DNA of 50,476 bases from Alphaproteobacteria bacterium (GTDB lineage: Bacteria; Pseudomonadota; Alphaproteobacteria; ATCC43930; CGMCC-115725): assembly GCA_030041335.1 (NCBI GenBank), contig JASHOB010000130.1, forward strand, positions 1 through 50,476. Reading direction: 5' to 3'. The stretch's first letter is position 1. Each line of letters starts with the position of its first letter. This document shows, in pieces, positions 1 through 50,476 of the stretch. Under the pieces are notes generated by a model. The model searched no databases. It had not been told where the DNA came from and saw nothing but the letters and a program-made list of their open reading frames with translations. Position numbers and translations under genes: made by a program.

Positions 1-380
1 ATCGGCGTCGCGTTGGCCGTGACGGCGAAGTCGGCCGCTAGCGCGTACGGCAACGTCGTCTGCACGACGACCCCGAACATCGCAAGCGCAGCGCGCCGTG
101 AACCATGGCGACGACTTGCGAAGTTGAGACGGGGCCTTGACGCCGCGAGAGCGCGGCGCTGGAAACGAAAGAGCGTGTACTCTCCTCAACACTCGACCAT
201 GACCCGACCGTGGCGGTCGTGACGTCAATCCGATTTACGGGGTTGATTCAAACAAGAGCCCCATCCTCTAAATCCGCCGCTCGCGACGGAACGCTTCTCC
301 TATTGTGGCCGAGACGGCCTTGATTCGCGCCGCTCGGCGCATGTCCCGGGTTGGCGACGGGGGACGCGCAGTTTCCGGAT

Positions 381-634
381 CGCGCGCTCGCCGCGTGGAA
401 CCCGATCGGCATGCTCGATCTGGTTGTTGCCGCGACGCTCGGACTGATCTCGCGGAACGGAACGCCCGCGCAGCTCATTGAGGGGCGTCGGCACCGCGGC
501 AATGCAAACCTTGCCACGGGCGTTCGTGCCGATGGTGTTGGTGCCGTTGCTCCGACGCGAACGCTTGGTCGCGTGCATTCAGTTCACCACGAAGAGAACG
601 GTCCGCAAACCCGCAACGGTTGCCGGTCGACCCT
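381..634 (+). pseudogene. Frameshifted remnant of a small integral membrane protein
   Basis: One frame reads AWNPIGMLDLVVAATLG and then loses coherence. From about 484 the next frame reads MQTLPRAFVPMVLVPLL and runs to a stop near 634. The two halves together resemble the last two membrane segments of a common family of small uncharacterised membrane proteins, whose C-terminus pairs a 'WN..G..DL..A...G' helix with a 'LP...VP...VPL' helix. A one-base shift near 480 separates the halves, and no convincing start or N-terminal half is visible upstream. The family match is from memory of the sequence pattern; the frameshift itself is seen directly. Confidence 0.5.
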
Positions 635-932
635 AAGAAATGGTGGTTTTTGGTCCCCTGCTTGCTGGGAAGCAGGGTTGGCGCGATTGACGGCAGCACG
701 CTCATTTTCTGAACAACACTGCATTGGACGCATCATCACGCAAGAATCTTGATGCCTTTCGACTCTTCGGCCGGTTTCATTCCTTCGCGGTGGCGTATCC
801 GAAACGACGAGTAACATCGTTGCCAAGAGACGGATCGAAACCGCGCAAAAGAAACCAACTGCATGGCACACACTTTGCAGCGCCTCTTGCCAACGATTGG
901 CGTGACAACACTGCTGGCGAGGCAAGGTGACG
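635..932. other. Leader region of the amide-transport operon, no gene seen
   Basis: About 300 bases between the membrane-protein remnant and the binding-protein gene. The open frames here show no recognisable protein. It presumably holds the operon promoter, but I could not pick a convincing -35/-10 pair or an operator palindrome. Confidence 0.4.
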
Positions 933-2171
933 ATGCACCTCACACGACGCAATTTCCTGAAGGCGGGCGCAACGACGGCGGTGGCGGCGGGTTTGCCAAC
1001 GCCGTTCATCGCGCGGGCGGACGCCGCGGACGAAATCATCCTGGCCAGTCTGTACGACCTCTCGGGACCGTTCGAGGAAGTCGGCAAGCAGATGTTCGAT
1101 ACCCTGACGCTTGCGGTCGAAGAGATCAACGGGTCGGGCGGGCTGGTCGGCAAGAAAGTTCGGGTTGTCAGCTACGACCTGCAAAGCAACTTGCAGGTGT
1201 CCGCGCAATATGCGCAGCAAGCGGCGCTCAAGGATCGCGCCGCGGTCGTCCATGGCGGGATCACCTCGGCGTCGCGTGAAGTGATTCGTCCGGTGTTGGA
1301 CAAATACAAAACACTCTATTTCTATGACACGCCATACGAAGGCGGAGTCTGCGACCGCAACACCTTCTGCGTCAGTACGACGCCGGCACAGACCGTCGAG
1401 AAACTGATCGACTATGCCTGTAAGAATTGGGGCAAGAAGGGTTACACGCTGGCTGCCAATTACAATTACGGGCAGATCACCTCAGACTGGGTGAAGAAGT
1501 TCGTTCACGATCATGGCGGTGAGGTGCTGGGTACCGAATTCTTCCCCTTCGATGTAACAAATTTCGGGAGTACGCTCGCCAAGATTCAGGCCGTCCAGCC
1601 GGATTGGGTCATTTCCGTGCTGGTCGGCGGCACGCCGCTCACTTTCTATCGCCAGTTCGCGGCGGCCGGGCTCAACAAGAAGATTCACGTTTGTTCGACC
1701 ACGTTCGGCGGTTCGAACGAAGAGGCCGTGCTGACAACCAACGAGAGCGACGGCATCGTCGTATGTTACAACTACCTTGAGCAGATCAAGTCGCCGGCGA
1801 ACGAAGCATTTTTGAAACGGTTTCACGCGCGCTTCGGCAACAAGTACCCGTCGCTGACGGAATTGCCGATGTCGAGCTATCAAGGCGTTCACCTGTGGGC
1901 GGCCGGCGTGAAAAAGGCGGGTTCGGCCGAGCGTATCAAGGTCATCAAGGCGCTGGAGAGCGGCATCAGCCTCGATATGCCCAGCGGCAAGATTACGATG
2001 GATGGCGCCACGCATCACGTGACGCAGGACGTGCATCTCGCGGTCTACAAGGACAAGGTTCCGATCGTCATTGAGACGTTCCCACGGCAACCGCCCGCGG
2101 ATACCGCCGCGGTTTGCAATCTGTTCAAGCATCCGAACGACAACAAACAGTACGTCATCAAGGTTAGCTAG
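933..2171 (+). CDS. ABC transporter substrate-binding protein, urea/short-chain amide type
   Basis: Periplasmic receptor for an ABC importer of the branched-chain amino acid/urea/amide group (412 aa). A twin-arginine signal (TRRNFLK, residues 4-10) is followed by a hydrophobic stretch and a cleavage-like site around ADA. The mature part opens with a strand-rich segment and 'DLSGPFEEVGKQ', as in Leu/Ile/Val- and urea-binding proteins. I chose the ATG at 933 because AAGG lies about 6 bases ahead; a GTG six bases earlier is possible. The permease and ATPase genes that follow, plus three downstream amide-type hydrolases, point to an amide, ureide or urea-like ligand rather than an amino acid. That ligand assignment is inference. 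Confidence 0.85.
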   Translation: MHLTRRNFLKAGATTAVAAGLPTPFIARADAADEIILASLYDLSGPFEEVGKQMFDTLTLAVEEINGSGGLVGKKVRVVSYDLQSNLQVSAQYAQQAALKDRAAVVHGGITSASREVIRPVLDKYKTLYFYDTPYEGGVCDRNTFCVSTTPAQTVEKLIDYACKNWGKKGYTLAANYNYGQITSDWVKKFVHDHGGEVLGTEFFPFDVTNFGSTLAKIQAVQPDWVISVLVGGTPLTFYRQFAAAGLNKKIHVCSTTFGGSNEEAVLTTNESDGIVVCYNYLEQIKSPANEAFLKRFHARFGNKYPSLTELPMSSYQGVHLWAAGVKKAGSAERIKVIKALESGISLDMPSGKITMDGATHHVTQDVHLAVYKDKVPIVIETFPRQPPADTAAVCNLFKHPNDNKQYVIKVS

Positions 2172-2244
2172 CCTGGGAAGAGCCCCGCGGCAAGATCAGG
2201 ACTGTGCCGTCCGTACCCAGTTGAGTGTGTAAGAGGAGCTTGCC

Positions 2245-3111
2245 GTGGCTTTTGCGAGCATTGTCGGTTTGGAAGTCGTCTACGCCGTCGCAATGCTGAT
2301 TCTGGTGAGTCTCGGTCTTGCCATCGTGTTCGGGATGATGCGCGTGATCAATTTGGCCCATGGCGAATTCATGGTCATGGGTGGTTACGCCGCGACCCTT
2401 GCAGTCCATCATGGCATCAATTTCTGGCTTGCGATCATCGTCGTGCCACCGATCATCGTCGGCGCCATCGGCGTCGTTATCGAACGTACGATCATCCGCT
2501 TTCTTTATGGCCGCATGTTCGAGACGATGCTGGCGACGTGGGGGTTGAGCCTGTTCCTTGTCGGCCTGATGACGGTGATCTTCGGCGACGATACCGAAGG
2601 CGTACCGATGAGCCTGCCAGGCCTCCATATCGGCCTCTATCAGGAAAGCGGCTACAACCTGTTCGTCATAGGGTTTTCGGTATTTTTGGTCGGTGCCGTC
2701 TATGCCTTTCTCCGCTACACCCGGCTCGGCCTGTTGGCGCGCGCAACGATGCAGAACGCGCCGATGGCCGGTGCCTTGGGCACGAACACGTCCGGCGTGT
2801 ATGCGGCGACCTTCGCTTTGGGCGCCGCGCTCGCCGGTTTGGCGGGCGGAATCATTGCGCCGATAGCCGGTGTGGTGCCGACCACCGGCGGCTCTTACAT
2901 CGGCCAAGCCTTCATCACGGTGTTGGGCGGCGGAGCATCGGCCCTCGCGGGCGTGGTTTCGGCCGCCATTCTGTTTGGCGTTGTCGATCAGGCGGCCACC
3001 TTCGCGACCAATGCCGTATTCGGCGAGGTCGCGCTGCTACTGGCGGCGATCGTGCTCATCCGGTTGTTGCCGAACGGCATCACCGGCCGGTTTTTCCGCA
3101 GGAGCCTTTAG
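2245..3111 (+). CDS. ABC transporter permease, LivH/UrtB family
   Basis: Inner-membrane permease of 288 aa with about eight hydrophobic segments and the hallmark 'FGMMRVINLAHGEFMVMGGY' near residues 31-50, typical of LivH/UrtB. It lacks the long periplasmic N-terminal extension found in many UrtB proteins. The start is a GTG preceded by AAGAGGAG. Its stop TAG shares one base with the GTG start of the next permease, which implies translational coupling. It pairs with that LivM/UrtC-type partner to form the channel. Confidence 0.88.
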   Translation: MAFASIVGLEVVYAVAMLILVSLGLAIVFGMMRVINLAHGEFMVMGGYAATLAVHHGINFWLAIIVVPPIIVGAIGVVIERTIIRFLYGRMFETMLATWGLSLFLVGLMTVIFGDDTEGVPMSLPGLHIGLYQESGYNLFVIGFSVFLVGAVYAFLRYTRLGLLARATMQNAPMAGALGTNTSGVYAATFALGAALAGLAGGIIAPIAGVVPTTGGSYIGQAFITVLGGGASALAGVVSAAILFGVVDQAATFATNAVFGEVALLLAAIVLIRLLPNGITGRFFRRSL

Positions 3112-4151
3112 TGAGTGTCGGTCGTGTCGTCAGCTATGGGGTGCCGGCCGTGATCGGTCTCGCGCTGCTGATCGGCCTCCCGCAGCTCCTTGACCTGTTC
3201 GTGCTGCTTCAGGTCACGCTGTACGTCGTGATGGCGATTCTTGCCTTGAGCCTCGCTTTTGTCTGGGGCTATGGCGGCATTCTCTGCCTCGGCCAGTCGG
3301 CGTTTTTTGGCCTCGGTGCCTATGCCTATGCCATCACTGCCTTCAATATCGGCGAAAGCTCGCTTCCCGTCGTGATCGCGATCCTGCTGCCAACCTTGTT
3401 TGCCGCTGCGCTTGGTTACCTGATGTTCTACGGCCGCATTAGCGAGGTCTACGTCGGCGTTATCACACTGACCGTGACGCTAATCCTATTCAACGCGGTC
3501 AACTCCACGGCAAGTCCCGAGTACCGCATCGGCAGCGCGCTGATCGGCGGCTACAACGGATTGCCGAACGTGCCGTCGCTGAACTTCCCGTTCGATCCGG
3601 ACAACACCTTGCAGCCCGACGATGTGTACATGGTGGCGATGGCGACGCTGCTCATCGTCTATTTTGGTATCCGCTGGATCTTGAGAACGCGGTTCGGGCG
3701 CGTTCTGGTCGCGATCCGCGAAAATGAGCGGCGCGTGGAGTTCATCGGCTTCGACGCGCGGCTACACAAGCTCGCCGCATTCGCGCTTGGCGCCGGCATT
3801 GCAGGCGCCGCCGGTTGCTTGTTCGTCAACTGGGGCAGCTATGTCAGCCCTACGATCTTCAGCATGATCCAATCGGCACAAATCATTATCTGGGTGATGG
3901 TCGGCGGCGTTGGCACGCTGATCGGGCCAATCCTCGGCGCGGTTGCGCTGTCTTGGCTGACGGCCGAGGTTGGCACACAGCACGTAATCAACGCCGATAT
4001 TCTGTTCGGCGGGATTCTGATCGTCTTCGTGCTGCTGGTGCCGCGCGGTTTAGTGCCGATGCTCACTGAACATGTCTGGTCGCGCGTCATGCAGCCGCGG
4101 CGGAAGGTCGCCGTCGCAGCGAAATTGGCCGCACCGGGAGGCCGTGCGTGA
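3111..4151 (+). CDS. ABC transporter permease, LivM/UrtC family
   Basis: Second channel subunit (346 aa). Hydrophobic segments are followed by 'GYGGILCLGQSAFFGLGAYA', the LivM/UrtC signature, and 'AIRENERRVEFIGFD' in the cytoplasmic coupling loop for the ATPases. The frame is open far upstream of 3111 inside the previous gene, but family length and the overlapping TAG/GTG junction fix the start at GTG 3111. The stop overlaps the next GTG start by 4 bases. The C-terminus ends in a basic tail after the last membrane segment. Confidence 0.87.
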   Translation: MSVGRVVSYGVPAVIGLALLIGLPQLLDLFVLLQVTLYVVMAILALSLAFVWGYGGILCLGQSAFFGLGAYAYAITAFNIGESSLPVVIAILLPTLFAAALGYLMFYGRISEVYVGVITLTVTLILFNAVNSTASPEYRIGSALIGGYNGLPNVPSLNFPFDPDNTLQPDDVYMVAMATLLIVYFGIRWILRTRFGRVLVAIRENERRVEFIGFDARLHKLAAFALGAGIAGAAGCLFVNWGSYVSPTIFSMIQSAQIIIWVMVGGVGTLIGPILGAVALSWLTAEVGTQHVINADILFGGILIVFVLLVPRGLVPMLTEHVWSRVMQPRRKVAVAAKLAAPGGRA

Positions 4152-4870
4152 CCACCGTCCCCCTGATCGAAACGCGTCAGCTCACGATGAATTTCGGTGG
4201 CGTCCAGGCCGTGCAAAACGTGGATTTTTCCGTCGCCGAGGGCGAGCTGCGTTGTCTCATCGGCCCCAACGGCGCTGGCAAGAGCACGTTCTTCAAAATG
4301 CTGACGGGACAGCTTGTACCGACCGCGGGCGAGGTTCGGTTCCGCGGCAGGCCAATCAGTGGCCGCCAGCCGCACGAGATCGCGCGGCTTGGCATCGGCA
4401 TCAAGACGCAAGTACCGAGCGTCTTCGACGGCCTGACCGCGCATGAGAATCTTTGGCTTGCAGCCAGCCGCGGCAAGCGGGGCCGCGCCATTGACCGGGC
4501 GGTCGATGAGGCGATCGAGCGGCTGATGCTGCGCCCGATTGCGGATCGGCTGGTCGGCCAATTAGCCCATGGCCAACGGCAATGGGTCGAGCTGGGTCTC
4601 GTGTTGCTGACCGAACCCGTTGTCATCCTGCTCGACGAACCGGCAGCCGGGATGACCGATGATGAGACCACACGCACGGCGGAATTGATCCACGACATCA
4701 ACCGGACTCACGCACTGATCGTCGTGGAGCACGACATGGCCTTTATCCGCAAGATCGCCCGTGCCATTACCGTGTTCGATCGCGGCAAGATTCTGGTAGA
4801 AGGGCCGGCACACCGCGTTCTTTCCGACCGGCGCGTCCGCGACGTCTATCTCGGGAAGAGGGCGGCATGA
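4148..4870 (+). CDS. ABC transporter ATP-binding protein, LivG/UrtD family
   Basis: Cytoplasmic ATPase of 240 aa. Walker A is GPNGAGKS (39-46). The signature motif is the non-canonical LAHGQRQWVE (about 139-148) in place of LSGGQ, as is typical of UrtD. Walker B is VVILLDE (158-164), and the switch His lies in VVEHD. The GTG start overlaps the preceding stop and the gene's own end overlaps the next ATG, so all five transporter genes look like one translationally coupled operon. The LAHGQ signature supports a urea/amide transporter over a leucine transporter. Confidence 0.9.
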   Translation: MTTVPLIETRQLTMNFGGVQAVQNVDFSVAEGELRCLIGPNGAGKSTFFKMLTGQLVPTAGEVRFRGRPISGRQPHEIARLGIGIKTQVPSVFDGLTAHENLWLAASRGKRGRAIDRAVDEAIERLMLRPIADRLVGQLAHGQRQWVELGLVLLTEPVVILLDEPAAGMTDDETTRTAELIHDINRTHALIVVEHDMAFIRKIARAITVFDRGKILVEGPAHRVLSDRRVRDVYLGKRAA

Positions 4871-5574
4871 TCCTCGACGTCGACGACCTCCACGCCGCCT
4901 ATGGGCGGATTCCGATCCTAAACGGCGTCTCGTTTCGCGTCTCTGACGGCGAGACCGTCGGCATTCTCGGTCATAACGGGATGGGCAAGACCACCTTGCT
5001 GAAAACGCTGATAGGACACCTGTCGGCGACGGCAGGCCGGATTCGGTTCAGCGGAACCGACGTGTCGCGCTGGCCCTCGTATCGGCGGGCCCGCGCCGGA
5101 ATCGGGTATGTCCCGCAAGGTCGCATGATTTTCCCGGCACTGACCGTCTACGAGAACTTGCGGATGGGTTTTATCGCGCGCGGCGATTGGTCAGAGGAAA
5201 ACGCTGTCAACGACATCCGGGCGCGCTTTCCCCGTCTCGACACACTGCTCGACCGCGCTGGCGGCACGCTCTCCGGCGGCGAGCAGCAGTTGCTCGCGCT
5301 GGCGCGCACGTTGTGCGGCCATCCGAAGCTGTTGTTGCTCGACGAGCCGACGGAAGGTATCCAGCCTTCGATCGTCGACGACATCATCGAGATTCTGGAC
5401 GGGCTGCATCGTTTTGACGGGCTCACGATCATCGTGGTCGAACAGAGTCTCGATTTCATCAGCGCTTTGTCGCAACGGGTCCTTCTGATCCAGAAGGGGA
5501 CCATCACGCGCGAGCTCTCGGCCGAACAATTGTCCGCCGGTGCGCTCGCCGACGAACTTGGAGAGACCGTATGA
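4867..5574 (+). CDS. ABC transporter ATP-binding protein, LivF/UrtE family
   Basis: Partner ATPase of 235 aa. Walker A is GHNGMGKT (35-42), the signature is LSGGEQQ (135-141), and Walker B with D-loop is LLLLDEPTEGIQPSIV (155-170). The phrase 'DEPTEGIQPSI' is characteristic of UrtE-type subunits. ATGA overlap with the previous gene. This subunit completes the importer with the preceding binding protein, two permeases and LivG-like ATPase. The gap to the amidase gene is only 16 bases, tying uptake to hydrolysis. Confidence 0.9.
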   Translation: MILDVDDLHAAYGRIPILNGVSFRVSDGETVGILGHNGMGKTTLLKTLIGHLSATAGRIRFSGTDVSRWPSYRRARAGIGYVPQGRMIFPALTVYENLRMGFIARGDWSEENAVNDIRARFPRLDTLLDRAGGTLSGGEQQLLALARTLCGHPKLLLLDEPTEGIQPSIVDDIIEILDGLHRFDGLTIIVVEQSLDFISALSQRVLLIQKGTITRELSAEQLSAGALADELGETV

Positions 5575-5590
5575 CCAGGGAGCTGACGCG

Positions 5591-7105
5591 ATGACCGTCA
5601 AACGACCGACCCCCGCGCAGATCAGGGAAATCGGCGCAAGTTTCGGAATGTCGCTGACCGATGAGGACGTCGCTTTTTTCCTTCCCTTCATCAACGCCAG
5701 CGCTGCCGCCTATGACGCGCTGCAATTCCTGCCCGACGATCTGCCGACGGTCAAATACGCGCGCACGCCAGGCTATTTTCCCGAGGGCGCGGAGAATCCA
5801 CTCAACGCCTGGTACGTCAAGACCGAGATCAAGGGTGCCAAGAGCGGCAAGCTCGCCGGCAAGACCGTCGCGGTCAAGGACAACATTTGCCTCGCCGGCG
5901 TGCCGATGATGAACGGCGCCACCGCACTCGAAGGCTACGTGCCTGATGTCGACGCGACGGTCGTGACCCGAATCCTGGATGCCGGCGGTACCATTCTCGG
6001 CAAGGTGCAGTGCGAGTATTACTGCTTCTCCGGCATGAGCCACACCAGCTCCAAAGGTCCGGTGCATAATCCGCGCAAAATGGGTTATTCGGCGGGCGGC
6101 TCGTCCTCGGGTAGCGCCGCAGTGGTCGCTGCGGGCGACGTCGACATGGCGCTCGGTTGCGATCAAGGCGGCTCCATCCGCATGCCGGCCGCGATTTGTG
6201 GCGTCTACGGCATGAAGCCGACGCACGGCCTCGTACCCTATACCGGCATTGCCGGCATGGATCCCGTCATCGATCATGTCGGCCCCATGACCGCGACTGT
6301 CACCGACAATGCGTTGCTGCTCGAAGTGCTGGCGGGCGCCGACGGTATCGATCCGCGCCAAAAAAGCCCGTCGGTTAAACCCTATACCGAGGCGCTCCGT
6401 GAGAAAGTGACGGGCCTGAAGATCGCAGTGGTGAAGGAAGGCTTCACCCATCCGGTCTCCGACCCGACAGTGAACGAGAAGGTTAAGTCGGCCGCGGCGC
6501 TGTTCGAAAAGCTTGGCGCCACGGTCGATGAAGTGTCGTTGCCGATGCACAATATCGCCTATGCCATCTGGGCGCCGATCGCGTTCGAGGGCGCGACCGA
6601 GCTGATGATGAAGGCCAACGGCTTCGGCGTCGGCAATGGCGGGCTTTACATCCCAAGCCTGCTCGAGGCGCACGCTGCCTGGCGGCAACACGCCGACGAT
6701 CTTCCCGACACCGTCAAGGTCGGCATGCTCGGCGGCGAATATTTTCATAAGCATTTTCGCGGCCGTTTCTATGCCAAGGCGCGCAACCTGCTGCCGCGCG
6801 CCATCGCCGGCTACGATGCCATGTTGAAGAATTTCGACCTGCTTTTGATGCCCACCGTGCCGGTCAAGACGGCGGCATTGCCCGGTCCAGACAGCCCGCG
6901 CGAATATGCGCTACAGTGTTCGTTTGAAACGCTGTTCAATACCGCGCCGTTCGACGCCACCGGTCATCCGGCAATGAGCGTGCCTTGCGGCACGATCGAT
7001 GGTCTGCCCGTCGGCATGATGCTGGTCGGAAAACATTTTGACGAGATGACAATCTATCGTGCGGCCTACGCTTTCGAGCAGGCGACCGATTGGACCAAAC
7101 TGTAA
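5591..7105 (+). CDS. Amidase signature family amidohydrolase
   Basis: Cytoplasmic hydrolase (504 aa) of the amidase signature family, which cleaves carboxamides to acid plus ammonia through a Ser-cisSer-Lys triad. All three elements are present: Lys96 in AVKDN, the cis-Ser in GGSSSGSAA (169-177), and the nucleophile Ser195 in DQGGSIRMPA. I chose ATG 5591, after GGGAGCTGACGCG, because a longer frame from 5540 would overlap the ATPase gene. The substrate cannot be read from the sequence. The upstream importer and the downstream hydrolases suggest an imported amide. GatA is unlikely because gatB and gatC are absent. Confidence 0.88.
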   Translation: MTVKRPTPAQIREIGASFGMSLTDEDVAFFLPFINASAAAYDALQFLPDDLPTVKYARTPGYFPEGAENPLNAWYVKTEIKGAKSGKLAGKTVAVKDNICLAGVPMMNGATALEGYVPDVDATVVTRILDAGGTILGKVQCEYYCFSGMSHTSSKGPVHNPRKMGYSAGGSSSGSAAVVAAGDVDMALGCDQGGSIRMPAAICGVYGMKPTHGLVPYTGIAGMDPVIDHVGPMTATVTDNALLLEVLAGADGIDPRQKSPSVKPYTEALREKVTGLKIAVVKEGFTHPVSDPTVNEKVKSAAALFEKLGATVDEVSLPMHNIAYAIWAPIAFEGATELMMKANGFGVGNGGLYIPSLLEAHAAWRQHADDLPDTVKVGMLGGEYFHKHFRGRFYAKARNLLPRAIAGYDAMLKNFDLLLMPTVPVKTAALPGPDSPREYALQCSFETLFNTAPFDATGHPAMSVPCGTIDGLPVGMMLVGKHFDEMTIYRAAYAFEQATDWTKL

Positions 7106-7140
7106 CTCTGCCCAAGATTTTTCAGCGAGAGGAGCTCGCC

Positions 7141-7848
7141 ATGCACAAGATCGAGATTCCCGGCGCCATCATCGACCGGATCAAGGCGTCGCGTCACAGC
7201 CTTCACATTTTCGAGGACGTCGATCCGACGAAAACCGCGCACATCATTGTCGATCTGCAAAACGGTTTCATGGCGCCGGGCCAGCCGGTAGAGATCACAA
7301 CCGCGCGCGAGATCGTGCCGAACGTCAACAGCATCTCCAGGGCGCTGCGCGCGGCCGGCGGCATCAACGTCTTTATCCAATATGTCGTCAATGACGGTGC
7401 CAGGAAGGCCTGGTCGAGCTGGTACGAGCGTTTCTTCAACAACGAGCGCCGCGCCGCGATCGACGCGTGCTTTGCCGAGGGCGCTTATGGCTGGCAGCTC
7501 TGGCCTGAACTCGACGTGCAGCCGAGCGACCTAGTCGTGCAAAAGACGCGTTTCGGCGCGTTTGTGCCCGGCTCGTCCGATCTGCACGAGATTCTTCAGG
7601 CGCGCGGCGTCGACACGCTGATCATCACCGGCACGGCCACGAACGTGTGTTGCGAATCCACCGCGCGCGACGCCATGCAGATGAATTACAAGGTGATCTT
7701 CGTCGCGGACGGTAACGCCGCCAGCACCGACGCCGAGCACAACGCGACCCTCTCGAACATGGCCGCGATCTTTGCCGACGTGATGACCGCAGACGAGGTC
7801 GTGGGCTGTTTGGCCAAAGCGATGCCCATCGAGCAGGCCGCCGAATAG
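7141..7848 (+). CDS. Isochorismatase-family cysteine hydrolase (copy 1)
   Basis: Cysteine hydrolase of 235 aa with the family triad Asp38 (IIVDLQNGF), Lys135 (VVQKTRF) and Cys170 (GTATNVCCES). This family includes nicotinamidase, N-carbamoylsarcosine amidase and ureidoacrylate (RutB) hydrolases, so an amide or carbamoyl substrate is expected. The start ATG follows GAGAGGAG. It lies 35 bases after the amidase stop and 4 bases before a second, clearly related copy. The two proteins keep the same motif order and probably act on successive or related substrates. Confidence 0.88.
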   Translation: MHKIEIPGAIIDRIKASRHSLHIFEDVDPTKTAHIIVDLQNGFMAPGQPVEITTAREIVPNVNSISRALRAAGGINVFIQYVVNDGARKAWSSWYERFFNNERRAAIDACFAEGAYGWQLWPELDVQPSDLVVQKTRFGAFVPGSSDLHEILQARGVDTLIITGTATNVCCESTARDAMQMNYKVIFVADGNAASTDAEHNATLSNMAAIFADVMTADEVVGCLAKAMPIEQAAE

Positions 7849-7852
7849 GGCG

Positions 7853-8551
7853 ATGCACCGGTTCACGTTGCCACAAGATGCGATCGCACGCGCCGTGGCC
7901 AACCGCGGCGCGGCGCACGTCTTTGGCAAGCTTGATCCGGCGCACACGGCACTGATCGTCATCGACATGCAGAACTACTTCGTTGCTCCCGGTTATCAAG
8001 GCGAAGTCCCGATGGCGCGTGAAATCGTGCCGGCGATTAACCGGCTCGCGGCGTCGATGCGAGCGGCGGGCGGGCGCGTGGTCTGGGTGCAAAACAGCAC
8101 CGACGATACGCGACAATCATGGTCGGTGGTGCACGACCATCTGATGACGCCCGAGCGGCGTGAGCGGCGCTGGGCGACCATGGACGAAAGCGATCCCGGC
8201 TTTCAGCTCTGGCCCGCGCTCGACGTCCAAGCCGGCGACGACCGCATCGTCAAAAAACGCTACAGCGCCTTTCTCCAGGGCGCCTCGCCGATCGAGCCGC
8301 ACTTGCGCGGTCATGGTGTCGACACGCTGCTGTTCACTGGCACCGCAACCAATGTTTGCTGCGAAAGTTCGGCGCGGGACGCGATGATGCTGAATTTCAA
8401 GGTGGTGATGATCAGTGACGGCTGCGCCGCCAATAGCGACGAGATGCATGCGGCGTCTCTGCTTGGCTTCTATGCGATTTTCGGCGACGTGCTCACGGTC
8501 GACGAGGCGATCGCCGGCCTCCGCGTTGCCTCCATTCCGACCGCGGCGTGA
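7853..8551 (+). CDS. Isochorismatase-family cysteine hydrolase (copy 2)
   Basis: Second cysteine hydrolase (232 aa) with Asp38 (IVIDMQNYF), Lys134 (IVKKRYSAF) and Cys169 (GTATNVCCES). It aligns with the preceding gene along its whole length, including shared 'AREIVP' and 'FGDVLT/FADVMT' blocks, so the pair arose by tandem duplication and then diverged. It is the last gene of the plus-strand operon and its end is only 8 bases from the convergent asparaginase-like gene. Residues that read like RutB are present but not decisive; the substrate is unknown. Confidence 0.88.
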   Translation: MHRFTLPQDAIARAVANRGAAHVFGKLDPAHTALIVIDMQNYFVAPGYQGEVPMAREIVPAINRLAASMRAAGGRVVWVQNSTDDTRQSWSVVHDHLMTPERRERRWATMDESDPGFQLWPALDVQAGDDRIVKKRYSAFLQGASPIEPHLRGHGVDTLLFTGTATNVCCESSARDAMMLNFKVVMISDGCAANSDEMHAASLLGFYAIFGDVLTVDEAIAGLRVASIPTAA

Positions 8552-8559
8552 CCGCCGGC

Positions 8560-10260
8560 TCAGTGCGTGTCGAACAGCAACTGATACTGCTTAACCTTGC
8601 CGAAGATGGCGTCGAGTTCTTGCCCGGTGGGGCGGTCAGGATCGGCCGCCGGCGGCAACATGCCGAACTTCATGATCGCCGCCATCAGCAGGATGCGCGC
8701 CTTGGTGGCGGTCAGGTTGGAGCCGCCGATATAGGTCGGATCGCTCGTCGGGATAAAGCCTTCAGGTGCGCCGCGGCCGACCCGTGCCACCGGAATTCCG
8801 CAGAACACCGCTTTCTGCATCAAACGCGAGCGAGCCGGCGCCGTAATCGCGCCATAGGGCGTCAGACCTTCGATGACGAAGCCCGATAGCGGCGCTTTGT
8901 CGAGCATGAGATCCGTCATGGCAATGATGTCGGCTTCATTTTCGATGCCGTCGTCGAAATCCGCATTCCAGTAGCTCATGTCCTTGACGATCGCGACCTT
9001 CGGGATCGCGGTTGCGAGGAGCGCGCCATCCGTGTCCTTGATCGGCACGGCCAGGGTGGCGATTTTCGTTCCGTCGCGCTTCAATCCCGATACCGACGCC
9101 GGCAGGCGCGTCAGATTCACGTCCGACTTATAGGTGTGTTTGGCGGTCGGCAGGTAGTGGAGCAACGGCCGCCCGTCATGACCCGAGGCGCCAAGAACGC
9201 CGCCATGACCACCCGTTGCGACATAGCCGCCGGGCCGCGCGTCAACCTTTTGGACTGCACGCGCGGCGAAAATCTGCTGCTCCTGGATCATGACCGCGCC
9301 AGCGCGGTCCCGGCCTTCGCTGTCAGCCCAAACGTGTGAGATAATATAGTCGATTGAATCGATGATGTTCTTGGGCCCGTCGGCGCTGGCCTGGCCTTGG
9401 GGCCGCTGCGCCGAGTTGCCGCAAATCGGCAGCGTCGTGTCGATCAGAAGGTTGAGCCAATAGATCGTCTCTTCGTTAGTCGGGCTGCCTTCGGTCCACA
9501 CCGCGCCCTCATATTTGCCGCTGGCCAGGACGCGCTGAACCATGTTGGTCGCACGCGCCAGCGCCGCCCGTGACGGCGAGGCCGAGAGATGGAACGGCTT
9601 GTATGGGAAAAAGTTGAGCCCGCGCGTCTCGACCGGCGTATCACCTTCACCGATATCCTTGCGCAGCCCCGCCGGCACACCCTTGCGGTAACCGCCGGGC
9701 GGCATAACGCGGTAGAAATCGATGTCGGCCTTGGCGGAAATCATGTTGCCGAGACCGTCGACTCCGATCTGCGTGCGGTCGATTTCCTCAAAGCTGCGTG
9801 AGCCGTCGGGGAAGAATCCTTGCCGAGCCTTGGTGTCGGGTGCGCCAGGCCCGGCGCATTCTTCTTCCCAGGCCGAGCCGTCGCTTTGGCGCGCCACATA
9901 AGGCAGGGGATAAAGCCCATCCTCCGGCGCCAGTTCGATCTCGTAAACCGGCTTGTCACCCGGACCGGTGCGCTCTTTATGGAATTTGCCGGCGGCGTCG
10001 AGATATCCGTCCGGCGGGCCGTAGAGTTCGGCGCTATCGATCTCGAGCGGATGTGCGCTGAATTGTTCGACATAGACTGTCGCCGGCGCCGCAAGGCGTT
10101 GCGCGCGCAGTACGTCGAAACGCTGTGCCGATCCGTCGGCGTTCGGCCGGGCGGCCAAACCATATTTGGCGCGTGCCTTGTTCGAGGTGACAAGCGGCGG
10201 CGTGTTCTGGATGGTGGCGTTCGGTCCCGCCAAATGCGCGATGCGCGGCTTCCTCGTCAT
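8560..10260 (-). CDS. Divergent asparaginase/glutaminase-fold protein, long form
   Basis: Large protein (566 aa). Its central and C-terminal parts follow the L-asparaginase fold: 'GSPTNEET', then 'SAQRPQGQASADGPKNI' (compare GAMRP...SADGP.N), then 'ARAVQK', then a C-terminal 'GFVIEGLTPYGA' region. The catalytic HGTDT motif of true asparaginases reads EGSPT here, so the key Thr-Asp pair is changed. An N-terminal segment of about 200 residues is not part of normal asparaginases. ATG 10260 follows GGAGG and is preferred to an upstream ATG. It converges on the amidase/isochorismatase operon, hinting at an amide-related role. Enzyme activity is uncertain. Confidence 0.65.
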   Translation of the reverse strand: MTRKPRIAHLAGPNATIQNTPPLVTSNKARAKYGLAARPNADGSAQRFDVLRAQRLAAPATVYVEQFSAHPLEIDSAELYGPPDGYLDAAGKFHKERTGPGDKPVYEIELAPEDGLYPLPYVARQSDGSAWEEECAGPGAPDTKARQGFFPDGSRSFEEIDRTQIGVDGLGNMISAKADIDFYRVMPPGGYRKGVPAGLRKDIGEGDTPVETRGLNFFPYKPFHLSASPSRAALARATNMVQRVLASGKYEGAVWTEGSPTNEETIYWLNLLIDTTLPICGNSAQRPQGQASADGPKNIIDSIDYIISHVWADSEGRDRAGAVMIQEQQIFAARAVQKVDARPGGYVATGGHGGVLGASGHDGRPLLHYLPTAKHTYKSDVNLTRLPASVSGLKRDGTKIATLAVPIKDTDGALLATAIPKVAIVKDMSYWNADFDDGIENEADIIAMTDLMLDKAPLSGFVIEGLTPYGAITAPARSRLMQKAVFCGIPVARVGRGAPEGFIPTSDPTYIGGSNLTATKARILLMAAIMKFGMLPPAADPDRPTGQELDAIFGKVKQYQLLFDTH

Positions 10261-11044
10261 GCCTGCCTCCGGGTTTGGGTCACGTGACGTTCGCCCAGAC
10301 CAGGAGCAAACCACATGCCACTAACCGAGCCGGTGCCAGACTGACGCAGCGCGCTTCCTTGCCTTGATTATTGAAGTCGATGCAAGAACCCAGCGGTGCC
10401 TTGCAACCCCCGGGCCGCGGCACGCCCTCTTACCGACGCGGTGGTGCTGCAGTCGTGGCGTTCTATTCGCCGACCCGAGCATCAAATCGTTCCTCACGAC
10501 GCCGTTGCCGGGCCGCGCGCCACCCGCAACACTTCCAACGAAGGATCGATCTCGACGCTCTCCGTCTCTTGGCCCAAGAGAGACAATGGAGTCCCGAACC
10601 GGCAGCGATTTTGGGAGCGTGCGATGCGCGTGAGGCATGAAGCACGGCGCGATGTGTTAAAAGCTGCTTTTACAGAACGATGACGGGCGGAATCCGCGGC
10701 CGGAGCGATTAGCCACGCGATTCAATCGGCAATATCCGCAAGCGGCAGCCTGGTAACGAGAGCTCGACAAAATGGCGGAAATACATTCTCCCCACCAATA
10801 GGTGGAAGCTTGGTACCTTCGATTTGAGGTCTCCCCTCAATCGAAGGACGCGACGTCCCCGAACTCCCTGAATTTCTTTGGAGCGGCCCGGCACTTAGGT
10901 GACACCTCTGGACCGGTTTCAGGGGATGGCATCACTCGGTGCGCGGCGCACAGGGCGCCAGACCGCGCCGAGCGCCCGCCGTGGCGCCTTGCAGGCGCCG
11001 CGACGGGATACGGCCTCCAACCGGGGCCGGTCCGGTCTATCTCC
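10261..11044. other. Intergenic region with two hairpins, no supported gene
   Basis: Nearly 800 bases without a credible protein. Open frames on both strands (for example 10321-10638 minus, 10709-10894 minus) have no recognisable motif, compositional support or good ribosome site. Two inverted repeats stand out: TAAAAG-CTG-CTTTTA at 10658-10672 and a longer hairpin at 10816-10847. It may be decayed sequence. Confidence 0.4.
10816..10847. repeat. Near-perfect inverted repeat (hairpin)
   Basis: Arms CCTTCGATTTGAGG and CCTCAATCGAAGG pair over 13 bases with one unpaired base and a 5-base loop. There is no T-run on either side, so it does not look like a rho-independent terminator. It could be part of a small RNA, an operator or a mobile miniature element. 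Confidence 0.5.
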
Positions 11045-11557
11045 TCACGATGCCTTGGCTAGCGTGGCTCTCAGCTTAGCCTCAGCTTCGTTCGACAGTG
11101 AAGTTTGCAGCACCTTGGGCTTGTAGGACTCGATCTCGGGCAATACTTTGTCCAACGTTACACTCTTCACTAGTACGAAGAGGGCCGAGGATCCTGGCGG
11201 AATGGTTTGGCCGAGCCGCTTCACAAAATCATCGTTGATGCCATAGTCGGCAAGGGAGCCCGACAGCGCTCCAGCTCCGGCGCCGGCAAGCGCGCCGATT
11301 GCCATTCCAGCGAGCGGGTTCAAGAAAAGAAGTCCTACCAGGGTACCCCATAAGGCTCCGGACATGCCACCCCTCGTGGCCCCCAGAGTCGTCAGGTTGA
11401 CGGCTTGCTTTATGTGAATCCTGCCGTCCTTCTCGCGCTCGACCACACAGGCATCTTCAAGATCGATCAAATACTCCTTTTGAAGCGAGCGCAATTTGTT
11501 TAGCACTTCGTCAGCGGTGTGAATTCCATCGAAGTCAAAGACGACCAGATCACTCAT
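11045..11557 (-). CDS. DUF1269-family membrane-associated protein
   Basis: Protein of 170 aa. It opens with MSDLVVFDFDGIHTADEVL, has a central glycine/alanine-rich hydrophobic hairpin (about 70-110, GALWGTLVGLLFLNP...GAGAGALSG), and ends in an alpha-beta C-terminus. This layout is that of the DUF1269 family, found in many proteobacteria and of unknown function, sometimes linked to envelope or stress. The start at 11557 follows GGGAG; the longer frame adds 12 residues without a better site. It stands alone between larger intergenic stretches. Confidence 0.75.
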   Translation of the reverse strand: MSDLVVFDFDGIHTADEVLNKLRSLQKEYLIDLEDACVVEREKDGRIHIKQAVNLTTLGATRGGMSGALWGTLVGLLFLNPLAGMAIGALAGAGAGALSGSLADYGINDDFVKRLGQTIPPGSSALFVLVKSVTLDKVLPEIESYKPKVLQTSLSNEAEAKLRATLAKAS

Positions 11558-11788
11558 TTCGCTCTCCCTAAGCTGCCAGAACGAATTACACAATAACTAG
11601 TAGAATGATCGGGATGGTCGGATTTGCGGCGCACACGATCCTGGATTCGGCCGCATTGGCTTCCTTTAACTCAACAGTTTCGGCCTTGGTTGCGATGCTC
11701 CGTCTGTGCCAGACACGGACAAGCCGAAGGCCGCTATTCTAGCGGGCGACGGGTCGGTTGGCGAGGCTCTACCTAACTCGAGACGGCG

Positions 11789-11814
11789 CAGTTTTAAAAC
11801 ACGTGTTAAAACTG
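11789..11814. promoter_or_regulatory. Palindromic operator candidate upstream of the decarboxylase
   Basis: Perfect 9-base arms CAGTTTTAA and TTAAAACTG flank AACACGTG, about 75 bases before the decarboxylase start. The core GTTTTAAAAC followed by AYGT recurs in front of the MetE-like operon near 27315-27333, next to a TetR gene. A common TetR-type regulator is a reasonable inference. Confidence 0.55.
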
Positions 11815-11887
11815 GTCACAAGGGCGCACCGAACGAGGGCGGCGCGGCTCTTCTCTCTTAGGTTGCGCCTCAAAGCCAGGAGAAACC

Positions 11888-12850
11888 ATGAACGGCAAGA
11901 TCGGTCTCGAAGAGCATTTCGCCATTCCGGAAACGATGCGCGATTCCCTGGGGTTCGCGGGTCCGTCCTTGATGACCGATTTGGGGCCGCGGCTGACCGA
12001 TTTACACGATCAGCGCCTTGGCCTCATGGACCGGTACGGCATCGAGGTCATGATCTTGTCGCTCAACGCACCGGCGATCCAGCGTATCGGCGATGCCCAA
12101 CATGCGGCCGAAATCGCACGCCGTGCCAACGATCATCTCGCTTCCGAGATCGCGAAACGACCGGATCGTTTTCGCGGCTTTGCGGCACTGCCGATGCAGG
12201 ATGCCGAAGCCGCGGCGGCCGAATTTCGTCGTTGCGTTCAGGAACTCGGCTTCGTAGGCGCGATGGTCAACGGTTATTCCGAGGTCGGGGGCCGTGACAA
12301 TTGTGTCTATTATGATGGCAAATCTTACTGGCCGTTCTGGAGCGAAGTCGAGACGCTGGGCGTGCCGTTCTATCTCCATCCTCGGGAGCCGAGCCAGCTC
12401 AAGCCCTATGAAGGCCACCCCTGGCTGATCGGCCCGGCCTATGGGTTCGCCGCCGAAACCGGTCTTCATGCGTTGCGATTGATGGGGTGCGGGCTATTCG
12501 ACGCCTATCCGCGCCTCACGATCGTCATCGGCCATATGGGCGAAGGCCTGACGTTCAATTTGAGCCGCATCGACCAGCGCATTTCCTGGGCGCCTGCAGG
12601 CTATCCGGCGAAGAGAAAAATCTCAGAATATTTTGCGCAGAATTTCTACCTCACTACCTCGGGACACTTCCGCGACCAGGCGCTGATCAACGCGATCCTC
12701 GAGGTCGGCGCTGACCGCATTCTGTTCTCGACTGATTACCCGTTCGAGGACGTCGGCGAGGCTGCCACTTGGTTCGACCACGCGAGCATTAGCGAGGCGG
12801 ACCGCCTCAAGATCGGCCGCGATAACGCCAAGCGCCTGTTCAAGCTGTAA
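11888..12850 (+). CDS. Gamma-resorcylate decarboxylase-like amidohydrolase
   Basis: Metal-dependent decarboxylase of the ACMSD/amidohydrolase-2 family (320 aa). The match to rhizobial 2,6-dihydroxybenzoate (gamma-resorcylate) decarboxylase runs end to end: GLEEHFAIPET at the start, 'RPDRFRGFAALPMQD', 'PFYLHPREP', 'GHMGEGL' and 'ILFSTDYPFE'. Expected zinc ligands are Glu8, His164 and Asp283, with His216 near the active site. It would convert gamma-resorcylate to resorcinol reversibly. ATG 11888 follows CAGGAGAAACC. The resorcinol hydroxylase and ring-cleavage genes that accompany known gra operons are not next to it, so the true substrate may differ. Confidence 0.85.
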   Translation: MNGKIGLEEHFAIPETMRDSLGFAGPSLMTDLGPRLTDLHDQRLGLMDRYGIEVMILSLNAPAIQRIGDAQHAAEIARRANDHLASEIAKRPDRFRGFAALPMQDAEAAAAEFRRCVQELGFVGAMVNGYSEVGGRDNCVYYDGKSYWPFWSEVETLGVPFYLHPREPSQLKPYEGHPWLIGPAYGFAAETGLHALRLMGCGLFDAYPRLTIVIGHMGEGLTFNLSRIDQRISWAPAGYPAKRKISEYFAQNFYLTTSGHFRDQALINAILEVGADRILFSTDYPFEDVGEAATWFDHASISEADRLKIGRDNAKRLFKL

Positions 12851-12970
12851 AGCGACGCCGCGACGATTGAGGACGGCGGCTTGCGGACTACGAGGCCTGC
12901 ACGCCATCGAGCGGATAACAGGTGCTGTCAGCGCGTCAAGAAGAAACGGATCGATAATTGCTCGGTTTGC

Positions 12971-14065
12971 CTAGTCGAGCAGTTGGGGAAGAACCTTGCG
13001 GGCATAGAGTTCGACCGAGTGAAGCGTACGCTCGCCGAGTTCGAATGCGGGTATGAGGTCGAAAATGCCGGCACCAAGTTGGCGCCGGATACGGTTCGCT
13101 TGAGCGACCACCGTCGCTGGGCCGCCGATCATGACTTGGCCGAGATCGACGCGATCCGCGAGCGTCGGAGTGCGGCGGTTGCGTGCCCGCTGGTTCGCAT
13201 GGTCCGCGCCGTAATAGCCCGTCCCGGCGATGACGGCCTCGAGCGCCTGGTTGGCCAGGACGGGGCTGCCGCGTTGGCGACGCGCATGGCTCGCCTCAAA
13301 ATCCGCAACGGCTTGTTCGTCACTATCCGCGACATGAAAACCGAGCCGATAGAGAATGTTGGTTGGTTGCGGCTGCCAGCCGACGCGCGCCGCTTCGTCG
13401 CGGTAGCGCTTCACCGCCTCGGTAGCGAGCGGCAAGGTAGTGACCGCCAACGCCAAGCTCACCTGTTGCCTCGCTGCGAACACGGCGGACTCGGGGCTTG
13501 AGCCCGACATGTAGATCGGCGGGTGCGGTTGTTGCACCGGGCGCGGCCATACCGCTATCGAACGAAAGGAAAAATAGCGCCCCTGCCAACCGAAGGGCTG
13601 GCTCTGCGTCCAGGCCTCGCGAATCAATTGGAATGCTTCCTCGAATCGAGGCCGTGATTCCGATGGATTTATGTTGTAGGTGACGTTTTCGTTCGGGGTA
13701 CCGCGCAGCATCCCGGCGACGATGCGACCGTTGGTCATGGTGTCGAGCATCGCGACTTCTTCGGCGACGCGTACCGGATTAAGCATCGGAATCAACGAGC
13801 CCAGCAGCGCGATCTTCGCCCGCTTTACCACTTGGGTCATGGCGCCGGCGAACACAGTCGGATTGGGCGTCAGCGAGAACGGCCCGAAATGATGCTCGGT
13901 CAGGCCAACCCAGTCATAACCCAGCTCGTCGGCTAGCCGAAACTGATCGAGTGCCGTCTTCATCGAACGATCGGCTTCCTCGGCCAAATAGCCGGCGCTC
14001 GGGGTCGGCCAGCCGCTGGTAACGGCACCCAGGTAAAAGACGGGCGATGTGAATGAAGCCAACAT
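12971..14065 (-). CDS. Luciferase-like (LLM class) flavin-dependent monooxygenase
   Basis: 364 aa with the TIM-barrel pattern of bacterial luciferase-type monooxygenases. The 'LGYDWVGLTEHHF' block (about 48-60), 'NPVRVAEEVAMLDTMTNGRIVAGM' region and 'PPIYMSGSSPES' are classic FMN-binding landmarks. Such enzymes use reduced flavin from a partner reductase to oxidise or desulfurise small organics; no reductase gene is adjacent. It is divergent from the FAD hydroxylase gene and convergent with the decarboxylase. ATG 14065 has no strong ribosome site. Two further LLM genes lie at the far end of the window. Confidence 0.85.
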   Translation of the reverse strand: MLASFTSPVFYLGAVTSGWPTPSAGYLAEEADRSMKTALDQFRLADELGYDWVGLTEHHFGPFSLTPNPTVFAGAMTQVVKRAKIALLGSLIPMLNPVRVAEEVAMLDTMTNGRIVAGMLRGTPNENVTYNINPSESRPRFEEAFQLIREAWTQSQPFGWQGRYFSFRSIAVWPRPVQQPHPPIYMSGSSPESAVFAARQQVSLALAVTTLPLATEAVKRYRDEAARVGWQPQPTNILYRLGFHVADSDEQAVADFEASHARRQRGSPVLANQALEAVIAGTGYYGADHANQRARNRRTPTLADRVDLGQVMIGGPATVVAQANRIRRQLGAGIFDLIPAFELGERTLHSVELYARKVLPQLLD

Positions 14066-14094
14066 GGTGAATCGGATCCGGAGTTAGTCAATAC

Positions 14095-14107
14095 CGATCA
14101 GTGATCG
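14095..14107. promoter_or_regulatory. Short palindrome in a divergent promoter
   Basis: CGATCA-G-TGATCG, a perfect 13-base inverted repeat about 30 bases before the luciferase-like gene and in the spacer shared with the FAD hydroxylase. A second, looser repeat GGCAA-cgtgc-TTGCC follows at 14122-14136. They could be regulator sites; no regulator gene is adjacent. Confidence 0.35.
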
Positions 14108-14327
14108 CTTATAGTTCGGCAGGCAACGTGCTTGCCGATTGACAGTCTATCTCTAGATCCCTGAAAGTCACATCTGGTAAAGAGCGCGCGCAAAGCGTAC
14201 CGACGGATCCGCAGATCGCCTTGGTAGCTCCGCGGCTAACCACGAGCCGCAAACTTACTGGATGTCACCGCCGGAATACTCATTGGGGACAAACCTGAAA
14301 TGCGTAAGCTGAAACAATGAGGGTCGT

Positions 14328-15533
14328 GTGGCACGATCGTTGCGCATCGGCGTGATCGGCGGTGGCATTGGCGGTCTGGCGGCGGCACGCGCGATGCTGA
14401 TGCGCGGGATGGAGGTCGTTGTTTTTGAGCAAGCCTCAGGCCTGATCGAATTTGGCGGAGGCCTTGTGCTCACGCCAAACGCGCTTACCGCGCTGCGCGC
14501 GCTCGGTCTGGAAGAGCGTGCCCTTGCCGACGGATTTGAGTCGACGGGCCAGGTCGTTCGCAGTTGGCGCAGTGGTCGCGTGATTCTGCGCAATTCATTT
14601 GAGCGCTACCGCGCATTATTCGGCGCCACTAGTGCGACTATCCATCGCGGCGATATGCAGAAGTTGCTTGCGGCGTTTGTCCCCGAGAGCGCCCTCCGGC
14701 TGGCGTCGCGCTGCACCGAAGTCGAATCCCGACCGCACGCCGGGGTCGCGCACTTTGCCGATGGCAGCGAGTTTGAAGCGGACGTTGTCGTCGGTGCGGA
14801 CGGGATTCATTCTGCCGTACGTTCGAGCGTATTTGGTCCGCAAAACCCCCATTTCACCGGCTTGATGTGTTGGCGCGGCCTGGTGGATTCGAGGCGGCTG
14901 CCGGGGCTCGTTCCGCCCGAGCAGAGCGCCTGGTGGGGACCTCACGGCCATGTCGTGCACTATTACGTGCGGCGTGGCGAGCTGTTGAACTGGGTCGCCC
15001 ATATCGAGACCGACAGCTGGACCGAAGAGTCCTGGTCGACCCCGGGCTACGCGCCCGAGCTACGCGCCACCTACAAACATTGGAACCATCAGCTCACAAG
15101 GATATTCGAGGTAACCGAGCACTGCTACAAATGGGCGCTCTATGATCGCGAGCCGCTCCGGGAATGGAGTCGTGGTCGCGTGACCCTGCTCGGCGATTCT
15201 GCGCACGCAATGCTGCCCTACCTCGCTCAAGGCGCCGCCCAGTCGATCGAGGACGCCTGCGTCTTGGCGGCTGTGCTGGCGGACGCGCCGGAAGAACCCG
15301 AGGCTGCGCTCAAGCGCTACGAGGGTCTGCGTCTGCCCCGCACCAGTAGGATTCAGCTCGGCGCGCGCGAACGGGGGCGCATCAATCACCTGAGCTCGCG
15401 GTGGTCGCGTTTTAGACGCGACGCGAGCATCGCCTGCCGCAATTGGATCGGCGCAAAAACTGGGCCCCAGGACCTTGCCTGGATCTATGGGTACGACGCA
15501 GGCAACGTGCCAACTGGAGAATTGGCCGCCTGA
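14328..15533 (+). CDS. FAD-dependent aromatic monooxygenase (salicylate hydroxylase-like)
   Basis: Flavoprotein hydroxylase of 401 aa. The ADP-binding motif GVIGGGIGGLAAA lies at 8-20, with the FAD acidic residue at FEQA. The DG motif is VVVGADGIHSAVR and the GD motif is VTLLGDSAHAMLPYLAQGAAQ. These define class A flavin monooxygenases that hydroxylate aromatic rings with NAD(P)H and oxygen, such as salicylate or 6-hydroxynicotinate hydroxylases. The GTG at 14328 is the family-consistent start. Given the nearby resorcylate-type decarboxylase, a phenolic acid or phenol substrate is plausible but not proven. Confidence 0.85.
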   Translation: MARSLRIGVIGGGIGGLAAARAMLMRGMEVVVFEQASGLIEFGGGLVLTPNALTALRALGLEERALADGFESTGQVVRSWRSGRVILRNSFERYRALFGATSATIHRGDMQKLLAAFVPESALRLASRCTEVESRPHAGVAHFADGSEFEADVVVGADGIHSAVRSSVFGPQNPHFTGLMCWRGLVDSRRLPGLVPPEQSAWWGPHGHVVHYYVRRGELLNWVAHIETDSWTEESWSTPGYAPELRATYKHWNHQLTRIFEVTEHCYKWALYDREPLREWSRGRVTLLGDSAHAMLPYLAQGAAQSIEDACVLAAVLADAPEEPEAALKRYEGLRLPRTSRIQLGARERGRINHLSSRWSRFRRDASIACRNWIGAKTGPQDLAWIYGYDAGNVPTGELAA

Positions 15534-16479
15534 TCCGATTGCCTTCCCCACCGCGGTACCGAGGCGCAATTCGCGGTCGGATCCGTTTCGCTTCCGCTTT
15601 TGCGCTGATGTCCGCTAACCCCTTGGCTTGGCGCAGTCGCCGAAATCGGACGAGGCGTTTCCGGTCGTCGCCGGCCGCGATGGGCGGATTGCGGCTCAGC
15701 CGTCCAAGCACATGCGGTCGGAAACCGCCCGCCAAAACGACGCGCTTCCCCGGGCGCCGGGTAGAAAGAGGGTTTTGGTCTTCGCGCCCCGTCATCTGGC
15801 CAACTGTACTCGGGGCCTCCGAGCACCGGCAATCTGTAAGAGATCGGCGGGTGCGGCCGGGTTCGGTCGGATTCTGCCGACAGTCGGGTCGGGGAATGGA
15901 CGCTTTTCACCTGGTGTCGCTTCAAATCTACCATTCCGCTTTCGGCCTGGTTTGGCCGTTCAGCCACGCAACCATCGGCAAAAGCCAGTCTGAAAACGTT
16001 GCTCGCGTCCTCAATCGCGAATGGCGGCGACCGGTTCTGTCACCGCGCAGCAGTCCGGGAATGCTGCTCCGGCGGCGGACATCGCGCAGAACAGTCGACC
16101 TATAGCTACATTGCCTGAGGCGCTACGACTTCTCGCGCTCATACGCTTTTTCGTCGCCCGAATTTGCCGAGGATGCGTGATGCGCGAGACGCTCCGCGTC
16201 GCCTGACGTGATTCGCTTGTCGAAAGAGACCGCGACTTCCGCCTTTCTGCACAGCGCGGAATTCCCGATTTGTGAATACATGGTGGCGATAGCGTGCGAT
16301 GCCCTCACTCCAGCGCCACAAGCTCCCGAGGTGGTGATTCCGCACCTTCGGCTCCGTCGCCCAAACCTCTCGCAATTGAGATAGCCCGGCTTTAGACTAA
16401 GGGATAGAGACGAAGACGGTACTCCGATCGAACTGTAAGGTACCTAACCCGCATTTTCAGCGTGATGGGAGAAGGTTCG
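15534..16479. other. Long intergenic region, no supported gene
   Basis: More than 900 bases. Long open frames exist on both strands (for example 15443-16105 plus), but they start inside the hydroxylase gene or are rich in Arg, Pro and Ser as expected for antisense GC-rich DNA. I recognise no domain. A promoter for the downstream exported-protein pair must lie near the 3' end. Confidence 0.4.
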
Positions 16480-17286
16480 ATGTCGATCAATGCGTCCCTC
16501 AAAGTGGTTGCTGTTCTCGCAGGACTAGGGGTTGTGAGCCTCGTAGGCGTTGCGCCGGTGGCGCGTGCTGCCGGCCCGCCAAAGCCGACGATCAGCAAGG
16601 ATGCGAGTGCCGCAGTTGCTCAAATGGGCAAATCCTTATCGGCCGATCAGTTCTCCTTTCAAGTGCGCACACTACGGGTCTATGCAGACTCGAACGGCCA
16701 ACCTTTGCACATCGCCCATTCGATAAAGGTAATGGTGCGCAGGCCTGACAGACTGCGGATCGAGGTGACCGGCGATGACGGATCGACTAAGTTATTTTAC
16801 AACGGCAAAACAGTGGTGCTCTTCAGCGTGGAGGGCAATCGATACGCGTCCTTGCCCGCTCCAAACACGATCCAGGGAATGCTGAAGGAGGTGATGGGGC
16901 GCCTCCATGTCGATTTTCCACTGGCAGATTTCCTGACCGCCAATCCGGACAAGTCGTTTCTCTATGGCGTCACGTCAGGACGAGAAGTGAATACCGTGAC
17001 GATCGACGGCGAGCCGAGCCGTCATTTGCTGTTTATACAGCCGCCGGGCATCGAACTCGAACTTTGGGTAGAAAAGAATGATCGGTCTTTGCCTCGGCGC
17101 TTGGTTGTCACCTATCGTACCCTCCCGGATCAGCCGAATTTCGTCGCCGAGTTCTCCGACTGGGATTTCTCTGTCCATCCAACCGATGCGGAATTCGCAT
17201 TCGTGGCACCGGAAGGTGCTAAACGGGTTGAACTAAAGCCCGCCGCCACCGCGGCGCCGGCGAAACCGAAGGAAGACAAGCGATGA
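16480..17286 (+). CDS. Exported DUF2092-family protein
   Basis: 268 aa with a Sec-type signal peptide (hydrophobic 10-30, cleavage around ARAAG). The body fits the DUF2092 family of predicted periplasmic proteins, structurally akin to lipoprotein carriers such as LolA: 'RRPDRLRIEVTGDDGSTKLFYNGKTVVL' and a C-terminal 'FSDWDFSVHPTDAEFAF'. ATG 16480 is chosen over GTG 16462 because GGGAGAAGG precedes it. The tail is Ala/Pro/Lys-rich. The stop overlaps the start of a glycine-rich exported protein, so the two are coupled. Confidence 0.78.
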   Translation: MSINASLKVVAVLAGLGVVSLVGVAPVARAAGPPKPTISKDASAAVAQMGKSLSADQFSFQVRTLRVYADSNGQPLHIAHSIKVMVRRPDRLRIEVTGDDGSTKLFYNGKTVVLFSVEGNRYASLPAPNTIQGMLKEVMGRLHVDFPLADFLTANPDKSFLYGVTSGREVNTVTIDGEPSRHLLFIQPPGIELELWVEKNDRSLPRRLVVTYRTLPDQPNFVAEFSDWDFSVHPTDAEFAFVAPEGAKRVELKPAATAAPAKPKEDKR

Positions 17287-17717
17287 GGCAATTGATCCTG
17301 ATCGGTGTGAGCGCGGCGTTGACAATATCAGTCACGACGGGGGCCTTCGCCTGGGGTTCGGTTCAGGGCAGATACGGCGGTGCTGCCTATCGAGGTCCGA
17401 TGGGTGGTGCGGCTGTGCGAGGACCGGGCGGCGGCGCCGCTGCGGTCGGACCTCGGGGAAATACTGCGTATCGGCCACCAGGGGGGGGAGCCACAACCAC
17501 CTATCACGGGGGCGGCACCTATTACGGCGGAACGACGGTGTATCATGGTGGCACGTATTATGGCGGCGCCGCTTATCCGGGTGCTGCTGCGGCTGTCGGC
17601 GTGGCGACCGGTATGGCGGTCGGGGCGGCGGCCGCGTCCGCCTATCGGCCACCGCCCTACTATACGCCCCCAGTTGCTGTCGCCTGCGGCTACTATCCCT
17701 ATCCAGCTTGTCCATAG
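17283..17717 (+). CDS. Glycine/tyrosine-rich exported protein
   Basis: 144 aa: a signal peptide (cleavage near AFAWG) followed by low-complexity Gly-Gly-Ala, Tyr-His-Gly-Gly and Tyr-Tyr-Gly repeats. An alanine/glycine-rich patch follows, and the end is Pro/Tyr/Cys rich. No enzyme domain. ATGA overlap with the DUF2092 gene implies co-translation. It may be an envelope or surface protein whose partner is the preceding periplasmic protein; the pairing is seen, the role is not known. Confidence 0.65.
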   Translation: MRQLILIGVSAALTISVTTGAFAWGSVQGRYGGAAYRGPMGGAAVRGPGGGAAAVGPRGNTAYRPPGGGATTTYHGGGTYYGGTTVYHGGTYYGGAAYPGAAAAVGVATGMAVGAAAASAYRPPPYYTPPVAVACGYYPYPACP

Positions 17718-18175
17718 CAGATTGTGATCTGACCCGGATCACGGTGCCCCCGCTGGCGCTGCTGGATCCGGCCAACCGGTAGCGTTTGTTTGACGTGGCG
17801 CGGCCAGACGGTGCGCGAACACCGTGTGCCGAAGATCGCGGCAGCAGCGTCATAGGTCTCTCGTCGTCGCATGACCATTTGCCGCCGGCGTCTTGCTGCG
17901 ACACCGACGCCCCTCGACATCCGCCAGGTCCGAGCGACGCGGCGGCTCGGCGACCGCTGCATCGGTGGGCGATGGCGAGAGCAGGGCAACCTGTATAGGC
18001 GCGAGGCTCTGCCTTACCTACGTCTGCGTGGGCCCTCGGAGCGAGCGACGCGATGGGCGGCTTCCGTTGAAGAGGGATGAGCGCGGCCGACGAGGTAACC
18101 CGACGCGAGTCTGACGAGGGCCGCGAAAAGCTTGGCCCACAGTCCTCTCAGAACCCCGGCTTAGCTGTGGGGAGG
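17718..18175. other. Intergenic region between convergent genes
   Basis: About 460 bases separating the glycine-rich protein gene from the convergent DUF1254 gene. No recognisable protein on either strand. A weak stem (CCCC...GGGG around 18160-18175) lies just past the DUF1254 stop but has no T-run. Confidence 0.35.
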
Positions 18176-19699
18176 TCAGGCCTCACACTTCGCTGCTGTC
18201 ATAGGGGGCGGTCCTTGAAATTTGGCTGGATCATTTAAGCCCGCGGCGATCTCTGGCGCTGGCGCATACACACGAATGATCAGGTAGAACGGCCCCGACG
18301 AGACGGGCAACCAATTGGCTTCGCGGTCGGCACCAGGGGTATCGCGCTGCACGTAGAGTGTGAATGAACCGTCGACGTTTCGGCGGAGTCGGTCGTCGCT
18401 GCCCAGGGCGTAGCGACCGATCGGATTGGGGATCGTATAACCGGTGGCGCGGTCGTAAGCCGTTACGGACCAGAAGCCCGGCGCAACGGTTTTGATGCAA
18501 TGCAACGGCTCCTTGAATGTCAGTGCGTATCGCTTGGTGCCGATGAGCTTTCGACCACAGTCGTCCGTCACGCTGGTGTAATAGATCGCCTCCGCGGGCG
18601 TATTTGAGGTTAAGCCAAACACTGCAACGATCGCGCGCCCAGGGTAGTCCGCGCCGGGCAAGCCCAGGTTCGCGGGCGGGATGTTCCAGCCATTGGCGGT
18701 GACGCCCAGTACCGGCAGCAGCGGCATCATCATCGGGGCAATTTGTTTGGCCGCCCAGCTAATCGCTTCCAGAATGAGCGGGTTGAGGCTCTCGCGCTTC
18801 CATGGCTGACCCAGTTCGATACCCAGATACTTGAACTGTGGCAGCACGGCTTCGATCTCGTTGCGTGGCGGCGGGTTCTCGTTCATGGCCGCGGCGAAAA
18901 TCTCCCAGAATTGCAGCGGATCGTCGAACTGCATCTGGCTTGAGGCGACCTTCGGGTTGATCTTGGGCGTTTGGTAGTTGTAGACGACTGCCGTGGGTGC
19001 CTGATCGCCGCTATATTGCGCCAGGCCCTTCACGGTTATGTGGCGAAGCACCTTCCGGGCGGCGGGGAGATCGGCAGCGCTTCTCACGTGCACCCGCGGT
19101 TGCAGCTGGACCCAGTTCGTCGGGCAATCGATGCGCCTCACGCCGGCCGGCAGTTTCCCCTGCCAGCCCGGCCCGACCAACGCGAATGTGCCGCCCTTGT
19201 AGCCGGTCGCCATGCCACCCACGTAGGCGAACGCGTTCGCCCACATATCGCAGATTTCCACCATGTAATAGCGGTCCCGAGAGTTCGGCACGTTCAGGAT
19301 GATCGGCTGCTGGCCGAGATCCATGAAGCCGAAGCCATAGATCACGTTGACATTGGGCGTGACGTACCCGGCCTGCGCGGCAATCTCGGGGCTCGCGATA
19401 TGTTCGATCCGCCAGAGTTCGTTGGGCGGCACCTTGGCGTGAGGCCCGACGGACGTTGCATCCCGCAGATTATACATGGCAACAACCGGCATCGCGTAAG
19501 TCGCGGCCTGCAGCGCAAGCGAGGACACCCAGCTTTCAGGCTGCGCTTCGCGCTTTGGTTTTCCAATCTTGCCCGTAGACTGCTCTGCGTGAGCGGCCAC
19601 CACCGACAGAGCGCTGGCCGGTAGCACGCTTGCGGACAATGCGCCAGCCATCAATCCGCGACGGCTGATTTGCAGGCCATGAGCGATTGTGTCGTTCAT
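18176..19699 (-). CDS. Exported DUF1254/DUF1214 domain protein
   Basis: 507 aa. A twin-arginine signal (SRRGLMAGAL, about residues 13-22) is followed by a DUF1254 N-terminal domain ('ELWRIEHIASPE', 'TPNVNVIYGFGFMDL', 'YYMVEICDMWANAF') and a DUF1214 C-terminal domain ('CIKTVAPGFWSVTAYDRATGYTIPNPIGRYALG'). The pair of domains is common in environmental proteobacteria; the biochemical role is unsettled. Export through Tat implies folding before secretion and a periplasmic location. It lies 11 bases downstream of the tautomerase gene on the same strand and is probably in the same TetR-controlled operon. Confidence 0.85.
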   Translation of the reverse strand: MNDTIAHGLQISRRGLMAGALSASVLPASALSVVAAHAEQSTGKIGKPKREAQPESWVSSLALQAATYAMPVVAMYNLRDATSVGPHAKVPPNELWRIEHIASPEIAAQAGYVTPNVNVIYGFGFMDLGQQPIILNVPNSRDRYYMVEICDMWANAFAYVGGMATGYKGGTFALVGPGWQGKLPAGVRRIDCPTNWVQLQPRVHVRSAADLPAARKVLRHITVKGLAQYSGDQAPTAVVYNYQTPKINPKVASSQMQFDDPLQFWEIFAAAMNENPPPRNEIEAVLPQFKYLGIELGQPWKRESLNPLILEAISWAAKQIAPMMMPLLPVLGVTANGWNIPPANLGLPGADYPGRAIVAVFGLTSNTPAEAIYYTSVTDDCGRKLIGTKRYALTFKEPLHCIKTVAPGFWSVTAYDRATGYTIPNPIGRYALGSDDRLRRNVDGSFTLYVQRDTPGADREANWLPVSSGPFYLIIRVYAPAPEIAAGLNDPAKFQGPPPMTAAKCEA

Positions 19700-19710
19700 T
19701 TTTCCTGGAA

Positions 19711-20190
19711 TCAGGAACCAGCGGTCGAGCCACGATCGGCCGCGGACGATTGCTCATTTCGAAGCGTTTCCACCAGAGGGGTGATCGCTTCGGATGGACT
19801 CCAATCGCGAGCCAGTCCGCCACGCACGACGCCGTCAACGAGGATGGTCCGGTAGATCTCATCGCCGGAGTGTTGGGTGAACTCCACACCGAAGTGAAGC
19901 GGATCGAGATCGAGGGCCTCGACGCAGGCTTTCATCAGCGCGTCGCTCAGACGGGCGCGCTGCTCGGGCGGGCGGCCCGAGCGAATGTCGCAAATCAGGA
20001 CCGCGCTTTGCACCGGCCCGGGCGTCTCGCAACGCCAGACATTGCCCTCGCCAAGCTCCCGAAAGCTGACGTCGACGAGGTCGGGCGTGGTCTGCATGAT
20101 GGCGCCGTACAAGTCGCCGAGCCTTTTCGCGAGGTCGCGCTTTAGGGTCAAAGGATATTTGGATGGAAGTTCGAGCTGGAGATGGGGCAT
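19711..20190 (-). CDS. Tautomerase/4-oxalocrotonate tautomerase-like protein
   Basis: 159 aa starting Met-Pro, which after Met removal gives the N-terminal proline base used by tautomerase-superfamily enzymes. 'MPHLQLELP' and 'LTLKRDLAKRLGDLYGAIMQT' follow the beta-alpha-beta start of that fold. The length fits a fused double-unit tautomerase, with a low-complexity tail. Start 20190 is preferred to an upstream frame because it places Pro at position 2. It is divergent from a TetR gene with two palindromes between them, so repression by that TetR is likely. The substrate is unknown. Confidence 0.65.
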   Translation of the reverse strand: MPHLQLELPSKYPLTLKRDLAKRLGDLYGAIMQTTPDLVDVSFRELGEGNVWRCETPGPVQSAVLICDIRSGRPPEQRARLSDALMKACVEALDLDPLHFGVEFTQHSGDEIYRTILVDGVVRGGLARDWSPSEAITPLVETLRNEQSSAADRGSTAGS

Positions 20191-20255
20191 GGGATGGCTC
20201 TCTCTGAAACTGGTTGCATTGCGGGAGCGGAAACGCCGCATTCGGCCGATTAGTC

Positions 20256-20274
20256 ATATTGACAGTGTCAATAT
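20256..20274. promoter_or_regulatory. TetR operator 1 (perfect palindrome)
   Basis: ATATTGAC-AGT-GTCAATAT, a perfect 8-base inverted repeat with a 3-base centre, in the spacer between the divergent tautomerase and TetR genes. A near copy follows 26 bases on. TTGACA within it may double as a -35 element, which would make binding block transcription. Confidence 0.75.
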
Positions 20275-20281
20275 AGCGTGT

Positions 20282-20300
20282 ATATTGACGATGTCAACAT
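20282..20300. promoter_or_regulatory. TetR operator 2 (one mismatch)
   Basis: ATATTGAC-GAT-GTCAACAT, identical in layout to the previous palindrome with a single mismatch in the right arm. The centres are 26 bases apart, about two and a half helical turns. It ends 13 bases before the TetR ATG at 20314, as expected for autorepression. Confidence 0.72.
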
Positions 20301-20313
20301 CAATTTGTCGAAA

Positions 20314-20952
20314 ATGACCACAGCGAAATCCACTTCGGCCTCGCGCCCCTATCATCACGGCGATCTGCGTCGCGCACTCATCGATGCGGCGCTGGCGCTA
20401 GTGACAGAGGAGCAGGATTGGACATTCTCGTTGCGCGAAGTAGCCCGTCGCGCGGGTGTAAGCCACAACGCGCCGTACAATCACTTTAGCGACAAGCAGG
20501 ACTTGCTCGTTGCCGTTGCTGAAGCGGGATTTGAGAGACTGCGCGAGCGCATGGCCGCGGCAGTCGCCGGAATTGCGGCCGCCGACACGGCGCTGCTCGC
20601 TTGCGGGCGGGCTTACGTCGAAAGTGCGCTGGAGAATCCGGCCCTCTACCGCTTGATGTTCGGCCCGGCGCTGGTGAAGCCGAAGGGCAGCCGGCCGGCC
20701 GCAGCGCGCCAAGCCGGCAACAAAGCTAAGGCTGTGCTCCTAGACACTATTGTTCGCGGCGCGCGCTCAAGCGTATTCGCCGTCACGCCCGACGATGCGG
20801 TGGATCAGGGCAAAGCCGTCTTCTTTGCCTGGTCCGTGGTGCATGGGTTGGCGATGCTGTTACTCGACGATTTTCTTGAAGTGGAGCTGACGGTCGGCGA
20901 TCTCATCAAGGAGATCGAGCGCCTCGCGTTGATGGGACTGATGCCCCGCTAA
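20314..20952 (+). CDS. TetR/AcrR-family transcriptional regulator
   Basis: 212 aa. The N-terminal helix-turn-helix reads 'HGDLRRALIDAALALV...FSLREVARRAGVSHNAPYNHFSDKQDLL', a TetR DNA-binding domain. The C-terminal domain resembles TetR_C_33/WHG-type ligand domains ('YRLMFGPAL'). I chose ATG 20314; the GTG at 20278 would lie inside an operator palindrome. It is most likely the repressor of its own gene and of the divergent tautomerase-DUF1254 operon, through the two palindromes just upstream. Confidence 0.88.
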   Translation: MTTAKSTSASRPYHHGDLRRALIDAALALVTEEQDWTFSLREVARRAGVSHNAPYNHFSDKQDLLVAVAEAGFERLRERMAAAVAGIAAADTALLACGRAYVESALENPALYRLMFGPALVKPKGSRPAAARQAGNKAKAVLLDTIVRGARSSVFAVTPDDAVDQGKAVFFAWSVVHGLAMLLLDDFLEVELTVGDLIKEIERLALMGLMPR

Positions 20953-21096
20953 TGATGGGGTTGAGTGATCAAGGGCATCGCCTCGAGATTCGATCGTCGA
21001 CCGTGCGTCGCGATTGACCGCGATACCTGGAGCGGGCGCGTCCATCCCATCGAGTCAAGTTTCTGAATCGCAGCGAAAGTGACCCAGGCATCGGCG

Positions 21097-22227
21097 TCAA
21101 ACGCCCGTCAGATCAACAATAAAGTTGCTAAAGCCGCCATTTCGGTTCTCCATGCTGGCAAGGGCTTCGTTCACTTGAGAGAGCGGAAAAACGCGATGCT
21201 CCAGGATCGATAAATCCAGGGTGCCTGCGGCCGCCATCGCCGCCATATCCTCCCCTTCACCAGTCGAAAACCAGACGGAACCTTCCAAGGCGATCCGGTT
21301 CGTCATCAACCAAAATGCGTTTAGCGGGAGCTCGTCCAGAACAGCTCCCACGTTGATGGCCCGCCCACCGCGGCGAAGTGAGTACATGGCTCGCATCATC
21401 GCAGAGGCGGGTGCGCCGGGTGGGAGGCAATCAAGCATCGTGTCAACACCTTGGCCATTCGTTATCGACTTCGCCCAGGCAACAAGCGGATCGGTCGGCG
21501 CCGCTTGCGCATCCTCGGAGGCAAAGACTTCGATCTGCCGAGGCGCAAGCGCCTTGATGCGGTTCAGAAGCGCCCGATTGCGGCCGATGCCGAGGATCTT
21601 TGTCGCTCCCATTGCGAGCGCGATCATCGCCGCGTTTAGACCAAGCATCCCGCTGATGCCATTTATGAGGAAGCTGCGTCCCGGTCCAACTCTAAGCTTC
21701 TTCATCGCCCCGTAAGCAGTTCCAAGATACCCAAACCTCGCCGCTGCCTCGAAGCTGACACTATCGGGCAGCTTGACCAACCCGTCCTGCGGCGCGGTGA
21801 TAAATTGGCAAAGTCCACCGTAAGGATATGCCTTGATGATTTCCTGCGATCGGCCGAAGTAGCCCTGAAGCGTGAAGAACGGGCAGTCAAGAGGCTGGCC
21901 GCTGCGGCACATGCGACACGATCCGCATGAACGTGCGGGGTTGACATAGACGCGGTCTCCCGGACGTATTGATCGCACCTGGTCGCCGACCCTCGCAATG
22001 ACGCCCGTCGGGTCCAGACCGAAAATCGCTGGAAGCGGCGGCATGTTTTTGGCACTTGGCCCGTCGGTCTCAAAAAAATTGGCAATGATGCGGCCAAGGT
22101 TCGGGACGATGCCGCATGCTTTCACCTCAACCAGAACATCTGTCGACCGGGGTTCCGGGATGGGAATCTGGTCGAGCCGCATCGGCTCGCCAAACTTGTG
22201 AAGTCGGGCCGCCGTCATGTTTGGCAT
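21097..22227 (-). CDS. Zinc-type alcohol dehydrogenase-like protein (MDR superfamily)
   Basis: 376 aa medium-chain dehydrogenase/reductase. The structural-zinc lobe is present as four cysteines in CGSCRMCRSGQPLDC. The usual catalytic-zinc GHE motif is replaced by FGLDPTG, so the second and third catalytic zinc ligands are not evident; Cys in 'VKACGIVPN' remains. A Rossmann core follows ('FLINGISGMLGLNAAMIALAMGA'). It may use another mechanism or be a quinone-reductase-like enzyme. The gene is isolated, with a 144-base gap to the TetR stop. Confidence 0.75.
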   Translation of the reverse strand: MPNMTAARLHKFGEPMRLDQIPIPEPRSTDVLVEVKACGIVPNLGRIIANFFETDGPSAKNMPPLPAIFGLDPTGVIARVGDQVRSIRPGDRVYVNPARSCGSCRMCRSGQPLDCPFFTLQGYFGRSQEIIKAYPYGGLCQFITAPQDGLVKLPDSVSFEAAARFGYLGTAYGAMKKLRVGPGRSFLINGISGMLGLNAAMIALAMGATKILGIGRNRALLNRIKALAPRQIEVFASEDAQAAPTDPLVAWAKSITNGQGVDTMLDCLPPGAPASAMMRAMYSLRRGGRAINVGAVLDELPLNAFWLMTNRIALEGSVWFSTGEGEDMAAMAAAGTLDLSILEHRVFPLSQVNEALASMENRNGGFSNFIVDLTGV

Positions 22228-22902
22228 AGCTATAACCCCATGGCTAAATCATGAGCGTGAGTACGCCGTACCTATGATATGCGCCTCCTCCAACCTCGCG
22301 TCAGATCTCTTTTCCTGCGATCATGACCGTTGCTGCACTGGTGTTGCCGCCAACGAGGTCGCCGTTTGTTCGATCTTGGGCATGCCACGGATTGCCGATT
22401 AAAGCGCGCCGGTGCGCGCCGATCGCAAAGGCATTTCCCGGATACTCGCGCTTCGCACGTCGGCAAATATCGCGAGTAGGATTGAATGCGCGCGAGTGCC
22501 CGAATCAATTCGGGGGTTTCGCAAGCGCCGTGAAGAAGCAACATCAGCGGCGAGCCCGAGGAACATGAAGGCCGCGGGAGCGGGGAGTACGCTTGAGTTT
22601 ATCCGGCATAGGCAAGGCGTGCGGTGACGCTAACCGAGCGCTCGGGGCGGCCTTGCATGGCCCTGGAGCCGACACGGCGGTAGAGAGAGATTCCAAGACA
22701 GGGAAATATCAGCAAATAGATTGTTTCCCCAAAGGGCGCCACCGGTGAATCCCAGAATTGATCACCACTGGCCGCCACCCGGTTAACCTAATAAAAAATA
22801 CATGTTAGGGTTGTCTTTTGGCGGTCGGGCATTGCGGGTTATGGGTCAAATCCGCAAGCCTGCCGTGATTCTGCGCGCATATTGTGGAAAGCGAGCTAGT
22901 CA
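22228..22902. other. Intergenic region upstream of the sugar kinase
   Basis: About 675 bases, no recognisable protein on either strand. The last 150 bases are AT-richer (around 22785-22815, with a run of A) and probably carry the kinase promoter. Confidence 0.4.
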
Positions 22903-23616
22903 ATGAAAGTCCTCGTCGTCGATGTTGGCGGCACGCACGTGAAGATTCTCGCCACCGGTCAGAAGGAAAAGCGGGAATTTCGCTCCAGTCCGACGCTCAC
23001 CGCACGGCAGATGGTGGCGGGGGTGAAGCAGCTCGCACGCGATTGGAAGTACGACGTCGTGTCGATCGGCTATCCCGGGGTGGTGCTCAATAACCGGGTA
23101 ATAGCTGAGCCGCACAACCTCGGCAGCGGATGGGTGGGGTTCGATTTCGCTCGCGCTTTCAGGTGCCCGGTGCGCGTACTCAACGACGCCGCGATGCAGG
23201 CGCTCGGCAGCTACAAGCGCGGCAAAATGCTTTTCCTGGGCCTGGGCACCGGGCTCGGCTCCACGCTCATCGTCGATGGCGTGGTGGAGCCCATGGAACT
23301 CGGTCACCTTCCGTACCGCAAAGGCACGTATGAGACGTATGTCGGGGTCCGTGGGTTGAAACGCTTCGGCAAGAAAAAGTGGCGCGCGCACGTCGCGGAC
23401 GTAATTGGACGGCTGATCGCCGCGGTCGAGCCCGACGAAGTCGTGCTAGGTGGGGGTAATGCGAAACTGCTGAAGGCGCTCCCTACCGGTTGCCGCCTTG
23501 GCGCCAACGACAATGCGTTCCTAGGTGGCTTCCGCGCCTGGGAACAGGGGATGCCGCGACCGCACAGAGTTGCCAGGTCGCCAAATGTCAGCGGTCGCGC
23601 TCGGCGTAAGACATGA
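22903..23616 (+). CDS. ROK-family sugar kinase (glucokinase-like)
   Basis: 237 aa. The phosphate-1 loop is DVGGTHVK (7-14), the catalytic Asp lies in LNDAAM, and the phosphate-2 motif is LFLGLGTGLGSTLIVDG; 'PMELGHLP' follows, as in ROK and polyphosphate glucokinases. It would phosphorylate glucose to glucose-6-phosphate. It heads a run of sugar-phosphate genes: a glucose-6-phosphate isomerase remnant, an intact 6-phosphogluconate dehydrogenase and a glucose-6-phosphate dehydrogenase remnant. The last 20 residues are basic and may be altered relative to the family. ATP or polyphosphate use cannot be read from sequence. Confidence 0.82.
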   Translation: MKVLVVDVGGTHVKILATGQKEKREFRSSPTLTARQMVAGVKQLARDWKYDVVSIGYPGVVLNNRVIAEPHNLGSGWVGFDFARAFRCPVRVLNDAAMQALGSYKRGKMLFLGLGTGLGSTLIVDGVVEPMELGHLPYRKGTYETYVGVRGLKRFGKKKWRAHVADVIGRLIAAVEPDEVVLGGGNAKLLKALPTGCRLGANDNAFLGGFRAWEQGMPRPHRVARSPNVSGRARRKT

Positions 23617-23793
23617 AGGGAGGTCCTCGATGAGTTCCGCCGTCGCGGCACCGATGCAGCACCCCGCATGACGGCTGCAAGCGCACCTGAGGGCGATTGC
23701 GCCGTTGCATCGGCGTAAGCCGTTCGCCGACACCTACAGGGTGGCAAACGCCTCGGGCTCGATGCTGTTGGCGTCTGTTTCGATTATTCGTAG

Positions 23794-24033
23794 GAGTCGC
23801 ATCAGCGACGAGACGCTGCACTCGCGCGGCATCGTCCTTTTGAGGAAAACCGCCCGTTCAACACGATTCTGTTCGGCGGGCCCGCGCCCGCGGCGCTGGC
23901 TAAGCTGGTTGCGCTGTACGAGCACGGCGTGCTCATGCGGGGCGATATCCCGCACATCGACTCGATCGACCGATTGGACGCCAAGATGGGCAAGTTGCTC
24001 GCGAGATGGATTGTTCCGGAGCTGCCGGGATAG
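23794..24033 (+). pseudogene. pgi: C-terminal remnant of glucose-6-phosphate isomerase
   Basis: One frame reads 'HRPFEENRPFNTILFGG' and then 'LVALYEHGVLMRGDIPHI', and ends '..LPG' before TAG. These match the conserved C-terminal end of glucose-6-phosphate isomerase (NRPS.TIL...L..LIALYEH...QG...NI.SFDQ...G). The rest of the roughly 500-residue enzyme is missing: an in-frame stop at 23791 and the kinase gene immediately precede it. A ribosome site AGGGAGG and ATG at 23630 opening only 13 codons may be the orphaned original start. Possibly derived from a transaldolase-isomerase fusion. Confidence 0.7.
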
Positions 24034-24291
24034 GAATCCAAGCTTAAACACGGCAGCTCGAGCTACAACCTCGCTCTCAGATAGGGGAACGTTAAGGGCG
24101 CATCATAAGGGCTCTCACCGTGAACGAGCCGTAGCGCGGAAGATCGCGACTGGGCTAGGTTCGATAGCGACGCTCGCACCAGCGTTTCGAAGCGCCCCCG
24201 AGATTTCTACGAAGCAAGGCGGGCGTCGTTCCGGGCGCCGTGCCACGCTCTGAAAATTACCAAGCGGATTACGATCAAAGAGGAGTTAGCC

Positions 24292-25308
24292 ATGCAACTA
24301 GGAATGATCGGACTGGGCCGGATGGGGGCCAACATGGTGCGCCGGCTGATCGAAGGCGGCCACGACTGCGTGGTGTTCGACATGTCGCCCAAAGCGGTAG
24401 CGGAGCTTGTCAAGGAGAAGGCGACCGGTGCGACGTCGCTTGCGGACTTCGTGAAGAAACTGACGAAACCGCGTGCGGTGTGGCTGATGGTGCCTGCGGC
24501 AGTCGTCGACCAGACCGTCGCCGATCTTCTGCCGCATCTAGAGGCGGGTGATACCCTGATCGACGGTGGCAATTCCTACTATGTCGACGACATTCGTCGC
24601 GCGAAAGCGCTCGCGCCCAAGGGAATCCACTACGTGGACGTCGGAACAAGCGGCGGCGTGTGGGGCCTCGAACGCGGCTACTGCATGATGATCGGCGGCG
24701 AGGACGCAGTGGTCAAACACCTCGATCCGATCTTCGGCCGACTCGCGCCCGGTATCGGCAACATCGACCGCACGCCCGGGCGAGACAAGGCGCAAGGTAC
24801 CGCCGAACAGGGATATCTGCACTGCGGGCCAAACGGCGCCGGCCATTTCGTGAAAATGGTGCACAACGGCATCGAGTACGGCCTCATGGCCGCGTATGCT
24901 GAAGGGCTGAACCTGCTGCGGTCGGCGAACGTCGGCAAGCAATCGCACGAGGCCGACGCCGAAACCACGCCGTTGCGCGATCCGGAGCACTACCAGTATG
25001 ACCTCAATCTCGCCGACATCGCCGAGGTTTGGCGACGCGGCAGCGTCATTGCCTCGTGGCTCCTCGATCTGACAGCGACCGCGCTGCTGGAGGACCCGAA
25101 ACTCTCGAGGTTCGCCGGCCGGGTGTCCGATTCGGGAGAAGGACGGTGGACGATCAGGGCGGCAATCGACGAGGGCGTGCCAACACCGGTGCTTAGCACG
25201 GCGCTGTACGAACGCTTCAGCTCCCGTGGCAACGCCGAGTTCCAGGATAAGCTGCTTTCGGCGATGCGCTACGAGTTCGGCGGCCATCTCGAGAAGCCCG
25301 CGAAATAG
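24292..25308 (+). CDS. gnd: 6-phosphogluconate dehydrogenase (decarboxylating), short NAD-type
   Basis: 338 aa, the short form (about 300-340) rather than the 470-residue NADP enzyme. Nucleotide motif GLGRMGANM (8-16), then VMVPAA-type strand, '[10 protein letters not shown]', the substrate motif '[21 protein letters not shown]', catalytic '[16 protein letters not shown]' with Lys and His-Asn, and a helical C-terminal domain. It converts 6-phosphogluconate to ribulose-5-phosphate plus CO2. ATG follows GAGGAG. It appears intact although its flanking pathway partners (isomerase, glucose-6-phosphate dehydrogenase) are broken. Confidence 0.92.
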
Positions 25309-25352
25309 GGAACCCGAAGAGGCACAGCACCATGGTCTGACGCCGTTCCGAC

Positions 25353-25471
25353 GCATCTGTCCTTTTGAGCGCCGCGGGCGACCGCGCCCACGAGAAGATC
25401 TTGCCGTCGCGGCGATGGTGAAGCACGGGACGTTGAGCGTTCCGATCAGCGCCATCGCGATTGCGGGTTAG
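25353..25471 (+). pseudogene. zwf: N-terminal remnant of glucose-6-phosphate dehydrogenase
   Basis: In one frame from 25356: SVLLSAAGDRAHEKILP, resembling the conserved 'VVFG.TGDLAHKK..PAL' nucleotide motif. After a shift the next frame reads AAMVKHGTLSVP, resembling the family's 'A(M)VK.G.L.VPVIG' block, then a stop at 25471. The order and spacing match the first 50 residues of glucose-6-phosphate dehydrogenase, and zwf usually follows gnd. The Gly-x-x-Gly motif is damaged and the remaining 450 residues are absent, so the gene is dead. Confidence 0.6.
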
Positions 25472-25740
25472 ACCTTGGCGGTTGAAGCGAGGACCCTTTG
25501 GTGAAGCCCGGCGCTGGTGCGGATCCTGGGGCCCGGCCGATGGTCGCTTCGCTGCTCCGCCGAGTTAAGTTAAGTTGACGGCGATTTATGGCGACGCCGC
25601 GACATTCCAGGCGTTACGAAACTGGCTCGCACCGCCATATTCCGGGACCATCATCGGCTGCTCGACGGCCAGGACCACCGGATCCTCGTAATCACCAACG
25701 AATTGGCAGAACGGGTCTGCAAGGTTCTATCGGTGATGCG

Positions 25741-26232
25741 TCACGTCGACGTGGGAACGCGCGTGCTGCGGATTTCGATTTTGGATGTCAAGGTACGATG
25801 AACGGGACAGCGCTCCCCGATCTCGTGCAATCGCGCGCGCTGTACCTCGTCGAGCGATCCGATGAGTTCCACACTCTTCTCAATGCGATACAGCATCGCG
25901 TCGGATTTCTCGCAGTTGGCACAGTCGTCAACATGAACGCGTTCTTGACGAAGCCGCACGACAACCTGCTCGAGCGGCCACTTCTTTCGGGCTGCGTAGA
26001 GGTTGATTGTCATTGAGGTGCAACTGCCAAGAGCCATGAGTAGTAACTCGTACGGACCCGGCCCCGCATCGTCGCCGCCGACTGCAACGGGCTCATCGCC
26101 GAGCAACACGTGGCGTCCGTCGGTCATGAGTTGACGGAAAGCGCCCATCCCCGCCGACGCTACGATGATCGTCCCCGCGGAAGCGGAGGCTTGGAGCGTA
26201 CTTGCGTCTCGTCGAGCTGCTGAATTCGTCAT
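25741..26232 (-). CDS. OsmC/Ohr-family peroxiredoxin-like protein
   Basis: 163 aa. The OsmC fold is indicated by 'GPGPYELLLMALGSCTSMTINLYAARKKWPLEQVVVRL' and the distal 'GERCPVHRTL'. The two redox cysteines Cys71 and Cys142 are conserved, so thiol-dependent reduction of organic hydroperoxides is possible. Two extra cysteines sit in VDDCANCEKSD. The ATG at 26232 follows GGAGAG and is preferred to more upstream ATGs. It stands alone, downstream (by 240 bases) of a TetR gene on the same strand. Confidence 0.85.
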   Translation of the reverse strand: MTNSAARRDASTLQASASAGTIIVASAGMGAFRQLMTDGRHVLLGDEPVAVGGDDAGPGPYELLLMALGSCTSMTINLYAARKKWPLEQVVVRLRQERVHVDDCANCEKSDAMLYRIEKSVELIGSLDEVQRARLHEIGERCPVHRTLTSKIEIRSTRVPTST

Positions 26233-26541
26233 CGAGCTCTCCATTTGCGAGTGTTGTACGGCTGACTGTCTTCCACATGTATCAAATGCCGGCCCGCGCA
26301 CAGGCGTAATGTACCCTCGCTGTCATACCATGCCCGGCCGCTGCGGGGCCGCCTCACGGACGCGTGCTCAGCCGAATTTGCGGCAAAATCCTGTTCCCGT
26401 AACCTCGCACGTGAGTGGACGAGCGCTCGCCGGGAATGGGTGTAGCGGGGTCCGGCACGCGCAGCGCCGGTCTTTCATTTCGGCAGCGTTCTATCACGAA
26501 CGGGCAACGGCTGTGGAACGGGCACGCCTGCGGCGGCAGAC

Positions 26542-27228
26542 TTATCGCGCAGCACCACCCGCCGCGAAGCCACGATGGATAATGCTCAAGGCATGCCTGA
26601 GTTGGGCCAGACCATGCTCGACATCCGGCTTCGCGGCGGAAAGCCAATAGCGGCATTGGTTGTGGTAAATCTCGAAGATCAGCAGCGCCAATGCATCGTC
26701 GCTCTCATCAAGCGCGATCTCGCCGCGCTTGCGCGCGATCTCAACGGTGCGCTTGATTCGCGCAATGGAGCGAGCAATCGATTGTCCCGCCGGCGATGGG
26801 TCGGGCACGGATGGATCGTAGAACGTGCTTCCAGTCATGATCGCGCGGGCATATTGCGGATGCGCGCCAAAATACCGGTAATAGTGGCGAAAGCCGTCGA
26901 TCGATTGATCGAGAAACTCCTTGTCCTCCGACAATTCGAGCGCCGCCTGTTCGCTTACAAGGCGATGTTCTTCATTGAACAGCAACTCGAGGAGGTCACG
27001 TTTCTCGCCGAAATAATAGACGATCGTCGCCGCGCTGACCCTGGCCTTTTTCGCGATTTGCCGAAGCGTCGTGCGGTCATAGCCTTGGTCACGAAAGAGC
27101 TCTCGTGCGGCCTCTTTAATGCGCGCAAACCGCCGCCGCTTCCGCTTTTCGTGCGCGCCGCCCGGCGCCATGTCGTCCGCTTGAATCCGCGGCCGGTTTC
27201 TTGCGCTTTCCACGATAGGTCTCACCAT
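26542..27228 (-). CDS. TetR-family transcriptional regulator
   Basis: 228 aa. A basic segment (EKRKRRRFARI) is followed by the TetR helix-turn-helix 'ELFRDQGYDRTTLRQIAKKARVSAATIVYYFGEKRDLLELLF'. The C-terminal half is helical and fits ligand-binding domains. It is divergent from the MetE-like operon, with a palindrome-rich segment at 27304-27333 between them, so it probably represses that operon. The frame is open upstream to 27309; 27228 is one of several possible starts (another Met lies at 27171). Confidence 0.85.
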   Translation of the reverse strand: MVRPIVESARNRPRIQADDMAPGGAHEKRKRRRFARIKEAARELFRDQGYDRTTLRQIAKKARVSAATIVYYFGEKRDLLELLFNEEHRLVSEQAALELSEDKEFLDQSIDGFRHYYRYFGAHPQYARAIMTGSTFYDPSVPDPSPAGQSIARSIARIKRTVEIARKRGEIALDESDDALALLIFEIYHNQCRYWLSAAKPDVEHGLAQLRHALSIIHRGFAAGGAAR

Positions 27229-27303
27229 TCGGCTATGGTTCGCCACTTGAGTTAGCTCATCAGATATCGAGTAGGCAAGTTGGCGGGTTGACTCGCGCAA
27301 GGC

Positions 27304-27333
27304 AAACATTTAAACACGTTTTAAAACATGTTT
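27304..27333. promoter_or_regulatory. Palindrome-rich operator candidate upstream of the MetE-like gene
   Basis: A 30-base AT-rich stretch beginning AAACAT and ending ATGTTT, with nested TTTAAA blocks and a perfect GTTTTAAAAC palindrome. It sits just before the AGGAGGGG ribosome site. It shares GTTTTAAAACAYGT with the operator candidate at 11789-11814, and lies in the spacer shared with a divergent TetR gene. Confidence 0.6.
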
Positions 27334-27347
27334 CAATAGGAGGGGTC

Positions 27348-28562
27348 ATGAAGCGCAGCATCGGCCGCATCCTCACGACCCATGCCGGAAGCCTGATCAG
27401 GCCGCCGGAAATTGTCGAGGCAATGATCCGGGATCATTTGCGCGAACCGGTCGACACGGAGCGCTTCGAAAGCGATCTCGCAAATGCGGTGCGAGACGTC
27501 GCCAAGCAACAGGCGGAAGTCGGTGTCGATATCATCGACGACGGGGAGTTCGGCAAGAGCAGCTGGGTGGCTTACGTGTCCGAACGCCTCGAGGGCCTGG
27601 CGCCCATGACGTTCACGCGGGAGATGCTGGCAGCTCCGTCGCCGGTCTTTCCGGAGCAGGACCGCTTCGCTGGTTTCTACCGGACATACAGCAAATATGA
27701 ATCGACGATGTGGCTTCCGGAGACACCGTCGAAAGCGCGCTACGACGGCAACCAAATGACCGAGTATGCGAAGGTCGTCTGCACCGGCCCGCTGCGCTAC
27801 AAGCCCGAGGCGCTGCAGCGCGACATTGCCAATTTCAAGGCGGCGCTCAAGGAGCTCGATATCGAAGAGGCCTTCATGCCCGTCGTTGCACCGGCCAGCA
27901 TCGAGATCATCCCCAATCGCCATTACAAGACGCGCGAGGAATACCTTTTCGCCAGTGCCGACGCGCTTAGCACCGAATACAAGATGATCGTCGATGCCGG
28001 ATTCCTGCTGCAAGTCGACGATGCGATTCTGCCGATGCAACGCTTCATGAGGTTCGCCGGCAAGGACGTCGGTGAGTACCGCGACTGGGCGCGGCTGCGC
28101 ATCGATGCGCTGAACCATGCCCTCGGTGGCATTCCGGAAGATCGCATCCGGTACCACATCTGCTTCGGTAGCCAGAATGTCCCGCACACGAGCGACGCAC
28201 CATTGGCAGAAGTCCTCGATCTCGTTCTGCAAGTCACGGCGCAAGCCTATTCGATCGAGGCCAGCAATCCGCGTCATGAACATGAATGGCAGATCTGGAG
28301 CGAGACAAAGCTGCCCGACGGCAAGATCCTGATTCCGGGCGTCGTCAATCACGCCACCAACATCGTGGAGCATCCCGAACTGATCGCGCTGAGGCTTCGG
28401 AACTTTGCCGGGCTGGTCGGGCGCGAGAACGTAATCGCAGGGACGGACTGTGGCTTCTCGCAAAGCTGGAACTCACCCCGGGTCCATCCGGAAGTTCAGT
28501 GGGCAAAGCTCGCAGCACTGGTCGAAGGCGCACACCTCGCCTCGCGACGGCTTTGGACGTGA
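27348..28562 (+). CDS. MetE C-terminal-like (cobalamin-independent methionine synthase fold) protein
   Basis: 404 aa with a single TIM barrel like the catalytic half of MetE and like epoxyalkane:coenzyme M transferase. The zinc ligands are all visible: His270 and Cys272 (RYHICFG), Glu304 (YSIEASNPRHEHE) and Cys368 (GTDCGF). The N-terminal 'TTHAGSLIRP' is the usual family opening. Such single-domain proteins activate thiols, for example in alkyl transfer, or cleave C-S or C-C bonds; a methionine synthase role is unlikely without the N-terminal half. The strong AGGAGGGG site and a 25-base gap to the carotenoid oxygenase gene show an operon. Confidence 0.82.
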   Translation: MKRSIGRILTTHAGSLIRPPEIVEAMIRDHLREPVDTERFESDLANAVRDVAKQQAEVGVDIIDDGEFGKSSWVAYVSERLEGLAPMTFTREMLAAPSPVFPEQDRFAGFYRTYSKYESTMWLPETPSKARYDGNQMTEYAKVVCTGPLRYKPEALQRDIANFKAALKELDIEEAFMPVVAPASIEIIPNRHYKTREEYLFASADALSTEYKMIVDAGFLLQVDDAILPMQRFMRFAGKDVGEYRDWARLRIDALNHALGGIPEDRIRYHICFGSQNVPHTSDAPLAEVLDLVLQVTAQAYSIEASNPRHEHEWQIWSETKLPDGKILIPGVVNHATNIVEHPELIALRLRNFAGLVGRENVIAGTDCGFSQSWNSPRVHPEVQWAKLAALVEGAHLASRRLWT

Positions 28563-28587
28563 GGTCAACGCAGAGGAGGAACGCGCC

Positions 28588-30036
28588 ATGGGTGAGCCAG
28601 TCAGATTTCCCGATGTCGCAGTTTACACCGGGTTCAACCAGACGGTACGTGCGGAGACCGACGTCCGCGACCTGGAGATCACGCAAGGCGCCATTCCCGA
28701 CGCCTTCGCGGGCACCCTCTATCGCGTCGGACCCGACCCGCGCTATCCGGCGCATCTTGGCGACGACGAGTGGACCAACGGCGACGGGCATGTTGTGATG
28801 TTCCGGTTCGAGGACGGCCACGTCGACCTCAAGACGCGCTACGTCCGCACCGAGCGCTTCCTGTTGGAGGAGAAAGCACGAAAATCTCTGTTCGGGCGCT
28901 ACCGCAACACCTACACTAACGATCCAAGCGTCGCCGGCGCGTCGAACGGCACCGCGAACACCAACGTCATTTGGCACGGCGGCAAGCTGCTGGCGCTCAA
29001 GGAAGACTCGCTGCCGATCGAACTCGACCCCGACACACTCGCGACTAAAGCGAGCTGGAACTACGACGGGCGCATGACGGCGCGTTGCATGACAGCGCAC
29101 CCGAAACTCGACACGTCAACGGGTGAACTACTCAGCTTCTCGTTCCAGGCGCGCGGCGATGGCACCACCGATTTCGCCTATTGGGTGATCGACAAGCACG
29201 GCAAGATCACGCACGAAACCTGGTTCCAAGCTCCCTACCCGGGTTGGGTCCATGATTTCGCGATAACCGAGGAGCACGTCGTCTTTCCGATGACGCCCAT
29301 GATTACCGACCTCGAGGTGCTCAAGAAGGGCGGGCCGTTTTATCAGTACCATCCTGACAAGGAGTATCATTTCGCCGTCATGCCCCGCCACGGCACCGCC
29401 GCGGATGTGCGCTGGTTCCGCGGACCGTCCGGAAGTGCCGGGCACATGGTCAACGCCTTCACCGAAGGGACGAAGGTCCATCTCGATATTTGTCTGGCCG
29501 AGGGCGTGGCCGTCCTTCCCTTCATTCCAAAGGTAGATGGCACATTTTGCGATCCGGTACCGCCGCAGATCACGCGGCTTACCTTCGACATGAAGGGCAA
29601 CAGCGACCGGTACACAAAGCACCTGCTTGTGCGGCGACCAGGCGAGATGCCGCAGACCGATCCTCGCTACCAGGGACGGCCCTATCGTCATGCCTACTTC
29701 CTGGCGTTGGGACCGGTTGGCCTGGACGGCGCCGGCTTGGCTCATGTCGACCTTACGACGAGCAAGGAAGAGGTCTGGGATTGCGGCAAGGGCACTACCT
29801 TGCACGAACCTCAGTTCGTGCCACGTCGGACGGATGCGGCCGAAGGCGATGGCTGGATCGTCGTAATCCACGACCGCCGTCCCGAGGGTCATGCCAACCT
29901 GCTGATTTTCGATGCACAGAGGGTCGCCGCCGGCCCGGTCGCCACGATTCGGCTGCCGATGCGCGTGCGCTGCACCTTCCATGGCATGTGGGTGCCGGAG
30001 AGCGCTCTTCGGACAATGGAGCCTCAGCATGCCTGA
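28588..30036 (+). CDS. Carotenoid oxygenase (RPE65/CCD) family dioxygenase
   Basis: 482 aa seven-bladed propeller of the carotenoid cleavage dioxygenase family. The four iron-ligand histidines are present: His171 (MTAHPKLD), His222 (GWVHDFAITEEH), His286 (SAGHMVNAF) and His465 (CTFHGMW). These enzymes split C=C bonds with oxygen; bacterial members include lignostilbene and isoeugenol dioxygenases, so an aromatic alkene substrate is as likely as a carotenoid. ATG follows GAGGAGGA. It is the second gene of an operon with the MetE-like protein, an unusual pair. Confidence 0.88.
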   Translation: MGEPVRFPDVAVYTGFNQTVRAETDVRDLEITQGAIPDAFAGTLYRVGPDPRYPAHLGDDEWTNGDGHVVMFRFEDGHVDLKTRYVRTERFLLEEKARKSLFGRYRNTYTNDPSVAGASNGTANTNVIWHGGKLLALKEDSLPIELDPDTLATKASWNYDGRMTARCMTAHPKLDTSTGELLSFSFQARGDGTTDFAYWVIDKHGKITHETWFQAPYPGWVHDFAITEEHVVFPMTPMITDLEVLKKGGPFYQYHPDKEYHFAVMPRHGTAADVRWFRGPSGSAGHMVNAFTEGTKVHLDICLAEGVAVLPFIPKVDGTFCDPVPPQITRLTFDMKGNSDRYTKHLLVRRPGEMPQTDPRYQGRPYRHAYFLALGPVGLDGAGLAHVDLTTSKEEVWDCGKGTTLHEPQFVPRRTDAAEGDGWIVVIHDRRPEGHANLLIFDAQRVAAGPVATIRLPMRVRCTFHGMWVPESALRTMEPQHA

Positions 30037-30130
30037 CACTTGGGTTCGCTCTGGGCGTCCGCCGAAGTACCTGCACCTTTCGGTCACGGGTGCCTGCGAA
30101 GGGTCAAGCCTAATTTGGGCGGTATTATTT

Positions 30131-30967
30131 TCAGAGCGATCTGTAACCGCCGCCAAGCCAAGACACGAGCGCCTCGGCGTACGCGGAGAAGGCCTCTTCC
30201 CAGATGCGATGTTGGGCATCGAGTAGCAAGTAGCGATTGCGTGGAAGCCGGTCGGCCAGGAACTGCCCATTCGCGGGCGGTACGATAGGGTCATCCTTGC
30301 CCGCGATGATCAGCACGGGCGTGTTGATGCCGAAGAGCAGCGGTTCGAGCTTCGGAAGGTCGCCGACGTATCCCCGAACATATTGGACGGCCTCTTCGAA
30401 CCGTCGGCCGGCCGAAGCTGCTCGGAAGTCTTCGATGATCGCGGCGGGTGTGATTTGCGCCGCGTGCGCCAGGTAGTCTTTCACGGCGTCTGCGCCGTCG
30501 ATATTCGCAAGTGTACCCGGCGGCGAATTGATGAGATTCCGTAGCCTGTCGCCGGCGAGATCGGGCCTCATGGCAGCGCTACCGACCACTAGGCTTTCGA
30601 AAAGATCTTGTCTCTTCGCCGCAGCGAACAGGACCGCGAGTGTGCCGACATCGGGCGACACGGCATGCGCGCGGCGGACGCCAAAGTGCTTGAGCAGGGA
30701 AACCATGAACTCGCCCATCGCCGCCGGCGCCATGATATCCGATCGGCTCTGCGACCCACCGAAGCCCGGTAGATCAACCATGATCAAGGGGTGCTTGGAA
30801 ACGAGCCGCGGTGCCACCCGATGAAACGCGTAGATGCTCTCGGGCCACGGCGCCGTCAGCAGAATGGGGAGGCCATCGCCGGGCCCGCTCCGGGCGTAGC
30901 GAACGGACAGGCCATCCACCTCGACGGTGGCCACCTTTCCAATGTTTGGCAGCGTGCCGGTGCTCAT
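30131..30967 (-). CDS. Alpha/beta hydrolase with Asp nucleophile (epoxide hydrolase/dehalogenase-like)
   Basis: 278 aa. The nucleophile elbow reads VSPDVGT with Asp106 where esterases have Ser, the pattern of epoxide hydrolases and haloalkane/fluoroacetate dehalogenases. The other triad members fit: Asp225/226 in GKDDPIV and His253 in AQHRIW. The HGxP oxyanion motif is replaced by 'APWPES'. The family shape is clear, but the reaction (epoxide opening, dehalogenation) is not. It lies downstream of an SDR gene on the same strand with a small orphan frame between, and is convergent with the carotenoid oxygenase gene. Confidence 0.75.
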   Translation of the reverse strand: MSTGTLPNIGKVATVEVDGLSVRYARSGPGDGLPILLTAPWPESIYAFHRVAPRLVSKHPLIMVDLPGFGGSQSRSDIMAPAAMGEFMVSLLKHFGVRRAHAVSPDVGTLAVLFAAAKRQDLFESLVVGSAAMRPDLAGDRLRNLINSPPGTLANIDGADAVKDYLAHAAQITPAAIIEDFRAASAGRRFEEAVQYVRGYVGDLPKLEPLLFGINTPVLIIAGKDDPIVPPANGQFLADRLPRNRYLLLDAQHRIWEEAFSAYAEALVSWLGGGYRSL

Positions 30968-30997
30968 AGACCACTCCGTCCGACCGGATTGTGATGA

Positions 30998-31225
30998 TCA
31001 TCCAACTGCACTGCTGACACCCGTCGCAATCGGTCGGCATGTCGGGCGACAGATGTCGGATAGAAACGTGCCCGTTAGGAGCCGCGCCGCATAGCCTTTA
31101 AACTTGACGGCGGCGCCGAGATCGGATGCGGCCACCTCCTGCAGAGTGTCGCCGAAGGTGTAAATCGCGGTACGAACCGGCCCAGCAAAGATGACCGAGC
31201 ATGGTAATGTCACGGGAGCCTCCAT
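30998..31225 (-). CDS. Small uncharacterised ORF between SDR and hydrolase
   Basis: 75 aa frame beginning MEAPVTLPCSVIFAGPVRT, with a rhythm reminiscent of the C-terminal blade of SMP-30/gluconolactonase proteins (C..FAG...RT.Y). That similarity is weak and based on memory. AGGAG lies only two bases before the ATG, which is too close to be ideal. It may be a genuine small protein, a remnant, or noncoding spacer of about 280 bases. Confidence 0.3.
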   Translation of the reverse strand: MEAPVTLPCSVIFAGPVRTAIYTFGDTLQEVAASDLGAAVKFKGYAARLLTGTFLSDICRPTCRPIATGVSSAVG

Positions 31226-31251
31226 GGCTCCTGGCCGGCGACACCAACGCT

Positions 31252-32028
31252 TCAGAAATTCTCCTTATAGGGTCTGAGATCGAGCTCGAAGCTCCAGGCT
31301 GACCGCGCCTGCCGATGGATCTGCCAATAGGCTTCGGCGATAGCGTCAATGCCTAGAAGTCCGTCCTCCCCACGCTGCTGCACGAGCTCGGGATATCGGC
31401 TGAGCAGACGTTCGCCGTTGATCCCGCCGTCGATGACGATATGCGCGACATGGATCCCTTGCGGGCCGAACTCGCGCGCCATGCTCTGCGCGATGGCCCG
31501 CAGCCCTGCTTTGGCGGCGGCGAAATGCGCGAAACCGGGCTTACCGCGCAGGCTTGCCGAGGCACCGGTGAAGATCACGGTGCCGCGCCCCAGGGGCACC
31601 AGACGGCGCGCCGCTTCCCGGCCGACCAGAAAGCCGCCCAGGCAGCCGACGCGCCAGAATTTCTCGAAGGTCTCGGCGCTCAATTCGCGGAAGTCGAGTC
31701 GCTGATTGTTTCCGGCGTTGTAGACGACGAGATCCGCGGGGCTGAACCGACGTCCCGATGCCATGGCACGATCGAACAGACTCCCGACGTCTTTCTCGCT
31801 GGTCACATCGGCCATCACCGCTTCGGCGCTTCCGCCAGCAGACCCGATCGCGCGGACGATGGCGTCAAGTTTGACAGCGGTCCGGCCGGCGACCAGTACA
31901 TGATATCCTTCGGTGGCAAAGCGGCGGCACAGCGCCGCGCCGAGACCTTGCTCGGCCCCCACGCCGATAACGACTGCGGTCGGGATCAACTTCTCGCCTT
32001 CTGCCTCTTCGCCGCTCATCCGGTTCAC
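31252..32028 (-). CDS. SDR-fold protein lacking the catalytic tyrosine
   Basis: 258 aa. The nucleotide motif is a variant (VIGVGAEQGLGAALC), NAG becomes YNAGNN, and the active-site segment is 'GASASLRGKPGFAHFAAAKAG': Ser and Lys are kept but the Tyr of the YxxxK motif is Phe. An SDR subgroup with Phe at that place is known (SDR_c10-like in CDD, from memory). Ordinary NAD(P)H oxidoreduction through Tyr is therefore doubtful; a binding or altered-chemistry role is possible. It is divergent from the DapA-like gene. Start taken at the first Met; a shorter start at residue 4 is possible. Confidence 0.8.
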   Translation of the reverse strand: MNRMSGEEAEGEKLIPTAVVIGVGAEQGLGAALCRRFATEGYHVLVAGRTAVKLDAIVRAIGSAGGSAEAVMADVTSEKDVGSLFDRAMASGRRFSPADLVVYNAGNNQRLDFRELSAETFEKFWRVGCLGGFLVGREAARRLVPLGRGTVIFTGASASLRGKPGFAHFAAAKAGLRAIAQSMAREFGPQGIHVAHIVIDGGINGERLLSRYPELVQQRGEDGLLGIDAIAEAYWQIHRQARSAWSFELDLRPYKENF

Positions 32029-32397
32029 CTTCGCTCACACCCGTCACAGATTCCCGATTTCAACAGGGTCGCCGCGGTCGGCGCCGCGAGCAGCCGGGAC
32101 CGAAACATGCTACCGCCCGTCGGACAAGCCCGCCACCGCGCTGGTTCAAACCGGCTGTGCATCGTTTGCTCACCGACAATGCAACCCTCTCCACTGCCGG
32201 TCTTCAGTTACATGCATATGCACCTACTTTAGGCTTAGTTACGCCTGTGTCAAGGAAGGACCTTCGGGAGATCTCGACTGGAGCCGTAACGCAAAAAAAG
32301 CAATTGCTTTATGATTTCACGAGGTCGGAATATTGGCCGGTCCAAATGAAGAACACTCGAGGCACCCACGTATGCGGTTGGCATGCAGGAGCGTCGG
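32029..32397. other. Divergent promoter region
   Basis: About 370 bases between the SDR gene and the DapA-like gene, AT-richer toward the right. A perfect 10-base palindrome TGCATATGCA (32213-32222) is the only clear regulatory-looking element. No small gene is convincing. Confidence 0.4.
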
Positions 32398-33381
32398 ATG
32401 AAATACCGTCGAAAAGAAGCCAAGGATTATGCGCGTGAGAACATGAGGGGAATTTGGGCGGCTGCAATGACGCCGTTCAATCCCGATTTGTCGCTCGATG
32501 AAAACGGTTATCTGCATAATATGCGGCATTGGGTAATTGACTTGAAGATTGACGGTCTCTTCGTTTCGGGCAAGCAAGGTGAATTCTCGTCCATGTCGTT
32601 TGCCGAGCGGCAGCGATCATTCGAGTTGGCGGTCGAAGCGACGAAGGGCTGCGCTTCAACCATTATGTCATGCTCCGATCAGAACATTGAAACGGTTGTC
32701 GAATTAGCAAAGTACGCGGAGGCCGTGGGGGGCGACTATGTCGTCATTCATGCCCCCGTGCTCTATTTCTTCGAAGCTCAAGACCAGACGGTGTACGAAT
32801 ATTACAGGTACATCAGCGAGCAAATTGATATCGGCATTGCTATGTGGAGTCATCCGGACAGCGGGTATCTCATGAGCCCTGAGTTGTGCACGAGAATTGC
32901 CGAACTGCCTAATATCGTTGCCATCAAGTACAGCGTACCGCGACAAATGTATGCGCGGTTGACCCATTTAGCACGAGACCGGCTAATCGTGAGCACGGCC
33001 TCCGAGGCTGAGTGGCTTGATAACATCGTTGAACTGGGTTGGCAGGTGTATCTGTGTTCGACTCCGCCATATTTGATGCAAACGAAGACGGATTTGCGCA
33101 TGCGCGAATATACTGATTTGGCGATGCGCGGTGATGTAAAGCGCGCGAGAATCGTGCGGAACAGTCTCGATCCGGTTCGCGCGGCGCTTAAGGAAACGCG
33201 GCCGCCGGAGAAACCGCAGGCTCATCAAAAGTACTGGCAGGAACTCTTAGGGCAGGTAGGGGGGCCGACCCGGAGACCACAAATTCAACTGACGGATGCA
33301 GAAAAGGCCGCGACGAGGGCCGCATTTGAAAACTGCGGTCTTCGCCGGGGCATCGACGCACCGCGAATCTCGGTCGTTTGA
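32398..33381 (+). CDS. DapA-family lyase/aldolase (dihydrodipicolinate synthase superfamily)
   Basis: 327 aa TIM barrel. The substrate loop reads FVSGKQGEFSSMS in place of GTTGE, and the Schiff-base lysine is in IVAIKYSVP. Tyr residues in 'HAPVLYFFE' lie where the family keeps its proton-relay Tyr. Pyruvate-dependent aldol cleavage or hydratase-aldolase activity, as in naphthalene-pathway enzymes of this family, is likely. ATG 32398 has AGGAG 6 bases ahead; an ATG 15 bases upstream is poorer. The C-terminus is longer than in DapA. It is 31 bases from the dioxygenase gene and shares its lower GC content. Confidence 0.82.
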   Translation: MKYRRKEAKDYARENMRGIWAAAMTPFNPDLSLDENGYLHNMRHWVIDLKIDGLFVSGKQGEFSSMSFAERQRSFELAVEATKGCASTIMSCSDQNIETVVELAKYAEAVGGDYVVIHAPVLYFFEAQDQTVYEYYRYISEQIDIGIAMWSHPDSGYLMSPELCTRIAELPNIVAIKYSVPRQMYARLTHLARDRLIVSTASEAEWLDNIVELGWQVYLCSTPPYLMQTKTDLRMREYTDLAMRGDVKRARIVRNSLDPVRAALKETRPPEKPQAHQKYWQELLGQVGGPTRRPQIQLTDAEKAATRAAFENCGLRRGIDAPRISVV

Positions 33382-33412
33382 CCGTAACCAGACTGCAAAT
33401 GAGGGGAAATCC

Positions 33413-33976
33413 ATGAACGCGTGGTCTTCGCCATTTAACTTTAACCGGTGGATAGACGCTAACGCGCATTTGCTCAAGCCGCCGGTTGGCAACAGGTTGT
33501 TGTTCGAGGGCGCGGACATGGTAGTGCAAGTCATCGGTGGTCCGAATCAGCGTGTCGACTTCCACGACGATCCTGTTGAAGAATTCTTTTATCAGCTACG
33601 TGGCGACATGATTCTTAAGGTCGTCGAAGGGGGTCGGATCATCGATGTTCCTATTAGTGAAGGGGAGATATTTCTCGCTCCGGCTCATCTTCGCCACTCG
33701 CCCCAACGGCCGATTCCTGGTTCGATCGGTCTGGTGGTAGAAAGTGCCCGGCGCCCAGGTGACCTTGATGGCTTTGAATGGTATTGCTTCTCGTGCGGTG
33801 ATTTGGTGCATCGCGTGGAAGTAGCCATAACCAACATTGTGACTGATCTTCCCCCGCTTTTTTCGTCCTTCTATGCCGATCAACGAGCACGAACATGCTC
33901 GCGCTGTGGGGCGATTCATCCAGGTAAGGAACCACCGGCTAACTGGGTGCGAATGGGCTCCCCCGGCGGACAATAG
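33413..33976 (+). CDS. nbaC: 3-hydroxyanthranilate 3,4-dioxygenase
   Basis: 187 aa cupin dioxygenase that opens the ring of 3-hydroxyanthranilate to 2-amino-3-carboxymuconate semialdehyde. Iron ligands His51, Glu57 and His95 and substrate-contact Arg47, Arg99 and Glu110 occur at the same numbers as in the structurally studied Cupriavidus enzyme. The C-terminal rubredoxin-like site is also intact (Cys125, Cys128, Cys162, Cys165). ATG follows GAGGGGAAATCC. No ACMS decarboxylase or aminomuconate genes follow directly; a DapA-family gene precedes it instead, so the downstream route is unusual. Symbol by family. Confidence 0.9.
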   Translation: MNAWSSPFNFNRWIDANAHLLKPPVGNRLLFEGADMVVQVIGGPNQRVDFHDDPVEEFFYQLRGDMILKVVEGGRIIDVPISEGEIFLAPAHLRHSPQRPIPGSIGLVVESARRPGDLDGFEWYCFSCGDLVHRVEVAITNIVTDLPPLFSSFYADQRARTCSRCGAIHPGKEPPANWVRMGSPGGQ

Positions 33977-34369
33977 TGATCCGATATGTAATCCGCTAAA
34001 TACCGTAGGTATCTCATGCTCATGAGGATGCCGCAGACGAGGTTCGTGCGCGCGGGTCGTCTTCGCGCGGTCACGAGTTCTTGCGTCAGCGTTTGACCCT
34101 GAATGACGGAAACGCAGAAGTAAAGTTTCCACGAAGTCGAAGGCGAGGCCTGAGGGGAAATGTCAATCGTTGCGCGGTTAGTGCCCTTACCGGCGGCTCT
34201 CCGGCGCCCTTGCGAGCCTCGGCTGCACAGAAGCATCATGCTCCCGGCGTCGACGAATAAAGAGATCAAGTTTCGACGAGGTGATGCTTGCCGAGCGACG
34301 TTGCCCTGGCAGCCGCGCCTCCGATAGACTCGCCGGTCGCGACGCCGACTGTAAGGAAAGGGAACTGCG
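33977..34369. other. Intergenic region
   Basis: About 390 bases. A long minus-strand frame (33916-34473) crosses it, but it overlaps the two flanking genes and has no recognisable motif. Probably the end of the dioxygenase transcript and the mutarotase promoter. Confidence 0.4.
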
Positions 34370-35278
34370 ATGCGGGCCGAGGAACTCACCGCCGAATTCC
34401 GGATCGCAGGCGTCGTTGACTTCACCGAGACCGAGCACGGGCTCGTCAAAGCGGTGATTTCGCTCGGCGGCATGACAGGCGAGCTCTACCTCCAGGGAGC
34501 ACAGGTCACCGCTTGGCAGCCGGCCGGCGAGCGGCCTGTCCTGTTCACGAGCCCCAACGCCGCGTTCGAGTCGGGCAAAGCGATCCGTGGGGGCATCCCC
34601 ATTATCTTCCCGTGGTTCGGGCCCAGCCGACACTCGCTGACGGCGCCGCAGCACGGTTTCGCGCGCACCGCGACGTGGCGTCTCGATCGGGTCGAGAGGC
34701 TGGCGACCAAGGCGCTAACCCTTACCCTCAGTCTCGGCGATGACGACGTCAGATCGAGATTCTGGCCAGAGCGGTTCCGCGCGATTTACGACGTGACCTT
34801 CGCGCAGACCTTGTCGTTGCGCCTCGCGGTGCAGAACCTCGCGCCCCACGCCATCACCTTCGAAGAGGCGCTACACAGCTACTTCGCAGTTTCCGACGTC
34901 ACTGCCGTTGCGGTTTCCGGACTCGCCGGCACCATCTACATCGACAAGACCCAAGCGAGCCGGCGCGAGCGGCAGACCGCGACGCTCGTCAGCGTTGTGG
35001 CGGAGACTGACTGCGTTTATCTACATACGCCAGCGCGATGCTTCATCGAGGATCGCGGTTGGAACCGCCGGGTCGTAATCGAGAAAAACGGCGCAGCATC
35101 GACAGTAGTGTGGAATCCCGGGGCCGATAAGGCCGCGATGATGGCCGATCTAGGCGATCCCGCTTGGCGCGGCATGGTGTGCGTCGAAGCTGGGAACATT
35201 GCCGACGACGAGGTGAGGCTCGCCGCCGGAGATGAGCACCAGATGTCGACTGTTATCTGGGTGGATGCCGAGCAATGA
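34370..35278 (+). CDS. D-hexose-6-phosphate mutarotase (YeaD-like aldose 1-epimerase)
   Basis: 302 aa beta-sandwich epimerase. 'GAQVTAWQPAGERPVLFTSPNAAFESGKAIRGGIPIIFPWFGP' carries the family's phosphate-contact arginine. Catalytic His is in APQHGFARTA and the catalytic Glu in VCVEAGN. These define glucose-6-phosphate 1-epimerases, which interconvert alpha and beta anomers of hexose-6-phosphates. ATG follows GGAAAGGGAACTGCG. It is monocistronic in this window, though sugar-phosphate genes lie 9-11 kb upstream. Confidence 0.85.
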   Translation: MRAEELTAEFRIAGVVDFTETEHGLVKAVISLGGMTGELYLQGAQVTAWQPAGERPVLFTSPNAAFESGKAIRGGIPIIFPWFGPSRHSLTAPQHGFARTATWRLDRVERLATKALTLTLSLGDDDVRSRFWPERFRAIYDVTFAQTLSLRLAVQNLAPHAITFEEALHSYFAVSDVTAVAVSGLAGTIYIDKTQASRRERQTATLVSVVAETDCVYLHTPARCFIEDRGWNRRVVIEKNGAASTVVWNPGADKAAMMADLGDPAWRGMVCVEAGNIADDEVRLAAGDEHQMSTVIWVDAEQ

Positions 35279-35338
35279 TTCGATCGGCTGCAGAGGGGTG
35301 TGAGGAGTGCGGCCTCACGGGTCGAAACGGGCGCTAGG

Positions 35339-36091
35339 TCAAACCTCCTCGGTCACCAGCCGGCGGTACATTTGCCATTCGAGCTCACCGCCGGGCTTGT
35401 TGCCGCGGCGCTTCTCCATCTGTTGCCAAGTGTGCTGACAGACCACGCGCGACAGAGGGCGCGCCCGACCGCCCGTGGCCATAACGCGCTCCTGCGTCTC
35501 GCAGGCGCGCAGTAGCGTGTCCATGAACACGAAACATTCGCCAATCGTGCGTCCGACCGTGAGCAGGCCGTGATTCTGCATTATCATGGTGAAGCGGTCG
35601 CCGAGGTCGGCAATGATGCGCGGCGCCTCGTCCGCTTCCTCGGCGAGGCCTTCGAACTGATGATAGGCGACCTGACCCCAAATCGCGCAGCCTTCCTGGT
35701 CATAGAGTTGCAGGCCCTCCTCGAGCGCGGAGACCACGACGCCCGCCATCGGATGGAGATGAAGCGTTGCGTTGATATGCGGCTTCGAGCGCAGGATGGC
35801 GCTGTGGAAATTGAGCCCCGCCGGGCCTGGCATGAGCTCGGTCTCGGTCAGCACGCGCCCGTCGAGACCCAGTTTGATGAGGTTGTCGGCCGTGATCTCG
35901 TGCCAGCCGAAGCCGCGCGCATTCATCAGAAATTGGTCGGGGTTGTCCGGCAGCCGTGCGGTCATGTGATTGGAGATCGTGCGGTTCCAGCCGAACCGGT
36001 GCGCGACGCGGAAGGCCGCCGCGAGCTCGCGCCGCGTCTCGCGCTCGCTGGCGCTCATCGATGTGTCGATCGCGGCTAATCTCTTCGCCAT
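35339..36091 (-). CDS. Class II aldolase/adducin-family protein
   Basis: 250 aa. The zinc-binding histidines are visible in 'LHLHPMAGV' and 'MIMQNHGLLTVG', with 'TISNHMTARLPD' and 'GFGWHEIT' as in the family. The catalytic Glu of fuculose-phosphate aldolase is not at its expected place (the segment reads GPAGLNFHSAI), as in the adducin-like subgroup, so aldolase activity is not assured. ATG 36091 is preferred because GAGG lies about 9 bases ahead; ATGs at 36100 and 36106 are alternatives. Convergent with the mutarotase gene. Confidence 0.8.
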   Translation of the reverse strand: MAKRLAAIDTSMSASERETRRELAAAFRVAHRFGWNRTISNHMTARLPDNPDQFLMNARGFGWHEITADNLIKLGLDGRVLTETELMPGPAGLNFHSAILRSKPHINATLHLHPMAGVVVSALEEGLQLYDQEGCAIWGQVAYHQFEGLAEEADEAPRIIADLGDRFTMIMQNHGLLTVGRTIGECFVFMDTLLRACETQERVMATGGRARPLSRVVCQHTWQQMEKRRGNKPGGELEWQMYRRLVTEEV

Positions 36092-36566
36092 CGGAGTCAT
36101 CCTCATGACGTGCGGGAAGCGTCCATCCTATGCCAGGGACGCTCAAGACGCAAAGGAGGCGGTGACGGAGGCCATTGATCGACCCGACCGGCTGAGGCGA
36201 TGTTCTGCGCTATGGCGATGCGCCTGATCCCGCGGCGAGCCGCGGCGAGGTGCTGGTCGACGTTCACGCCGCGGGCGTGGTGAGCACTGGGGGGAGAGGG
36301 TTAAGACCTGGTCCGCAGTGGTGAATATAAGCTTCGGCACATTCGCCGCCGAAAGCGGACTATCTGCTTTCGGCCGGCTTCAGTGATTCTACGCCGCGCC
36401 AATTCACGTCGTTCGTCCGCCCGAGGACGCTCTAGAATCCGGACGTCTGTTGTCAGATGGCAACCACCGCGACGGTCGAGCACAAATTTTCTCCCATCGC
36501 GATCGGCCGACGCGCAAACTGGGGATTGGTGACTATCTTCATAACCCTCTACCTTGGTTCGCGATT
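36092..36566. other. Spacer between aldolase and MFS transporter genes
   Basis: About 475 bases. Part is an open extension of the MFS frame to a TTG at 36450, with non-family sequence. The stretch 36184-36290 reads loosely like an alcohol dehydrogenase start (GDP.PAGEPRRGEVLV.VHAAGV), possibly a tiny remnant. The MFS promoter probably lies here. Confidence 0.35.
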
Positions 36567-38000
36567 GTGAGCGCAGTGTGCCAGAGCAGTCATTCGGCTG
36601 AAGCAGAGAAGCTTTCGGAATACAGTGGGGGCAATCGGCCCATTCGCCGCGCGCTGGTCTTCGCGATCGTCGCGCTCGCGCTGATAATGAGCTCGGTCGA
36701 CTCCACAATCGTTGCCACGGCGTTGCATGCCTTGCAGGAAGGCCTACAAACGTCGATCAATTGGGTGGGGTGGACGCTGACGGCCTACTCTTTTGGGCTG
36801 GTGTTGATGTTGCCGGTGAGCGGCAAGCTCAGCGCGCGGTACGGTCATCGCCGTGTATTCCTTGGGTCGGTGGCCGCCTTCACCGCTGCATCGCTGGGTT
36901 GCGGGATGGCCGATAACATCTACGTGCTTATCGTATTGCGCGCGATACAAGCTGCCGGCGGCGCAGGCTTCACGCCCTCAGCGACCGGGATCGTCGTGGA
37001 TCACTTCGGTAAAGAGCGTGATCGAGCGCTGGGTTTGTTCGGCAGCATCTTTCCGATCGGTGCGATGATCGGGCCGGTGTTTGGCGGGCTGTTCGTATCA
37101 TACTGGTCATGGCGGGGTGTGTTTTACGTCAACGTTCCAATCGGCTTAGTAGCCATGGTCCTGGCATTGCGCTACGTGCCGTGGGATCGCCCGGTGGCAG
37201 GAGGAATCGGACCTAGCCTAGACGTCACCGGTATGGCGCTGCTTGGCAGCGGGCTTTTGGCCCTAATGGTTGCTGCAAGCTATTTGGGAGAAAGCAATGC
37301 CCATCCGTGGTCCCCAGCGTTACTGGTGCCGATGGCGATCGCGATCGTCGCCCTGTGGATTTTCTTTCGCCATGGTATCCGTTCCGCACACCCGTTTATC
37401 GCGCCACACATGATTCACGGTCCAGGCTTCGGGCCTGTGAACCTGCTCAATGCCTTATACGGCGGCGTCTCGGGTGGGGTGATGGCGCTCGTCCCGCTCT
37501 ATGCGACCAATCGCTTCGGGATCGACGCGCTCGGTTCCGGCACGCTGCTTATCGCCCAAGGCGTGGCCACGATCATCGTGTCAGTCGCGGCCACACTGGT
37601 GTTGCGGCGCACCGGCTATCGGCTTCCCCTGTACGTCGGCAACGTCACTATCACTGCGGGGCTGGTGCTGCTTGGCGTCTGCCCGGTTGCCGGCATTGCG
37701 CCCTACGCGTGGTTGGCCGGGTCTGCCTTCTTGGTCGGCGTCGGCAATGGGGCGGTCAACCCGGCCAGCCGCAACGCCGGGCTGCAACTGGAACCGCGGC
37801 ATTCTTCCACGATTGCGGCTCTCCGATCGTTGGGCCGGCAAATCGGGGCGATTGTCGCAATCTCGGCGGCGACGGCGGTCCTTGCCAGTTCCGGTGACCC
37901 CGGCGATGTCCAATCCTGGGTCTATATCGTAGCGGGCTTGCTCGTCGCCGCCGCCCTGCCGCTGATCACCCGCATACCGGATCACCGCGGTTCGTGGTAA
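36567..38000 (+). CDS. MFS efflux transporter, DHA2 (EmrB/QacA) family
   Basis: About 477 aa with 14 predicted membrane segments, the hallmark of the DHA2 drug:proton antiporter group. TM1 carries 'MSSVDSTIVATALHALQ' (family motif D1), the loop after TM2 'GKLSARYGHRRVFLGSV' (motif A), and TM5 'GAMIGPVFGGLFVSYWSWR' (motif C, typical of antiporters). The start is uncertain: the frame is open from TTG 36450, and I favour GTG 36567 on family N-terminal length; no good ribosome site is seen. It would export drugs or toxic metabolites, perhaps aromatic intermediates. Confidence 0.82.
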   Translation: MSAVCQSSHSAEAEKLSEYSGGNRPIRRALVFAIVALALIMSSVDSTIVATALHALQEGLQTSINWVGWTLTAYSFGLVLMLPVSGKLSARYGHRRVFLGSVAAFTAASLGCGMADNIYVLIVLRAIQAAGGAGFTPSATGIVVDHFGKERDRALGLFGSIFPIGAMIGPVFGGLFVSYWSWRGVFYVNVPIGLVAMVLALRYVPWDRPVAGGIGPSLDVTGMALLGSGLLALMVAASYLGESNAHPWSPALLVPMAIAIVALWIFFRHGIRSAHPFIAPHMIHGPGFGPVNLLNALYGGVSGGVMALVPLYATNRFGIDALGSGTLLIAQGVATIIVSVAATLVLRRTGYRLPLYVGNVTITAGLVLLGVCPVAGIAPYAWLAGSAFLVGVGNGAVNPASRNAGLQLEPRHSSTIAALRSLGRQIGAIVAISAATAVLASSGDPGDVQSWVYIVAGLLVAAALPLITRIPDHRGSW

Positions 38001-38239
38001 CTCCTATGGATAACGACTGTGACCGAAGTCGTGCCTGGCTGGTAACGCGACGAGCGCGGAGCTCGAAGAGTTGGGGCAGTTCGGTTAACGGCTAAGCGAG
38101 CTTAATGGGCTCGCAGCGCAAGTCAAAGGCGCTGCGAATCGCGAAATGTGATGCTAATCTCGGATGTCGTCTCGCGAACGATATGTTCAGACAAGCTGAC
38201 CAGCGGACTGTGGCGAGTGTTCACCGCGATCGGTTGGCC
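38001..38239. other. Spacer before the GST remnant
   Basis: About 240 bases without a recognisable protein; it may contain the most decayed, N-terminal part of the glutathione transferase pseudogene that follows. Confidence 0.3.
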
Positions 38240-38702
38240 CATGCCAAGGTCCTCGCGACGGAAGCCGGACCGAGCAGGCGATCCTCCGCTATGTCGACCA
38301 GGCCTTTTCCGGTCGTGCACTTTAGCCGACACACGCACATGAATGGGCCCGCATGAACCAAATCCTGGGCACAGTTGATTGCTACTGTTCAAGTCTTGGA
38401 GTCGCGCGATCGCATTTGAACGTCTGGGTCGCACCGAACTGCTTCGGGGCCGAGCAATCTTGAGGTCGTCGAAGGGCGATCCCAATGGCGCGCTACTGCG
38501 CTGACGCGCTCGAAGCTCTGGTCTCCGCCCCCCATCTCACCGGCGAGACCTTCTGCCTTACTGACATTCGCCTAACGCCGCATTTCGCATGGTTCCCCAT
38601 GACACCGGAGGGCGAGAAGATCCTTGCCGCCAAGGCAATCTCCTCGATTGGTTTGCGCGCGTGAGCGAATGTCCGAGCGCGAAGAGGGTTCTGCAACATT
38701 AA
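38240..38702 (+). pseudogene. Glutathione S-transferase pseudogene
   Basis: Successive frames give the landmarks of a GST in the correct order. First comes 'RTEQAILRYVDQAFSGRAL' (38263-38319, the end of the thioredoxin domain), then 'MNQILGTVDCY' (38354 on), then 'LTGETFCLTDIRLTPHFAW' plus 'MTPEGEKILAAK' (frame from 38485). Last is 'LDWFARVSECPSAKRVLQH' and a stop at 38702 after another shift. At least three frame changes and a stop after GRAL show the gene is dead. Its GST identity is from pattern memory but each block matches the usual helical domain. Confidence 0.7.
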
Positions 38703-38751
38703 TCAGCCCCGCTGAGCACAACGCAAATGATCCAACGGAGACCAAAACGCT

Positions 38752-40518
38752 TTATCCTTTCGGCACTCCCGCCTTGCCCATACAATCGTAGACGTGCTCG
38801 CGCTGAGCCAAATAGGTCGCATTGTCGCTCGATACGCTCGCACGCAAGCGGCGGATGGTGAAGCTCGGATCGAGCGCCAGACCCGCCTCTGTAGCGGTCC
38901 GTGCCTCGCTCATCCTGCCGAGTTGCGCCAGCGCGGCGGCAAGGAAGAAATGCGCAGCTGGATAATTCTGGTTAGTCTCAATGGCACGGCGGAACCAAGC
39001 GACCGCTTCCTCACCGCGGCTGAGATAGAGCTTTGCGGCGCCGGCAACGGCCATCCAACCGGGGGCAGCGGTGTCACGTGGGCTAAGGCGTAACGCTTCA
39101 AGGACATGACTTTCCGCTTCCTCGGCTCGGCCGGTGTGTAGTTTGCCGGCCCCTATCATGTTATGCGCGGCGGCCAGGTTTCGGTCCAAGGAGAGTGCAT
39201 GTTCGCATCTGGCGATGCCTTCGGCGGTGCGGTTGGTGAAGATATAGACACCACCTAATACGAATTGGGCCCTGGCATGATTTGGCGCCAGCGACAACGC
39301 CTTGGTCAAGGCAGTTTCGGCCATCGCGGCACGTGACGCGCGGTCGTCGCTCAGCAGGTTGCTGACAGCAGCCAAATCAACACTCGCGGTGCCGACCAGC
39401 GCCTCGATATTGCCGGGATCGCGGGCAAGTGCACGTTCAAAATAGCCACGCGCTCTCGCCATGTTTTCCGGAGTCGCTCCCTTATTTGAGCTCGCCCTGC
39501 CTTGGAAATAAAGGTCCATGGAGTCGGGGTCCGGCGCTTGTTCAGCGCGGCGCGCCTCAGCAGCCATCAAATGCGCGCCTAACTGATTGCTAAGCCGCGC
39601 AACAATCTCGTCCTGCAAGTCGAATAAATCGACCACATGCTTATCGAAGCGTTCCGCCCAAAGATGATTGTCAATCTCGGCTTCGATGAGCTGCACGTTG
39701 ACGCGCATGCGATTGCCGCTGCGTTGCACCGAACCTTCAAGGACATAGCGCACGTTCAACTCGTGGCCGACCTGCTTCAAATCGACATGTTTCCCCTTGT
39801 AGGTGAAGGCCGTATTTCGCCCGATCACGAGTGAGCCGGACATGCGCGAGAGATCGGTGGTCAGGCTCTCGGTGACACCGTCGACAAAATATTCTTGCTC
39901 GGGATCGCCGCTCAAATTGGCGAAGGGCAGAACGACGATGGAGAGGCGAGGCGGTGTGGGAGCAGGGGACTGCTTCAGCGGCGTCGCCGCCCTGCCGACT
40001 TCAAGCGAATAAACTCGGACCGGCTCGGGGATGTTCTTGAGTTGGATTGCTCCCAGATCACTGACGGCAAGATTGAGCCGGGACTTCACCTGCCGGTAGG
40101 CGTCTTCCGACAAGCAGATGGCACCGGGCTTGGCAATACCTTCAAGGCGCGCGGCGATATTAACGCCGTTGCCCATCAGGTCTCCGTCGCTCTCCTCGAC
40201 TACATCGCCCAAATGGATGCCAACGCGAACCTCGATGCTGCGCTCCGTCGGCAGGCCAGCGTTGCGTTCGGCCATACCGTTTTGCACTTCAATGGCGCAG
40301 CGGACAGCATCGACCACGCTACGGAACTCGACGAGCAGGCCATCTCCTGTGCGCTTAACGACGCGCCCGTTATGGATCGCGGTGGTGGGGTCAATCAGGT
40401 CGCTGCGGAGTGCGCGCAACCGGGCCAAGGTGCGCTCCTCGTCGGCAGCAGCAAGGCGGCTGAAACCGGCCACATCGGCTGCAAGAATTGCTGCGAGTTT
40501 ACGGGTGTTCGCCACCAT
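38752..40518 (-). CDS. Class III adenylate cyclase with C-terminal TPR domain
   Basis: 588 aa. The N-terminal cyclase domain carries the two metal-binding Asp (Asp15 in LAADVAGFS, Asp59 in RTGDGLLVEF), 'VGIHLGDVV' and 'MGNGVNIAARLEGIAKPG'. A middle domain opens 'LSIVVLPFANLSGDPEQEYFVDG' (the TolB-like/FlgO domain common to this family), and several TPR units fill 340-570. This layout is frequent in Bradyrhizobium and relatives. It makes cAMP, probably in response to a signal sensed by the TPR part. ATG 40518 after GAAGGGGAC is the start; the longer frame lacks a site. Confidence 0.9.
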   Translation of the reverse strand: MVANTRKLAAILAADVAGFSRLAAADEERTLARLRALRSDLIDPTTAIHNGRVVKRTGDGLLVEFRSVVDAVRCAIEVQNGMAERNAGLPTERSIEVRVGIHLGDVVEESDGDLMGNGVNIAARLEGIAKPGAICLSEDAYRQVKSRLNLAVSDLGAIQLKNIPEPVRVYSLEVGRAATPLKQSPAPTPPRLSIVVLPFANLSGDPEQEYFVDGVTESLTTDLSRMSGSLVIGRNTAFTYKGKHVDLKQVGHELNVRYVLEGSVQRSGNRMRVNVQLIEAEIDNHLWAERFDKHVVDLFDLQDEIVARLSNQLGAHLMAAEARRAEQAPDPDSMDLYFQGRASSNKGATPENMARARGYFERALARDPGNIEALVGTASVDLAAVSNLLSDDRASRAAMAETALTKALSLAPNHARAQFVLGGVYIFTNRTAEGIARCEHALSLDRNLAAAHNMIGAGKLHTGRAEEAESHVLEALRLSPRDTAAPGWMAVAGAAKLYLSRGEEAVAWFRRAIETNQNYPAAHFFLAAALAQLGRMSEARTATEAGLALDPSFTIRRLRASVSSDNATYLAQREHVYDCMGKAGVPKG

Positions 40519-41010
40519 GTCCCCTTCGCTGCAAGCAAAATTAGCACAATTTTGCCGTGGAAGCTGACCTGCCATGTCTTATCCGTAAACGTTGCTCGGG
40601 CAGTTTACGGAACTCGCTGTCTTGCAACGCGACGCGAATACGCTGGCACGTATACCAAAGCCGTTTTACAGCTACCGAAGCCCATGTAGCGTTGAACCTG
40701 AAGCGCGCCGACGCCTTTCTTCGCGGTGAGCATCAGATGGATTACAGAGAACCACTGGCGAAGGTCAACCTGGTATTCTCAAAGATCGTGCCCGCGATCA
40801 CGGAGAAGCGGTAAGCGTCCCCGACGCGGCAACCAGACATTCCCCGTGCATTTTGCGTAACGGAAGCGAGTACACCTTGGCCGAACCAAAACGCGGGCAC
40901 GTCACGCCCGTAGGCCAGCGATGCGCGATCAGATAAGCGTCGCACGCATCGTCATCGCGGAAGGCCGGTTCCCGCTGGGCTGTTGACGATGACCGCTTAA
41001 AACGGCGACC
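40519..41010. other. Intergenic region with a small orphan frame
   Basis: About 490 bases between the cyclase and LVIVD genes. A plus frame at 40683-40814 ends 'FLRGEHQMDYREPLAKVNLVFSKIVPAITEKR'-like sequence that looks protein-like but has no start site or family I recognise. Otherwise empty. Confidence 0.3.
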
Positions 41011-42138
41011 CTACACGTGCTCCAGAATGTGCAGGCCGCGCCACCGGTCGATGAGGTAGATCAGGCCGCGCTTGTCGACATAGACGTCGTTGCTGCAAAC
41101 GCGCTTGCCGCTTTTCGAATCGGGAATGTAGTGCGCCACCTCGCGGATCGCGTGCGGATTCCGAATGTCGAGGATGCGAAGTCCCTGCGAGAACCACGCT
41201 GCCGGCACCTCGTCGCCCTCGATCGTCTCGACCGGCTGATGGCAGCCGGTCATTTGCGGATTCTCCTTGCCCTCGACGCCCTCGACCTGGAACGAGCCAA
41301 CCGGAACGGGGCGCGTCTCGTCGGTGATGTCGACCATCCAGATGAAGGCGGACATTTGCGGTGCCAACGCTACATCGAGCGGCATCACGTCCTCGTCCGC
41401 GACTAGCATGTAGCGCCGACCGTTGATCGGCCGTTCGACCGGCACCGCTGAATGGGTGGGCCACGGAAAGGGCGGGCTCCAGTCGAGCCCGGAGACGAAC
41501 CTCGGCTTCGACATATCGCTGATGTCGAGGATGACGAAGCCGCCGTGCCAATAGCTCGTGTAGAGCCGGTCGCCGCGCCGGATCGGATGATGACAGCGGT
41601 GCGCGTGGCCCTTCCAGCTCGGCGTCTCGCCACCCGCCATCCACTGCCCCGGCATCCACCAGCGCCCAACCTCTTCGGGATTCGACGGGTCCTTGAGGTC
41701 GAGAATCATCACGATGTTGCCGACAAAGCCCTCGATCTGCGGCGAGATGTAAGCGTAGCGCCCGTCGAACGTGAACCGATGGACACCGTTGCCGTCGCAT
41801 TCCCAATGACGAAGCTGCCGGGGGACGCGCGGATTCGTGATGTCATAGATGACGAGCCCGCCGCGGCCCGGGTTCATGCCCTCGGGCGGCTTGCCGTGAT
41901 GCTCGCGGTTCACCACCATGATGCCGTTCTGTGCGCGCACTTTGTGCGAATGGAGTCCATGCGGTATCGAAATCTCCGCGACGATGCGCGGACGCTTCGG
42001 GTCCTCGACGTCGACGATGGTGGTGCCGTTGGGGGCGTCGATATGGCCGATATAGGCGTAGGCGCCATCGACGACGACCTGACCGCCGCCCGCGCAATCG
42101 AGCCAGCCCACCTCCCTCACGCCTGCCGCCTCTGCCAT
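41011..42138 (-). CDS. LVIVD-repeat beta-propeller protein
   Basis: 375 aa. Repeated blocks of the type '..VVVDGAYAYIGH..GTTIVDVEDPKRPRIVAEI', 'GLVIYDITNPRVPRQLRHW', 'VMILDLKDPSNPEEVGRW' and 'FVILDISDMSKPRFVSGL' form the LVIVD propeller repeats. No signal peptide, so probably cytoplasmic. Many histidines line the repeats (GLHSH, KGHAHRCHH, WHGGF), suggesting metal binding or catalysis, but the function is unknown. Start 42138 has AGGAG 8 bases ahead. Upstream on the same strand lies the NagX-like gene, 200 bases away. Confidence 0.8.
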   Translation of the reverse strand: MAEAAGVREVGWLDCAGGGQVVVDGAYAYIGHIDAPNGTTIVDVEDPKRPRIVAEISIPHGLHSHKVRAQNGIMVVNREHHGKPPEGMNPGRGGLVIYDITNPRVPRQLRHWECDGNGVHRFTFDGRYAYISPQIEGFVGNIVMILDLKDPSNPEEVGRWWMPGQWMAGGETPSWKGHAHRCHHPIRRGDRLYTSYWHGGFVILDISDMSKPRFVSGLDWSPPFPWPTHSAVPVERPINGRRYMLVADEDVMPLDVALAPQMSAFIWMVDITDETRPVPVGSFQVEGVEGKENPQMTGCHQPVETIEGDEVPAAWFSQGLRILDIRNPHAIREVAHYIPDSKSGKRVCSNDVYVDKRGLIYLIDRWRGLHILEHV

Positions 42139-42345
42139 CCGCTTTCTCCTGTTCAAGCTGCCACCGACCCAAATGGACCTGCACGTGTGGTCACTTCTTG
42201 TGCGCTGTACGGCTAACATCAGGCGCCTGTCGAAGCATGGCCGATGCCGGATGTGTCATCAATGTCCCGCTTTTCTATGACGTCGGAGAAGCAATGTGCT
42301 CACCCGCATCATGCGAGATCATTCAGCAACCGATATGGTTCTACC

Positions 42346-43578
42346 CTAGATCTTAAGGATGATGCCACGCTTGTAGACGACGCGCATGATTCCCCACCAG
42401 AACAGGACGAACAGAATGGCGAAGTCAAGTGACGCGATCTTGTCCGGCAGCCACGACCCCAGGAAGGTGTCGTTGAACCACTGCTCGATTGAGATCCGAT
42501 TGCCATTCTTTGCGACGATAAAAGTTCTATAGATCAAAATCGCGCTCAAGTCCGAAGCGACGAAGGCGAGGATAGGGTTGACGCCGAACACGCGAAATGG
42601 ATGCGTCCACCAATCACTGCCGCGTAGCTCGATCAGCCACATGAGAAGCGCCAACAAGCTGGTCGCGATACCGCCGGTGAAGACGACGAAAGAACTCGTC
42701 CAGAGCTTCTTGTTGATGGGGAAGACATAATCCCACGCGAGGCCGATCGCGATTGCGACAAGGCCCGCCGCGAACAGGAAAAGCACGCGGCGCGGGAGAG
42801 GGACGGAGCTTGCGATCCAGCGTCCGGTCAAAAGCCCCAAAATCGCCGTGCCGATTGCGGGAAGGGTCGAGAGCGGCCCTTCGGGGTCCCACGTCTTCGA
42901 TTCGCTCCAGATATGGTTGCCCCAGGAGCCCCAATCGAGCGCGCCGCGATCAATCCAGGCAGCCAAGGTGTGCGGCTTGTCCGCAATGGCGGCGAGCCCC
43001 GTCGCGCCGGTGTCCGGCACCGGTAGGAGCATCAATATCGCCCAATAAGAAAATAACAAAACGCTCAGCAGTCCAAGCTGGAATCGCGGCGGGAAATATA
43101 GCGCGACAAATCCGGTCACCACGTAAACCACGGCAATACGCTGCAGCACGCCCGTGATGCGCAGATGTAGGAGCTTGGAGCTCATCCGTTCGGCTAGCCC
43201 CGGATCGCTGGCGACGTGACCGAGGTCGAAACCCGGAAACCAATTCAGAAAGAGGCCAAGCGCAAAGATGATCGCCCCCCTGCGCAGGACCTGATTCCTC
43301 AGTTGCCCATCGCCCTCGCCCCGCCCCATCCGATTGCTCAGCGACAGATGCGTTGTGATTCCGACGATGAAGAGGAAGAATGGGAAGATCAAATCCGTGG
43401 GCGTCCAGCCGTGCCAATTCGCATGGTCAAGCGGCCAATAGATCGCGGTCCAGTTGCCGGGATCGTTGACGAGCAACATCGCGGCGACCGTCGCGCCACG
43501 AAACACGTCGAGCGAAATCAACCGGTTGCCGTCAATCGCGGCAATCGTACTCGCGCCCTGAACGGTGGGTAAAGTCAT
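42346..43578 (-). CDS. Membrane acyltransferase, NagX/HGSNAT-like
   Basis: 410 aa with about 10 hydrophobic segments. The N-terminal 'LISLDVFRGATVAAMLLVNDPGNW' and 'WHGWTPTDLIFPFFLFIVGI' and the 'RITGVLQRIAVVYV' segment match bacterial relatives of heparan-alpha-glucosaminide N-acetyltransferase (DUF5009/NagX). Such proteins carry acetyl groups across the membrane to glucosamine-containing sugars. The His in WHGWTP and the Asp in SLDVFRG are conserved. ATG 43578 agrees with the family. No sugar-catabolic partner is adjacent, so the acceptor is unknown. Confidence 0.85.
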   Translation of the reverse strand: MTLPTVQGASTIAAIDGNRLISLDVFRGATVAAMLLVNDPGNWTAIYWPLDHANWHGWTPTDLIFPFFLFIVGITTHLSLSNRMGRGEGDGQLRNQVLRRGAIIFALGLFLNWFPGFDLGHVASDPGLAERMSSKLLHLRITGVLQRIAVVYVVTGFVALYFPPRFQLGLLSVLLFSYWAILMLLPVPDTGATGLAAIADKPHTLAAWIDRGALDWGSWGNHIWSESKTWDPEGPLSTLPAIGTAILGLLTGRWIASSVPLPRRVLFLFAAGLVAIAIGLAWDYVFPINKKLWTSSFVVFTGGIATSLLALLMWLIELRGSDWWTHPFRVFGVNPILAFVASDLSAILIYRTFIVAKNGNRISIEQWFNDTFLGSWLPDKIASLDFAILFVLFWWGIMRVVYKRGIILKI

Positions 43579-44281
43579 GACCTCACATTTATCGGTCGGA
43601 AGACGTGCAAGTAGCGCCCCTTCAAACGTAAGGAAGGGTCTAGAACGGAAGACACCCGAGGTCTATCTCGATTTGGATGAACGAGGGTTCTGTATTTTCG
43701 AATCCTGAGTTCGAAGAGATGGATGAGCCGGAGACCGCAATTGAGATCTTGCGCTTAAGATTGGATTCACAAAGGAAGCGGCGAAGGCCGCACCCTCGAC
43801 CAAGCCGCGGCTACTTCGATGCATGCCATCCCGTCGTCAGTAATGATCCATTCAGATCGCGGTCGGTTATTTGAGAGAACATTCCACAACGCACTTCGAT
43901 CAGCCAGACGGACCGTGTCAGCTTCACCTGGTGTCGAAGGTTTGAAACGACAATCGATGCTGTTCGCGGCTGGTACTTGTCCTTCATCACATTACCCCCA
44001 CTTCTCGGCGGCCCAACGCCACCGTCGCCAACCACTGGTGAGACGATAACGTCCTAACCTTGGCCGGTCGTAGGCTGTTCAGCGATTGAATTCTGAGAGG
44101 AGCTTTGTCAGATTAACGGTGGATCATCTGCCAGAGCTAGGTGGCTACGAGGCCGCGCGCGCCACTCTCCGAACGCGGCGGGTGAGCAACGCGTCCCGCA
44201 CGCCGATCTTAAGTATCTCAAGCGGGATGCGGCGGCGCGCTTACGACCACCACCGGGGCGCGCGCAGTCGGAAGGTGAGGC
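43579..44281. other. Low-information region with a possible transposase scrap
   Basis: About 700 bases without a gene. A plus frame at 43846-43950 reads MIHSDRGRLFERTFHNAL, which resembles the HSDRG...F block of IS3-type transposases; it is short and unsupported otherwise. Confidence 0.35.
43846..43950 (+). mobile_element. Possible IS3-family transposase fragment
   Basis: The frame contains IHSDRG followed by phenylalanine-rich 'LFERTFHNALRSARRTVSAS', matching the spacing of the integrase-core motif HSD(R/Q)G.Q(Y/F)....F...L.......S.S in IS3 OrfB. Only about 35 residues survive and inverted repeats were not found. Weak support. Confidence 0.25.
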
Positions 44282-44620
44282 ATGGCGTACATCTATCTCG
44301 TACAGATGAACATTCCGGCCGAGCACGAGGCTGAGTTCAACCGCATCTACGACATCGAGCACTTGCCGATGCTGTTGCAGGTGCCGGGGGTCCGCAGGGC
44401 AACCCGCTATCGCCTGGAGACGAGCGAAGACCCGAGGATGCAGAAATACCTGGCGATCTACGAGATCGACTCGCCCGAAATCGTCGCCAGCAAGGCATGG
44501 CAAGAGGCGGGCGAATGGGGCCGGTGGGCGCCCAAAATCCGTCCACACACGACCGAGCGATACCGCAGTTTGTTCAAGGAGATATCCTGGGCGAACACAC
44601 CTCGCCCCAACAAGGTGTGA
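44282..44620 (+). CDS. Small ferredoxin-like alpha-beta barrel protein
   Basis: 112 aa starting MAYIYLVQMNIPAEHEAEF, with 'IYDIEHLPMLLQVPGVRRATRY' and 'YLAIYEIDSPEIV'. This beta-alpha-beta repeat rhythm with a His in the 'EHLPML' helix is typical of dimeric alpha-beta barrel (Dabb/EthD-like) proteins, often small accessory enzymes in aromatic or quinone metabolism. ATG follows GGTGAGGC. It is convergent with the luciferase-like gene. I cannot assign a reaction. Confidence 0.7.
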   Translation: MAYIYLVQMNIPAEHEAEFNRIYDIEHLPMLLQVPGVRRATRYRLETSEDPRMQKYLAIYEIDSPEIVASKAWQEAGEWGRWAPKIRPHTTERYRSLFKEISWANTPRPNKV

Positions 44621-44870
44621 ATCCACGTGGGGTTTCATGCCTGATCGACTCTGAACAATGACCCGACAAAGACTAGCGCTAAGCAAAAGAAATAGCCGAG
44701 ATAATTTCCACTTGCACGGGGTCACGGTTTGGCGCGGAAAAAAGTCGAGGCTCGGAGCCGAACCACAGCCGACACTCGGGACACCGGAGCAACTGTATCG
44801 CAGACCCCAGCGAAGACTCTCATTTCAGCTGCTGGACCGTGCTGTCGGTTTGATCCGACCAGGTTTGACT

Positions 44871-46013
44871 TCAGGGCGACCTGAAGGCGGGCATGACGTC
44901 ACGCGCGAACCGGCGAAGCTGATCTCTGAACTGCGCCGGCGAAAGGCCCTCGGGCCAATGCAACATGAAAGTTTCGAGGCCAGGATATCTCCCGGCAATC
45001 GATTTGATGCCGTCGATCACATCTCTGGGCGTGCCGCAAAACCACGCCTTCTGATCGAGGCCATCCTTCAATGAAGGCATGCGTGCTGGAGCGCCGGGCG
45101 AGCCCCATTGGCGTCCCTCCGCGTCAGCATAACGAACGAAGCCGAAGGGCGCGAACCACTTGAAGCGTTCGTCGTGCGCAGGCTCGAGCGCGCGCACTGC
45201 CTCTTCGCGGCTGTCAGCCAGATAGACGCCGGCGCCCCAAATTATGTCCTCGCCGAGCCTCTTGTCGCGACCGTGCTTGAGACACGCGGCATGGTAGGCA
45301 CGTACTACGTTATCGAGGATCTTTTCCCCGTTGAGCGTGACCATCGCCTTCAGCCCATACCGCGCCATCAGGTCGATCGTCTTGCCACTTGCGATCGGCA
45401 TCCAGATGTTCACGGGCCGATGCTTCGGACGTGGTACCAAAGTAATATCCGTAAGCTGATAGCCACGATACTCGACCGGGGGTGGACACTCATAGAATTT
45501 GCCCTTGTGGTGGAATGCTTGTTCGTTGAAGGCTGCAAGCAGCAACTGCAACTGTTCCTCAAACAGTTCCCGGTTCTTTTCGGCATCGAGGAGCGGCGCG
45601 CCGAACGTCTCGACTTCCCGGGTGTGGTAGCCGCGGCCGATACCCATAACGATCCTGCCGTCGGTGACGATGTCGGCCATCGCGTAGTCCTCCGCAAGTC
45701 GCAATGGGTGCCACATCGGCAGGACATTGAAGGCACAGCCAAACTTAAGGTGCTTCGTTTGGGTCGCCAGCCACAGGCCGAGCTGAATTAGATTCGGAAA
45801 AACTTCGTAGCCCTCGCGTTGGAAATGATGCTCGGCCGTCCACAAGACGTCGAAGCCGAGTTGATCCATGAGTTGGGCGAGATCGCGGGCCGTAAAGAAT
45901 GCCTGGCGCAGCCGCTCGTCGGAATACCATCGCTCATTCGCCGGGGTGCCGCTGAGCCCGACATTGTCCAATTCGATCTGACCGACATAGAGAACGTGAA
46001 AGCTTTTGATCAT
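44871..46013 (-). CDS. LLM-class flavin-dependent oxidoreductase
   Basis: 380 aa. Luciferase-fold landmarks: 'QLGFDVLWTAEHHFQREGYEV' (about 49-69), 'HPLRLAEDYAMADIVTDGRIVMGIGRGYHTREVETFG' and 'RPVNIWMPIAS'. The His-His of TAEHH and the RGY motif are as in alkanal monooxygenase-like family members. ATG 46013 follows AGAGGCG; a longer frame overlaps mobile-element debris. FMNH2 or reduced F420-type cofactor use cannot be told. It faces the small Dabb-like gene. Confidence 0.85.
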   Translation of the reverse strand: MIKSFHVLYVGQIELDNVGLSGTPANERWYSDERLRQAFFTARDLAQLMDQLGFDVLWTAEHHFQREGYEVFPNLIQLGLWLATQTKHLKFGCAFNVLPMWHPLRLAEDYAMADIVTDGRIVMGIGRGYHTREVETFGAPLLDAEKNRELFEEQLQLLLAAFNEQAFHHKGKFYECPPPVEYRGYQLTDITLVPRPKHRPVNIWMPIASGKTIDLMARYGLKAMVTLNGEKILDNVVRAYHAACLKHGRDKRLGEDIIWGAGVYLADSREEAVRALEPAHDERFKWFAPFGFVRYADAEGRQWGSPGAPARMPSLKDGLDQKAWFCGTPRDVIDGIKSIAGRYPGLETFMLHWPEGLSPAQFRDQLRRFARDVMPAFRSP

Positions 46014-46064
46014 GTTCGCCTCTGTGACCTCTGTCCCCAACCAAGAACGTGTGGCCCGCCCGGT

Positions 46065-46199
46065 CTGCAAGCCCTAGTCGGCCATGCTAATCCCAGGTCG
46101 ACCGCGATTTATGCGCATCTCCAGACGGATCCCTCCAAGCGGGCGCTCACCGTGTGACAAAAAAGGAGTGCTGCCGCCTTGGCGGGAAAACCGGCAAAT
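46065..46199 (+). pseudogene. Tyrosine integrase C-terminal remnant
   Basis: The frame reads LQALVGHANPRSTAIYAHLQTDPSKRA, i.e. the LGH...(T/S)..YAH block holding the catalytic His and Tyr of phage-type tyrosine recombinases, then TGA at 46155. In the same frame past the stop comes 'RSAAALAGKPAN', the usual integrase tail. Nothing upstream is integrase-like: the start of the luciferase-like gene lies 52 bases away on the other strand. It is a dead end of an integrated element. Confidence 0.72.
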
Positions 46200-46404
46200 G
46201 AGCGACGTCGAAATGGAAGGCAGAGGAGGCATGCCGCGGTGGCAGATAGCTGATCGTATTTGCGGGGAACTTTCAACCAAAGAACTACAGGACGCCCTCG
46301 ACCCGCTGTTGACCGACGGTTGGCTAGAGCTAGACCCCATGAATGATTGCGCTACAAACCGTATCTGCCAGCTCGATCTCCGCCCTGGTCACGGCACATG
46401 CTGA
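46198..46404 (+). pseudogene. Possible primase/helicase C-terminal fragment (DUF3987-like)
   Basis: A 68-codon frame that starts at the ATG overlapping the integrase tail. It contains 'PRWQIADRICGELSTKELQDALDPLLTDGWLELDP', a winged-helix-like block resembling the C-terminal end of phage primase-helicase proteins of the DUF3987/DUF3631 kind (..L...L..L...GWL...). This is pattern memory only. It may equally be a small unknown protein. The stretch on to 46516 holds nothing else recognisable. Confidence 0.35.
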
Positions 46405-46516
46405 TCGTTCGCCGAACGGCCTCGCGTTTGTCGCGACGTCCAAGGCTGATCCCAAACGTGGCCCAGGCAGAGTACGAGGGGGTGGCGGGCGATCACCTCT
46501 AAACCACGCGCCTCGG

Positions 46517-47491
46517 TCACCTTAATCCAGCAACCTCCGCGTAGGCCCTCAGCTCCCGTTCCACACCGTAACCGCTGGTCCCGAAAATGATGCCGGTGGC
46601 GCCGCGGACCTCGAGTTGGGCGAGACGTTCGCGCAACTCCTCGCGGGTGCCCGTGAAGGTCATCTGTTTGGCGGCGGATACGTCGACGAGCGCGTCATGG
46701 CCGTTCGAAATGTCGAGGGAATGACCGCGGTGAATGGAGAGGTGGCGGACGTTTTCGGCCGTTCGTTCGACGCTAGCCAGCCACGCTTCGCCGTTCGGCA
46801 AGGCTTTCACGCTTTCCGGATCGGTCGTGTAGCTGAAGTGATAGGCAAGCGCGACGAGCGGTTTGACGGCGGTCGAGGCGCGCAGCGAGGTGACGTCCTC
46901 GCCATCGTCGAGGACCGTGCCGTTGGTCGAGACGAGGCAGGTTTCGAACCCTTCGGCCGGGCCGCCGAGGGAAATCAGGCCGTCGGTAATCTCTTTGGCG
47001 AGCGCGCGGGCCTTGGGGCCTTGGCCTGCCATGTAGACTGGCACGTTGATCGGACGATCGGGCAACCAGCCGTCGGACGCGAGAATCTGGGCGAGACCGC
47101 CGTCGATGTCGACAACGTCGCCGCGCAGCAATGCCTTGACCTGCGTGATATGCGTGCGCATGCTCGCGAGGCTCAGGGGCTTCTTGCCCATCCCCGCACG
47201 GCCCGTAAAGCCGGTGCCAAATCCGACCATCAGGCGTCCCGGCGCGATCTGCTCGAGCGTGGCGATGGCCGAGGCCTGTGCCATGGGATGGCGATAGCTC
47301 GGGATCAGCACGGAGGGGCCAAATTTGATGCGCTTCGTCTTTTCGGCGATGCGGGCGAGAGTGACCCATATGTCGTGGCCGAAGGCGGGAATCTCGGGAC
47401 ACCAGACCGCGCGAAAGCCTAGCTCTTCTGCAAGCAGCGCGTACTCGACGGTTCGGGGGCCGGGCGGCAGGCGAAAGTCATAAGTCAGCAC
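46517..47491 (-). CDS. LLM-class flavin-dependent oxidoreductase (F420-like subgroup)
   Basis: 324 aa. 'LAEELGFRAVWCPEIPAFGHDIWVTLARIAEKTKRIKFGPSVL' and 'TLEQIAPGRLMVGFGTGFTGRAGMGKKP' fit the luciferase-like family subgroup related to F420-dependent methylenetetrahydromethanopterin reductase-like enzymes. 'PVYMAGQGPKARALA' is the cofactor-binding block. The substrate is unknown. It is intact although flanked on one side by integrase debris and on the other by a nuclease fragment, so it may be island cargo. Start ATG 47491 has no obvious site. Confidence 0.82.
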   Translation of the reverse strand: MLTYDFRLPPGPRTVEYALLAEELGFRAVWCPEIPAFGHDIWVTLARIAEKTKRIKFGPSVLIPSYRHPMAQASAIATLEQIAPGRLMVGFGTGFTGRAGMGKKPLSLASMRTHITQVKALLRGDVVDIDGGLAQILASDGWLPDRPINVPVYMAGQGPKARALAKEITDGLISLGGPAEGFETCLVSTNGTVLDDGEDVTSLRASTAVKPLVALAYHFSYTTDPESVKALPNGEAWLASVERTAENVRHLSIHRGHSLDISNGHDALVDVSAAKQMTFTGTREELRERLAQLEVRGATGIIFGTSGYGVERELRAYAEVAGLR

Positions 47492-47814
47492 GGGGCGCTC
47501 CGGAAATAAGCATCTTTAACCGACATTCGCCCCATTCCCGGCGATTTCAGGACAAGGTCGCAGGCCAGCACGTGGTGGCCGAGCTCGAGACCGCCGAACA
47601 CTCCCGGCGCTGCCGGCGCAGCAGCGCGGCATGGCGGGCATGGGAAAAACGGGTGAACAGGACCCGCGGGCTGCCCAAAATTGCCATCCTTGACTAGAAA
47701 AAAGTCCTGCGCATCGTCAAAGCCACATTTGGAGCGGAACTCGTCTTGGTCGAGGCGGTCAAATTCGGTGATGGCCTGAACAATCGCTGTCGCGGCTATA
47801 TCGGATAGCACCAT
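47485..47814 (-). pseudogene. McrA-type nuclease N-terminal head-domain fragment
   Basis: 109 codons from ATG 47814 (AGGA 5 bases ahead). The first 45 residues, 'VLSDIAATAIVQAITEFDRL' then 'DEFRSKCGFDDAQDFFLVKDG', follow the ScoMcrA-like N-terminal head domain (..AI.EFDRLGR..FL.KYGF..A..YFLVHDG) of modification-dependent HNH restriction enzymes. Beyond that the frame becomes Pro/Ala/Cys rich with no SRA or HNH domain, so the nuclease is cut away. It lies directly downstream of a broken DUF2075 helicase, and its 3' end overlaps the intact luciferase-like gene's start by 7 bases. Confidence 0.55.
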
Positions 47815-47875
47815 GCGTTCCTGTTCCGAAGCGAAGCAGCTAACCTTTCTGATTATCTCCATCCGGCTCTCGCGT

Positions 47876-48480
47876 CTAGAGCGTTTGATACGCGCCGAGC
47901 AGTGACGCCCAGGCATTCTCGACGAGCCGTCGGGTTTCATGGTTCGTGTCGCCATCGGGTGTATAAACGACAATCCCTGTCGCGCACGAGTAAGGAGAGC
48001 TCGATAAGCGATAGTTAAATAAAGTTTGCGAATGCGCTCGTTAACGCTCTGCCATCTCGTTCCTGTGAACTTGTGATGTGCCCATTGCCCGTTGATCGCT
48101 CGAAAATCTGCGTCCTAGTCGAGTTCGAGTCCCTGAATGTCAAGCTCTGTTGCGGTACCCTCAAGGTAGTACGATGAGCGGCCGTCATCCGTGCTGCCAA
48201 GAAACCAAAACGTCGGGTCAATCTTATCGCGGACACTGAGACCTTCCGCTTTAAGCCGGGCGGCACCTGGCGAAGCAACCAGACCAATTCGCTCTGTCCC
48301 CCGTGTCGAGCCCTTAACCAGCGCCTGACGGGCTTTGCTCCAAAGTTCTTCTTGAAGCAGCTGCAGGCGATCCCCGCGGCCTATGCCGCGCAGTTCGCCG
48401 GCGCATGAGATGTCCCGTTCGAGACAGTGGGTCACGTCCTTGAGGAGTTCATCGGCCCCGCGATCGGCGAGATCGGCGAT
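47876..48480 (-). pseudogene. DUF2075-family DNA/RNA helicase, C-terminal remnant
   Basis: On the minus strand the frame gives 'RGTERIGLVASPGAARLKAEG', 'DPTFWFLGSTDDGRSSYYLE', 'ATELDIQGLELD', a TAG stop (48117-48115), and then in the same frame 'DADFRAINGQWAHHKFTGTRWQ', 'LYLTIAYRALLTRARQG'. These are the end motifs of DUF2075 helicases (GLVASSGA.RL, WFL...D.RSS..LE...TEFD.QGLELDW, AYRVLLTRARQG). A frameshift follows, and the last part, 'IVVYTPDGD', ends at 47876. The helicase core is missing. The stop lies where 'W' is expected, with neighbouring residues lost. Confidence 0.72.
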
Positions 48481-48569
48481 CTGGCAGCTGCCGCCAAGCG
48501 GCTCCAGAGCACAGCGATTCATGCGGCCGGGCATAAAAGGAAGGCCCGCCGGAAAGGCCGTCCAGCGCT

Positions 48570-48916
48570 CGAAGTCTAAAGTCGGCGGCGGTTCGATGAA
48601 CATCGCCCGCGACGTGCCTTCGATCCACTTGGTCCGGTGTCCCTTGCCGATCAGATCGTCGGCGACAACGGCCTGACCCGCGGTCCAACGGCGTTTTTCG
48701 CCATCACTGGTGACGATTTCGACCGTACCCGACGAGACCACGACTATTTGCCTGGCGGGGGCGGTATGCCATCCCAGGTCGAGTTCAGTGGCCGTTAGAA
48801 AATGGATTCTGGGCGACGGCCAGGCATCCGAGAAGCCGAAGACAAAAAAAGAAAGCCCCCCGTCCCCGTGCGGGGCCCGCTTCTCTTTGATCGGGATATC
48901 GAACTCGTGAAATCAT
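48570..48916 (-). pseudogene. Cupin-domain protein, frameshifted near its start
   Basis: Frame with 'IHFLTATELDLGWHTAPARQI', 'VVSSGTVEIVTSDGEKRRW', 'GQAVVADDLIGKGHRTKWI', a single cupin barrel of the small stand-alone type. The frame stays open upstream to 48912, but there it meets TGA; the ATG at 48916 is one base out of phase (ATGATTT, one T too many before CAC GAG TTC GAT), so initiation needs a one-base deletion. The frame then runs without a break into the DUF2075 helicase remnant, making an artificial chimera. A sequencing error cannot be excluded. Confidence 0.6.
48852..48882 (-). terminator. GC hairpin with downstream T-tract (minus strand)
   Basis: On the minus strand an imperfect GC-rich stem containing CCCC-GCAC-GGGG, with outer AAGC/GCTT, is followed by TTTCTTTTTTT. 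It has the look of a rho-independent terminator, but it lies inside the apparent cupin reading frame, so it may be coincidental coding sequence. Low weight. Confidence 0.3.
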
Positions 48917-49142
48917 GAGCCGTCGTCCGATGTGGTCCTGATGACCGCAATTTTCATCCTGCTCCGCCGGTTGGCTTCAGCACTGTGACGCGGAGCCGTC
49001 TCAGGGGCCGGGGGGCTTCTGCATTACCGGATCGAGCGAGCCTGGTGGCGCAGTGCCGCTCCCACGCGCTGACTAGATCAGAGGGCGGCGTCGGCGTCCG
49101 TTGATGCCGGACGCACCCCTCATGCTCTGTTCGGGAAGCGGT

Positions 49143-49442
49143 TCAGACGCTCCGCCACAGCTCGTCGTGCACCGAGCCCGGAACAACAGTCGATACATGG
49201 GCAGCGATGAGTTTCTGGTAGTCGGCGTCGGCATTGATCTTGATCGACATGGCGTCGAACTCCGCCAAGCTTGAATACGACGTAGTCCAAGCCATCCGGT
49301 GCGGATTGCCGCCGACTGGGGTGCTCGCATGCACATCAAGGTCAAACTTGTCCCGGAGCAGCTTCGTGACCTGTTGGTTGAAGGTCATCGCATCCGCCAA
49401 TTTCCCGGGCATTATGACGGCCGTCCTAACGAATGTGATCAT
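49143..49442 (-). CDS. Small NIPSNAP/Dabb-like protein
   Basis: 99 aa: 'MITFVRTAVIMPGKLADAMTF', 'VHASTPVGGNPHRMAWTTSYSSLAEFDAM' and a C-terminal helix. The beta-alpha-beta rhythm resembles short dimeric alpha-beta barrel proteins such as the NIPSNAP or DUF6039-like groups. AAGGAG lies about 10 bases ahead of the ATG. It stands alone; no function can be assigned. Confidence 0.6.
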   Translation of the reverse strand: MITFVRTAVIMPGKLADAMTFNQQVTKLLRDKFDLDVHASTPVGGNPHRMAWTTSYSSLAEFDAMSIKINADADYQKLIAAHVSTVVPGSVHDELWRSV

Positions 49443-49530
49443 TGAGTAGTTGCTCCTTGCCGTTTGGCCTCAATGGCCGCTTGCCGCGTGAATTGCTTTG
49501 TGCCTCACGAAGATCAGGCGGCCTCGAAAG

Positions 49531-49602
49531 GTCAACATAGACTAGGCGTGTAAACGGGGGATGTCCGGCTGTGTAAACGATTGTAAACAGCCTTCGTCGC
49601 GG
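49531..49602 (+). repeat. Imperfect direct repeat R1 with TGTAAAC boxes
   Basis: About 72 bases beginning GTCAACATAGACTAGG, with TGTAAAC at 49549, 49572 and 49582, and ending in TCGCGG. A second copy is at 49994-50063. Copies agree at most positions including GTCAAC, GACTA, GTGTAAA, ATTGTAAAC and TCGCGG. It is probably a duplicated promoter/operator of the winged-helix regulator; here no regulator gene follows. Confidence 0.6.
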
Positions 49603-49668
49603 TCCTCGTCGAGTCCATTCACCAACCTCTGCGGATGCGGCATCACCCGCAACCTTTCGGCGAATCGT

Positions 49669-49936
49669 TCAGAGGTAAGGGGTCATTCGGTACATGAGCG
49701 CGAAAGATGGAACGTTCATGAGCCAGTTCGCCCTCGCCAAATGGCTGTCATACACGCGGCGCGCCCGCTCGGGCTGATGGTTGAAATCAATCCCGAAGAA
49801 CGCGGGCACCGTCTCACGCCAATCCCTCCCCTTCTCTTTGCGATCAAGCAGAAAGATGTAGAGCATTTTATGTTCAAGGTCGTAGTTCGTGATCTCCCCG
49901 ACACGAAGGCGCGACTTCCTCAAAGGCCTGGATCAT
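49669..49936 (-). pseudogene. Small protein gene with a frameshift near its start
   Basis: The main frame reads 'RLRVGEITNYDLEHKMLYIF' then 'FFGIDFNHQPERARRVYD', a clearly protein-like sequence ending near 49669. Its natural start seems to be the ATG at 49936 with GGAGG 7 bases ahead, giving MIQAFEEVA in a different frame; the switch falls within the first ten codons. I do not recognise the family. It lies between the two TGTAAAC repeats. Alternatively it starts at TTG 49923 in frame. Confidence 0.45.
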
Positions 49937-49993
49937 CTCTAATTCCTCCGATCTGACGCCTCCGATCGTCCCACTCCCTCAGAGGTCGTAAGA

Positions 49994-50063
49994 GTCAACC
50001 TGGACTATGGGTGTAAATGGGAGACGTGGGGCCGTGTAAAGATTGTAAACGGCGCGGTCGCGG
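49994..50063 (+). repeat. Imperfect direct repeat R2, promoter of the winged-helix gene
   Basis: Second copy of the TGTAAAC-rich segment (GTCAACCTGGACTATGG ... GTGTAAAGATTGTAAACGG ... TCGCGG), about 463 bases after R1 and 40 bases before the regulator ATG. The TGTAAA boxes are placed like an autoregulatory operator for the gene that follows. Confidence 0.6.
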
Positions 50064-50102
50064 GCGTAATAATGCGACGGTGTGGCTTTGGGCGGGGGGC
50101 CC

Positions 50103-50476
50103 ATGGGCGACGTTCCGGAAGCTGATGGCCTAGAGCCTCTCGGCGAAGCAGGGTCGCTCGTGCGCTTCGCGGGGCTCGTCTTCGATCTCGACGCCCTCAC
50201 CCTTGCGCGCGAATCGGGCGAAGCGCTCCCGCTGACGCGGGGCGAGCTGGCGCTGCTGCGCATGTTCGTCACCCAGCCCGGACGGGTGATCAGCCGGGAC
50301 AGGCTATTGGAGGCGCTGGCGAACCGGCGCTTTGAGCCGTTCGACCGCAGCGTGGACGTGCTGGTCGGGAGGCTGCGCCGCAAGATCGAGCCGGATCCGA
50401 AGCGCCCTACCATCATCGTCACGGTGCCTGGCAGCGGCTACAAGTTCGCCGCCGAATTGCGCCCGGAAAGACCAGC
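50103..50476 (+). CDS. Winged-helix (OmpR/CadC-type) regulator, partial
   Basis: At least 124 codons, open to the window end. The DNA-binding domain is a Trans_reg_C winged helix: 'ALPLTRGELALLRMFVTQPGRVISRDRLLEALANR', 'DRSVDVLVGRLRRKIEPDPKRP' and 'IVTVPGSGYKFAAEL'. The helix-first layout without a receiver domain is that of CadC-type regulators, which in alphaproteobacteria often continue into a TolB-like/TPR domain. ATG 50103 follows GGGCGGGGGGCCC. The TGTAAAC repeat just upstream is its likely operator. The C-terminal half is outside the window. Confidence 0.85.
   Translation, partial: MGDVPEADGLEPLGEAGSLVRFAGLVFDLDALTLARESGEALPLTRGELALLRMFVTQPGRVISRDRLLEALANRRFEPFDRSVDVLVGRLRRKIEPDPKRPTIIVTVPGSGYKFAAELRPERP

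Follow-up and report, generated by a model that had tools for sequence, protein, structure and literature searches.

A DapA-superfamily protein family linked to 3-hydroxyanthranilate 3,4-dioxygenase in Alphaproteobacteria, and a candidate alternative to the decarboxylase route

Introduction

Tryptophan breakdown, NAD synthesis and the degradation of nitroaromatics meet at 3-hydroxyanthranilate (3HAA). Its ring-cleavage product ACMS, HOOC-C(NH2)=C(COOH)-CH=CH-CHO, is unstable and, if no enzyme takes it away, forms quinolinate; the accepted bacterial way out for ACMS is the ACMS decarboxylase, ACMSD. The hydratase-aldolases NahE (naphthalene) and PhdJ (phenanthrene) hydrate and retro-aldol cleave a beta,gamma-unsaturated 2-oxo acid via a lysine Schiff base. 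Within the DapA superfamily, the 5-keto-4-deoxyglucarate dehydratase/decarboxylase KdgD is described as coupling Schiff-base chemistry to CO2 loss, with a tyrosine that deprotonates the beta-carbon (PMC5114784).

The window analyzed here is a stretch of 50,476 nucleotides (contig JASHOB010000130.1 of assembly GCA_030041335.1) from an alphaproteobacterium whose genome is a 5.17-Mb draft rated 100% complete. It carries a gene for 3-hydroxyanthranilate 3,4-dioxygenase (HAO) directly behind a gene of the DapA superfamily, which is called DAP throughout. The DAP-HAO pair looks like the mark of an unreported shortcut for 3HAA breakdown in place of the decarboxylase route; a literature search made mostly outside subscription papers found no description of DAP with HAO or of an ACMSD-free 3HAA route.

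Methods

DAP was surveyed in 385 genomes of Alphaproteobacteria at E 1e-80 or better, and in these class searches up to five first-look candidates per genome were scored for DAP and for ACMSD and up to eight for HAO. Further DAP loci were taken as the best 80 of at least 556 stretches, chosen by similarity to the window DAP, so that distant members are under-sampled; of these 80 loci, 44 genomes were examined for ACMSD and kynureninase and 22 for the semialdehyde dehydrogenase AMSDH and the 2-aminomuconate deaminase AmnD. The DAP alignment holds 103 rows, 99 of them non-redundant, and the redundant loci L051, L052, L055 and L058 were excluded from the 99-locus counts. Loci L072 and L073, which repeat genomes G017 and G016, were excluded from the locus set. 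The HAO tree was built by a quick method with SH-aLRT support, excluding HAO fragments and seven rows that repeat loci already included. Genes in unannotated loci were called by a simple codon model. All survey statistics ignore kinship, save the test of molybdenum hydroxylase/aldehyde dehydrogenase exclusivity on independent tree pairs.

Results

The initial annotation had placed a DapA-like gene before HAO, and the two genes indeed lie on the same strand, 31 bp apart:

32398..33381, + strand: DAP, a DapA-superfamily, class I Schiff-base enzyme of 327 aa (PF00701, 101 bits)
33382..33412, + strand: DAP-HAO intergenic gap of 31 bp, with the Shine-Dalgarno-like stretch GAGGGG before the HAO start
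33413..33976, + strand: HAO, 3-hydroxyanthranilate 3,4-dioxygenase of 187 aa (NF009763 and TIGR03037 over cut-off)

The open reading frame of DAP spans 32383-33381, and its start codon was picked by alignment of orthologs, which begin with MKYR at 32398. The short gap and the GAGGGG stretch are consistent with a single transcript for DAP and HAO. HAO scored 256 bits against NF009763 (cut-off 220) and 230 bits against TIGR03037 (cut-off 146), and its alignment with the Cupriavidus HAO 1YFU is gapless (E 4.6e-71). The residues H51, E57 and H95, which we take to be metal ligands, R47, R99 and E110, presumably substrate residues, and C125, C128, C162 and C165, the presumed Cys4 site, are all present in the window HAO (10/10), confirming the claim that the six active-site residues and four rubredoxin-site cysteines of the Cupriavidus enzyme are kept. 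Judged by profile and residues, the gene at 33413-33976 is a 3-hydroxyanthranilate 3,4-dioxygenase of the NbaC type.

The pair had also been described as AT-richer than its surroundings, and GC and codon statistics agree. The window averages 60.6% GC and the pair 53.6% (z -3.6), and GC3 is 0.61 and 0.55 for the two genes versus 0.66-0.82 in nine neighboring genes, an atypical rather than a normal composition. In three relatives of the same family, DAP has a GC content of 61-63%, about equal to that of its own loci, and is not GC-poor there; the AT bias therefore belongs to the window genome. No tRNA, and no insertion mark of that kind, was found in the window. Short repeats (18-20 nt) between 30500 and 36500 number just three, one direct and two inverted, none of them notable as an insertion mark, and one promoter-like and two terminator-like sites were detected around the pair, approximately the number expected by chance. 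The genes surrounding the window pair are mostly not members of the conserved DAP operon.

DAP itself scored below the cut-off of every NCBIfam equivalog. Its best score was 81 bits against NF003164 (N-acetylneuraminate lyase; cut-off 281), and it reached 74 bits against both TIGR00674 (DapA proper; cut-off 206) and TIGR03249 (KdgD; cut-off 374). The AlphaFold model of DAP (pLDDT 90.6) is a (beta/alpha)8 barrel of the DHDPS/NAL type that superposes on 5ktl with a VIA-align Z of 35.0 and an rmsd of 2.1 over 292 aligned positions, and the Schiff-base lysine K177 is kept in 103 of 103 aligned DAP rows. Since the fold and the Schiff-base lysine are present but all equivalog scores are under cut-off, DAP is a superfamily member that is not DapA, a sialate lyase or KdgD by their models, and the sequences place it in a distinct orthologous family within the DapA superfamily. 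Its sequence and fold neighbors among the matches listed were DHDPS and sialate lyases, with no known hydratase-aldolase. Among 20 listed plasmid records, 18 name DAP just "dihydrodipicolinate synthase family protein", and the other two list no gene at that place.

The active-site motifs set the family apart. Thirteen residues are invariant in all 103 rows (G58, K59, Q60, E62, H118, P120, F124, W150, P153, D154, K177, Y178 and S179). Both threonines of the DapA motif GTTGE are replaced by the Lys-Gln pair K59-Q60 in 103 of 103 rows, and the remaining glycine of this frame varies in at least two. Where DapA has its TPYY motif, the DAP family has H-[AS]-P-x-[LM]-[HSYN]-F: residue 122 is Leu in 102 of 103 rows and residue 124 is Phe in all of them, while position 123 holds His in 92, Ser in six, Tyr in four (the window copy included) and Asn in one. 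The position of the gap in this loop varies between alignments, and the family thus appears to be without a conserved tyrosine in the TPYY position, as far as an uncertain loop alignment allows. Tyr123 lies next to that position and may stand in for the catalytic tyrosine in the window copy. The missed NCBIfam cut-offs and the altered motifs led us to reject DAP as a true DapA or sialate lyase, and classical aldolase catalysis cannot be assumed for an enzyme with Lys-Gln for the threonines and no conserved TPYY tyrosine. Among 43 genomes of the order, three relatives hold close copies of DAP (68-76% identity), after which the matches drop to 39%; this 39% sister family retains NPYY and has GVMGE in the place of GTTGE. 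In the class survey DAP was found in 23 of the 385 genomes, the window's own included, with the other 22 copies at 59-74% identity, and a two-motif scan of GTDB genomes gave at least 556 stretches encoding a DAP relative.

The occurrence of DAP follows that of HAO closely. HAO is present in 22 of 23 DAP genomes versus 14 of 362 genomes without DAP (Fisher 2e-25, kinship ignored), for a total of 36 of 385 class genomes with a true HAO (at least 150 bits); the sole DAP genome in which no HAO was found, G264, is a draft of 450 contigs. Within the order, DAP occurs in four of nine genomes with a PF06052 match, and the five without it are either incomplete or match HAO more weakly. Linkage is also retained in other genomes: HAO lies directly downstream of DAP on the same strand in 68 of 99 non-redundant loci, at a gap of 9-237 bp (median 73). 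In the remaining loci HAO is elsewhere in the locus (11), beyond the contig end (3) or absent (17).

The HAO tree splits, at a support of 99, into 81 rows, of which 78 come from DAP-holding loci, and a second clade of 19 rows, to which all five ACMSD-linked HAOs belong. Two rows of the DAP-type clade, from G248 and G007, belong to genomes in which no DAP was found. The window DAP groups at 97 with those of G016 and G017, which are genomes of the same family, yet the HAOs of G016 and G017 sit in the ACMSD-type clade while lying directly behind DAP. One DAP lineage therefore pairs with two HAO lineages, and this swap of partners helps the case for a functional coupling of DAP and HAO. A chance neighborhood of the two genes was rejected on the grounds of the adjacency in 68 of 99 loci and the partner swap.

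The enzymes of the classical route were then compared with this distribution. In G216 the gene next to HAO encodes an amidohydrolase identified as ACMSD by its scores against 2hbv and 6mgt (437-440 bits), and a complete true ACMSD (at least 64% identity) was found in five of the 385 genomes (G043, G163, G216, G224 and G340), all of which have HAO and lack DAP; G266 holds an ACMSD fragment, and the next-best match in the class is at 38%. No ACMSD ortholog was found in the 23 DAP genomes of the survey or in 44 further DAP genomes (best 36%), at least two of which (G449 and G463) repeat class genomes. The chance of seeing no overlap of DAP and ACMSD among the 36 HAO genomes is 0.005, kinship ignored; nine of these 36 have neither gene. 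In the window genome, the best ACMSD matches reach 28-34% identity (the five best of 27 first-look candidates were scored) versus at least 64% for true ACMSD, no 2-aminomuconate deaminase match was obtained at E 1e-20, and AMSDH matches are at just 41-42%. The usual ACMS decarboxylase and semialdehyde dehydrogenase had been reported missing, and no ortholog of either was found among the candidates scored in the window genome; a decarboxylase encoded elsewhere was found neither there nor in the other DAP genomes searched. With the atypical composition and the conserved linkage, these results support the proposal of the initial annotation that the genes are a candidate transferred pair forming a variant lower pathway.

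An amidohydrolase lies in the window itself, at 11888-12850. It is like gamma-resorcylate decarboxylase, with 442 bits to 2dvt versus 61-81 bits to ACMSD chains, and is therefore not the supplier of the missing ACMSD step by orthology.

The 99 DAP loci contain no ortholog of ACMSD (best 30%) or AMSDH (best 39%), and an AmnD/RidA-like gene occurs in one of them, at 56% identity. At the genome level, AmnD was not found in 44 of 47 DAP genomes and was found in four of the five ACMSD genomes. An AMSDH-like gene (at least 60%) is present elsewhere in the genome in 15 of 47 DAP genomes, and the absence of AMSDH consequently fails as a clean test of route replacement. RidA and AMSDH were found in three of the five ACMSD loci. 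The operon of G340 has the order AMSDH, RidA, HAO, ACMSD, livKHMGF and one further gene, and its transporter is matched in DAP loci (livK at 60% or more in 28 of 99, livH in 32 of 99), whereas its AMSDH, RidA and ACMSD lack ortholog-like counterparts there. DAP loci therefore share the import module with G340, a single one of the five ACMSD loci, and differ from it in the lower module.

Several partner genes recur around DAP. A branched-chain-type ABC transporter is found in about one third of the DAP loci (livG-type ATPase in 36 and livK in 33 of 106 clustered loci), a LysR gene in 30 of 106, and alpha/beta hydrolases of two clusters in 18 and 8 of 106. Aspartate dehydrogenase is encoded in 33 of 99 DAP loci, and two representatives pass NF009828; it was not seen in the other 66, some of which are stretches ending at contig ends. 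In 33 of 99 loci the large subunit of a molybdenum hydroxylase is encoded no more than 600 bp from DAP, and a cluster aldehyde dehydrogenase (at least 45% identity) is found in 23 of 99. The two were never found together (0 of 99 loci, 7.7 expected), although on independent tree pairs this exclusivity rests on six pairs, too few for significance (p 0.25). Six non-redundant molybdenum-hydroxylase loci have a weaker aldehyde dehydrogenase match (29-36%), and neither aldehyde-oxidizing gene is present in 43 of 99 loci, among them that of the window. The molybdenum enzyme falls under every NCBIfam cut-off, and its closest chains are those of CO dehydrogenase and quinoline oxidoreductase. The cluster aldehyde dehydrogenase comes closest to ketoglutarate- and succinate-semialdehyde dehydrogenases; AMSDH is absent among the best 60 of the 216 PDB sequences that it matched, and the window genome holds no close copy of this cluster enzyme (best 36%). 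Because both enzyme types can oxidize aldehydes, aldehyde oxidation is probably the step common to the molybdenum-hydroxylase and aldehyde dehydrogenase loci.

Sinorhizobium mexicanum and Rhizobium bangladeshense carry, on annotated conjugative plasmids, a compact operon of DAP, HAO, aspartate dehydrogenase, aldehyde dehydrogenase and ABC transporter, near which lie a PnbB-type gene (PF16155) and the genes of an FMN reductase and a flavin reductase. The PF16155 gene and reductases occur in three DAP loci (L109, L203 and L204). This plasmid module resembles the onb order, in which 2-nitrobenzoate is converted to 3HAA via reductase and mutase steps (PMC5817917). Kynureninase is encoded in five DAP loci (L202, L066, L131, L149 and L138), from Phaeobacter, Stappia and one further locus, and over cut-off in 20 of 44 other DAP genomes. 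The kynureninase and PnbB-type contexts point to 3HAA as the substrate of HAO. No kynureninase was found in the window genome, and tryptophan via kynureninase is thus unsupported as the source of 3HAA there.

Discussion

The data on linkage and exclusivity make it very probable that DAP acts on the product of HAO in place of ACMSD, although HAO is missing from the vicinity of DAP in 17 of 99 loci and DAP-type HAOs occur in G248 and G007, where no DAP was found; both observations speak against the coupling. The reaction itself is held with moderate confidence to be a C-C cleavage to oxaloacetate and a C3 semialdehyde, a chemistry that we infer. To judge from its full conservation, HAO would open 3HAA to ACMS. 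The partner genes suggest that the aldehyde would be oxidized by a molybdenum hydroxylase or an NAD-dependent aldehyde dehydrogenase; this step could precede DAP, with 2-amino-3-carboxymuconate as its product, or follow it. Following tautomerization, Lys177 of DAP would displace the C2 amine by transimination with release of ammonia; the beta,gamma-unsaturated imino acid would then be hydrated and its C3-C4 bond broken, yielding oxaloacetate and a C3 aldehyde, which would be malonate semialdehyde if oxidation comes first and malondialdehyde if it comes later. From the oxaloacetate and the freed ammonia, aspartate dehydrogenase would form aspartate. The scheme is balanced in its atoms: C7H7NO6 + 2 H2O = C4H4O5 + C3H4O3 + NH3.

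For cleavage over decarboxylation speak the natural role that aspartate dehydrogenase gains, the failure to find AmnD in 44 of 47 DAP genomes, the plasmid operons, which hold no other downstream enzyme, and the kinship of the cluster aldehyde dehydrogenase to ketoglutarate- and succinate-semialdehyde dehydrogenases. Against it stand the AMSDH-like genes in 15 of 47 DAP genomes and the 66 of 99 loci in which no aspartate dehydrogenase was seen. That the DAP-HAO pair, as a whole, is the core of an alternative 3HAA lower pathway replacing ACMSD, AMSDH and 2-aminomuconate deaminase is in our judgment an evenly balanced proposition. The full account, in which a Schiff-base lyase with a Lys-Gln pair and no conserved tyrosine would split the C7 chain to oxaloacetate (and on to aspartate) and a C3 semialdehyde, on a route that is Alphaproteobacteria-wide and partly plasmid-borne, is put forward tentatively.

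It is conceivable, if on the whole unlikely, that DAP instead decarboxylates ACMS through a Schiff base and so replaces ACMSD without being homologous to it; Lys177 would form an imine at C2 and the C3 beta-carboxylate would be lost as CO2, with 2-aminomuconate semialdehyde then entering the usual route. Such a replacement fits the finding that ACMSD and DAP were never found in the same genome, and the AMSDH-like genes in 15 of 47 DAP genomes would serve it. The superfamily includes the dehydratase/decarboxylase KdgD, whose coupling of a Schiff base to CO2 loss is therefore a precedent, and the KdgD-type tyrosine that is not conserved in DAP would not be needed for decarboxylation. Acetoacetate decarboxylase uses a lysine pair, with a lowered pKa; the invariant K59 at the first GTTGE threonine would permit a lysine pair in DAP and may lower the pKa of K177. 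However, the enzymes that would have to come next are mostly missing, given the genome-level distribution of AmnD and the DAP loci, which hold no AMSDH or AmnD ortholog save the one AmnD-like gene (56%), and aspartate dehydrogenase would be left without a role.

DAP could also act on the HAO product or its oxidized form in another manner, by hydrolytic deamination, hydration or isomerization, and so keep ACMS from cyclizing to quinolinate while enzymes encoded elsewhere cut the chain. We regard this as improbable: no further dedicated cleavage enzyme was recognized in the conserved neighbor clusters scanned, and the compact plasmid operons retain just DAP, HAO, aspartate dehydrogenase, aldehyde dehydrogenase and transporter. 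The same linkage and exclusivity data would nevertheless fit, transimination alone would free ammonia, and the active-site motifs are unlike those of the aligned DapA paralogue and of the 39% sister family. It is very improbable that DAP and HAO share no pathway and are neighbors for some other cause (hitch-hiking, joint regulation, or a role of HAO in making NAD or secondary metabolites), as the 17 loci without HAO nearby and the mostly non-operon genes around the window pair might suggest, because HAO co-occurs in 22 of 23 DAP genomes, adjacency is kept with HAOs of two clades, and kynureninase or PnbB-type modules lie beside some operons.

A large DapA-like family thus appears as a second way out for ACMS. 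If the cleavage reading is true, the 3HAA ring-cleavage product would have a third fate, a direct split into C4 and C3 units, and DAP with one aldehyde oxidation would replace ACMSD, AMSDH, the deaminase and the rest of the meta pathway.

In comparison with known systems, DAP shares with the DapA/NAL superfamily (PF00701) the fold, the Schiff-base lysine and the GxxxE frame, and differs from it in the Lys-Gln that replaces the GTTGE threonines, in the altered TPYY motif and in scoring under every equivalog cut-off. KdgD belongs to the same superfamily but keeps the catalytic tyrosine. With NahE and PhdJ, DAP would have in common the proposed principle, in which a lysine Schiff base serves to hydrate the substrate and cleave it by a retro-aldol step, whereas the proposed DAP substrate is aliphatic and bears two or three carboxylates; NahE and PhdJ chains are not among the sequence and fold matches listed for DAP, which leaves room for kinship. 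The classical meta-cleavage of 3HAA (nba/onb and the kynurenine route) uses the same HAO family, and its likeness extends to the kynureninase or PnbB-type gene and reductases near some DAP loci and to G340, one of five ACMSD loci, which has the same ABC transporter beside HAO. In contrast to the classical route, ACMSD was not found in the surveyed DAP genomes, and it is DAP, often with aspartate dehydrogenase and a different aldehyde-oxidizing enzyme, that adjoins HAO.

Gene neighbourhood of DAP and HAO in related genomes

A molybdenum hydroxylase gene and DAP, the DapA-superfamily gene, are followed in L056, L057, L058, L141, L142 and L145 by a gene of neighbour-protein cluster 18, the product of which looks by eye like a methyltransferase; HAO, the 3-hydroxyanthranilate 3,4-dioxygenase gene, is absent from each of these loci. 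The class genomes G225, G318 and G395, which belong to this subgroup, encode an HAO of the other, ACMS decarboxylase-type clade elsewhere in the genome. DAP was also found at 60-80% identity in 47 plasmid records of PLSDB, with Phaeobacter accounting for 23 of them and 16 being of conjugative type.

One DAP-HAO pair, in genome G020, is directly preceded by two further genes:

L024:7791-9373, Rieske ring-hydroxylating oxygenase and 116-aa protein, directly 5' of DAP-HAO

Searches of Pfam and NCBIfam returned no match for the 116-aa protein, and the pair is a possible further source of 3-hydroxyanthranilate. A pair of comparable lengths (460 and 95 aa) likewise lies upstream in L089.

Other genes of the window

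Three stretches of the window carry the following genes:

927-8551, +, branched-chain-type ABC transporter genes (substrate-binding protein, ATPase), then an amidase, then two adjoining isochorismatase-family genes, all on the same strand
11888-12850, +, amidohydrolase resembling gamma-resorcylate decarboxylase (score against 2dvt, 442 bits)
12971-14065, -, luciferase-like gene, next after the amidohydrolase
14328-15533, +, FAD-binding_3 gene, after the luciferase-like gene
27288-30036, +, MetE-like (Meth_synt_2) gene, then lignostilbene-dioxygenase-like RPE65 gene

The amidohydrolase, luciferase-like and FAD-binding_3 genes (11888-15533) possibly form a second aromatic-acid degradation group. 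The MetE-like gene shares its cluster with the MetE-like gene directly 3' of HAO in L077, L080 and L113, and the RPE65 gene scored 517 bits against NF053778, below the cut-off of 800.

Other DapA-like families

A different DapA-like gene, with a GSTGES motif identified by eye, lies close to an ACMS decarboxylase-type cluster in genome G216:

L199:1018-1905, DapA-like gene, directly 5' of a kynureninase-like gene, which is likewise close to that cluster

No HAO was present in the stretches examined around the DapA-like genes of a sister family, L008 (G012) and L009 (G013). This family is 39% identical and carries the motifs GVMGE and NPYY, the DapA motifs for comparison being GTTGE and TPYY.
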